A stretch of 42,008 nt of DNA from positions 1 to 42,008 of the forward strand of contig PHCF01000015.1 in assembly GCA_002842145.1 (NCBI GenBank), read 5' to 3'. Made by a program: the position numbers and the translations under genes. Each line of letters begins with the position of its first letter. The first letter of the stretch is position 1. Below, piece after piece: positions 1 through 42,008 of the stretch. The DNA is from Betaproteobacteria bacterium HGW-Betaproteobacteria-6 (lineage in GTDB: Bacteria; Pseudomonadota; Gammaproteobacteria; Burkholderiales; Rhodocyclaceae). Under the pieces are notes generated by a model. That model saw nothing but the letters and a program-made list of their open reading frames with translations, had not been told where the DNA came from and searched no databases.

Positions 1-1
1 C

Positions 2-148
2 AAGGTCGTGCTCGATGGCAATCATCCGCTGGCCGGCATGGCCCTGGTTTTTACCTGCACGGTCACGGCGATTCGTCCGGCCAGTGCCGAAGAAATCGAA
101 CACGGCCATGTGCACGGCGGTGATGACGACGAGGAAGGCTGCCACTAA
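2..148 (+). CDS. slyD: FKBP-type peptidyl-prolyl isomerase SlyD, 3' end only
   Basis: Partial gene whose start lies left of the window; the last 48 codons are visible. The peptide contains DGNHPLAGM, an F-x-C-x-V-x-x-I-R-x-A stretch and EEIEHGHVHG, which is the end of the FKBP domain of SlyD-type prolyl isomerases. It closes with a short acidic and metal-binding tail (HGGDDDEEGCH) rather than the long His/Cys-rich tail of E. coli SlyD. SlyD is a cytoplasmic folding helper and nickel chaperone. A hairpin terminator follows 20 bases after the stop codon. Confidence 0.85.
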   Translation, partial: KVVLDGNHPLAGMALVFTCTVTAIRPASAEEIEHGHVHGGDDDEEGCH

Positions 149-168
149 GCGGCGGCTTGTCTCTCACC

Positions 169-196
169 AAAAATGCCCGCTGAAGCGGGCATTTTT
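169..196. terminator. Bidirectional hairpin terminator between slyD and the metallophosphoesterase gene
   Basis: AAAAATGCCCGC, a TGAA loop, then GCGGGCATTTTT form a perfect 12-bp stem with A and T tracts on the two sides. It can end the rightward slyD transcript and the leftward operon that finishes at 195. Confidence 0.85.
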
Positions 197-1160
197 ATGG
201 CTGTCCGGGCGGCCAGGGGTGCGTTTCGAAACGGAACAAGGCGGATGATTCCGTATCAATGACGCCGCGCGTCCATCCCATCATCGGATAGCCAAAGGTC
301 TCGACGCGGACGAAATTGCTCATCGGTCGGCCCTGCTTGTCGCGAAGCGGACGATCGATTCGGCTGATGTGCGAGTCGCCATGGACGGCGACGACCTGGC
401 CGGTGTATTGCGACGTTTCGTGGCGCAGCAATTCCAGAAATTCGCGGTAGCCCTGATGGCCGATGCCCTGGTTGAAATGTTTGAATTCAGGGTCGGCCTG
501 AAAGAGCAGGACGATACCGGCCAGTTTGTCGCGCCGGGCGAGGGCAAAACTTTCCTTGAGCCAGTCGATGACGACCGGATTGCGGGACAGGAATTCAGGG
601 CTCGCTTGGCTGGTCAGCCCCCAATTGTTGTTGCCGCCAGGCAGATTGAGGGTAACGAACAGTACCGGGCCAAGCCGAAAGCGGCTGTGTTCGGGATAGT
701 TGCCGGCCTGGCGTTCAAGCGCCAGCTTTTTCTGGCCAAGTGAAAAGCCATCGCTCATGAACAGGCTGCGCAACTTGTTCAAACGCTCGAATGGATCGTA
801 ACTGCCATTCGAGATGCGATCGCAGTCTGACCATTCGTTGTCGCCGGGAACAAAAACAAAGGGCGCACGGGAGGCATTGAAGAGGTGACGGCGACTTTCG
901 AATAGAACGTCGTCGCAGCGATCCTTGCCCGACTTGAAGTCGCCGATATGGGCCACGAATTGGGCCTGGCTGTCGGCAATAGCCTCGAGCATTTTCGGCA
1001 GTTCGGCCCGCTCGTAGGCCGAATAGGGCGTGTCACCGATGATGGCAAAGCGCCAGACATCGGCTTGGGCCTGGGTTATTCCACCGATCAACAGCAGAAC
1101 CCATTTCAATTTTGGCCAAAATTTCCGGTTGACCGTGGAAACCCCCGTTTTGCCGCTCAA
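195..1160 (-). CDS. Secreted metallophosphoesterase-like protein
   Basis: Protein of up to 321 aa. A hydrophobic stretch ([15 protein letters not shown]) looks like a signal peptide cleaved before DVWRF, so it is probably periplasmic. The mature part carries calcineurin-like metal-site motifs: GDTPY near the start, [14 protein letters not shown] and VVAVHGDSH. These fit the metallophosphoesterase fold, but the substrate is unknown. The only in-frame starts are TTG codons: one at 1160 overlaps the mutS stop (TTGA), and another about 17 codons further in would give a standard signal peptide beginning MKWVLLL. The first residues ([12 protein letters not shown]) are encoded by a 35-nt sequence repeated at 41,407, so the N-terminus may come from a repeat. 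It is the last gene of the minus-strand run menD-queF-mutS. Confidence 0.7.
1102..1136. repeat. 35-nt dispersed repeat, copy 1
   Basis: Identical over 35 bases and in the same orientation to 41,407..41,441. The centre is the perfect palindrome TTTTGGCCAAAA, followed by TTTCCGGTTGACCGT. This copy lies within the first codons of the metallophosphoesterase gene. Confidence 0.85.
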
Positions 1161-3751
1161 CGGAGCAAACCCTTCAATGCATAGAGGGCATCGAGTGCTT
1201 CGCGCGGCGTCAGGCTGTCCGGATCGATGGCGGCCAGGTGGTCGAGGGCCGGGTGCGGCTCCGGTTCGGCTAGCTCGGGCGCTTCTGGCGAAAAATCCTG
1301 GGCGAAAAGGTCAGGTTGCAGCGGATCGACCGTGGCGCGCTGTTCGAATTCACGCAACTGCTTGCGAGCAGCGCGCACCACGGCGGTCGGGATGCCGGCC
1401 AGCGCGGCAACCTGAATTCCGTAGCTCTGGTTGGCCGGGCCTTCTTCCACCGCATGCATGAAGACGATGCGGTCGTTGTGCTCGACGGCGCCGAGATGGA
1501 CGTTGGCCAGTTCGGTGTATTCGTGCGACAGCCGGGTCATCTCGAAGTAGTGGGTGGCGAACAGCGTCAGGCAGCGGTTCTTGTCGATCAGGTGACGCAG
1601 GATGGCGAAGGCCAGCGCCATGCCGTCGAACGTGGACGTGCCACGCCCGATTTCGTCCATCAAGACCAGGCTGTTGGCCGTGGCGTGATGCAGGATGGCG
1701 GCGGCTTCGGTCATTTCGACCATGAAGGTTGAACGCCCGGAAGCCAGATCGTCTGAGGCGCCGATGCGGGTGAAGATGCGGTCGAGCGGGCCGAGCACGC
1801 AGCGGTCGGCCGGCGTATAGCAGCCGATGTGGGCGAGCATGGCGATCAGCGCGACCTGCCGCATGTAGGTCGATTTACCGCCCATGTTCGGGCCGGTTAT
1901 GAGCAGCAGGCGACGGTTTTCGGCGAGCAGGCAGTCGTTGGCGATGAAGGTTTCGGCATTGTTGGCCAGTTCCCCCTCGACCACCGGGTGACGGCCGCCT
2001 TCCACGGTCAACCCGATTTCTGCGGCAAATTCGGGCTTGCACCAGTTGCGCTTGAGGGCGGTTTCGGCAAAGCCGGCCAGGAGGTCGAGATGGGCGACGG
2101 CGCGGGCGATGATTTGCAGGGTTGGAATGACCGGTTGCAGTTCGTCGAGAATGGCCTCGTAAAGCAGCTTTTCGCGGGCCAGCGCACGCTCCTGTGCCGA
2201 CAGGGCCTTGTCCTCGAACGCCTTGAGCTCCGGCGTGATGTAGCGCTCGGCATTCTTCAGCGTTTGCCGGCGGCGGTAGTCTTCCGGGATTTTCTCGGTA
2301 TTGGCGTGCGTGACTTCGATGTAGAAGCCATGCACCTTGTTGTACTCGACCTTGAGGCTGGTGATGCCGGTGCGCTCACGTTCGCGGGCTTCCATGTCGA
2401 CCAGGTAGGCGCCGCAGTTGTCGTTGAGCGAGCGGTATTCGTCGAGGTCGGCATCGTAGCCCGGGGCGATGACGCCACCGTCGCGAATCTGCGCGGCCGG
2501 TTCGCTGCCGATGGAACGGACCAGCAGATCGAGCGTGTCGAATGGCGTGTCGAGATCGCCGCATAGTTGCCCAACCAATGGCGAAACAGCACCGGCCAGT
2601 GGGGCGCGCAGGCCATCGAGGCGGGCCAGCGATTCGCGCAGGCTGGCCAGATCGCGTGGCCGGGCGTTGCGCAGGGCGATACGGCCGGCGATGCGTTCGA
2701 TGTCGGCGATGCCGCGCAGGCCGCGACGGATTTCGCCGGCGATGCGGCCATAGTCGTCGAGCAGAAATTCGACAGCGCCGTGGCGGGCAGCAGGCAGATC
2801 GCGTTCGCGCAGCGGGTGATGTAGCGTGTGACGGAGCAGGCGCGAGCCCATGCTCGTCACGCAGTTGTCGAGCAGCGAGAACAGCGTCGGCGAGGGCTGG
2901 CCGCGCAGGGTTTCAGTCAATTCCAGATTGCGCCGCGTGGCGAGGTCAAGGCCAAGGTAGGCGCCTTCGATTTCCACGGTCAACCCGCGCAGATGGGTCA
3001 ATTTCCCGGCCTGCGTTGCCTGCGCGTATTGGAGCAGGGCGCCGGCGGCTGCGATAGCCGGCTTCAGCCCTTCGGCGCCGAAACCGGCCAGCGAAGCGAC
3101 TTCGAACTGATCGCAGAGCAGGCGGCGGGCCGAGTCGAATTCGAAATACCAGTCCGGCTGGCGGGTGCGGGCGACGTCGAGTCCGAAATTGGGCGTCCAG
3201 CTTTCCGGGTAAAGGATTTCGGCCGGACGGATGCGTTCCAGCGCTGCCGGAATCTGCTCGGCCGGGACTTCGAGCAGCACGAACTCGCCGCTGGCCAGAT
3301 TGAGCCGGGCCAGACCGGCGGTGTTGCGCAGCGTGGTGACGGCGAGCAGCCAGATGTCCTGCTTGTCGTCAATCAGCGCCGCATCGGTCAGCGTGCCGGG
3401 CGTGACGATGCGCGCTACGGCGCGTTCGACCGGTCCCTTGCTGGTTGCCGGATCGCCGATCTGCTCGCAGATGACCGCCGATTCTCCGAGCTTGACCAGG
3501 CGGGCAAGGTAAGGCTCGAGCGAATGGAAAGGAATGCCGCACATCTTGATTGGCACGCCGGCCGACTGGCCGCGCGTGGTCAGCGTGATGTCGAGCAGGC
3601 GCGCGGCCTTTTCGGCATCCTCATGAAAAAGCTCGTAGAAATCGCCCATCCGGTAGAACAGCAAGGTGTTCGGGTGGCTGGCCTTGAGCGCCAGATATTG
3701 GCGCATCATCGGCGTGTGTTTGGATAGGTCGGGCGCGGCGTCTTTAACCAT
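1157..3751 (-). CDS. mutS: DNA mismatch repair protein MutS
   Basis: Mismatch recognition ATPase of 864 aa (E. coli MutS has 853). The N-terminal mismatch-binding motif is present in GDFYELF (Phe38-x-Glu40). The C-terminal ABC-type ATPase has Walker A in [12 protein letters not shown], Walker B in [16 protein letters not shown] and the conserved ATHYFEMT. The start chosen ([23 protein letters not shown]) is where family similarity begins. The reading frame stays open about 90 codons further upstream, but that part is antisense-frame translation through queF and is not MutS. It follows queF by 37 bases, and its stop overlaps the next gene's start, so it is probably co-transcribed with both. 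Confidence 0.95.
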
Positions 3752-3788
3752 GGGCTTGTCGTTCTTGTTCTTTGTCAGCAGGCGAAAA

Positions 3789-4640
3789 TTACTGGCGGAT
3801 TTCGCGGATATTTTCCGGTCTACCGTAGCAATCGCCGGAACTGCGGAAGGGGTTGATGTCGAGGCCGCCGCGCCGGGTATAGCGGGCGTGGACGGCCAGC
3901 GCCTCGGGCGCGCAATGCTTCCAGATGTCGGTGAAGATCCGCTCGACGCACTGTTCGTGGAATTCGTTGTGATTTCGGAAGGAAACGATATAGCGCAGCA
4001 GGCCGGCCCGGTCGATGGGACGGCCACGGTAGCGGATGACGACCATCGCCCAGTCCGGCTGGCCGGTGACCAGGCAGTTGGATTTGAGCAGGTGGGAGAA
4101 CAGCGTTTCTTCGACGAGTTCGCCGACTTGCGTAGTCAGCAGTTCGGGGGCAGGCTGATAGCGGTCGCAGGCAATATCCAGATCATCGAGACAGATTCCT
4201 TCCGGGATGCCGATCACGGCTTGCGGGCGCTCGGCGAGCGGTTCGAGCGCGACGCCGAGCGGCTTGCCGGCAGCGGCCGAGAGGTCGCGTGCTAGCGTCT
4301 TCGAGACGGCTTCAACATCGGCGAAAGTGCTCTGGTTGAAGGAGTTGAGATAGAGCTTGAAGGACTTTGATTCGATCAGGTTCGGACTGTCGGCCGGCAC
4401 GCGGAAGGTGCCGACGGCAACGACCGGTTTGCCCTTCGGATTAAGCCACGACAATTCATAGGCATTCCACAAATCTTCGCCGACAAAGGGCAGGGCGTCA
4501 TCGGCAATGCCGAGTTCGCCGCGCTTGAGCTGGCGCGGAATAGGGTAGAGCAAGTCGGGCGCGTAGTGGCTCTGGTATTCCGTGGCCTTGCCCAATGGCG
4601 AGGCGTTGCTCGGGTCGGTGGCGTTGATCGACGAATTCAT
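3789..4640 (-). CDS. queF: NADPH-dependent 7-cyano-7-deazaguanine reductase QueF
   Basis: Reduces preQ0 to preQ1 in queuosine biosynthesis. At 283 aa it is the long, two-domain form, as in E. coli (282 aa). Visible family signatures are [17 protein letters not shown] around residues 90-106, the catalytic cysteine in LLKSNCL (Cys189), the acid in QPDW (Asp196) and the ending [11 protein letters not shown]. The ATG at 4640 is the only sensible start. It lies 24 bases after menD and 37 before mutS on the same strand. Confidence 0.95.
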
Positions 4641-4664
4641 GGGGGCTGATTTTACCGCAAGGCC

Positions 4665-6278
4665 TCAAGGCATCTGCAGTTCGATCAGATGCGGTCCGCC
4701 GGCGGTGAGTGCCGCGCGCAGCTCCTTTTGGAAGCCATCCATGGATTGAGCGCGGCCAAAGCCAAGACCGAAGGTCAGTGCCGCATGTTCGAAACTGATT
4801 TGCTGCGGGGTACGCCAGCCTCGTTCGAACTCGGCTAGCTGGCGCTGGGGAAGGTAGTCGAAAATGCCGCCCCCGCCGTTGTTGACCACAACGATCACCA
4901 CATTCCGACCCTGAGCCAGCGCCAGTCCGCCTAGGTCATGCTGGGAGGTCAGATCGCCGAGGAGTGCAACGACGTTGCCATGTACCGCAGCAATCCCCAT
5001 GGCCGTCGAGATGTTGCCGTCGATACCGCTGGCACCCCGGTTGCCGTAAAAATGGATGGCTTTTTCGCCGCTGCCTGACAGGCTGTCCAGTTGGCGGATG
5101 GCCAGCGAATTGCCGATGAAGAACGGCGTAGCATCGGAAACCTCTTCAAGCATGATGCCAATGTGGCCAGCGTCGGCCATCTCCTCGGCTGCAGACTCCT
5201 GCTTGGCAAAGACCCGCCGCCAGTCACCTGGCGCGGCGATGAGCGGTTCTGCCAGCAGGGCAGCGCAGAAGTCGGCTGGCTCGACGCGGAACAGATGGGT
5301 CAGCCTATGGGCGGGATCGCTCCAGCGAGGCCAAGGCTCGACCAGGGCGTGGATATTCCGGATTCCGTCCAGATAGTTTTGCAGGTTACGGGTAACCGGG
5401 AAGTTGCCGAAGCGCAACACCCATTCCGGCTGATGCCGTTCGACGAAGGGTTGATCGGCCAGCCAGTGGTTGTAACGAACGCACAGATGCGTACGGTCAT
5501 GACCCCCGTAGCGCAGACCAGACAGCGGTTCGGCTAAGACCGGGGCGTTGAGCCGCTCGGCCAGGGCGGCAATGGCATTGCCATTCATGCGACGTGCCGG
5601 CATTTCACCGCAGACAATGATGCCGGGACGTCCGTTGATGCGGTTGGCGAAGTCGCGAATATCCTCCCCCGCAAGCAGCAGGGCCGGTCGGGCGACGTTC
5701 ACTGTTTCGGGTATTCCCGATTCAGTGGCCTCCGTCAATGGAAGCAGTGGCTCACGGAACGGCTGATTGATATGGACCGGGCCGGGTTGGGGCCAGGTCG
5801 CCTGCTCATAGGCGCGGGCGGCAAGGCGGTGCAGGTAGGTGGGATCAAATCCGTCATGCGGAGCGCCAAGCGCGTGGCTGGCGCGGACGTGCGGGCCGAA
5901 GAGCCCGATCTGGTCCACGGACTGGTTTGCACCACAACCCTGCAGTTCCGGCGGACGATCAGCCGAGATGAGGAGCAGCGGTACGCCGGACTGCTTGGCC
6001 TCGATAACGGCCGGCAGCCAGTTGGCCGGCGCCGTTCCCGAGGTGGCGAGCAGCAGTACAGGCTGCCGGCTGGCCTTGGCAATGCCGAGTGCGAAAAAAG
6101 CTGCGCTACGCTCGTCCACTGCGACATGGCAGCGCAGCCTCGGCTGGCGCAACATGGCCAGTGCCAGTGGCGTCGAACGCGAGCCGGGGGAAATGACGGC
6201 ATCGCTGGTGCCCGCCCCAACAAAACCGGCGAGCATGGCCTGCGACCAGCAGTAGTTGAGCGTACCGGTATCGGTCAT
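4665..6278 (-). CDS. menD: 2-succinyl-5-enolpyruvyl-6-hydroxy-3-cyclohexene-1-carboxylate synthase MenD
   Basis: Thiamine-diphosphate enzyme that joins 2-oxoglutarate-derived succinic semialdehyde to isochorismate in menaquinone biosynthesis. The protein of 537 aa (E. coli 556) shows the N-terminal ThDP domain (SPGSRSTPLALAM, VDERSAAFFALGIAKASRQPVLLLATSGTAPANWLPAVIEA, LLLISADRPPELQGCGANQSVDQ) and the C-terminal ThDP-binding segment (GNRGASGIDGNISTAMGIA, ALLGDLTSQHDLGGL, VVVNNGGGGIFDYLPQ). The start is ATG 6278 (MTDTGTLNYCW), where similarity begins; the frame is open upstream. No other men gene is adjacent. It heads the minus-strand run with queF and mutS. Confidence 0.93.
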   Translation of the reverse strand: MTDTGTLNYCWSQAMLAGFVGAGTSDAVISPGSRSTPLALAMLRQPRLRCHVAVDERSAAFFALGIAKASRQPVLLLATSGTAPANWLPAVIEAKQSGVPLLLISADRPPELQGCGANQSVDQIGLFGPHVRASHALGAPHDGFDPTYLHRLAARAYEQATWPQPGPVHINQPFREPLLPLTEATESGIPETVNVARPALLLAGEDIRDFANRINGRPGIIVCGEMPARRMNGNAIAALAERLNAPVLAEPLSGLRYGGHDRTHLCVRYNHWLADQPFVERHQPEWVLRFGNFPVTRNLQNYLDGIRNIHALVEPWPRWSDPAHRLTHLFRVEPADFCAALLAEPLIAAPGDWRRVFAKQESAAEEMADAGHIGIMLEEVSDATPFFIGNSLAIRQLDSLSGSGEKAIHFYGNRGASGIDGNISTAMGIAAVHGNVVALLGDLTSQHDLGGLALAQGRNVVIVVVNNGGGGIFDYLPQRQLAEFERGWRTPQQISFEHAALTFGLGFGRAQSMDGFQKELRAALTAGGPHLIELQMP

Positions 6279-6396
6279 CGTTTCCGTTGCACATCTGAAA
6301 ACGTCAAATTGTAGTCGCAGCCTGCCCCCCGGAACCATAGCCGCATGCTATTATTCGCCCCTCGTTGCCGCCCGCCAAAACCGGGCGCCATGATGC

Positions 6397-6473
6397 GGAG
6401 TGGTAGTTCAGTTGGTTAGAATACCGGCCTGTCACGCCGGGGGTCGCGGGTTCGAGTCCCGTCCACTCCGCCA
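6397..6473 (+). tRNA. tRNA-Asp (GTC)
   Basis: A 77-nt cloverleaf. The acceptor arms GGAGTGG and CCACTCC pair, the discriminator is G and CCA is encoded. The anticodon loop CTGTCAC gives anticodon GTC, and the T arm contains GGTTCGAGTCC. It closely matches E. coli tRNA-Asp. A hairpin terminator follows. Confidence 0.97.
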
Positions 6474-6483
6474 AGCGCCGTCA

Positions 6484-6514
6484 AGCCCGAAAGCTTCTGC
6501 TTTTCGGGCTTTTC
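6484..6514 (+). terminator. Intrinsic terminator of tRNA-Asp
   Basis: AGCCCGAAAG, a short loop and CTTTTCGGGCT, followed by TTTT, form a strong stem 10 bases after the tRNA CCA end. Confidence 0.8.
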
Positions 6515-6615
6515 TGTTTTCTGGACGGTCGCCCTAGGGTAACACCGGGTTCCCTGCCATTTCCCGCCAGCATAAGCTATGACCGAATAATACAAATAAG
6601 CCAAGGTGTTCGGTA

Positions 6616-7014
6616 ATGTCTGAGAGCGGCAGTAATCGTAAGGGTGGCGACTTCTGCAATCTGGAATATTTGCTGGTTAATCTGGGACGAAATCGGGCGG
6701 CGGCAGAGCGGCTGATACACCTGTTCCTGGAAGGCGCCCCTGCTCTTTGTGCGAGACTGGAAACGGCGGCGGCACGAGGTGATTTGCCGGCGCTGAAAGA
6801 CGTCCTCCACGATATTCGAAGCAGTTGCGTCCTGTTCTCCGGTTATCGTTGCCTCGATCAAGCGCGCGAGTTCGAAGAGCTTGTTCGCGAGCAACTGCAC
6901 GAGGCTCCGAATAGCAAATCAGCCCCCAACTGGCCATCAATGTCCGCCCCGTTGATCCTGTGTATACAGTGCATGGCAACTGAACTGACCAACTTCCTTG
7001 GCGGCAAGGGCTGA
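6616..7014 (+). CDS. Hpt (histidine phosphotransfer) domain protein
   Basis: Small cytoplasmic protein of 132 aa. The central part reads as an Hpt four-helix bundle: a leader helix (NRAAAERLIHLFLEGAPALCARLETAAARGDLPALKDVLHDIRSS) with the likely phospho-accepting histidine at His65 in VLHDIRSSCVLFSG, then DQAREFEELV. Proteins of this kind relay phosphoryl groups between a hybrid kinase and a response regulator. No kinase lies nearby, but a response regulator gene converges on it with only 12 bases between the stops. The C-terminal 30 residues show no recognisable motif. Confidence 0.6.
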   Translation: MSESGSNRKGGDFCNLEYLLVNLGRNRAAAERLIHLFLEGAPALCARLETAAARGDLPALKDVLHDIRSSCVLFSGYRCLDQAREFEELVREQLHEAPNSKSAPNWPSMSAPLILCIQCMATELTNFLGGKG

Positions 7015-7026
7015 TTCGCTATCCGC

Positions 7027-7668
7027 TCAGGGACAGTTGACGATGCCCGTGTGAAGAGCAAAGCGGGTTAGGCCGGTGACGTCGTGGACGCCAATTTTTT
7101 CCATCAAGCGGCTGCGGTGGAACTCAACTGTTTTTGGACTGATACCCAGTTCGCGGGCAATTTCCTTGGTGGTTCTGCCTGACGCCACGTGGCGGAGAAT
7201 CTCGGTTTGCCGCATGGTCAATCGAGAAATCCGGCCGGAGTCGGATTCGGCCTCCGAGCGCAAGCTCATTGCGCTGAGCTTTGGCGACATAAAACTTCCC
7301 CCGTCGAGCACTGCGGCCAGCGCCTGCTGTAGCTCGGCAAGAACGAAGTCCTTTAGCAAATAGCCATTGACGCCAGCGTTAAGTGCCTGTTCGACAATCT
7401 CCTGGCGGTCAATGCTGGATAGCACGAGGATTCTGGTTTCCTGATCGAACTGGCGAACGGTGCGCGCCACTTCGATGCCTGACGGCCCGGGCATGGCAAT
7501 ATCGAGCAGGACAACGTCGGGTTGGTGACTGCGAATCGCAGCAATGGTTTCGTAACCATCAGTGCACTCAGCTGCGATCGAATATCCGGGAAGCGTGTCG
7601 AAAATGGCTCGGATACCGGCGCGAATCAGTAATTGGTCGTCCGCGAGAACAATTCGTATCGTTTTCAT
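7027..7668 (-). CDS. NarL/LuxR-family response regulator
   Basis: Two-domain transcription regulator of 213 aa. The receiver domain has the acidic pair in LADDQ, the phospho-acceptor Asp in VVLLDIAMPGPSG, the conserved Ser in VLSS and Lys in YLLKDF. The C-terminal LuxR helix-turn-helix reads LTMRQTEILRHVASGRTTKEIARELGISPKTVEFHRSRLMEKIGV. The start is ATG 7668 (MKTIRIVLADDQ); an upstream in-frame start would only add a tail without family similarity. The partner kinase is not in the window. Confidence 0.9.
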   Translation of the reverse strand: MKTIRIVLADDQLLIRAGIRAIFDTLPGYSIAAECTDGYETIAAIRSHQPDVVLLDIAMPGPSGIEVARTVRQFDQETRILVLSSIDRQEIVEQALNAGVNGYLLKDFVLAELQQALAAVLDGGSFMSPKLSAMSLRSEAESDSGRISRLTMRQTEILRHVASGRTTKEIARELGISPKTVEFHRSRLMEKIGVHDVTGLTRFALHTGIVNCP

Positions 7669-7780
7669 GGTTATCACAAGGATATTCCAAAGAGCCACAG
7701 TCAGGGTTACTAAACGACACAGTCATTTGTGAGTATGGCACTACGACGAACAAAAATGATATGGAGAAAGCCGGTTGGCT

Positions 7781-8230
7781 TTAGTGAAGGCGTTCCTTCA
7801 TGGCGCGCTGGGCTTCCCGCTTCGAATCTTTGTCTAGCGCATCGGCGCGTTTGTCGTGCTGCTTCTTGCCTTTGGCCAGTCCGATTTCAAGCTTGATACG
7901 GCCGCGCACGAAGTGCAGGTCAATTGGTACAAGGGTATAACCGGCACGCTCAACCTTGCCGATCAGTTTGCCAATTTCGTTGGCGTGCAAAAGCAACTTG
8001 CGCGTGCGAACCGGGTCATGCTGGTTGTGTGTGGAGGCCGTCGCGAGCGGACTTATGTGCATCCCGATCAGATAGATCTCGCCGCCCTTGATGATGACGT
8101 AGGATTCCTTGATATTCATTCGGCCGGCACGAATGGCCTTGACCTCCCAGCCTTCGAGGACAATGCCTGCTTCGTACTTATCTTCGACAAAATAGTCGTG
8201 AAAGGCTTTTTTGTTGACCGTAATGCTCAT
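7781..8230 (-). CDS. smpB: SsrA-binding protein SmpB
   Basis: Binds tmRNA and delivers it to ribosomes stalled on mRNAs without a stop codon. The protein of 149 aa has the usual length and the family's fingerprint: [40 protein letters not shown], the [15 protein letters not shown] segment and the basic tail [29 protein letters not shown] that enters the decoding centre. It is divergent from ratA across 58 bases. Confidence 0.97.
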
Positions 8231-8288
8231 GCTGCCGGCTGTTCCTTTAAAATCGCGATTCTACAGGAAACAGGAATACCGCCGCTGC

Positions 8289-8732
8289 ATGGCCCTTGTT
8301 GAAAAGACCGTCTTGATCGAGCAGTCCGCCGAACGCATGTTCGAACTAGTGGACCGCTGCGAGGATTACCCCGCCTTTCTGCCCTGGTGCAGTCATACCG
8401 AGGTGAAGTATCGCGATGCGGCAAAAACAGTCGCAACGCTACACATAAATTACCATTCGGTTAAGTCCAGTTTTACAACGGAAAACGACAAGGAGTTTCC
8501 AGAGCTGATGAAAATTCGCCTGGTTGATGGTCCTTTCCGCCATTTAGAGGGTTCATGGCATTTCAAAGTGCTGGCCGAGAATGCCTGCAAGATTGAATTC
8601 CAGTTGCGCTACGAGTTTTCCAGCAAATTGTTCGAGAAGGTCATCGGCCCGGTTTTCAGCCATATTGCCAACACGTTTGTCGATGCCTTCGTGCGCCGCG
8701 CTGCGCAGGTTTATGGAGTCAGCCATGGCTGA
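8289..8732 (+). CDS. ratA: RatA/COQ10-type START-domain protein
   Basis: Protein of 147 aa in the polyketide cyclase / COQ10 (START-like) family. It contains VEKTVLIEQSAERMFELVDRCEDYPAFLPWCSHTEV and the C-terminal SSKLFEKVIGPVFSHIANTFVDAFVRRA. E. coli RatA was described as an anti-association toxin acting on the 50S ribosome, while the eukaryotic relatives bind ubiquinone; the sequence alone does not decide between them. The start ATG 8289 fits family length. The last 8 bases overlap rnfH, the usual ratA-rnfH pairing next to smpB. Confidence 0.88.
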   Translation: MALVEKTVLIEQSAERMFELVDRCEDYPAFLPWCSHTEVKYRDAAKTVATLHINYHSVKSSFTTENDKEFPELMKIRLVDGPFRHLEGSWHFKVLAENACKIEFQLRYEFSSKLFEKVIGPVFSHIANTFVDAFVRRAAQVYGVSHG

Positions 8733-9084
8733 AATGTTGAGTGTCGAAGTTTGCTACGCCTTGTCAAACAAGCAGGAGTTGGTTCGCATCAAAGTAAATC
8801 AAGGGGCAACGCTGCAGCAGGCACTTGAGGCTTCCGGGCTACTTGAGAAACACCCCGAAATCGACCTGAAAAAGAACAAATTCGGCATCTGGAACAAGCT
8901 TTCCAAGCCGGACTCTGTCTTGCGCAACCTGGATCGCATTGAAATATACCGGCCGCTGATCGCCGACCCCAAGGAGGTTCGCAAGCAGCGAGCCGCTGAA
9001 GGCAAGGTCATGAAAAAAGGCGCCGGGGATTCCGACGCCGAGGGCAGGAATTTTCTGGCGCGCTCGATTTCCTGCGCACGCTGA
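8725..9084 (+). CDS. rnfH: RnfH family ubiquitin-like protein
   Basis: Small beta-grasp protein of 119 aa. It is recognised by VEVCYALSNKQELVRIKVNQGATLQQALEASGLL, PEIDLKKNKFGIWNKLSKPDSVLRNLDRIEIYRPLIADPKEVRKQRA. The start overlaps the ratA stop by 8 bases, which points to translational coupling. The final 20 or so residues (KGAGDSDAEGRNFLARSISCAR) are probably not native: they run through a hairpin and into the opposite-strand DUF4124 gene. Its precise role is unknown. Confidence 0.85.
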   Translation: MAEMLSVEVCYALSNKQELVRIKVNQGATLQQALEASGLLEKHPEIDLKKNKFGIWNKLSKPDSVLRNLDRIEIYRPLIADPKEVRKQRAAEGKVMKKGAGDSDAEGRNFLARSISCAR

Positions 9085-9527
9085 GAGGCATCCATTGCGT
9101 TGCGCTCACCGTTGTCGCCAATGGCGTTGATCGGCTGACTCGACTCAAGTACGGCAAGGTTCCGCCGGGCGCGGTCGCAATTTTCGCTTTTTTCCTTTTC
9201 GGCGGCCCGTTCCTTGGCCTGCTTTTCTGCCTTTTGCTCGGCCTCCTGCTGCCGTTTTTTGAATTCCAGATTTTTTTCTGCAATGGTTTGGGGGGGCTCG
9301 GCAGACTTGGGCGCGTCAGGGTCTTTTTCGGGGATGGCCTCCGAAATCAGCCCTGGCTTCACGCCACCGATAGAACGCCGCCCCTTGACAGTGGCCGGGG
9401 GAGGGACGTCGGAAACTACAGTCTGACCGTTGATATCCTTCCATTGATAAGTTTCCGCATGACTGGAATACGATCCCACGGTCAACGGGAAAAACAGGAC
9501 AAAAATGAAAGCGGATTTCGAGGTCAT
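8799..9527 (-). CDS. DUF4124-type secreted protein reading into the antisense strand of rnfH
   Basis: Protein of 242 aa as read. A signal peptide (about residues 1-25, ending SSHA) is followed by a DUF4124 motif (YQWKDINGQTVVSDVPPP), a charged coiled-coil stretch rich in K, E and A, and NCDRARRNLAVLESSQPINAIGDNGERNAMDASQRAQEIERARKF. Homologues normally stop shortly after that helix. Here there is no stop: the frame passes through an intrinsic terminator at 9013-9039 and on for about 215 bases antisense to rnfH, giving a serine- and arginine-rich tail that looks like shadow sequence. Any transcript ended at that hairpin would lack a stop codon. The N-terminal 160 residues are well supported; the tail is not. 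Confidence 0.7.
   Translation of the reverse strand: MTSKSAFIFVLFFPLTVGSYSSHAETYQWKDINGQTVVSDVPPPATVKGRRSIGGVKPGLISEAIPEKDPDAPKSAEPPQTIAEKNLEFKKRQQEAEQKAEKQAKERAAEKEKSENCDRARRNLAVLESSQPINAIGDNGERNAMDASQRAQEIERARKFLPSASESPAPFFMTLPSAARCLRTSLGSAISGRYISMRSRLRKTESGLESLFQMPNLFFFRSISGCFSSSPEASSACCSVAP
9013..9039 (-). terminator. Intrinsic terminator lying inside two overlapping reading frames
   Basis: Read on the minus strand, GGCGTCGG-AATCC-CCGGCGCC (one G-T pair) is followed by six T. The stem sits within the 3' coding parts of both the DUF4124 gene (minus) and rnfH (plus). Confidence 0.7.
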
Positions 9528-9549
9528 CTGGGTTTCCTTGGCTTTTCTG

Positions 9550-10977
<1,428 letters not shown>

Positions 10978-10995
10978 TCTTTTCCGTGTTACAGA

Positions 10996-11021
10996 GGGCG
11001 GCTCCTGGAGCCGCCCTTTTT
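10996..11021 (+). terminator. Hairpin terminator or attenuator between guaB and guaA
   Basis: GGGCGGCTCC pairs with GGAGCCGCCC and is followed by TTTTTATT. It lies in the 60-base gap between guaB and guaA, so it may attenuate rather than fully end the operon transcript. Confidence 0.8.
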
Positions 11022-11037
11022 ATTCAAGGTTTTGAAA

Positions 11038-12672
<1,635 letters not shown>

Positions 12673-12722
12673 TCCGGCGTCTGGCACCGGCTGGCATCGA
12701 GTGGTACGAAAATACACCCAAA

Positions 12723-12745
12723 CCCGCGTAAATGCGGGATTTTTC
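12723..12745 (+). terminator. Intrinsic terminator downstream of guaA
   Basis: CCCGC-GTAAAT-GCGGG followed by ATTTTT. It lies inside the island next to attL, so after insertion the island itself ends guaA transcription. Confidence 0.7.
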
Positions 12746-12831
12746 GTGAACATAACCGGTACTGGCTGGCAACGTTTGGCATCGCCAAGCATCTATTTTT
12801 CATGGCATGATAGATGGCATCGAATGGGTTC

Positions 12832-12954
12832 ATACCATGACACGCCGTCGATACCATGTAGTCTATTTACAAGGTGACATGGTATTAATTTGCAGTAACA
12901 CAATGATTACATTAAAGTTAATGCAAGAATTTCGGTTTGAATGAGTCATGGTAT
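12832..12954. promoter_or_regulatory. Left arm-type site cluster (ATACCATG / CATGGTAT boxes)
   Basis: Four copies of one 8-mer lie in the 306-base gap between guaA and the integrase: ATACCATG at 12832 and 12851, and its complement CATGGTAT at 12878 and 12947. A fifth copy lies at 31179 near the right end. The spacing fits integrase or excisionase arm sites, or operators controlling int. The rest of the gap also carries several TGGCATCG copies and no gene. Confidence 0.45.
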
Positions 12955-12978
12955 TTGAGCCGACACAGACTGAATGCC

Positions 12979-14190
12979 ATGCTAACCGATACCAAGCTGC
13001 GCAACCTTAAGCCGAAAGACAAGCTCTACAAGGTGAATGACCGTGATGGCCTCTATGTGGCTGTCACGGCCGCCGGCGCGATCTCCTTCCGCTACAACTA
13101 CTCGATCCACGGTCGGCAGGAGACCATCACCTTCGGCCGCTACGGTGTCGGCGGCATCACCCTGGCGGAAGCCCGCGAGCGGTTGGGCGAGGCCAAGAAG
13201 ATGGTCGCGGCCGGGAAGTCGCCGGCCAAGGAGAAGGCGCGTGACAAGGCCCGCGTCAAGGACGCGGAGACGTTCGGGGCCTGGGCAGAAAAGTGGCTGC
13301 GGGGCTACCAGATGGCCGATTCCACCCGTGACATGCGCCGCTCCATCTACGAGCGCGAGCTGAAACCGAAATTCGGCAATCAGAAGCTGGTGGAGATCAC
13401 CCACGAGGACTTGCGCGCACTGACCGATGCCATCGTCGAGCGCGGCGCGCCGGCGACGGCCGTGCATGTCCGCGAGGTGGTGCTCCAGGTCTTTCGCTGG
13501 GCCATCGAGCGCGGCCAGAAGGTCGAGAACCCGGCCGAGCTGGTGCGCCCGACGACCATCGCCAGGTTCGAGCCGCGCGACCGTGCGCTAACGCCCGACG
13601 AGATCGGCCTGATGTACCAGTACATGGAGCGTATCGGCACAGCACCATCCGTCCGGGCCGCGGCCAAGCTGCTGCTGTTGACGATGGTGCGCAAGAGCGA
13701 GCTGACCAACGCGACCTGGAGCGAGATCAATTTCAGCGACGCACTTTGGACGATCCCGAAGGAGCGGATGAAGCGGCGCAATCCGCACCTGGTGTTCCTG
13801 TCCCGGCAGGCGCTGGACATCTTCATTGCCCTCAAAACCTTCGCTGGCGGATCGGACTACGTGCTGCCGTCACGGTATGACTCGGACTTGCCCATGAGCA
13901 GCGCCACGCTCAACCAGGTGCTGACGCTGACATATCGACTGGCGCAGAAGGAAGGGAAGTCGCTCGCCAAGTTCGGGCCACATGACTTGAGGCGCACGGC
14001 CAGTACGTTGCTGCATGAGGCTGGCTACAACACGGATTGGATCGAGAAGTGCCTGGCGCACGAGCAGCGAGGCGTCAGGGCCGTCTACAACAAGGCCGAG
14101 TACCGTGAGCAGCGCACGGCGATGTTGCAGGACTGGGCGGACATGATCGACGAATGGACACTGAGACGGTCCACGGACTCGACAAGTTGA
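12979..14190 (+). CDS. int: Tyrosine recombinase / integrase (P4 type, DUF4102 N-terminus)
   Basis: Site-specific recombinase of 403 aa expected to insert and excise the island at guaA. The N-terminal arm-binding domain reads LTDTKLRNLKPKDKLYKVNDRDGLYVAVTAAGAISFRYNY, with the GRYGVGGITLAEARERL motif. The catalytic domain shows the first Arg in LLTMVRKSEL, His-x-x-Arg in GPHDLRRTAS, the second His in LAHE and the nucleophile Tyr in AVYNKAEY. The start ATG 12979 matches the usual family N-terminus; a TTG 14 codons upstream is less likely. It reads away from guaA and is the first island gene. Confidence 0.93.
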   Translation: MLTDTKLRNLKPKDKLYKVNDRDGLYVAVTAAGAISFRYNYSIHGRQETITFGRYGVGGITLAEARERLGEAKKMVAAGKSPAKEKARDKARVKDAETFGAWAEKWLRGYQMADSTRDMRRSIYERELKPKFGNQKLVEITHEDLRALTDAIVERGAPATAVHVREVVLQVFRWAIERGQKVENPAELVRPTTIARFEPRDRALTPDEIGLMYQYMERIGTAPSVRAAAKLLLLTMVRKSELTNATWSEINFSDALWTIPKERMKRRNPHLVFLSRQALDIFIALKTFAGGSDYVLPSRYDSDLPMSSATLNQVLTLTYRLAQKEGKSLAKFGPHDLRRTASTLLHEAGYNTDWIEKCLAHEQRGVRAVYNKAEYREQRTAMLQDWADMIDEWTLRRSTDSTS

Positions 14191-14226
14191 AGTGAGCCGC
14201 TGGAGCGCCAGGGAGGCTGCACCAAT

Positions 14227-14706
14227 ATGGACAGGGACTATGTCTATTTAATCGCCTGCAAAGGTGAGACCAAGACCTACGTAAAGATCGGGCTGACCTC
14301 AAGCATTCAACGCCGTCTGTCCAATATTCAGACCGGTTGCCCACATCCGATCGCGCACGCCTTCGTTGTGCGTTCTGAGTACCGCGAAGAGGTGAAAGGG
14401 CTAGAGAAGCTACTACACAAGCTTCTGGAGCCAGCGCGCCTTCGTGCCGAATGGTATGAGGGAACCACGAGCTTCTTTGAAACGCTTGACGCGGTGCTTT
14501 CGAGGATAAACGCTGGCGGCTTTACCTATGAAGACCTTCTGGAGATGCCGGATTTCGTAGGGTTAGAGTTTGAAATCATGATGCATCGACATGATTTCGA
14601 ATTTCTGAGAGTTCAATTGCCCATTAGGAGGGCGCGCTACCCATTGAAGGACGCTAGAAGCGCATGTGGTGCGGACATTGCGGGCATCCTGTTGAGAGGC
14701 GCCTAA
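14227..14706 (+). CDS. GIY-YIG family protein (T5orf172/MUG113-like)
   Basis: Protein of 159 aa. The N-terminal half has the arrangement of T5orf172-type GIY-YIG nucleases: YVYLIACKGE, then YVKIGLTSSIQRRLSNIQTGCPHPIAHAFVV, and a conserved Glu/Trp region (LRAEWYEG). The family includes nicking or structure-specific endonucleases, but members in islands are mostly uncharacterised. The C-terminal third has no motif I recognise. It follows the integrase by 36 bases on the same strand and may be co-transcribed. Confidence 0.65.
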   Translation: MDRDYVYLIACKGETKTYVKIGLTSSIQRRLSNIQTGCPHPIAHAFVVRSEYREEVKGLEKLLHKLLEPARLRAEWYEGTTSFFETLDAVLSRINAGGFTYEDLLEMPDFVGLEFEIMMHRHDFEFLRVQLPIRRARYPLKDARSACGADIAGILLRGA

Positions 14707-14795
14707 CACGTCGCCGTTTTGTCAAAGGTGCTTTGCAGGAGAGACGGCACCGCGCGCGTCGCCCGCAATATTATCGATATTGGATGTATTGAGCT

Positions 14796-14810
14796 TTTTA
14801 GCCGCTAAAA
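14796..14810. promoter_or_regulatory. KorB-type operator, site 1
   Basis: TTTTAGCCGCTAAAA contains the 13-bp RK2 KorB operator TTTAGC-S-GCTAAA with an extra T and A. It overlaps the alpA stop codon, between two convergent genes. Confidence 0.8.
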
Positions 14811-15062
14811 ATGTCCCGTAGAGCCGCTGGCATTGATGGGCGGGCTGAAGCCAGGACGCATGGCCTGAGCACCTGACGACTTGCGCGCCTCGATCCATTT
14901 CTCGACTTCGGCCAAATCCCAGGCGACGTTTCGGCTGGTGAGTGCGATCCGGCGCGGAAACTCCCCGCGCTGCTCCATGTTGAAAATCGTGCGTTCAGAC
15001 AACGGAATCATTGCCAGCAGCTTCTTGCGGTTGATGAGCGTCTTGCTTGTCGTTGCCTGCAT
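14805..15062 (-). CDS. AlpA-family excisionase/regulator
   Basis: Small MerR/AlpA-type helix-turn-helix protein of 85 aa: LINRKKLLAMIPLSERTIFNMEQRGEFPRRIALTSRNVAWDLAEVEKWIEARK. Proteins of this type act as excisionases or as activators of integrase genes in islands. The start ATG 15062 has GAGG seven bases upstream; an upstream in-frame ATG at 15134 would add an unrelated tail. The TAG stop lies inside a KorB-type operator. Confidence 0.85.
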   Translation of the reverse strand: MQATTSKTLINRKKLLAMIPLSERTIFNMEQRGEFPRRIALTSRNVAWDLAEVEKWIEARKSSGAQAMRPGFSPPINASGSTGHF

Positions 15063-15165
15063 CTCCTGGCCTCTTTCAGTCACTTGCGAACATGTGCCTG
15101 ATGGTGCCTGGTGAAGTGGGTTGATTTGGTCCAAATGTTGGCGATTATGGTTGACAAGATGGGCA

Positions 15166-16236
15166 TCAAAAAACGAAGTGCCTATTGGGTTTCCTCAGGT
15201 CGAATACTTCGGAAATCGATGCCAGTGCTTTAGATACCGCTTGGCGGGTCAGCGGTTTTTGTCCATGGCCTTGCAACTTGCTTGCGATCACTGATTGATT
15301 GAACCCGGAATGTAGAAGAACCAGCATTTTTTTCTTGGTGTCCGACAGCTTTTTGTCCACCATCAACCGGGCCAGATTGCGCAGGGCTGCTTTGTCTGCC
15401 GGCTGCACTCCCTTGTGCAGCAAGTAGCGGTAGTAATAGCTATCTACCAGCGGATCTCCTGACGCCGCTGCCTGTGGTGAGGATGGCCTGGCGCATTGGC
15501 GGCTGAGCCTCGCCACCTCGACTTCAAACTGGCTGAGCGACCGCTTCGCTTGTCTGTATACAGGGTTCCACTCGCCATTCGGGAGTTTGGGGCGATGCCT
15601 GTTGCAATACTGATGGCTGAGTTCAAGCTTCTTGCGGTTTTCAAGCTCCACATCATTGACCTTCTCTTCGGCGACGTTGGCCATGAAGGCTGAAAACTCC
15701 GAAAGATTTCCGCAGAAATCGCAAAAGCCGTGTTTGCGTTCTGCATTGAGACTGACGCCCCTGACGGCAGTCGAGGTTTTTGGACGCTTTCGGCCGCAGT
15801 CACTAACCAAGTCGATTAATGATTCGAACGCGGCAACAAAGCGTTGATCTCTGGCTGTTTGCTTGTCTTCGGTCTTGATGAACTGGCGTAGCAACTGCCG
15901 TTGCACACGAACCATCGCATCAAACCCGACAAGCCGAATGATTGCGCTGAAGCCGATTCCTGTTCCCGCGCCGGGGACGTAACCAGAATAACGTGCCGGT
16001 AGAGTTGCCAAGTACGCGCTCACGGCGGGGTCGACCACTTCGTGGATCAGTCGCCAGATGGGGTAGCGTCTCGAGGATATGGAGTATGGCTTCCAGCGTT
16101 CACGAAAGTCTCTGATGGCCTGAGAAACGCCAGGGGCGCACCCTTGCCAGATGGCAATGTAGTAAGGGCCAAGGCGTTTTTGCGCGTCTTCTTCACTTTC
16201 CATGTCAACCATTATCGACAACAAATAGGCTCCCAT
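15166..16236 (-). CDS. Unrecognised protein with Cys/His cluster and C-terminal helix-turn-helix
   Basis: About 356 aa from ATG 16236; starts at 16212 or 16203 are also possible. The frame stays open to 16728, but that part overlaps two well-supported plus-strand genes and is rejected. I do not recognise the family. A possible zinc site is formed by FCDFCGNLSEF and YCNRHRPKLP (about residues 215-250). The C-terminus (SGFNQSVIASKLQGHGQKPLTRQAVSKALASISEVFD) reads as a helix-turn-helix; LTRxAVSxA resembles the KorA/TrfB recognition helix. It is divergent from the rep operon across 57 bases, so it could regulate replication. Confidence 0.6.
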   Translation of the reverse strand: MGAYLLSIMVDMESEEDAQKRLGPYYIAIWQGCAPGVSQAIRDFRERWKPYSISSRRYPIWRLIHEVVDPAVSAYLATLPARYSGYVPGAGTGIGFSAIIRLVGFDAMVRVQRQLLRQFIKTEDKQTARDQRFVAAFESLIDLVSDCGRKRPKTSTAVRGVSLNAERKHGFCDFCGNLSEFSAFMANVAEEKVNDVELENRKKLELSHQYCNRHRPKLPNGEWNPVYRQAKRSLSQFEVEVARLSRQCARPSSPQAAASGDPLVDSYYYRYLLHKGVQPADKAALRNLARLMVDKKLSDTKKKMLVLLHSGFNQSVIASKLQGHGQKPLTRQAVSKALASISEVFDLRKPNRHFVF

Positions 16237-16293
16237 CAAGCATGGCGCTGCGTAACCTTCGTTGCAATTCAGTTGATAACGGAGGTTTACGCA

Positions 16294-16527
16294 ATGACGA
16301 TAGAAGACACGCTGTTGCAACGCTTCGGCCCGCTGCTGAGCATGGCTCAGCTCGCCACGGTCCTGGATCGTTCGCCTGATGGATTGCGGATCAGCTTGCG
16401 TGCGACGAACCAATGGACGCGGCGGATCAACAAGGCCCGTTTGAAGATCGGCCGGCGGGTCTACTTCCGAACCTCGCAGATCGCCGACGTTTTGAGCGAC
16501 GAATCCCTGTACGAAACGGGGAACTGA
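16294..16527 (+). CDS. Small HTH-type protein, first gene of the rep operon
   Basis: 77 aa, with GGAGG eight bases before the ATG. The sequence LLQRFGPLLSMAQLATVLDRSPDGLRISLR ... KIGRRVYFRTSQIADVL suggests a small winged-helix or AlpA/PrtN-like DNA-binding protein. It is a paralogue of the protein at 21,174, which heads the traK operon. The next gene, repA, starts 3 bases after its stop, so it may regulate the copy number of the replication genes. Confidence 0.75.
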   Translation: MTIEDTLLQRFGPLLSMAQLATVLDRSPDGLRISLRATNQWTRRINKARLKIGRRVYFRTSQIADVLSDESLYETGN

Positions 16528-16530
16528 GGA

Positions 16531-17409
16531 ATGGCGATTGATGTACTGGCGGCGTTCGAGCAAGAGCCGCCGGTCCTGGATTTCATATGGCCCGGCTTCC
16601 TTGCAGGGACTGTCGGCGCGCTCGTCGCTCCAGGAGCCACGGGTAAGAGCTTCTGGGCGTTGGAAGCGGCTATGAGCATCGCGTGCAGTGTCGCTGGCGG
16701 CGACCTCGTGGGTCTTGCCCCCGCACACGCCGGGCGCGTGGTCTATCTAGCCGGGGAAGATCCACCGCCTGCGCTTGTGCGGCGCATTCACGCCATAGGC
16801 CAGCATCTTGGGCACACAGCCCGCCAAGCGATTGCGGAGAACCTCGCGCTTGAGTCGATCATGGGCAAGCGCCTGAACATCATGGACGATGCGCACTTGC
16901 GCCGCGTCGTTGAGTACAGCGCCGGGGCGCGGCTGATCGTGCTGGACACGCTAAGCCGCATTCACGCCCTCGATGAGAACAGCAACGGAAACATGGCTCA
17001 GCTCGTGGCCGTGCTGGAGCACGTTGCAGCCACCACGGGCGCATCCGTGCTCTACCTGCACCATGTCAGCAAGGGAAGCGCCCGCGAAGGTCAGACCGAC
17101 CAGCAGCAGGCCGCGCGTGGCGCGTCCGCACTGATCGACAACGCCAGGTGGTGTGGCTACGTCGCCCGCATGACCGAGGACGAGGCAAAGCGCCTTAGCG
17201 ACCGCACCCATGACCGGCAGCCCATCGGCAACGAACGTCGCAGCTACTTTGTGCGTTTCGGCGTCAGCAAGCAGAACTACGACGCTACGCAACTTGATCG
17301 CTGGTACTTGCGGCACGCGGGCGGTGTTCTGGTGCCGGTGGACCTGCATGAGGTCAGCCGGGCCGAAGAAAGCGGACGTGATGGCCGGAGGCGCGGCGAT
17401 GGCTTTTGA
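16531..17409 (+). CDS. repA: IncQ-type replicative helicase RepA
   Basis: RSF1010-type hexameric DNA helicase of 292 aa (RSF1010 RepA is 279). Similarity runs end to end: DVLAAFEQEPPVLDF, Walker A APGATGKS (residues 33-40), VVYLAGEDPPPAL, Walker B region LIVLDTLSRIH, LYLHHVSKGSAR, DQQQAARGASALIDNARW and VRFGVSKQNYDA. It unwinds DNA at the origin after RepC binds iterons. Its last 11 bases overlap the start of repC, as in IncQ plasmids. RepB primase, the third IncQ component, is not encoded anywhere in the island. Confidence 0.93.
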   Translation: MAIDVLAAFEQEPPVLDFIWPGFLAGTVGALVAPGATGKSFWALEAAMSIACSVAGGDLVGLAPAHAGRVVYLAGEDPPPALVRRIHAIGQHLGHTARQAIAENLALESIMGKRLNIMDDAHLRRVVEYSAGARLIVLDTLSRIHALDENSNGNMAQLVAVLEHVAATTGASVLYLHHVSKGSAREGQTDQQQAARGASALIDNARWCGYVARMTEDEAKRLSDRTHDRQPIGNERRSYFVRFGVSKQNYDATQLDRWYLRHAGGVLVPVDLHEVSRAEESGRDGRRRGDGF

Positions 17410-18268
17410 CCTCACCCATGCCAGGCACGACCCAATGCACTGCTTGGTCCCCGGCTTGTTCCGCAGCCTCAAGCGCGGTGAGCGGAAGAAGCTCAAGCTC
17501 GATGTGACGTATCACTACGCCGAGAATGAACAAGCGCGGTTCGTCGGCTTCGAGCCTCTTGGCGCTGATGACATGCGGCTGCTGCAAGGTCTTGTGGCTC
17601 TTGGAGGACCGAGGGGCATCATCCTGACGCCAGAGCCAACAGCGGACTTGCCGAAGCAACTCCGTCTATTCCTTGAGCCGAAGTTCGACGCGGTAGGGCA
17701 GGATGCGCTGGTCGTGCGTGAGAGCATGACAAGCCTGCTAGCCGAAATCGGCTTGACCGATGGCGGCGACAATATCAGGGCGATCAAGGCGAGTTTGCTG
17801 CGCATGGCAAACGTGACGGTGGTAGTCACCAAGGGGAGTAGGCAAAGGTCTTTTCACTTGATGAGCTACGCCTTCGACGAGGAGGACGGACGGTTATTCG
17901 TCGCGCTGAACCCACAGATCGCGGAGGCGATTCTTGGGCGGCGTCCGTATACCCGCATTGAGATGGCCGAAGTGCGGGCGCTACAAACCGACCCGGCCCG
18001 CCTGATTCATCAGCGGCTATGCGGCTGGATCGATCCCGGCAAAGCCGGGCGCGTGGAACTGGATACTCTTTCCGGTTACGTCTGGCCGGACGAGGCGAAC
18101 GCCGAGGCCATGAAGAAGCGCCGCCAGAAGGCCCGCAAGGCTCTGGCCGAGCTTGCCGCCGTGGGCTGGGAGGTCTGCGAGTATGCGGCAGGGAAGTGGG
18201 AAATTGGCAGGCCGAAGCCCGTAGTAACGTTCCCCAAGCTCCGTAGCAATGTTCCCCTTCACCCGTAG
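17399..18268 (+). CDS. repC: IncQ-type replication initiator RepC
   Basis: Iteron-binding initiator of 289 aa (RSF1010 RepC is 283). Clear similarity from the first residues: LTHARHDPMHCLVPGLFRSLKRGERKKLKLDVTYHY, EPLGADDMRLLQGLVAL, LRLFLEPK, RLFVALNPQIAEAILG, TRIEMAEVRALQT, LIHQRLCGWIDPGKAGRVELDTLSGYVWPDE and KRRQKARKALAELAAVGW. The ATG at 17399 has GGAGG seven bases upstream. The frame is open upstream inside repA; 17381 is the other candidate. Its 3' end runs into the three iterons. Confidence 0.92.
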   Translation: MAFDLTHARHDPMHCLVPGLFRSLKRGERKKLKLDVTYHYAENEQARFVGFEPLGADDMRLLQGLVALGGPRGIILTPEPTADLPKQLRLFLEPKFDAVGQDALVVRESMTSLLAEIGLTDGGDNIRAIKASLLRMANVTVVVTKGSRQRSFHLMSYAFDEEDGRLFVALNPQIAEAILGRRPYTRIEMAEVRALQTDPARLIHQRLCGWIDPGKAGRVELDTLSGYVWPDEANAEAMKKRRQKARKALAELAAVGWEVCEYAAGKWEIGRPKPVVTFPKLRSNVPLHP

Positions 18269-18285
18269 CAACGTTCCCCACCTTC
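18220..18285 (+). repeat. Three 22-bp iterons, probable RepC binding sites
   Basis: Direct repeats start at 18220, 18242 and 18264, exactly 22 bp apart. The conserved part is CGTAGYAAYGTTCCCC and the last 6 bases vary. They overlap the last codons of repC and its stop. A 22-bp period next to an IncQ-type repC is the standard arrangement of an iteron origin. Confidence 0.85.
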
Positions 18286-18596
18286 AACCGGAAAACACAG
18301 CAACGGCGGGGGCTTGCGGCTAGTTCGCAAGTTTCATCCATGATCTTCCAAGATCATCCACTAGGCGCGGCACTTTCCGCCGCCCTTTAGGGCGACGCCA
18401 AGGCCTTGCCGATGGTCGGCCTTCGGCCGTTGGGTTGTACGCCAGAAGGGTTGTTGCCTCCGGCCGCAACATGCCACAACATCAACGCCATAAGACTTTG
18501 AGGACTGAAAGCAATCGGCCAAATGCTGCCACTGGCCAATGACCGCAATGTGGATAATTGCTTTTGCGGTTTTATAAGTTATCCCGCTACGCTCGG
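18286..18596. other. Probable oriV region, no gene
   Basis: About 310 bases after the iterons without a credible gene. They contain a perfect 8-bp-arm palindrome (ATGATCTTCCAAGATCAT at 18340-18357), a CGCCC-TTTA-GGGCG hairpin at 18381-18394, a DnaA box at 18549-18557 and an adjacent A+T-rich patch (to about 18581). These are the parts expected of an iteron-controlled origin. The hairpins could be single-strand initiation sites. Confidence 0.55.
18549..18557 (-). promoter_or_regulatory. Consensus DnaA box
   Basis: TTATCCACA on the minus strand, a perfect match to the E. coli DnaA box TTATNCACA, beside the A+T-rich patch of the putative origin. IncQ origins are normally DnaA-independent. Confidence 0.6.
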
Positions 18597-20039
18597 CTAC
18601 GTTGAGGAGCCTCGCGGAGGAATGACGCCCGTCATGGTTATGTGGGTCTCCTCAAATTCATCGGCGGCCCTATCAAAGATCAACTTGGCTTCGAAGAAAA
18701 TGCGCTGAATCGCTTCCATGTTCGTTTGGCCGTCGTCCCCAGCTTCCGCATTTATGAAATGCGCGTCAAACGATGGGATGTTGGCCACATACACGGGTGT
18801 GGGAGCGGAGACAGTCCAGATGACAGTCCTCAGTTCAAACTCACACATGAACAGGATGCCGGCCTCTTCGATGCGTGTGTTTGAGATCACACTGAGGTCT
18901 TCGATCCCTTCAAAGTCCTCTACCTTGAAGCTGCTGATCGATTCAAGGCATTCATCAGGAACTCCATTGCTCCGAAGGAACCTGCAGGCTGTCTTTACAG
19001 GCACGCTAGACAAGTAGTCGATCGCTGCCTGAGATAGGGCTTCATCTATGTCGTGCGAGTGGTCATCCATGAACGTCTCGAGCTGCTCGTCGTCAAGCGC
19101 GATGTTCGTGGGGCGAATGCGCGCGGGTCCAACCGCGTCGACGAACTGCTTCATTTCCTCAGCAGTCATGGTCATGACCACGTCGCCGCGGCGAGATCTC
19201 TTTACATTCCCCTTCAGCTTGACAAGCCCTAGATCCCGTGTAGACAACAGCGTGACCTTCCCTCTCTGTAGCCACGGCGCTGTGAGATTGATCGAGTGTC
19301 TCATGACATCCCAGATCAATGTAACGTAACTCGGCCCTCCGTCGAACGAGGAGGAAACTACACCGATCACATATCCATCATCGTTGGCGACAGGGCCGCC
19401 GCTCATTCCGCCGAAGGTATCCATGGCGACCTCGATACAGGCTGCGGGCATGCGTTCTCCTCGTCCGTCCGGGAACACGGCCGTGACTAGGCCCGACGAA
19501 ACCAAAGGAGTAAGGCGAGATGTCTTTGCCTCGAAGTCGTGATGTCGGTAGCCAAAGGCCCACAGTCGATCTCCAACGAGGGGAAGGGCGACCTGGAGCG
19601 GCGCCAGTGTGAGCTCGCGATCCACGTGAGCTTCAGAATTAAGTGTGCAACTTACCAGCGTAATGTCGGAGTTCGTTCTTCGATGCGCGTCGAACTCGCT
19701 CAACCCGGAACTGGTTACGCTCGAATGCCCTAACCAAGCTCGTGCTCTGCCAGGAAGGAAGGTCATGAAGAGAGGCGGAGAGCCTGTGGCTGCAATTTCT
19801 TCCAGAACGTGGGTGGCTGTGAGTAGGAGACCAGGCCCGATCATTACGCCGCTCCCGATAGGTTCGAACCCTTCATCCGTAGAGCGAATCACTGCTACGA
19901 GAGAGTCGCCTGCCTGATGCAAGGAATCCATAGGGCCGATGCCGTCGTCGGGGCTGAACTTCGCCGTCTGCCACGACCGTTTTAGTTTCCAAAGGTCGTC
20001 GTTAGCATTCGTAATAAGTGCTTGGTGCTCCTGTGTCAT
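18597..20039 (-). CDS. Trypsin-like serine protease with unknown C-terminal region
   Basis: 480 aa without a signal peptide, so cytoplasmic. The N-terminal half is a trypsin/HtrA-type protease with all three catalytic residues in context: His77 in LLLTATHVL, Asp125 in NSDITLV and Ser213 in GGMSGGPV. From about residue 260 to the end the sequence is acidic and alpha/beta-like and matches nothing I know. Intracellular trypsin-like proteases with attached variable domains are common in bacterial conflict systems, where they act as effectors; that role is inferred. It is cargo between the origin and the transfer genes, on the opposite strand to them. Confidence 0.8.
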   Translation of the reverse strand: MTQEHQALITNANDDLWKLKRSWQTAKFSPDDGIGPMDSLHQAGDSLVAVIRSTDEGFEPIGSGVMIGPGLLLTATHVLEEIAATGSPPLFMTFLPGRARAWLGHSSVTSSGLSEFDAHRRTNSDITLVSCTLNSEAHVDRELTLAPLQVALPLVGDRLWAFGYRHHDFEAKTSRLTPLVSSGLVTAVFPDGRGERMPAACIEVAMDTFGGMSGGPVANDDGYVIGVVSSSFDGGPSYVTLIWDVMRHSINLTAPWLQRGKVTLLSTRDLGLVKLKGNVKRSRRGDVVMTMTAEEMKQFVDAVGPARIRPTNIALDDEQLETFMDDHSHDIDEALSQAAIDYLSSVPVKTACRFLRSNGVPDECLESISSFKVEDFEGIEDLSVISNTRIEEAGILFMCEFELRTVIWTVSAPTPVYVANIPSFDAHFINAEAGDDGQTNMEAIQRIFFEAKLIFDRAADEFEETHITMTGVIPPRGSST

Positions 20040-20332
20040 ACACCGGATTTTCTCATCATGAGCGGCGAAAGGTTGTTAGGACTTCATTTCGAAAGCCAGC
20101 CGAGTACGGAGGAGGGTGCAGACTGGCGAGATCGCTGCAAAATAGGCCGTCGGAAAAAAGTTGATGGCGACCGCGGCATTCCGGCCGTTTTAACAAGCTG
20201 ACTTAAGCCGTAAATATCCGCTCTCAGGCTATGAATCTTGGTTGCTGAATGGGGGCTTGGGGTCGAGCCGCTCAAGGTCACGCGAATTACAAGCCAACTG
20301 ACTGGGGTTTGGCTGATGGATTTCGCGCTTCC

Positions 20333-20348
20333 GCCCCTCATCAGTCAA
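20333..20348 (-). repeat. RK2-type (TrfA) iteron-like box
   Basis: On the minus strand it reads TTGACTGATGAGGGGC, which differs by one base from the RK2 oriV iteron core TGACAGATGAGGGGC. Identical 16-mer at 27849-27864. Confidence 0.55.
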
Positions 20349-20358
20349 TAGGGCGCCG

Positions 20359-20373
20359 TTTTAGCGGCTAAAA
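20359..20373. promoter_or_regulatory. KorB-type operator, site 2
   Basis: TTTTAGCGGCTAAAA, centred on G instead of C. It lies 11 bases from the iteron-like box and between the minus-strand genes at 20391 and 20039. Confidence 0.8.
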
Positions 20374-20390
20374 TTGTTCTTCCTTGGCGT

Positions 20391-21050
20391 TCAACTGATC
20401 CAGCCGAGTTTCGTTTCCAGCACATCCCAACGCTGATCGGCGGGAATGCCGGCAAGGGGATTGCTGGCGATGGCCGCGAGGTTGGCCCGCACGTCATCGA
20501 GGACCGCAATCCGGCGCAATGCCGCCTGCACATTTTCGTCATCGACGCAGCGCCGGACGCAGCGACACGTTCCTGCGCCACCCAATCCGAGCAGATCATG
20601 ATGCAGCCGATGCAGGGCTACTGCCTTCGCCAAGTGTTGCAGGGTGAGGGGGGCACCGTAGCTCTCGGCCAAGAGCAAATCGGCCTCGAACTCGGCAAGG
20701 GCAACATCAAAGGATTGCCAAGCGTTCAAATCGTCGGCAACGACCACGCGCGATTCTTCCAAGGTGCCCCACATTGCCCGCCATAGGTTGGCCGGTCCAT
20801 CCTGGTGGAGCTGGGGCGCGTCGGGGAACAGCTCCGACAGCGACGCCAAAGCGCGGGTGGACAACGGCTGCTTGCCACTGAAAACAGGCCGCCATTTCTT
20901 TGACTCCTGAGTGTTCGAGGTCCCCTGCATCAATCCATCGTAGCGACCGGCAAACCCATAAACCGAGGTTTCCCCGATACGGTCGCGCAGCATGTGCACC
21001 AGCGCCTTGCTGCGTGTGATTTCTCGTTTACGTTCCGCTGTTGTCTTCAT
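20391..21050 (-). CDS. Hypothetical island protein
   Basis: 219 aa, family not recognised. The N-terminus is basic (MKTTAERKREITRSKALVHMLRDRIGE), the middle contains YGFAGRYDGLMQGTSN and an acidic helix-rich stretch (SFDVALAEFEADLLLAESYGAP), and there is a small cysteine group (GTCRCVRRC). It is divergent from the traK operon across 123 bases that contain a strong inverted repeat, and could share control with it. Nothing points to a function. Confidence 0.6.
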   Translation of the reverse strand: MKTTAERKREITRSKALVHMLRDRIGETSVYGFAGRYDGLMQGTSNTQESKKWRPVFSGKQPLSTRALASLSELFPDAPQLHQDGPANLWRAMWGTLEESRVVVADDLNAWQSFDVALAEFEADLLLAESYGAPLTLQHLAKAVALHRLHHDLLGLGGAGTCRCVRRCVDDENVQAALRRIAVLDDVRANLAAIASNPLAGIPADQRWDVLETKLGWIS

Positions 21051-21127
21051 GGCTCGCTAGGGCATGTTGTCCGGGTAAAAAATTCTTCTCTGATTTACCT
21101 GTCATTCTGCATTAGCACAGCGAAAAA

Positions 21128-21167
21128 TTCACCTCAGTAAGCACTATTTAAATGCTATTGAGGTGAA
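21128..21167. promoter_or_regulatory. Inverted repeat in the traK-operon promoter region
   Basis: TTCACCTCA (21128-21136) and TGAGGTGAA (21159-21167) are perfect 9-bp arms. Between them AGCA and TGCT form an inner pair around an A+T-rich centre. The right arm overlaps the ribosome-binding site of the GTG-started gene at 21174, so a bound regulator would block translation as well as transcription. Confidence 0.6.
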
Positions 21168-21173
21168 ACTGAA

Positions 21174-21407
21174 GTGAGTTCGACTCTCCGTTTCTTGCTG
21201 CAAAAGTACGGCCCGACGCTGACCCTTGATGAGTTGGCCGAGGCCCTGAAGCGCAAACCTGGTGGCGTTCGAGCAGCTTTGTCGATGCGCTCCGAGGCGT
21301 GGGCCATTGAGCTGAACAACCGCAAGGTCTACGTCGGCCGCCGTGTTCATTTTCCCGCTGAAGCTGTTGCTGATCTCTTGGTTGGCGAGAAGAGGCCGGG
21401 CGAATGA
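21174..21407 (+). CDS. Small HTH-type protein, first gene of the traK operon
   Basis: 77 aa from a GTG start with AGGTGA upstream. LLQKYGPTLTLDELAEALKRKPGGVRAALSMRSEAW ... KVYVGRRVHFPAEAVADLL parallels the protein encoded at 16,294 along most of its length, so the two are paralogues placed at the head of the rep and mob operons. It overlaps traK by an ATGA. A regulatory role is inferred from size and position. Confidence 0.7.
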   Translation: MSSTLRFLLQKYGPTLTLDELAEALKRKPGGVRAALSMRSEAWAIELNNRKVYVGRRVHFPAEAVADLLVGEKRPGE

Positions 21408-21802
21408 GTACGTTCCTCGAAGAGCTGGCAAAGTGGGCAAGGGGAGCGAGCCAGACCACCAAACCAAGGCGCAAGGAAACCTTGGCGGCTTTCCTGGCTG
21501 TGCGCGAGGACGTGAAGGAGGCCATTGCTGCCGGCTATGCCCTCAAGACCATTTGGGAGCACATGCACGAAACCGGCCGGGTGTCGTTCCGCTACGAGAC
21601 CTTCCTTCGGCATGTTCGGCGGCACATCACGAATGCGCCGTCAGAGCGTCCCAAGTTGCCCGGCCCAGTGAAGTCGGAGGTACAGGCCAGGGGAATCGAC
21701 GAGTCCAAATCGAAGGAGATTCCTGAACCGAAGAAGAGTGGGGTCCCGTCGGTGGGGCGATTCAACTTCGATCCGACGCCCAATAAAGAGGAACTGCTGT
21801 GA
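21404..21802 (+). CDS. traK: oriT-binding protein TraK (RP4 type)
   Basis: 132 aa (RP4 TraK is 134). It matches RP4 TraK in the core AAFLAVREDVKEAIAAGYALKTIWEHMHETGRVSFRYETFLRHVRRHI and in the ending FNFDPTPNKEELL. TraK wraps and bends DNA beside the nick region and helps assemble the relaxosome. It is translated from an ATGA overlap with the preceding gene, and the oriT lies directly downstream, as in RP4. Confidence 0.93.
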   Translation: MSTFLEELAKWARGASQTTKPRRKETLAAFLAVREDVKEAIAAGYALKTIWEHMHETGRVSFRYETFLRHVRRHITNAPSERPKLPGPVKSEVQARGIDESKSKEIPEPKKSGVPSVGRFNFDPTPNKEELL

Positions 21803-21991
21803 TTGCCGCGCTCACTCGCTGCAACCGCGTGTCTGTTGCGCTGCTGATGCGCTACCGGAACGCCTCAACTGCACCGCTTTCTGCCGTTTCCTGCCGTTAC
21901 TGCCGTGTTGGCGCTCTGTTGCATTTCGATAGCGCGCGCGCTGCGAAAGAATTGCTGTTTCATCCGCGTGAAAGTGGCCTCCGAAGTGCGG

Positions 21992-22080
21992 GCAGGATGT
22001 GTGAAGTAGGCCCACCCGCAAGCGGGCGTTCCTTCTTCACTGTCCCTTATTCGCGCCGTAGGCGCTCAACGGGAATCCTG
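21992..22080 (-). other. oriT: Origin of transfer (oriT), RP4/RK2 type
   Basis: The nick region reads ATCCTG-C on the minus strand, with the expected cleavage between complements of 21993 and 21992. Next to it GTGAAGTAGG...CCTTCTTCAC (22001-22040) is the imperfect inverted repeat that TraJ binds, with CCCACCCGC facing GCGGGCG inside. Then follow TGTCCCTTATTCGC and CTCAACGGGAATCCTGC, which RK2 oriT also has in the same order. Placement between traK and traJ matches RP4. The 319-base traK-traJ gap holds no convincing gene. Confidence 0.93.
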
Positions 22081-22121
22081 CCCTGCGGGGCCGGTGGCTG
22101 CTGCCGCGAGTGGGGTACGCC

Positions 22122-22490
22122 ATGAGCGAAACGCTACCCACGCGCAAGGACTGCTCGCCACTCAAAGTGTATTGCCGCCCTGACGAACGCGAGCGCATCG
22201 AGGCCAATGCCAGGGATGCCGGCATGAGCGTCGCCCGTTTCCTGCGCGAGGTGGGCCAGGGCTACCGCGTGCGTGGCATCGTGGACTTCGAGCAAGTCCG
22301 CGAGCTGGCGCGGATCAATGGCGATCTTGGCCGCCTGGGCGGCCTCCTGAAGCTGTGGCTCACCGATGACGTGCGCACCGCCAGGTTTGGCGAGGCGACC
22401 GTTCGGGCGCTGCTGGAGCGCATCGAAACAACCCAAGACCAGATGGCCGGAGTTATGCGGGCAATCGTTCGCCCCAAGGCCGAGGACTGA
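22122..22490 (+). CDS. traJ: Relaxosome protein TraJ (RP4 type)
   Basis: 122 aa (RP4 TraJ is 123). Nearly collinear with RP4 TraJ: PTRKDCSPLKVYCRPDERERIEANARDAGMS, VGQGYRVRGIVDFEQVRELARINGDLGRLGGLLKLWLTDDVRTARFGEATVRALL and VMRAIVRPKAE. It binds the oriT inverted repeat and positions TraI. The start ATG 22122 is chosen over an upstream in-frame GTG (22110) by comparison with RP4. It is followed within 4 bases by a KorB-type operator. Confidence 0.95.
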   Translation: MSETLPTRKDCSPLKVYCRPDERERIEANARDAGMSVARFLREVGQGYRVRGIVDFEQVRELARINGDLGRLGGLLKLWLTDDVRTARFGEATVRALLERIETTQDQMAGVMRAIVRPKAED

Positions 22491-22493
22491 ATT

Positions 22494-22508
22494 TTTTAGC
22501 CGCTAAAA
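22494..22508. promoter_or_regulatory. KorB-type operator, site 3
   Basis: TTTTAGCCGCTAAAA, between traJ and trbJ, 17 bases before the trbJ start and just upstream of its AAGGAG. Confidence 0.85.
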
Positions 22509-22524
22509 CCGAAAGGAGATCGAC

Positions 22525-23292
22525 ATGAAAAAAACCAACGTAGCCGCGATCGTCGCCCTGATGCTTACCCTTGCCGGCGGCGCTTCCATGCCGGCGCACG
22601 CGGGTATCCCCGTTATCGACGCGGGGAACCTGACGCAAAACATCATGACGGCAATCGAAGAGGTTGCCCAAACCGCCAAGCAGATCGAGCAGTACCAGAC
22701 CCAATTGCAGCAGTACGAAAACATGCTGCAAAACACGGCCGCGCCGGCGGCCTACATCTGGGATCAGGCGCAGTCGACCATCAACGGCCTGATGAATGCG
22801 ACGAACACCCTGAACTACTACAGGAACCAGCTCGGCAGCATCGACGCCTACCTGGGCAAGTTCCAGGACGTCGCCTACTACAAGTCGTCGCCGTGCTTCT
22901 CGGCCACCGGCTGCACGGCCGCCGAGTGGGCGGCCATGAAGCAAAACCAGGCGCTGGCCTCGGAGTCGCAGAAGAAGGCCAATGACGCGCTGTTCAAGGG
23001 CCTGAATCAGCAGCAAGACAACCTGCAAGCGGACGCGGCGACGCTGCAACGCTTGCAGTCGTCGGCCCAGGGCGCGAGCGGCCAAATGCAAGCCCTCGGC
23101 TACGCCAACCAGCTCGCCAGCAACCAGGCGAACCAGCTCTTGCAGATTCGTGCCCTGCTGATCGCGCAGCAAAACGCGGTCGCCTCCAAGATGCAGGCCG
23201 ACGCTGACCGCGAGGCGCGGCAGCAGGCGGCCGGAGAAGCAATGTTCGGCATGGGCGGGCCGACTGATCGCAGCAAGGCCAAGGGGTACTGA
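22525..23292 (+). CDS. trbJ: TrbJ, mating-pair/entry-exclusion protein
   Basis: 255 aa, exported: signal peptide MKKTNVAAIVALMLTLAGGASMPAHA, then GIPVIDAGNLTQNIMTAIEEVAQTAKQIEQYQTQLQQYENMLQNT, the typical start of TrbJ (VirB5-like). The rest is largely helical and rich in Gln and Ala. In RP4, TrbJ belongs to the mating apparatus and, with TrbK, gives entry exclusion. AAGGAG stands six bases before the ATG. The C-terminus MGGPTDRSKAKGY recurs almost exactly at the end of TrbK. Confidence 0.92.
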   Translation: MKKTNVAAIVALMLTLAGGASMPAHAGIPVIDAGNLTQNIMTAIEEVAQTAKQIEQYQTQLQQYENMLQNTAAPAAYIWDQAQSTINGLMNATNTLNYYRNQLGSIDAYLGKFQDVAYYKSSPCFSATGCTAAEWAAMKQNQALASESQKKANDALFKGLNQQQDNLQADAATLQRLQSSAQGASGQMQALGYANQLASNQANQLLQIRALLIAQQNAVASKMQADADREARQQAAGEAMFGMGGPTDRSKAKGY

Positions 23293-23293
23293 C

Positions 23294-23470
23294 ATGAAAA
23301 ATATGATTCGTGCCGTTGCCCTGGTCGCTCTGATGTCCGCCGTGCTCGCAGGGTGCGGTAAGTCCGAGGACGAGGCGCTGAACAAGAGGACACCGGAACA
23401 GCAGCAGAAGGCGAACAAGCTCTATGACATGGGCGGGCCGACTGATCGCCAGAAGAGCAAGGGGTACTGA
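23294..23470 (+). CDS. trbK: TrbK-like entry-exclusion lipoprotein
   Basis: A 58-aa protein. The signal peptide and lipobox are plain: MKNMIRAVALVALMSAVLAGC with Cys21 lipidated, followed by GKSEDEALNKRTPEQQQKANKLYDMGGPTDRQKSKGY. Size, lipobox and position between trbJ and trbL match TrbK, the inner-membrane lipoprotein that stops redundant transfer into cells already holding the element. Spacing to both neighbours is 1 to 2 bases, so translation is coupled. The last 13 residues duplicate the TrbJ tail. Confidence 0.85.
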   Translation: MKNMIRAVALVALMSAVLAGCGKSEDEALNKRTPEQQQKANKLYDMGGPTDRQKSKGY

Positions 23471-23472
23471 CC

Positions 23473-25032
23473 ATGAGATCCACTTTACTGCGTTTGATGG
23501 TCATGCTGTCGGTGTTGCTGATGTCTCACACAGCGTCGGCAGCAATAGACAAGAGTGGCGTGCTCGACACGGTTGCGGATCGCTTCCTGATGGAAAGCGC
23601 GACGTGGGGCACGACGATCACCGGCTATGCCTCCTGGCTATTTTGGACCTTGATTCTCATTTCGATGGTATGGACATTCGGGATGATGGCCTTGCGCAAG
23701 GCCGACATCGGCGAGTTCTTTGCTGAGTTCATCCGCTTCACGATGTTTACCGGGTTCTTCTGGTGGCTGCTTGAGAATGGCCCGCACTTCGCAATTGACA
23801 TCATCAACTCGTTGCGCGACATCGGGGCCGCTGCCGGTGCTACGAGGACGCTGACACCGTCCGCGCCGATAGACATTGCCTTTGACATCATTGGCAAGGC
23901 GGCCGACAACTACAGCGTTCTGAGCCCGATCGACAATCTGGCGATATTCTTCACGACCCTCGCCATTTTGGCGTGCATGGGCGTCGTTGCCGCGAATGTG
24001 CTGCTAGCACTCGTTACCGCGTGGGTGATGGCCTATGCCGGCATCTTTGTATTGGGCTTTGGCGGCTCGCGCTGGACTTCGGATATCGCCATCAACTACT
24101 TCCGGGCAGTCGTTGGCGTCGCCCTCAAACTAATGACGATGACTTTGCTGATCGGCGTTGCCGTGTCGGTGATGGACGGTTTCTATACCGGCTTGCAACA
24201 GGGGACACCGATGCGCGAGCTGTTAGTGATCTTTGTTGTCTCGCTTGTCCTGGTCGTTCTCATCCATTCGATCCCCAACGTCATTGCAGGGTTGATTCCT
24301 GGTGGCGGTCATGCGGCCAGCTCCGGCAGCTCGTTCAGTGCGGGTGCTATCGCCGGCGCAGCAGTTGGCGCTGGCGCTGCTATTGCTTCCGGTGGTGCGG
24401 CACTGGCCGCCGCCGGCGCGTCAGCAGCGGGTGGGGCTCAGGCTCTGATGGCAGCGGTACGGGCCGGCCAGGCGAATGTTTCTGCCGGCGCTGATGGCGT
24501 ATCAAGCCTTATGAGCGCAATGCGCGGCGCGAACAGCGAGGCGGCTGGGTCATTCTCTGACGCGGCCGGCTTTTCGGGTGGCGGCGGCGACAGCGGCACC
24601 GGCACCGGCAACACCCCCTTCGCTCAGGCGGCCGGTTTTGGTAGCAGCGCAACCGAGTCCGGCCCCAGCGCCGGCGGCAACTCCAAGGGTGGCAACTTCA
24701 AAGCGGCGAACTCGGGCAGTGGGCAACCGTCGAGCGGTGAAGGCAAATCGGGCGGTCTCGTGGCCTCTGCTGCGAATGCCGGAAAGGTGGCTGTCGAAGC
24801 GGGGTCGATCTTGGCCCAGCAAGCGGCAAACAGCATGGTGGACGCCGCGAAGGATCGGATCGGGCAGACCGCCGGTGGTCGGCTTGCCATAGCGATCAAG
24901 GCAAACCAAGCGGCCGGTGAATCCGCGATGCCGGCCTTTGAGGGTAACAGTCTGGCAGCCGGTTCCACCGATGCCGATGCTCAATCCGAAGTAGCCGCAT
25001 TCGCCAACCGCGATAGTGGCAAGGAGGTGTGA
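23473..25032 (+). CDS. trbL: TrbL, polytopic mating-channel protein (VirB6-like)
   Basis: 519 aa. A signal peptide (about residues 1-23) is followed by DKSGVLDTVADRFLMESATWGTTITGYASWLFWTLILISMVWTF and some six hydrophobic segments up to about residue 275, the TrbL/VirB6 plan of an inner-membrane channel component. From there to the end it is Gly/Ala/Ser-rich low-complexity sequence. Motifs SFSDAAGF, PFAQAAGF and SEVAAF in this tail recur in the next small protein. No other channel genes (trbB to trbI) are present, so this subunit can only work with a helper's apparatus. Confidence 0.92.
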   Translation: MRSTLLRLMVMLSVLLMSHTASAAIDKSGVLDTVADRFLMESATWGTTITGYASWLFWTLILISMVWTFGMMALRKADIGEFFAEFIRFTMFTGFFWWLLENGPHFAIDIINSLRDIGAAAGATRTLTPSAPIDIAFDIIGKAADNYSVLSPIDNLAIFFTTLAILACMGVVAANVLLALVTAWVMAYAGIFVLGFGGSRWTSDIAINYFRAVVGVALKLMTMTLLIGVAVSVMDGFYTGLQQGTPMRELLVIFVVSLVLVVLIHSIPNVIAGLIPGGGHAASSGSSFSAGAIAGAAVGAGAAIASGGAALAAAGASAAGGAQALMAAVRAGQANVSAGADGVSSLMSAMRGANSEAAGSFSDAAGFSGGGGDSGTGTGNTPFAQAAGFGSSATESGPSAGGNSKGGNFKAANSGSGQPSSGEGKSGGLVASAANAGKVAVEAGSILAQQAANSMVDAAKDRIGQTAGGRLAIAIKANQAAGESAMPAFEGNSLAAGSTDADAQSEVAAFANRDSGKEV

Positions 25033-25034
25033 CG

Positions 25035-25331
25035 ATGACGACCAAGCGTGCGCGCGATTTCTTTGCCTGCCTGGATGGACAGGACACCGGGGCCGACCAG
25101 GCGCAAGCGGTGCGGTTTGAGCCGGTCGGGGATCAAGCGACCGAGCTAGATGCAGCGGCGGAGGTCGCAGCATTCATTGAGCGGCCCGACACTGATATCG
25201 AGGCGTCCCCAACCATCGCCGGCGGTACGCGCAATTCCGAATGCTGCGGCAGCCTCACGAGGGCTACGCCGTTTTCAGACGCGGCGGGCTTCTACGAAGG
25301 CCGGCCGACACTTCCACATCCCACCTGCTAG
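25035..25331 (+). CDS. Small protein sharing motifs with the TrbL tail
   Basis: 98 aa from ATG 25035; the AAGGAGG at 25021 lies inside the end of trbL, which stops 2 bases earlier. No family recognised. It contains AEVAAFIERPD and TPFSDAAGFYEG, each similar to a piece of TrbL's C-terminal region (SEVAAFANRD, SFSDAAGF, TPFAQAAGF). This suggests it arose from a TrbL tail or binds the same partner. RP4 has trbM at this place, which it does not resemble. Confidence 0.6.
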   Translation: MTTKRARDFFACLDGQDTGADQAQAVRFEPVGDQATELDAAAEVAAFIERPDTDIEASPTIAGGTRNSECCGSLTRATPFSDAAGFYEGRPTLPHPTC

Positions 25332-25342
25332 AGAGGTGAATT

Positions 25343-25627
25343 ATGGCAACCATAGATGCTACCCAAACGATGTTGAGTGCGGAAATGATCCGCGAACGTA
25401 TGACCGACTACGCCGCCGTGCTGAACGATGTTGTGACCGTTCTGTACGCTCCAAGGCAGCGCTTGTCATCTGCTGATCGCCGCGCGATTACCAGGTTGCT
25501 CAATGCCATGACGGATGTGAACACCATGGTGCTTTATCACTTCAACTGCCGGCGTCTCCCAACCGAGAATCTGGTAGAGCTTCATTCGAAGGTTGCCCGC
25601 CTCGCGCCCCAAATTCGAAGGGCTTGA
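25343..25627 (+). CDS. Small hypothetical protein upstream of traI
   Basis: 94 aa, with GAGAGGTGA before the ATG. It is mostly helical (MATIDATQTMLSAEMIRERMTDYAAVLNDVVTVLYAPRQRLSSADRRAITRLLNAMTDVNTMV) with a basic C-terminus. Not recognised. It closes the trbJKL run and is separated from traI by a KorB-type operator. Confidence 0.65.
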   Translation: MATIDATQTMLSAEMIRERMTDYAAVLNDVVTVLYAPRQRLSSADRRAITRLLNAMTDVNTMVLYHFNCRRLPTENLVELHSKVARLAPQIRRA

Positions 25628-25658
25628 ACCCCGGGCGGCCAGCGAGCCGCCCAATCAA

Positions 25659-25673
25659 TTTTAGCGGCTAAAA
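25659..25673. promoter_or_regulatory. KorB-type operator, site 4
   Basis: TTTTAGCGGCTAAAA, ending 9 bases before the traI start. It occupies the place where a ribosome-binding site would lie; no purine-rich site is seen. Confidence 0.85.
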
Positions 25674-25682
25674 CAACGACCC

Positions 25683-27482
25683 ATGATCGCCAAGCACGTT
25701 TCCATGCGCTCGCTCGGCAAGAGTGACTTCGCCGGCCTGGCGAACTACATCACCGACGCGCAGAGCAAAGACCATCGGCTGGGACAGGTGTTGCTCACGA
25801 ACTGCGCGGCCGCGACCCTGCCGGCGGCAATCGAGGAGGTGCTTGCAACCCAGCACATCAACACTCGAGCGAGGAGCGACAAGACCTATCACCTGATTGT
25901 CAGTTTTCGTGCCGGCGAGCAGCCCAGCGCCGATACCCTCAAGGCCATCGAAGAGCGGATTTGTGCCGGGCTGGGCTACGGCGAGCATCAGCGCGTCAGC
26001 GCCGTGCACAACGACACCGACAACCTGCACGTCCACATCGCCATTAACAAGATTCACCCGACCCGCCACACTATCCACGAACCCTATTACCCGCATCGGA
26101 CGCTGGCCGAGCTGTGCGAAGTCCTGGAACGCGACTACAACCTGGAGCGAGACAACCACATCCCGAACCAGCGAGGGGCGGCGGCCAGGGCGGCCGACAT
26201 GGAGCGGCATGCCGGCGTGGAAAGCCTGGTCGGCTGGATCAAGCGCGAGTGCCTGGAAGAAATCCGGGGGGCGACGAGCTGGGCCGAGTTGCACCACTTC
26301 ATGCGAGACAACGGCCTGGAACTGCGCACCCGTGGCAATGGGCTGGTCATCGAGGCAGGCGACGGCACCTCGGTCAAGGCCAGCACCTTGGCCCGCGAGC
26401 TGTCCAAGTCGGCGCTCGAAGCGCGGCTAGGCGGCTTTGAGGCCGCGCCCGAGCGCAGGGAGGCGCAGGCGAAGCGTAGCTACCGGAAAGATCCCGTACG
26501 CCTGCGGATCGACACGACCGAGCTTTACGCCAGATACAAGGATGAACAGAAGAGCTGGACGGTGGCTAGGGCCGAGGCGCTGGTCCAGGCCAAGCGGCAG
26601 AAGGATCGGGCAATCGAAAACGCCAAGAAGCAAGCGGCTGCGAAACGGGCGGCAATCAAGCTGACCGATGGCCGGCTAACCAAGAAGTTGCTGTATGCCC
26701 AGGTCCGTGCCTCGCTGGGGGCCGACCTGGCAGCTATCCGCAAGCACTACGACCAGGAGCGGGCCCAGCACTACCAGAGCTTCCAGCGGCAGCCGTGGGC
26801 CGACTGGCTTAAGCAACAGGCCACCCAAGGCAACGCCGAGGCGCTGGCCGCCTTGCGCGCCAGGGACGCAGCCCAGGGCCTCAAGGGCAACACCATCGAG
26901 GGGCAGGGCCAGCCGCGACCGGGAGGCGCGCCAACTATCGACAACATCACCAAGAAGGGCACGATTATCTATCGCGCAGGCCGGTCGGCTGTCCGGGACG
27001 ATGGCGACCGCCTGCAAGTCTCCCGCGAGGCTGACCGCGACGGGGTACAGGCCGCGCTGCGCATGGCGATGGAGAAGTACGGCGAGCGCATCACCGTCAC
27101 CGGCTCGCCTGAGTTCAAGGCTCAAATCATCCGGGTGGCTGCCGATGCCCAGCTTCAGATTACCTTCACCGATCCAGGCCTGGAGCGCCGCCGCCGGGCG
27201 CTGATACAGCAAGCCGGCCAGGCCAGCACCAGGCCCATCGCAATTCGCTCTGGCGTCCCTCCTGTCGGCCGGAAACCTCCGCCACATCGCCGTCATGGCC
27301 TGCGGACTCTCGGCCAGCTCGACGTGCTGGGCATCGAGGGTAGCGAGACGATGCGGCCGTCGCAAACTACTACGCCAAAGCAGACCGTGGCTGTCAGCGA
27401 GCAGGAGCGCCGGCGGGCGAAGTTGCAGTTGGAGATGGACGCCAAGAAGGCGAAGCATCGAGACAGGGGGAAGTCACGATGA
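25683..27482 (+). CDS. traI: Relaxase TraI (MOBP, RP4 type)
   Basis: 599 aa (RP4 TraI is 732). The relaxase domain follows RP4 from the first residue (MIAKHVSMRSLGKSDFAGLANYITD) and keeps the catalytic Tyr22, Ser74 (YHLIVSFRAGE) and His116 (DTDNLHVHIAINKIHPTRHTIHEPY). The RP4 segment DMERHAGVESLVGWIKRECL is also present. A basic coiled-coil middle is followed by an LPD7-like module (GTIIYRAGRSAVRDDGDRLQVS ... ALRMAMEKYGERITVTGSPEFKAQIIRVAA) near residues 420-500. It nicks oriT and leads the strand through the helper's channel. No primase domain is visible. Confidence 0.95.
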   Translation: MIAKHVSMRSLGKSDFAGLANYITDAQSKDHRLGQVLLTNCAAATLPAAIEEVLATQHINTRARSDKTYHLIVSFRAGEQPSADTLKAIEERICAGLGYGEHQRVSAVHNDTDNLHVHIAINKIHPTRHTIHEPYYPHRTLAELCEVLERDYNLERDNHIPNQRGAAARAADMERHAGVESLVGWIKRECLEEIRGATSWAELHHFMRDNGLELRTRGNGLVIEAGDGTSVKASTLARELSKSALEARLGGFEAAPERREAQAKRSYRKDPVRLRIDTTELYARYKDEQKSWTVARAEALVQAKRQKDRAIENAKKQAAAKRAAIKLTDGRLTKKLLYAQVRASLGADLAAIRKHYDQERAQHYQSFQRQPWADWLKQQATQGNAEALAALRARDAAQGLKGNTIEGQGQPRPGGAPTIDNITKKGTIIYRAGRSAVRDDGDRLQVSREADRDGVQAALRMAMEKYGERITVTGSPEFKAQIIRVAADAQLQITFTDPGLERRRRALIQQAGQASTRPIAIRSGVPPVGRKPPPHRRHGLRTLGQLDVLGIEGSETMRPSQTTTPKQTVAVSEQERRRAKLQLEMDAKKAKHRDRGKSR

Positions 27483-27500
27483 TGAATTCATCGGACAGGC

Positions 27501-27547
27501 GTGTAGCGTGTTGTATGTTGTACGCTACAACTTACAACACGCTACAC
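27501..27547. repeat. Long inverted repeat downstream of traI
   Basis: Two 22-bp arms (27501-27522 and 27526-27547) pair with one mismatch around a CGC loop. The outer part of each arm is GTGTAGCGTGTTGTA or its complement. There is no T tract, so it is more likely a protein-binding or DNA-cruciform site than a terminator. Confidence 0.75.
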
Positions 27548-27559
27548 GGGCCATGCCCT

Positions 27560-27574
27560 TTTTAGCCGCTAAAA
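27560..27574. promoter_or_regulatory. KorB-type operator, site 5
   Basis: TTTTAGCCGCTAAAA, extended by one more T/A pair on each side, immediately before the ATG at 27576 and 13 bases after the long inverted repeat. Confidence 0.85.
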
Positions 27575-27575
27575 A

Positions 27576-27773
27576 ATGCTGAAGACTGAGAGACCTGCCT
27601 ATCGGCTTCTGAACCTCTCCGAATTGGATGCCTTGCGCCTGGACATGTTAGAGGCATCTAAGTGGATGCGTGCTGAATTGCGCCGCCGACGCGCTATGGA
27701 AGAGCAGGGTGGTGGCGATGCGAAGCGCCCGAAACCACTTGTCGGTGTCGTGCATCTGGACAAGTGTAGGTGA
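27576..27773 (+). CDS. Small hypothetical protein
   Basis: 65 aa: MLKTERPAYRLLNLSELDALRLDMLEASKWMRAELRRRRAMEEQ, then a basic tail. Not recognised. The ATG directly follows a KorB-type operator with no ribosome-binding site, so the start, or the gene itself, is uncertain. Confidence 0.4.
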   Translation: MLKTERPAYRLLNLSELDALRLDMLEASKWMRAELRRRRAMEEQGGGDAKRPKPLVGVVHLDKCR

Positions 27774-27848
27774 CTTGATTCGTGAGGGCTGATCTGCCGC
27801 CGCCTCAGTTGGGATTGTCGGTGCCCGCAGGTTGGAAAGGCGCTGTGC

Positions 27849-27884
27849 GCCCCTCATCAGTCAAAACTGCCCCTCAAGAATCAA
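27849..27884 (-). repeat. Pair of RK2-type (TrfA) iteron-like boxes
   Basis: On the minus strand, TTGACTGATGAGGGGC (27849-27864) and TTGATTCTTGAGGGGC (27869-27884), 20 bp apart. They resemble the two RK2 oriV iteron variants TGACAGATGAGGGGC and TGACACTTGAGGGGC. Confidence 0.55.
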
Positions 27885-28175
27885 ACGGCACCGGCGGCCA
27901 TCTCCGCTTGCTGAAGATTGGCACGCTCCATCAATCCGCATGCTTGCTGAAGATCGGCGTTTCTGACGATGTAGCCCCTAATTTCGGGGCGGCCATCGCG
28001 CTGACGATGGTTGGTGACGGCTCTTTCAACTCTACTGAGGTATGCCGCGACTTGACTCTTGGGGGGCGAGGGGGGCGGCAACTACCAGGGAACGTTGTCC
28101 AGAAAACGGTCGTCTTTCGGGCGGTTACGCGCTCTTCAACGAGAATGAGCAGAAAATGACAAGGAGAAGGTGAAT
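27885..28175. other. Intergenic region before the HD-HSP90 gene
   Basis: No convincing gene. Two 13-bp direct copies of GCTTGCTGAAGAT (27907 and 27941) read on the minus strand as the peptide repeat LQQA; this could be the end of a lost gene. AAGGAG at 28161 serves the next gene. Confidence 0.4.
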
Positions 28176-30944
28176 ATGCCGATCAGGGATCCCGTCGAAG
28201 AAATCAAAAGTACGAAAGTCTTTTCGTACCTTGCGTCGCAGAACCCAGAGTATGCCGATCGCGCCGTCCGTTTCGTAGAAGCGATAGCACCCATTCTCGC
28301 GACGACAGTGCAACATTTCCCGCTGTACACCCGTCACGACGCGCACCATGGATTCCAAGTCGTGCGCCGCCTGCAAGATGTGTTGCACGATGGTTGCTTC
28401 GATTCAGGATCGGACAAAGCGCTGGGGGCGCCAGAGTTATTTCTCCTTATTGCAGCTGCCTATGCCCATGATCTGGGAATGACAGTTTTCCCAGGTGAGG
28501 CGCCCGATCTCAAGTCAAAGCTGGACCTGCCTGTCGACGATTGGGAAACCAGTGTCACGCTGACCAATTACCTGCGTCGCGAACATTCCAAGCGAGGGGG
28601 GGCGTACATCCATCGGAACGCATCGGTCTTCGGAGTTCCCGAGAATCTGGTGGCACCACTTGATTGGATCATGAAGTCGCACAACCTCAGTGTTTCGGAA
28701 CTGGAAGCGAATCTTCGGATACCGTTCGCGGCGGATGATCGCGTATTGGATGTTCGCCAGCTTGCGGCGATCTTGTGTACGGCTGACGCCATCGAATTCA
28801 GCGACACACGCGTGTTGGACGGCGTGGTCGAGATAGCACGACAGACCGGTGGTGGCGCAGCAGCGATCTCCTACCGGGAAAACAGGAAGCACGATTGCAT
28901 CCGCGACAGCTTGGCTGTGACTGGTGATGGCCAGGTGGTTGTCAGTGGCACGTTCGATGATGGCGAGGTGCTTGCACTTGCCCACCGGACGTTTGATGAA
29001 ATGGAAGGCTGGATACGCGGATACTGCGACATTGATCGGCAGTCAAAAACTCCGCGGTTGAAGATTCGACCCGAACCGTTTCTACGAAGACTGGATCTGC
29101 CAGGTGCGACCTTTGAACGCCTGGGTGTCAGGATGAGCAAGCGGGCAGTCATAGATTTGGTGGCGTCGAACGCTGTCTGGAGAGGCTCAACCGGTGCGCC
29201 GATCCGAGAGTTGGTTCAGAACGCGGTCGAGGCATGTCGATTCCGATCGCACCATTCCAGCCCCGCCGACGAATACCAGCCACAGGTGAGAATCGAATTT
29301 GACCGGGCAGGGCACACCATCACCGTATCCGACAACGGTTGCGGAATGTCGCTTCGTACCATCCTGAATCACTTCTTGAGCGTGGCGAGCAGCCGGGCGA
29401 AGGAGCCGGCCTACGCGACGAAGAATTACGCCCCGATCGCCCGATTCGGAACTGGTTTCTGGTCGGTGTTCACGGTGGCCACGACAGCCCATATCAAGTC
29501 ATTGGCCGTCGAGTCCGGAACCACCGCGCGTACGGGGCTGCAGTTCGATGTTTCTCTCGACGAACTGAAGGACTACACCGTCTTCCGCGATTGCCCAATG
29601 TCTCCCGGCACAGCGGTGGCGTTGAGCCTGCGAAACGACATAGTCATCGACGATACATACGAGCAATGTCGCCATCTTTTGATTGCGGCGGCTGTGCCGA
29701 TCGACTTGGTTCTAGACGGGGAGGTTGAGAAGGTCCCGAGCTCGGTTCCCGACGTCACCCCCGAGATGTTGCTGGGGGCGAAGATGAACGCGATGGAGGA
29801 GGACGGGTTGCATACGTTCCAATGGCGCGGTGAGCAGTCCGGAGTCGATGTCGCCTTGGGACTGGTGTTCCGTATCGAAGACCAGAGGCCGACGTTTCGA
29901 CTAAATGCACATACGTCCGTGATTTCCAGACTCAATCGAGCATCTGGGATGTCCACCACGGCAGTCTGCGGATTCCAGGCCCCATTCAGGCCCTCCGCGA
30001 CCTGTTTCGACCTATGGAGAGTTGGGACAAGCATCGCCAATGTAAAGTCTCCCCTGGGGATTGAGTACTCGCTCGATCGCGGTCAAGTGCTCGAGTCGGA
30101 GCAAAGTGTGAAGATGGGCCGCGCCATTGCGCAGTGCATACATGATGGCTACCGAGCATTCCTGAGAGCGCACGACGCTTACGACCCCGAGTCGATCTGT
30201 CGTCTCAATGCAGAGTCCGAACTCGGTGGCGGCAATGTCTTCGATCAGTACACGGACAATCAACTTTCCGTGGCTGCCGATGAATACCCGGATCTGCTCT
30301 GCTTCCGGCTGTATGAGGTCGACCCTTCGCGTCGATTCGAACAGGCTGCCGTGCGCCACGTGGATTGGAAGGGGCTCCAACAACTCTCGGGGTCATGCGT
30401 CGTCGCCCAGACGACGCTGGATTTGCCTGCGCCCGACGGACTGTTCCGAGGTTTCTACGCGGAGCAGCTTACCGAGATCGCGTATGCCGCGGCAACCATC
30501 ATCAAGCGACAAGAGCAGATGGCGGAGCCCCTGTACCTGCTCGAAGCGAATCGACGCGCATCCATGCTGTTCGATGCGGACCCGACAAGCACGATCCAGA
30601 CGATGCTCCTGCGGGACGATCCCGACGGTGCGCCTGTCCATCTGGTTCTCCAACGATGGAGTCTTCAGCGCCTGACGCTTGACTCTGGCAAGCACCAGAT
30701 CATGGCCAGGGTACAAGGGCGGTGGACTGGCGCTTTGTATTCGCGTGATTTCGAGAGTCATCGCGGTACGCCCTATGCATTTCTTGGCCGCCATCGGGTC
30801 CTAATCAGGCAGGGGTCGAAACTGCATGACCATTGCAAAGCGTTGGCCGAGCAAAATCGCTTCGTCAAGCTGGCGGATCTGGTCGACGACCTCCAACTGC
30901 ATTCCCAAGGTTTCGATCCTGAATCGGTACGCGGCCTAGTCTAG
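28176..30944 (+). CDS. HD-domain / HSP90-like ATPase fusion, candidate defence protein
   Basis: 922 aa, cytoplasmic. Residues 45-210 resemble an HD/HD-CE hydrolase: TRHDAHHGFQVVRRL, AAAYAHDLGM (His98-Asp99) and LCTADAIEFSDTR. Residues 325-480 show a GHKL/HSP90 ATP-binding fold: RELVQNAVEA with Glu345 and Asn349, TVSDNGCGMS with Asp386, and ARFGTGFWSVF with Gly425 and Gly427. The remaining 400 residues are unassigned. The start ATG 28176 has AAGGAG nine bases upstream; a GTG at 28170 is possible. It is single-gene cargo at the right end of the island. HD plus HSP90 proteins occur among bacterial conflict systems, but function here is inferred. Confidence 0.8.
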   Translation: MPIRDPVEEIKSTKVFSYLASQNPEYADRAVRFVEAIAPILATTVQHFPLYTRHDAHHGFQVVRRLQDVLHDGCFDSGSDKALGAPELFLLIAAAYAHDLGMTVFPGEAPDLKSKLDLPVDDWETSVTLTNYLRREHSKRGGAYIHRNASVFGVPENLVAPLDWIMKSHNLSVSELEANLRIPFAADDRVLDVRQLAAILCTADAIEFSDTRVLDGVVEIARQTGGGAAAISYRENRKHDCIRDSLAVTGDGQVVVSGTFDDGEVLALAHRTFDEMEGWIRGYCDIDRQSKTPRLKIRPEPFLRRLDLPGATFERLGVRMSKRAVIDLVASNAVWRGSTGAPIRELVQNAVEACRFRSHHSSPADEYQPQVRIEFDRAGHTITVSDNGCGMSLRTILNHFLSVASSRAKEPAYATKNYAPIARFGTGFWSVFTVATTAHIKSLAVESGTTARTGLQFDVSLDELKDYTVFRDCPMSPGTAVALSLRNDIVIDDTYEQCRHLLIAAAVPIDLVLDGEVEKVPSSVPDVTPEMLLGAKMNAMEEDGLHTFQWRGEQSGVDVALGLVFRIEDQRPTFRLNAHTSVISRLNRASGMSTTAVCGFQAPFRPSATCFDLWRVGTSIANVKSPLGIEYSLDRGQVLESEQSVKMGRAIAQCIHDGYRAFLRAHDAYDPESICRLNAESELGGGNVFDQYTDNQLSVAADEYPDLLCFRLYEVDPSRRFEQAAVRHVDWKGLQQLSGSCVVAQTTLDLPAPDGLFRGFYAEQLTEIAYAAATIIKRQEQMAEPLYLLEANRRASMLFDADPTSTIQTMLLRDDPDGAPVHLVLQRWSLQRLTLDSGKHQIMARVQGRWTGALYSRDFESHRGTPYAFLGRHRVLIRQGSKLHDHCKALAEQNRFVKLADLVDDLQLHSQGFDPESVRGLV

Positions 30945-31297
30945 ATTAGCTAGGAAGGTAGGCGCCAATGCCGGCAGCAGATTTTTACTAATACCCGCTT
31001 TTGCCACCTAGATGAGACCTTTGCGAAACGCAATCGAAGGGTTGCAATCATCCTGGTCAGGGCATTCTGGCCTTGATGCAAGTTTCTGTCGTTGGTGAAA
31101 TTGTGAGACTGAGCTCCATAAAGCGGTCGACGGTCCGTTCCGATGCTGCTCTTGCTCTCATGCGCCCCTTCTTCTTGGCATGGTATTGTTTATGGCATTA
31201 GATAGAAGATAATTTGCAACATGTTGTTATATAGTAAGTTTTTCTGTCTATAGATGATAGAGTGGGAATAAGCGGAAGCGGTCGCAACGCTCAGCGA
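30945..31297. other. Right end of the island, no gene
   Basis: 353 bases without a supported gene, becoming A+T-rich toward 31,250. They contain a CATGGTAT box at 31179-31186, matching the boxes near attL, and the probable attR core. A GAGACCTTTGCGAAACGC string at about 31014 recalls insertion-sequence ends but stands alone. Confidence 0.5.
31256..31271 (+). other. Probable attR core
   Basis: GATAGAGTGGGAATAA matches the end of guaA (12657-12672) at 14 of 16 positions, including ten in a row. It lies after the last island gene and before the type VI region. Confidence 0.6.
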
Positions 31298-31852
31298 TTA
31301 TTTCACTAGGCTGCGAATAATAGCGACATCTCTGTCGGCAAGTGATTTGTTGCTTCTGGATTGCGGCCTTCCGATTTTCCGACTTTTTGGGGCTGGGCCT
31401 TTGTTGGGTTTCGCCGCCGCGCCCTTGGTATTTTGCAGGTTTGCGCGACTGTCTTTCTCGTGTGCGCCATCAGAAGTTGATGACTGCTCTGGCAATGGAG
31501 ATAGATTGCTGGCAAGGGTAGTTGTTGCAGCCTTCGACTCGTCTATTACCGCACCTTTTACCCCCTCTGCTTGAGCGTTCGCGTCCTCGACGCGGACTTC
31601 AGAACTCGGCTTGACGGCTATTGCGACCGGTATTGTTGATGGCGCCGGTGCGTCGTCAGGCACTTTTGCGTCCAAATTTTGGGCGACAGTCCAGCCGACC
31701 AAAGCGATGCTGGCAACCCCCATGGTCAGTGTGATTGCTTTCCATTTACTCGTTGTCCGCTGGTCGGCTACGTTAGTGTTTCCGTAGTTCGGATCTAAGT
31801 CTTTCAAAATACTCATGGAGGTGTCGTCAAAGTTTTCGTATTGAATATGCAA
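31298..31852 (-). CDS. Single-pass membrane protein of unknown function
   Basis: 184 aa from a TTG at 31852; an ATG at 31816 (MSILKDLDPNYGN) gives 172 aa and is equally likely. One hydrophobic segment (AITLTMGVASIALVGWTVAQNL) is followed by a long Ala/Pro/Lys-rich, low-complexity region and a short C-terminal helix (SLADRDVAIIRSLVK). This build resembles periplasm-spanning accessory proteins. It is divergent from the M15 peptidase gene. Whether it belongs to the type VI locus is unclear. Confidence 0.55.
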   Translation of the reverse strand: MHIQYENFDDTSMSILKDLDPNYGNTNVADQRTTSKWKAITLTMGVASIALVGWTVAQNLDAKVPDDAPAPSTIPVAIAVKPSSEVRVEDANAQAEGVKGAVIDESKAATTTLASNLSPLPEQSSTSDGAHEKDSRANLQNTKGAAAKPNKGPAPKSRKIGRPQSRSNKSLADRDVAIIRSLVK

Positions 31853-31947
31853 TTGGCAGTCATGTTTGCACTACAGGCAAAATTATACGATCAACATGAA
31901 AAATGTATTAATACAAACTTTAGATCGTATTAGAATAATACGTTGCC

Positions 31948-32835
31948 ATGTCGTTTGTTATGTGGGCACCTTGCTGCATTTGGGAAGCTACAGTGGTTTT
32001 TGTTACCGTATTTGCCTATTTCTTTCTGATCGTAGCAGTTGTATCGCTGGTGATCTTTCCCGCATTGCGGGGGCGACTCTATGGCGTGATGGTAAGCGTC
32101 TTTCAAGGTGGGGTTACGCGCATCGTTGGTGGTAGCTCTCTGGTTTCAGAAGGAATGTCTTCGGCAGTTCGTTCCTCATCAACCAAGTATTTACACGCCA
32201 GGTCGTTTGTTGCGCGAAATCCAATGGTTGTGATTGGGGTCTCTGTCGTTGTTTTGGCGCCTAGTGCTTTGGCATTTATTGTTCACAGACCAGCCATTTT
32301 TGACTATTCGGAAATTCGGGTTTCAGAAGATCGACAAATTGCAGTATTGCTGACCGGCGAGCAGCTTGTTCCACCGCTACCGTTCCCTCCGGAAATTTTT
32401 GCTACAAAAGAAGTGGAAATGGTCCGGCCGGATGTCATGTATGCCAGCCGTAATTGGGCCTTGCTGCAACCGGATTTCGTCCAGCGCTTGTTGGTTGTTT
32501 TCAAGTTGATGAAGGAACGCCACGGTTACGAGATGGTCTTGATCGAGGGTTATCGCAGCCCGGAGCGTCAGAACGATTTGTTCGCACAAGGGGGGCATGT
32601 AACTCAAGCCGCTGGAAATTTGAGTTATCACCAGCATGGATTAGCCGCAGATTCGGCATTTTTGCGCAACGGTCAAGTAGTGATTTCAGAGCGTGACCCA
32701 TGGGCTAGGCGCGGTTATCAACTGTACGGAGAGGTTGCCGAACAGGTCGGTTTTGTTTGGGGGGGGCGTTGGAAGATGCTCGATTTAGGACATGTCGAAC
32801 TGAGAAAACCAGGCGTATTGGCACGTACGCGTTAG
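31948..32835 (+). CDS. Membrane-anchored M15 peptidase (TagX-like)
   Basis: 295 aa. Two hydrophobic segments (about 15-40 and 92-113) anchor it, and the C-terminal domain is a D-Ala-D-Ala/L,D-type M15 peptidase. IEGYRSPERQNDLF precedes the zinc motif SxHxxGxAxD (Ser226, His228, Gly231, Asp235), and the last ligand lies in DLGHVEL (His282). M15 enzymes cut peptidoglycan cross-bridges. In Acinetobacter type VI loci the membrane-anchored peptidase TagX opens the wall for the machine. Position before PAAR and tssM supports the same role; a secreted effector is less likely with this anchor. Confidence 0.8.
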   Translation: MSFVMWAPCCIWEATVVFVTVFAYFFLIVAVVSLVIFPALRGRLYGVMVSVFQGGVTRIVGGSSLVSEGMSSAVRSSSTKYLHARSFVARNPMVVIGVSVVVLAPSALAFIVHRPAIFDYSEIRVSEDRQIAVLLTGEQLVPPLPFPPEIFATKEVEMVRPDVMYASRNWALLQPDFVQRLLVVFKLMKERHGYEMVLIEGYRSPERQNDLFAQGGHVTQAAGNLSYHQHGLAADSAFLRNGQVVISERDPWARRGYQLYGEVAEQVGFVWGGRWKMLDLGHVELRKPGVLARTR

Positions 32836-32873
32836 GTCTTCGATAGTGAATATTTTGGGTATCAGGGTAGAAA

Positions 32874-33140
32874 ATGACGAAGCCATTTATCTTGCTGGGC
32901 GATAAAACAGACCATGGAGGCGTTGTTGTCTCCGCCTCGGAAACCTCTGATTGCGGCGGCAAAGGAATTGCCCGGGTAGGTGATCAGGTGACTTGTCCGA
33001 AAAAAGGTCATGGGAGCGTTACTACGATTGTTACCGGCGACGCGACAGCAATCATTGATGGCCGCCCGGCAGCCAGGCACGGCGACAAGACCGCCTGTGG
33101 CGCAATCCTGATCGCTAGCCAGTCATTAACAACAGACTAG
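32874..33140 (+). CDS. PAAR-domain spike tip protein
   Basis: 88 aa, a stand-alone PAAR: GDKTDHGGVVVSASETSDCGGKGIARVGDQVTCPKKGHGSVTTIVTGDATAIIDGRPAARHGDKTACGAILIA. It caps the VgrG trimer with a metal-bound cone. No toxin domain is attached. It lies 38 bases after the M15 gene and 17 before the next gene. Confidence 0.93.
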   Translation: MTKPFILLGDKTDHGGVVVSASETSDCGGKGIARVGDQVTCPKKGHGSVTTIVTGDATAIIDGRPAARHGDKTACGAILIASQSLTTD

Positions 33141-33157
33141 GCAACCGAAATTCAAAG

Positions 33158-34582
33158 ATGTGGCCTAGCTTATTCAAGATAGTTGGCGGAAGTCTGGTTG
33201 CGGTTGCTCTCCTCTGGGCATTGGTGCTTGGCTGGTGGCAATCCAACGACTACGAGCCAAGTCGTCTCGACTTGGCTCTATATCTTGGTGCTTTACCGTT
33301 GGCGATAGTCGGTGGGTATTTTCTTCTCAAGGGATTCATCGAACACCTGAAAGCGCCGCCTGCTGCGGAAGTGCCCAAAGATAAACCGCTTGCCGACCTC
33401 GACCCCTTGGCAATTGCTGCAGCAAAAACCTCTGCCGCCGAGCGGTTGTTTTCGATTGATTTGCTCAATGCATTTGTTGTTACTGCCGCCGGGAGTGACA
33501 GCGAGTCCATTTTTGCGGCAATTAAAGATGGCGTGCGCCCCCTCCCGAATCCATCTTTTACAGACAGTGATGGGTTTCCGGTTTTTCTTGCTGAAGTCAA
33601 AAATCTTGATCACAGCATGATCGCTGAGGAATTTGAAGGCGAGAAACGTGTTGCCGAGTTATTGGAGGCTCGGAACGATGTGAGACGGGCTATCACTTTG
33701 CTCGCCAGCGTTGTCGATCAAGCCAGTGAGGTGCTCTCCGGTTATTTGAATCAGCCGCAAAAACAACCCTTGCTCAATGTCTTGTGGCTCATCCCTAGCA
33801 ACTGGAACGGCCTGGAAGCAGCGGCTCTAAAAACGTGGTTGAAAACGCGCTACTGGTCGGATTTGTCGGAGTCGTGTTTGTCGATCAAGATCGCGCCGGT
33901 TAGCCACGAGACCATGGCGTTGAAGCATCTGGACGAAATTATCCTGGATGCCAATCGCGACTCAGCCAGATCAGTCATGACCCTGATCTTGGGAATGATG
34001 TCGTCTATCGATGGAAATATCGTAGAAATGCTTGATGCAAACGGGGGGCTTTTTTCTGCCAAACGCCAAGACCAATCTGTTCCTGGCGAAGGTGCAGTGG
34101 CCTTGTTGCTGGGGCATGAGGCGGCACTGGGCATTGACGAACGGGGGCAAGCGACCATCCTCAGTCGGGTTGCGCTGGGCGGGCGAGACAAGCCTTTAAG
34201 TAGCGGCGGACGCATCCGTGGAAAGACCGTTGAACAATTGATATCCGGTCTACTGGATGTTACTGCCGTTGAGCACTCGGCAATCACTGCGGTTGTGGCT
34301 GATACAGACCACCGCGCCGACCATCTGACGGAAATTCTGGATGGCCTCGGCACTGCATTCGCTCATCTGGATCCAATCGAGGACTGCTCTGCGATTGGCA
34401 CCTCCTGCGGTGCGCTCCCTCCGATCAGTGGATTGGTCGCTCTCGCTTGTGCCCATGCCAAAGCACTGGCCGACGATGCTCACGTCCTGTTAATCAGTAA
34501 CCAGCACCCGACTGAACGCGCCGTCTTGCTTGTGTCACCGCCGTTAGCCCAGGCATCCACCTTGAATCCCGCTAATACCTGA
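33158..34582 (+). CDS. Membrane-anchored protein resembling a degenerate ketosynthase (thiolase fold)
   Basis: 474 aa. Two transmembrane segments (about 8-27 and 39-60) precede a large soluble part. That part reads like beta-ketoacyl synthase: LNAFVVTAAGSDSESIFAAIKDGVRPL (about 103-129) as the first strand and loop, VPGEGAVALLLG (308-319) like the GEGAaalvLE motif, and SCGALPPISGLVALACAHAKALADDAHVLLISNQHPTERAVLLVSP (416-461) like the GHtxgAaG region and the final strands. The catalytic Cys-His-His set does not seem conserved, so it would be a non-enzymatic thiolase-fold protein. I know of no named type VI family for it. It sits 16 bases before tssM and is probably co-transcribed. Confidence 0.6.
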   Translation: MWPSLFKIVGGSLVAVALLWALVLGWWQSNDYEPSRLDLALYLGALPLAIVGGYFLLKGFIEHLKAPPAAEVPKDKPLADLDPLAIAAAKTSAAERLFSIDLLNAFVVTAAGSDSESIFAAIKDGVRPLPNPSFTDSDGFPVFLAEVKNLDHSMIAEEFEGEKRVAELLEARNDVRRAITLLASVVDQASEVLSGYLNQPQKQPLLNVLWLIPSNWNGLEAAALKTWLKTRYWSDLSESCLSIKIAPVSHETMALKHLDEIILDANRDSARSVMTLILGMMSSIDGNIVEMLDANGGLFSAKRQDQSVPGEGAVALLLGHEAALGIDERGQATILSRVALGGRDKPLSSGGRIRGKTVEQLISGLLDVTAVEHSAITAVVADTDHRADHLTEILDGLGTAFAHLDPIEDCSAIGTSCGALPPISGLVALACAHAKALADDAHVLLISNQHPTERAVLLVSPPLAQASTLNPANT

Positions 34583-34598
34583 TCAGAAATAATTGCCA

Positions 34599-37500
34599 AT
34601 GCTCCAATTACGAAACTACCTAACCGACTCTCGTTTTCTCTCATTTATTGGTATTGCTGCGATTGCCGCTTTCTTTTTTCTCGGGGCGAATACGTTAAAA
34701 ATTGCGCTGGTTTGGGCGGCGATTGCCAGCGGAATAGTGGTCACGGTGTGGTTGGTCGTTTGGCTGTATAGGAAAAGGAGGGCACGAAAAGCGGGCGAGG
34801 ATATCGGATCCATGCTCGAACAGCAGGGGGAAAAAGCGCTCAAAAAGGCTGCTCCTGATGCGTCCGCCGAGATTCAGGCTTTGCGCCAGCGGATGCTGGA
34901 TGCCGTCAAAACAATAAAGACATCAAAGCTTGGTCAGATGTCTGGAGCCGAAGCGCTGTACGAACTGCCCTGGTACATGACTATCGGCAATCCGGCTGCT
35001 GGCAAGAGTACAGCGATCGTCAACTCCGGTCTCAAATTCCCGTTCGATGACGGGGGCAACGCGATTATCAAAGGGATTGGCGGGACAAGAAACTGCGATT
35101 GGTTTTTCACGACAGAAGGTATCCTGCTCGACACCGCAGGGCGTTATTCGATTCACGAAGAAGATCGTGAGGAATGGCTTGGCTTCCTCAAACTGCTCAA
35201 GAAACACCGCCCGCGAGCCCCGATTAACGGCATCATCGTCACCGTAAGCATTGGCGAACTGATCGGTAATGCGCCAGGTTTTGCCATCAGCCTTGCGAAA
35301 AGCTTGCGCCAAAGGGTTCAGGAACTGACGGAGAAACTGGAGGTCTTTGCCCCGGTCTACGTGTTGTTTACCAAAGTCGACCTCATTCCCGGGTTTCACG
35401 AATTTTTTGTCGATCTCGACTGGAACGAGCGTGATCGAGTCTGGGGCGCAACGATCCCCTACGAGCGGGCCGGTGGGAGTGATCTGATAGCCTTGTTCGA
35501 CCAGCATTTTGACGAAATGTACGACGGTCTGCGTGCCCTCAGTGTGGCTCAGATTTCTCGTCAGCAAGGTGAGAACACCCCGCCGGGACTATTAACGTTT
35601 CCCTCTGAGTTTGCCGCTGTCAAGCCTGCGCTGCGGGCGTTTGTGGCGACGCTGTTCGAGGACAATCCTTTCCAGTTCAAACCGGTTTTTCGGGGCTTTT
35701 ACGTCACCTCGGCAATTCAGACCAATGAAGTTACCCCGGTCGCCAATGACCGGATCTTGCGCAAATTTGCGCTACAGGGCAGCGGAAACGGTCAGGTACA
35801 CACGACCTTGAGTCATGGTTATTTTCTCAAGGAACTTTTTTCGAAGGTGATTTTCCCGGACCGGAATCTTGTTCGGCAACACACTACCAGACACAAAGCG
35901 CGCCTTCGCCAATTTGCCGTGTTCGGGACGTTGTGCCTTCTTGGTCTCGGCCTGGGGGGCTGGAGTTGGTCGTATTTCAACAACCTTAGCCTGCTCGCCA
36001 ATGTCGAGCAGGACGTCGCCAAGGCGGTCAAGGTTCAGGAGGGGCGCATCGATCTGCAATCACGCCTGGAGGCTCTTGAAATCATCCAGGACAGGCTGGC
36101 GCAATTGGAGAAATTCAACGAGGACCACCCTGTTTCAATTGGCCTCGGTTTATACCAGGGCGGACGAATGGCCGACGTATTGCGTCGAGAGTATTTCGCC
36201 GGTATCGGCAACGTCATGCTGGTTCCGGTCAAAGATAACCTTGAGGCATTCCTCTACGAAGTAAATGCGCAAGGCGATCGCTTAAAGGCAAAAGGTGATG
36301 ACAAAAGCGAGGCAAAACTGACCGGCAGCCAATACAAGGCGGCATCGCCTTCGGATGTCGAGGATGGCTATAACGCCTTGAAAACCTATCTCATGCTTTC
36401 CAGTCACGATCATATCGACGTCGGTCACCTCTCGGACCAGATCGCACGTTTCTGGCGATCCTGGCTGGAGTCGAACCGGGGGACCATGCCGCGCGAGCAG
36501 ATGATCCGTGTTGCGGGACAGATTTTGACCTTCCATCTCGAGCACGCAAATGACCCCGAGTGGCCCACCATTGCGAACAACGTTGTATTGGTCGATGAGG
36601 TTCGTGACCGGTTGCGCCAGGTTGTCCGTGGCATGCCGGCTGCCGAGCGAGTGTATGCAGAAATAAAGGCGAGGGCTTCCACCCGCTTTGCGCCGCTGAC
36701 CGTCGCCAATATCGTCGGCCCGGAAAATTCGCAACTGGTTGCTGGTAGTCATGTGGTGTCCGGTGCTTTTACCGTCGAGGCTTGGCGTGAGTACGTACAA
36801 AATGCCATCAAGGATGCGGCAACCAACGAACAGAGCAATGCCGACTGGGTTCTTAAGACGTCGACCAAGGATGACCTGACCCTTGAGGGGAGTCCCGAGC
36901 AGATCCAGAAGTCACTCGTCGCCATGTACAAGCGCGACTACGCCGAGGAATGGAAGCAGTTTGTTCAAGGTATCGGCATCACCACTTTCGAGACATTCCC
37001 CGAAGCGGTAGCGGCAATGGATCGACTGGGCGACCCCCAGATGTCGCCGGTGGGGACCCTGATCAAGCTTACCTTCGACCAGACAGCCTGGGATAACCCG
37101 GCCATGGCCAATCTACACATGGCGCGTGCGCAAAAGGGCTTTGTCGAGTGGTTCAAGCGGTCGGTGTTGCAGATGTCGCCCAGCCGGGTGCAGCTTGATG
37201 TCAATGTTTCGGCCAAGGAGGCGGAAATTCCAATGGGGCCTATCGGCAAGGAGTTTGCCGGATTTGGCCGTCTGGTCATTCCGCGCGACAAGGGTGAACC
37301 CCTGGTTGATACGTACCTCAAGCAGCTTTCGAAATTGCGTACTCGTCTGAACCAGTTGAAGAACCAAGGAGACCCAGGGCCCGGTGCGCTCAAGTTAATG
37401 CGCGAGACGCTGGATGGAGGCAACTCTGAAATGGCGGAAACCTTGCGTTTTGTTGATGAACAGATGTTGACCGGTTTGCCAGACAAGCAGCGAGCCGTTC

Positions 37501-38408
37501 TTCGTCCTCTGCTCGTGCGTCCGCTGTTGCAGTCATATGCCTCGGTGATCAAGCCCGCCTCAGTTGAACTGAACAAGACCTGGGATGCTCAGGTGTATGA
37601 ACCGTTCAACCGTAAATTGGCGATCAAGTATCCATTTTCCGGCAAATCGAATATCGAAGCTTCGCCGGTCGAAATCGCTCAAATGTTCGGTCCTGAAGGG
37701 GCAATCTCGAAGTTCATGGAAACAACAATGGGCCCGCTGGTGGTCCGTCGTGGCAATACCATTGCACCTCGGACATGGGGGGATCTCGGTCTGGTTCTGC
37801 AAGCCGAAACGACGAACGATTTTTCCAATTGGGTCGCTCCGCTTGAGGGAGGTGCGGCCAACGATGCGGGCGCGACGGCGGGTGCTGGCCGAGGCCAGGC
37901 TCAGACAGTCTTCATGGTCCGGCCGCAACCGTCACCAGGAACGACCGGTTACGTCATTGAAATTGATGGACAAAAACTGAGCTATCGGAATGGTCTCGTG
38001 CAGTGGGTGAACTTTGTTTGGCCTAATCCGAGTAGTACTCCCGGGGCAAAAATCGTCGCGACGACGTTTGAGGGGAAGGTCGTCGAGGTGGTCAATATTC
38101 CCGGCCGTTTCGGCCTGGAAAAAATGATCAATGCGGCCAAACGGACACGTCAGGCCGACGAGTCGTTCAGAATGGTTTGGGCGGCCGATGGGGTCGAGAT
38201 TGGTGTCGATCTGAAGGTGGTCAGTAGTGCGCAGGTTCAGGCCAACGGAGGTGAAAGCGGTAGCAGCCGTCGCGGCCTGGCCGGGGTCGTTCTGCCGGCT
38301 AGGGTAGTGGCTGACAGCGTCAGCCGGGATATGGCCACCTCAACCGCCGATGGGGCAGCGGCGGCATCTGGAAGCAGCACCGACAAGTTGGCAGGAGGTG
38401 TGCAATGA
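34599..38408 (+). CDS. tssM: Type VI secretion membrane-complex protein TssM (IcmF)
   Basis: 1269 aa. Two N-terminal transmembrane helices (about 12-31 and 33-57), a cytoplasmic GTPase-like domain with Walker A GNPAAGKST (130-138) and a following GGTRNCDWFFTTEGILLDTAGRY, a third membrane helix (FAVFGTLCLLGLGLGGWSWSYF, near residue 450), then the long periplasmic IcmF-related region. TssM spans the periplasm with TssJ and TssL as the anchoring channel. The ATG at 34599 is preferred over a TTG two codons upstream. Its stop overlaps tagF (ATGA). Confidence 0.95.
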   Translation: MLQLRNYLTDSRFLSFIGIAAIAAFFFLGANTLKIALVWAAIASGIVVTVWLVVWLYRKRRARKAGEDIGSMLEQQGEKALKKAAPDASAEIQALRQRMLDAVKTIKTSKLGQMSGAEALYELPWYMTIGNPAAGKSTAIVNSGLKFPFDDGGNAIIKGIGGTRNCDWFFTTEGILLDTAGRYSIHEEDREEWLGFLKLLKKHRPRAPINGIIVTVSIGELIGNAPGFAISLAKSLRQRVQELTEKLEVFAPVYVLFTKVDLIPGFHEFFVDLDWNERDRVWGATIPYERAGGSDLIALFDQHFDEMYDGLRALSVAQISRQQGENTPPGLLTFPSEFAAVKPALRAFVATLFEDNPFQFKPVFRGFYVTSAIQTNEVTPVANDRILRKFALQGSGNGQVHTTLSHGYFLKELFSKVIFPDRNLVRQHTTRHKARLRQFAVFGTLCLLGLGLGGWSWSYFNNLSLLANVEQDVAKAVKVQEGRIDLQSRLEALEIIQDRLAQLEKFNEDHPVSIGLGLYQGGRMADVLRREYFAGIGNVMLVPVKDNLEAFLYEVNAQGDRLKAKGDDKSEAKLTGSQYKAASPSDVEDGYNALKTYLMLSSHDHIDVGHLSDQIARFWRSWLESNRGTMPREQMIRVAGQILTFHLEHANDPEWPTIANNVVLVDEVRDRLRQVVRGMPAAERVYAEIKARASTRFAPLTVANIVGPENSQLVAGSHVVSGAFTVEAWREYVQNAIKDAATNEQSNADWVLKTSTKDDLTLEGSPEQIQKSLVAMYKRDYAEEWKQFVQGIGITTFETFPEAVAAMDRLGDPQMSPVGTLIKLTFDQTAWDNPAMANLHMARAQKGFVEWFKRSVLQMSPSRVQLDVNVSAKEAEIPMGPIGKEFAGFGRLVIPRDKGEPLVDTYLKQLSKLRTRLNQLKNQGDPGPGALKLMRETLDGGNSEMAETLRFVDEQMLTGLPDKQRAVLRPLLVRPLLQSYASVIKPASVELNKTWDAQVYEPFNRKLAIKYPFSGKSNIEASPVEIAQMFGPEGAISKFMETTMGPLVVRRGNTIAPRTWGDLGLVLQAETTNDFSNWVAPLEGGAANDAGATAGAGRGQAQTVFMVRPQPSPGTTGYVIEIDGQKLSYRNGLVQWVNFVWPNPSSTPGAKIVATTFEGKVVEVVNIPGRFGLEKMINAAKRTRQADESFRMVWAADGVEIGVDLKVVSSAQVQANGGESGSSRRGLAGVVLPARVVADSVSRDMATSTADGAAAASGSSTDKLAGGVQ

Positions 38409-39388
38409 GCACGGGCCTTTCTTCTGTCGCCACCTGTTTTGGCAAGATTCCTTCCCGCGGCGATTTCGTGAAGGGGGCTGGGCAGCATCAGTTGATCAGC
38501 GTGCTTGATCGCTGGGTTTCCCAAGGCATGGAGCGCCTGTCAGATGATCCTCGATGGAAGGCAGCCTACGATGCTGCGGCGCCCGTCGATTTTGCCTTTC
38601 TCGGAACACGCAGTCGCCTGTCTGTCGTTGGGCACTTGCGCCCCAGCGTCGATTCGTCCGGGCGTCGTTTTCCGTTTATCGCTGCGGCAACGATTGAACG
38701 CGATGACGCACTGATGTTCCGATGCGCCCCGGCCGGGCTTGCTCAGTCCTTTGGTTCGTTGGCGCGTTTGTCCGAAGCTGCCATCGTTGGTACGGAGATC
38801 AACGACGTCTTGGATGAATTTGAATCGGTGCGTTGTGCTGAAGATTTTGAACTCGCGACACAAACCGATCCTCTGGGAAACTTTGTACGACGCAATACCT
38901 TGAGTTCGCTCGAGGAGTTGTTAGGAAATGCCCAACCCGATGCGGTGCGAAGGATCATTCTGGCCATCGGCCTTTTGATGCGCCCGATTCTCGGGCAGGC
39001 CAGCGTTTCCATTGACAAGGAAATCGTTTTGCCGCTACCGGTCGACGAGCGCAACCGGAACCTGGTGGCCGGCTTGTGGTTGTATTTGATAACCGCCTTC
39101 TTGCGGCGGACGAATGTAGAATTGCAGGCGATCTTTGAGCGTCGGGCAGAAAATCCAAGAATGATTGTCGGCTTCAACGGGTCGTCTCCGCAAACGCTGA
39201 TTGCCAGCGTTTTGCCTGAATCGATGAGCGAACGCCTCATCGTCTTGGTCGATCCGGAATGGATAGAGGACCAGGCAGAGCTGGCCAGTGATTACGGTGT
39301 GGCCAAGCTATCGTCTTATCTGGCACAACCTGGCATTTCGCTAGAACAGGCGATCAATACTTTCCGCGAAGTTTTCCTCGGCGAATGA
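38405..39388 (+). CDS. tagF: Type VI secretion accessory protein TagF
   Basis: 327 aa. The N-terminal TagF domain is clear: CFGKIPSRGDFVKGAGQHQLISVLDRWVSQGMERL, AAPVDFAFLG and HLRPSVDSSGRRFPFI. TagF is a cytoplasmic post-translational repressor of type VI assembly in Pseudomonas. The C-terminal half is less conserved. It is linked by ATGA overlaps to tssM before it and the OmpA gene after it. Confidence 0.9.
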   Translation: MSTGLSSVATCFGKIPSRGDFVKGAGQHQLISVLDRWVSQGMERLSDDPRWKAAYDAAAPVDFAFLGTRSRLSVVGHLRPSVDSSGRRFPFIAAATIERDDALMFRCAPAGLAQSFGSLARLSEAAIVGTEINDVLDEFESVRCAEDFELATQTDPLGNFVRRNTLSSLEELLGNAQPDAVRRIILAIGLLMRPILGQASVSIDKEIVLPLPVDERNRNLVAGLWLYLITAFLRRTNVELQAIFERRAENPRMIVGFNGSSPQTLIASVLPESMSERLIVLVDPEWIEDQAELASDYGVAKLSSYLAQPGISLEQAINTFREVFLGE

Positions 39389-40185
39389 ACATGATGATCC
39401 GCATACTGATTTTGGCAATGTGCTCGGCTTTGCAGCTGGGTTTGGGGGCTGGTTCTGTGCTGGCTCAGGAAAAGACAGGGGAGCAAGGGGAGAGGGCCAC
39501 GGTGTCCGGCACCGTTCCCGACGAGGCTTCCAAGGTGGCGATTCTTGAGCGGCTCCGCAGCGTCTACGGTGCGGCCAATGTCGTCGACAAGCTGGAGGTC
39601 GGTGGTGTGGTTCCGCCACCGAACTGGACGGAGAACATGACCAAGATACTGACCGACAACCTCAAGCAGGTCCATAAGGGGCAAATGCAGGTGAACGGGA
39701 CACGCATCGCCCTGAAGGGAAATGTCGCCAATGAGGCGCAGCGGCAGCAGGTGGTCAGTCAAATGGCGAGCTCGCTGAACCCGACGTATTCGATCGATAA
39801 CGCGCTGGTGGCGCCGTCCGGCGAGGCTCAGCACGTTCTGGACAAAACCTTGGCGAATCGGGTTGTCGAATTCGAAAGTGGCTCGGCGAATCTGACCCCG
39901 CTCGGCAAGGCCGTCCTTGACGAAATGTATGGTGCCATCAGGCAGATCGGCACGCCGAAAGTCATGCTTGTCGGGCATACAGACAGCCAGGGGGGGCGAC
40001 CGGGGAATATCGTGCTTAGCCTGGCGCGGGCCAATACGGTACGGACCTACCTCGCGAACAAGGGGATTCCTGCCGAGAACCTGAGTGCCTCGGGTGTCGG
40101 CCCTGATCAGCCGGTGGCTTCGAACGATACTGTCGAAGGACGGGCCAGAAATCGGCGAATTGAATTCAAGCTGGTTCAGAAATAA
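39385..40185 (+). CDS. OmpA-like peptidoglycan-binding protein (TagN/TagL type)
   Basis: 266 aa, exported: the signal peptide ends near SVLAQ (about residue 28). The middle (residues 35-150) contains BON-like repeats (VSGTVPDEASKVAILERLRSVYG and ALKGNVANEAQRQQVVSQMASSLNP). The C-terminal OmpA domain holds VEFESGSANLTPLGKAVLDEM, VMLVGHTDSQGG, LSLARANTVRTYL and RARNRRIEF, with the Asp and Arg that grip diaminopimelate. It would fix the membrane complex to the cell wall. It ends the tssM-tagF run before a terminator. Confidence 0.85.
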   Translation: MNMMIRILILAMCSALQLGLGAGSVLAQEKTGEQGERATVSGTVPDEASKVAILERLRSVYGAANVVDKLEVGGVVPPPNWTENMTKILTDNLKQVHKGQMQVNGTRIALKGNVANEAQRQQVVSQMASSLNPTYSIDNALVAPSGEAQHVLDKTLANRVVEFESGSANLTPLGKAVLDEMYGAIRQIGTPKVMLVGHTDSQGGRPGNIVLSLARANTVRTYLANKGIPAENLSASGVGPDQPVASNDTVEGRARNRRIEFKLVQK

Positions 40186-40188
40186 AAA

Positions 40189-40216
40189 ATCCCCGCCTGC
40201 GAAGCGGGGATTTTTT
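40189..40216. terminator. Bidirectional terminator between the OmpA gene and tssA
   Basis: ATCCCCGC, a 7-base loop and GCGGGGAT with flanking A and T tracts. It serves the two convergent genes. Confidence 0.85.
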
Positions 40217-40232
40217 TGCCAGGCGAGACGCC

Positions 40233-41303
40233 TTACTCGTTGCTCGGGGCAACGCCGAGCAACTCCTCGACGCGAAGCAGGGCGCCGTCATCCTTGACCA
40301 CCGTGCGCAACCATTCATGCAGGGGCATGCAGCCCCACTTGGCCGCCTTTTCGGCTAGGTAGGCCACCGGGCTATGCGGTTCGGTTCGGCGAAAGAAGAC
40401 TGCGATTTCCTGCAATTGCTGGATCGCCTGCTCGCGAGAGTGTACGGGGGCACCGAAAGATGTTGAGCCCGAAACATGTTCGTTGATGTCGGCGCTGGCT
40501 TGGGCGGCTGGCATGGCTGCTTTTCCTGAAGGTTGTGGGCTGGTAGCGGCGGACGGGCCGGCGCGGCGCAGCAAAAATCGCTTCACGTCGTCGAGCGCAT
40601 CCAACGAAGGTCCGAAAGAGGGGGCATATTCGCCCATCCGCGCATTCAGTATCGTCTGGGCCGAAACCATGGCGACCATCAGGCGCTCGGCCGCTTGCAG
40701 CTTGTCATCAAATTGCTTGCGTGGAGTGTCGTTCGCTGCTGCCTCAAAGCGCTCGACCGTAACCGCCGCATGGCGGGCCATTTCTTCAGCCATGCCGGGG
40801 TCGCGCTCGAGGTTCTTGGTGGCGACGCGAGCTGACTCAAGGTCGGTTAATGAAAAACTCCCCTTGTTGGAGTTGGTTACGGGGACCTCGCGTATCAGCC
40901 GGGCAGTCTGGTTGACCAGCCAGTCAAGGACGCCGACGCGTTGTTCGATATCGCCATCGTCCGGCAAGGGGTGAAGGTGATCCCACTGGCTCTCGCACAA
41001 TTGCCCCAATAGCGCGTATCCATCGGCCAATCCGGCCAATCCATTGATCTTGCAACGCGCTTCAGTCAACCAGGCAACCAGGCGCAAATCCTTGGCTTTG
41101 TTGGCAAGCACCTGTTCACAAATTCTGACAACAGCCGGCCAGTCAGCCTCCTTGATGTCAGTGACCCACTCCCCCTGGGAAATTGTCGGGTCGTCGAAAC
41201 GCCGCGCTTCCTGAATTTCGTCGAATTCGGACGAAAAAATCAGATCTTCACCGCATGGCCCCGCCGGTGAGGAGAGTGGTTGTACAAGATATGCAATATC
41301 CAT
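40233..41303 (-). CDS. tssA: Type VI secretion protein TssA (ImpA N-terminal domain)
   Basis: 356 aa. The N-terminal ImpA domain is clear: YLVQPLSSPAGPCGEDLIFSSEFDEIQEARR, GEWVTDIKEADWPAVVRICEQVLANKAKDLRLVAWLTEARCKINGLAGLADGYALLGQLCESQWDHLHPLPDDGDIEQRVGVLDWL. The C-terminus SREQAIQQLQEIAVFFRRTEPHSPVAYLAEKAAKWGCMPLHEWLRTVV matches the short C-terminal domain of the class that caps or primes the baseplate and tail. It converges on the tssM run. Confidence 0.94.
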   Translation of the reverse strand: MDIAYLVQPLSSPAGPCGEDLIFSSEFDEIQEARRFDDPTISQGEWVTDIKEADWPAVVRICEQVLANKAKDLRLVAWLTEARCKINGLAGLADGYALLGQLCESQWDHLHPLPDDGDIEQRVGVLDWLVNQTARLIREVPVTNSNKGSFSLTDLESARVATKNLERDPGMAEEMARHAAVTVERFEAAANDTPRKQFDDKLQAAERLMVAMVSAQTILNARMGEYAPSFGPSLDALDDVKRFLLRRAGPSAATSPQPSGKAAMPAAQASADINEHVSGSTSFGAPVHSREQAIQQLQEIAVFFRRTEPHSPVAYLAEKAAKWGCMPLHEWLRTVVKDDGALLRVEELLGVAPSNE

Positions 41304-41646
41304 GATTTAGAAAATAAATGTAAAGTCGGATAGTTTATACGCATAGTCCGTCAATGTGGCTTTGCATGCGCCTGAATCGCCATACGGACCCGACAATTGG
41401 GCACGTCATTTCAATTTTGGCCAAAATTTCCGGTTGACCGTAGGATTCTCTCTTTTTCGTGAATCATCTGAAAAGAAGTCAATTCGCCGCCAATACAACA
41501 ATATGTCGTATCAAATGAAAAAATACTCATCAAACAGTCGGTAAAAGTGTTTCATGCAATATGGGTCATGACTTAAAATTGCATGCTATTTGGATCGCTT
41601 TCGGGGGCTGTTCCCGCTTTCTCGGCTTAAGGTCTGTTGAACTACT
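41304..41646. other. Divergent tssA-vgrG intergenic region
   Basis: 343 bases without a gene. It contains the second copy of the 35-nt repeat (41407-41441) and an inverted repeat CATGCAAT/ATTGCATG (41553-41560 and 41578-41585, 17 apart) about 60 bases before vgrG, which may be an operator. It should hold promoters for both genes; no consensus sigma-70 pair is obvious. Confidence 0.5.
41407..41441. repeat. 35-nt dispersed repeat, copy 2
   Basis: Identical to 1102-1136 over 35 bases in the same orientation, with the TTTTGGCCAAAA core. This copy is intergenic, about 104 bases upstream of tssA. Confidence 0.85.
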
Positions 41647-42008
41647 ATGCTCTCTGTATTCCAATCTGACACGCGTCTCTATGAACTGACTTGGCGCGGA
41701 GAAGGCGGCCCGGCGATTTCAGTCGAAGCCTGGTGGGGCAGGGAAGTGCTGTCTGAAGGCTTCGAAATTCATGTCGATTTGCTGGCAACCGATGCCTACC
41801 TTGAACTGAAACAGTTTCTGGGGCGCGCAGCCAGTCTCAAGACCCGCCTCTCCGATGGCAGCGAAGCCACCCGTACCGGCCTGGTCCGTTCGGCCAGCAA
41901 GCTGGGTAGCGACGGTGGCTTCGCCCGTTACCGCATTACCCTGGTCCCCTGGGTCTGGCTACTTAGCCGTGGCCGTCACAACCGCGTCTTTCAGGACAAA
42001 ACCGTCAT
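41647..42008 (+). CDS. vgrG: VgrG spike protein (TssI), 5' end only
   Basis: The first 120 codons; the gene runs off the right edge. MLSVFQSDTRLYELTWRGEGGPAISVEAWWGREVLSEGFEIHVDLLATDAYLELKQFLGRAASLKTRLSDG followed by RYRITLVPWVWLLSRGRHNRVFQDKTV is the N-terminal gp27-like part of VgrG. The start ATG 41647 fits where similarity begins. It presumably pairs with the PAAR protein at 32,874. Confidence 0.9.
   Translation, partial: MLSVFQSDTRLYELTWRGEGGPAISVEAWWGREVLSEGFEIHVDLLATDAYLELKQFLGRAASLKTRLSDGSEATRTGLVRSASKLGSDGGFARYRITLVPWVWLLSRGRHNRVFQDKTV

Follow-up and report, generated by a model that had tools for sequence, protein, structure and literature searches.

The window, by which we mean the whole stretch of 42,008 nucleotides analysed here, carries an IncP-type integrative and mobilizable island of about 18.6 kb (12661..31271) at the 3' end of guaA. 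The guaA gene (11032-12672) forms the left border, and the right end, from about 31,256, is an imperfect copy of the guaA 3' end in which 15 of 18 bases match; these limits extend beyond the span of the five KorB operators of the island. Judged from its sequence, the island belongs to the already known mobilizable elements called "IncP islands", as it combines a tyrosine integrase at the guaA 3' end and the imperfect right-end repeat with its own IncP-type relaxase, TraJ and TraK, and with TrbJ and TrbL, while the scanned ORFs of the island include no further T4SS family.

The left part of the island encodes the tyrosine integrase (12937..14190, plus strand; Pfam PF00589), which is 91% identical to integrases of GIsul2-type records, a T5orf172/GIY-YIG-like protein (14227..14706, plus; PF10544) and alpA (14805..15134, minus; PF05930), a likely excisionase, a role discussed for AlpA of GIsul2 in an excerpt of PMC9376610. 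A conserved island ORF of 348 aa, without a Pfam family in the window copy (15166..16212, minus), is followed by genes for a RepA-type helicase (AAA_25; 16531..17409, plus), a protein with an RSF1010-type RepC domain at residues 66-336 (17210..18268, plus; PF06504, 517 bits) and a trypsin-like cargo protein (18597..20039, minus). The mobilization module comprises traK (DUF5338; 21404..21802, plus), an IncP-like oriT (21992..22040, minus), traJ (NikA-like; 22110..22490, plus), trbJ (22525..23292, plus; relatives carry this annotation), trbL (23473..25032, plus; PF04610) and the IncP-type relaxase gene traI (25683..27482, plus; PF22863, PF03432, PF18821). The oriT stretch, which we take to resemble the RK2 oriT, consists of an inverted repeat (22001-22040) and a nic-like ATCCTGC (minus strand, 21992). 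Within the 180-bp gap between trbJ and trbL the 3' end of trbJ is repeated, and a clear trbK-like entry-exclusion gene was not seen there. An HD-CE/HSP90-like ATPase (28170..30944, plus) is further cargo, and PADLOC gave weak partial matches for two of six island proteins. In line with the earlier note, which saw no KorB, KorA or ParA partner, no KorB, KorA, ParB or ParA family of Pfam was found in the ORFs scanned, a set that left out the 65-aa ORF at 27,576.

The earlier note reported five perfect RK2-type KorB operators on this island, and all five 15-bp palindromes were confirmed. Operator 1 (14796..14810), placed where two genes converge, covers part of the alpA stop codon region, operator 2 (20359..20373) lies beyond the 3' end of a 219-aa ORF between repC and traK, operator 3 (22494..22508) follows traJ and precedes trbJ (ATG 22525), operator 4 (25659..25673) precedes traI, and operator 5 (27560..27574) follows traI, one base before the 65-aa ORF. 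Each contains TTTAGC-S-GCTAAA, the 13-bp RK2 KorB operator described in a portion of PMC2848598, and KorB is predicted to bind them. No further copy with up to two mismatches occurs in the whole window, and 100 shuffles of the window gave a mean of 0.04 palindromes and a maximum of 1. The proposal that the operators displace ribosome-binding sites holds for traI (ATG 25,683) and the 65-aa ORF (ATG 27,576), where the operator occupies the Shine-Dalgarno place, but not for trbJ, where a Shine-Dalgarno-like AAAGGAG is intact between operator and ATG.

Operators without korB in related loci

We compared 40 loci in which relatives of TraI and TrbJ are present and korA and korB are unmatched, the absence of korB meaning no tblastn match at 1e-6 to KorA or KorB of contig C53 of the same assembly within the examined stretch. 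In keeping with the earlier reading, under which related islands should retain the operators, at least one was found in 40/40 loci. They hold 116 perfect operators, against a mean of 0.04 and a maximum of 1 for 119 permuted palindromes. The loci are not independent: a single organism accounts for both L024 and L025, and L014 and L017 contain plasmid sequence that is duplicated in whole or in part, which raises the number of sites. These counts, together with the window shuffles, reject a chance origin. Thirteen loci with distant or absent TraI (L085-L097), excluded from the 40, have no operator, and 5 of nine further TraI relatives outside the 40, without TrbJ or korA/korB, also have none. Among 7 randomly sampled genomes that carry operator clusters, 5 had trbJ loci without a korB match (4 at guaA) and 2 had korA-incC-korB loci. 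Predicted KorB operators are thus widespread without korB among the IncP island group, which is the new observation here.

The operators show little decay across the 40 loci. Perfect, one-mismatch and two-mismatch sites number 116, 9 and 6, and 6 of the 9 one-mismatch sites differ at the centre base only; 40 control palindromes averaged 0.55 one-mismatch and 8.4 two-mismatch sites. The trbJ operator is conserved at the DNA level and written into codons, as LAAK is spelled TTA-GCS-GCT-AAA in 50 of 54 trbJ genes, while TTA accounts for 16 of 1133 leucines (1.4%) in the rest of trbJ.

The traJ-traI slot also holds an operator in 23/23 korA/korB-bearing loci, and R751 has one inside trbJ; therefore these slots came with the genes. 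In the window, operators 3 and 4 both have flanks like those of the traJ-traI slot, so operator 3 is no evidence for movement, and the idea that the trbJ operator had shifted from within the gene to a place ahead of its ATG was dropped. The context of operator 1 has direct matches in L084 and L026 only, and an operator between repC and traK, the place of operator 2, recurs in L019, L026 and L084. Context clusters with korB-less members only number 12 (35 sites) at an E value of 1e-4 and 18 (51 sites) at 1e-8; by flank comparison, the twelve contexts have no counterpart among the korB-bearing loci examined.

An inverted repeat (27501..27547) that is similar to the R751 KfrA operator lies about 26 bp from operator 5; part of PMC7821693 describes the KfrA operator as an extended inverted repeat to which KfrA binds. 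The arms of the island repeat, GTATGTTGTA and TACAACATAC, have at most one mismatch each, as in R751. Such a repeat is present in 22 of the 40 loci without korB, 12 of which (the window island included) have it no more than 60 bp from a KorB operator; it also occurs in 19 of 24 loci with korA/korB, including R751. Since 11 of the 17 carrier genomes searched, like the assembly of the window, encode KfrA_N proteins at other places, the repeat need not address a plasmid.

Sources of KorB and known systems

The earlier note called for a search of the genome for korB and incC; none was found on the island, but contig C53 of the same assembly has korA-incC-korB. This separate IncP-1-like fragment has its own KorB operators (the assembly holds seven 13-bp sites, five on the island and two on C53), and its KorB is 74% identical to that of R751 over 219 aa. 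C53 may be a possible helper outside the island, or a mis-binned contig. A search of the assembly with TraI, R751 TrbE, TrfA and PF03135 returned the island TraI only, and no other TraI, so that C53 is a candidate rather than an established full helper; as the TrfA control was blank and TrbE lacked a positive control, such genes may still be present. A search of carrier genomes with PF08535 gave no KorB match in 31 of 34, which would make contact with a helper episodic, unless the drafts lack plasmids. Co-residence in one strain or bin was found for C183 and C53, for L020 and L068, and for p3-T1 and p2-T1 of Acidovorax sp. T1.

The IncP islands of Brucella suis and of Burkholderia glumae and Acidovorax avenae, for which an IncP helper has been proposed, share with the window the guaA site, a tyrosine integrase, IncP-like TraI, TraJ and TraK, TrbJ and TrbL; this comparison was made through one review, the accessible part of which does not name KorB (PMC5704250). 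GIsul2 has a related integrase, alpA, repA, repC, trbJ and trbL, arranged as trbJ-trbK-trbL, and a trbJ operator; unlike the window, its copies examined have no annotated relaxase and a single operator, in trbJ, and KorB is not named in the available portion of the GIsul2 paper (PMC9376610). The plasmids of the pMATVIM-7/p3-T1 type (stretches L016, L105, L106 and L107) carry traJ-traI-trbJ-trbK-trbL and 2-4 KorB operators with no korA/korB match, but are autonomous, with their own parA/parC and a KorA operator. The KorB regulon of RK2 and R751 has the same 13-bp operator, the traJ-traI slot, a KorB operator beside a KfrA operator and, as in the relatives, the trbJ slot, whereas the KorB, KorA, IncC-type ParA, KfrA-type protein and KorA operators of R751 were not found on the island. 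Judged from titles and listings with partial coverage, no paper was found that names KorB sites on guaA IncP islands.

The closest functional parallel is SGI1, which lacks parA/parB and carries copies of the ParB site of its IncC helper, whereby the island is stabilised and the helper destabilised (PMC10954446, in part). The earlier note drew a parallel to SGI1 responding to IncC AcaCD. Both are mobilizable islands on which no parA/parB is found and which bear ParB-type sites, several of them in the window, where they would be sites of a real helper's KorB; the ParB element of the parallel is not novel, since such piracy by an island has been published for SGI1 and IncC, in the portion of that paper available (PMC10954446). 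SGI1 is an unrelated island with a different ParB and site, and the window has five predicted sites.

How the operators may be read

We consider it probable that selection has maintained the five palindromes as functional KorB operators on which the KorB of an IncP-type helper loads, and the first interpretation, that the island reads such a helper through KorB, is partly supported. In favour of this reading are the number of perfect operators in the 40 loci, their little decay, the trbJ codon usage, the contexts without a korB-bearing counterpart, the KfrA-operator-like repeats, the random sample and the cases of co-residence. Against it count the carrier genomes without a KorB match, the lack of further helper genes among the search results for the assembly, the 60 of 116 operators in traI or trbJ slots common to IncP plasmids, the match of operators 3 and 4 to the traJ-traI slot, the TraI relatives without an operator, the single operator of GIsul2 and the KfrA_N proteins encoded elsewhere in carrier genomes. 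KorB from a co-resident IncP-type helper would bind the island operators and spread across the mobilization module as a CTP clamp, as described for RK2 KorB. Two consequences may follow, and both can hold. The excised circle, which has RepA/RepC genes and in which no partition genes were found, may be tethered to the helper's IncC-KorB and compete with the helper, a segregational capture modelled on SGI1 with IncC ParB. Bound KorB may also weakly damp traI and trbJ, keeping the island relaxase and TrbJ/TrbL at helper-like levels. We lean modestly towards capture, a leaning that had been slighter and was strengthened because the KfrA-operator-like repeats were found.

A purely regulatory role, in which helper KorB would hold down traI, trbJ and the small ORF so that mobilization stays low or follows the helper, without any part in partition, seems somewhat unlikely. 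It would account for the 22 of 116 operators that lie within 60 bp before traI and the 38 of 116 by the trbJ start (two of these, in the window and L018, being the traJ-proximal copy), and a section of PMC11790492 reports roughly fourfold repression by KorB on its own in a reporter. However, 56 of 116 operators lie elsewhere, with 3' ends and junctions of convergent genes among their locations. No sigma-70-like promoter was found at the window operators (one occurs in the region, located elsewhere, against 4.4 expected), and the KorA operator GTTTAGCTAAAC was not found in the whole window with up to two mismatches, whereas KorA strengthens repression on RK2. The window therefore does not have the arrangement of a promoter co-repressed by KorA and KorB, with a KorA operator near a core promoter, and the silencing of mobilization genes suggested in the earlier note is not borne out.

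It is less likely still that the replicating circle acts as a decoy for helper KorB, whose titration would derepress the helper or make it unstable. Several sites per element, the replication genes and the precedent of SGI1, where extra parS copies destabilise the IncC helper (PMC10954446, in part), are in its favour, but 33 of the 40 korB-less loci have 2-4 sites, whereas R751 has 9 in the 50 kb examined, and therefore titration needs a high copy number of the circle. That the sites are read by an island-encoded DNA-binding protein, or by the KorB of another plasmid group, is quite improbable: the conserved 348-aa ORF has a weak HTH-like end and lies near an operator in several islands, but relatives were detected in 13 of 49 loci searched, so that it is rejected as a general reader, and the sites are identical to the RK2 operator and to those beside korB of C53. 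Least credible of all is a relic that arrived with IncP genes and has no present use. It would fit the sharing of the traJ-traI and trbJ slots with IncP plasmids, and also the presence near some operators of a KfrA-like repeat, which recalls the kfrA promoter of those plasmids, but it is opposed by the little decay, the conserved rare TTA codon in trbJ and the 12 unmatched context clusters.

Returning to loading by helper KorB, we put forward more tentatively that many mobilizable elements, both guaA IncP islands and plasmids lacking korB, may be IncP partition parasites with kept and newly gained segrosome sites, namely KorB loading sites that often adjoin a KfrA-type operator; their circles would ride on the helper and expel it via IncC-KorB, while the helper clamp also sets the relaxase level. 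If this were true, it would be a second, unrelated case of parS theft of the SGI1 type, widespread and partly inside coding sequence. IncP plasmids and the elements mobilized by them carry genes between distant bacteria; if the islands read helper KorB, the master regulator of a plasmid would also govern elements which that plasmid does not encode, and its partition machinery may also carry them. The role of KorB operators away from promoters thereby becomes a testable question.

KorB operators of the island and its relatives

The five KorB operators that the earlier note described on the island, starting at 14796, 20359, 22494, 25659 and 27560, are each perfect and lie at these positions. The assembly (4.3 Mb, 226 contigs) holds seven core sites, the five of the island plus another two on contig C53. 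Conservation in related islands, on which the same note made its proposal depend, was examined in 80 loci with TraI relatives, four plasmids and the island. Of these, 72 were kept (L014–L084 and the island): 23 with a korA/korB match, 40 with TraI and TrbJ and no korA/korB match (korB-less loci), and nine without korA/korB and TrbJ. At least one perfect operator is present in all 40 korB-less loci, which carry 116 in total (one in four loci, two in eight, three in 20, four in five, five in two and six in one), compared with an average of 0.04 and a maximum of one for 119 permuted palindromes in the same loci. Beside the 116 perfect sites there are nine with one mismatch (six at the centre base only) and six with two, against control averages of 0.55 and 8.4 (40 palindromes). 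The flanks beyond the 15-bp operator have consensus frequencies of 0.29–0.47. No operator was found in five of the nine loci without korA/korB and TrbJ, nor in 13 further loci (L085–L097).

A random sample of 398 genomes from the phylum included 52 with a core site. Since the reversed control pattern was encountered as well, with as many as seven copies in one genome, a single core site is little proof by itself. Operator clusters inspected in seven genomes, among the matches listed, lie at two korA-incC-korB loci and at five trbJ loci without a korB match, four of them at guaA and none of the five with a TraI match. A guaA island on an E. coli chromosome (L102, 3659–17164) carries trbJ/trbL and two KorB operators and has no annotated relaxase.

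Operator positions and island layout

Of the 116 operators, 22 precede traI, 38 are near the start of trbJ and the other 56 occupy different positions. The region encoding the TrbJ signal sequence harbours an operator in R751 and most relatives. Among 54 trbJ genes compared without selection for operator presence, 51 encode LAAK or LATK at this position, the motif being absent only from those of the window, L018 and L055. The codons are TTA-GCG/C-GCT-AAA in 50 genes, which are related and thus not 50 independent events, and TTA-GCG-ACT-AAA in one; outside the motif, TTA accounts for 16 of 1133 leucines. This codon usage suggests conservation at the DNA rather than the protein level.

Flank clusters with korB-less members only numbered 12 (35 sites) at E 1e-4, 16 (39 sites) at 1e-6 and 18 (51 sites) at 1e-8, and korB-bearing counterparts may have escaped notice because most korB-bearing loci are pieces of ~21 kb. 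The flank of site 1 (14796) directly matches L084 and L026 only, and site 2 (20359) has no korB-bearing flank match at any threshold used. Operators 3 and 4 (22494 and 25659) each show a match to the slot between traJ and traI in IncP loci, so this slot seems to have been duplicated around the trbJ-trbL block; the gene order is traJ-trbJ-trbL-traI in the window and traJ-traI-trbJ-trbL in most relatives.

The island is bounded on the left by guaA (3' end at 12,672) and on the right by an imperfect repeat of the guaA end (start ~31,256). Between these boundaries lie an integrase, T5orf172, alpA, a 348-aa ORF, RepA, an RSF1010-type RepC, a trypsin-like protein, a 219-aa ORF, traK, an oriT-like region, traJ, trbJ, trbL, traI and an HD-CE/HSP90-like ATPase; elements of this kind have been termed IncP islands (PMC5704250). 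The conserved 348-aa ORF (15166–16212, minus strand) has zinc-finger-like cysteines and a weak HTH-like end, and in several islands a KorB operator lies just beyond its 3' end. Two genes represent cargo: that of the trypsin-like protein (18597–20039, minus strand), which gave a weak RT-Protease_XI match, and that of the large ATPase (28170–30944, plus strand), which gave none in PADLOC. traK (21404–21802) and traJ share a strand, as in several islands, and are divergent in IncP and pMATVIM-7-type plasmids. A 44-bp imperfect direct repeat (23250–23471) places a copy of the trbJ end 178 bp downstream, where trbK is expected.

A candidate helper and a KfrA-operator-like repeat

The search of the island's own genome for korB and incC, also proposed in the note, identified C53, a 3.7-kb contig that carries korA, incC and the first part of korB together with KorA operators and two KorB operators. 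One half of this contig shares ~68% identity with IncP-1 plasmids, and its KorB is 74% identical to that of R751 over 219 aa. Thr211 and Arg240, which we take to be the specificity contacts of RK2 KorB, are unchanged in an alignment to 1R71. Searches of the assembly for TrbE, TrfA and a second TraI gave no match. PF08535 matched in three of 34 carrier genomes (L025 omitted, as the same organism as L024), above the cut-off in two. Acidovorax sp. T1 harbours both p3-T1, with two operators and no korA/korB match in the 43 of 56 kb covered, and p2-T1, where the 50 of 79 kb covered contain korB, trfA, trb genes and 11 operators. The pMATVIM-7-type plasmids (L014–L017, L105–L107) carry KorB operators and a KorA operator near parC without a korA/korB match; an operator lies directly upstream of parA in L014, L016, L017, L105 and L107.

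The flank of site 5 (27560) weakly matches (~3e-4) the kfrA-promoter operator of IncP loci through the inverted repeat GTTGTATGTTGTA ... TACAACATACAAC, which in R751 separates kfrA from the KorB and KorA operators. The R751 KfrA operator is an extended inverted repeat in the kfrA promoter, bound by KfrA in EMSA (PMC7821693). The repeat occurs in 22 of the 40 korB-less loci and in 19 of 24 korA/korB-bearing loci. Of 200 permuted-arm controls, 192 match no locus; the strongest matches 22 loci and, in the three of them inspected, corresponds to a one-base shift of the repeat itself. In 12 korB-less loci, all without an R751 KfrA match, it lies within 60 bp of a KorB operator (window 27501–27547; L019, L026, L084, L027, L029, L031, L038, L040–L042 and L064). 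R751 KfrA matched by tblastn in three korB-less loci (L015, L021, L023), each with the repeat directly before the match. KfrA_N proteins were found in 11 of 17 carrier genomes and in both added IncP genomes; in the island's own assembly, one is encoded on contig C187. For plasmid RA3, an interaction of KfrA with both IncC and KorB has been reported (PMC7783346).

Possible use of a helper's KorB

Among the papers listed in our literature search, none named KorB sites on IncP-type islands; PMC4231636 prints the operator within a primer beside parABC of pSMC1, and "korb" is absent from the text available of that paper. KorB of RK2 is loaded at its operator and, once closed with CTP, slides along the DNA; alone it represses a reporter ~fourfold, and KorA strengthens repression (PMC11790492). 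KorB of a helper would bind the island operators and act through them. Since no KorA operator was found on the island, some of its operators lie far from gene starts and a KfrA-like repeat is present, loading and partition would fit better than promoter control. As reported for SGI1, ParB sites of a helper are usable by an island (PMC10954446), and the IncP islands may use the KorB of their helpers in a comparable fashion.
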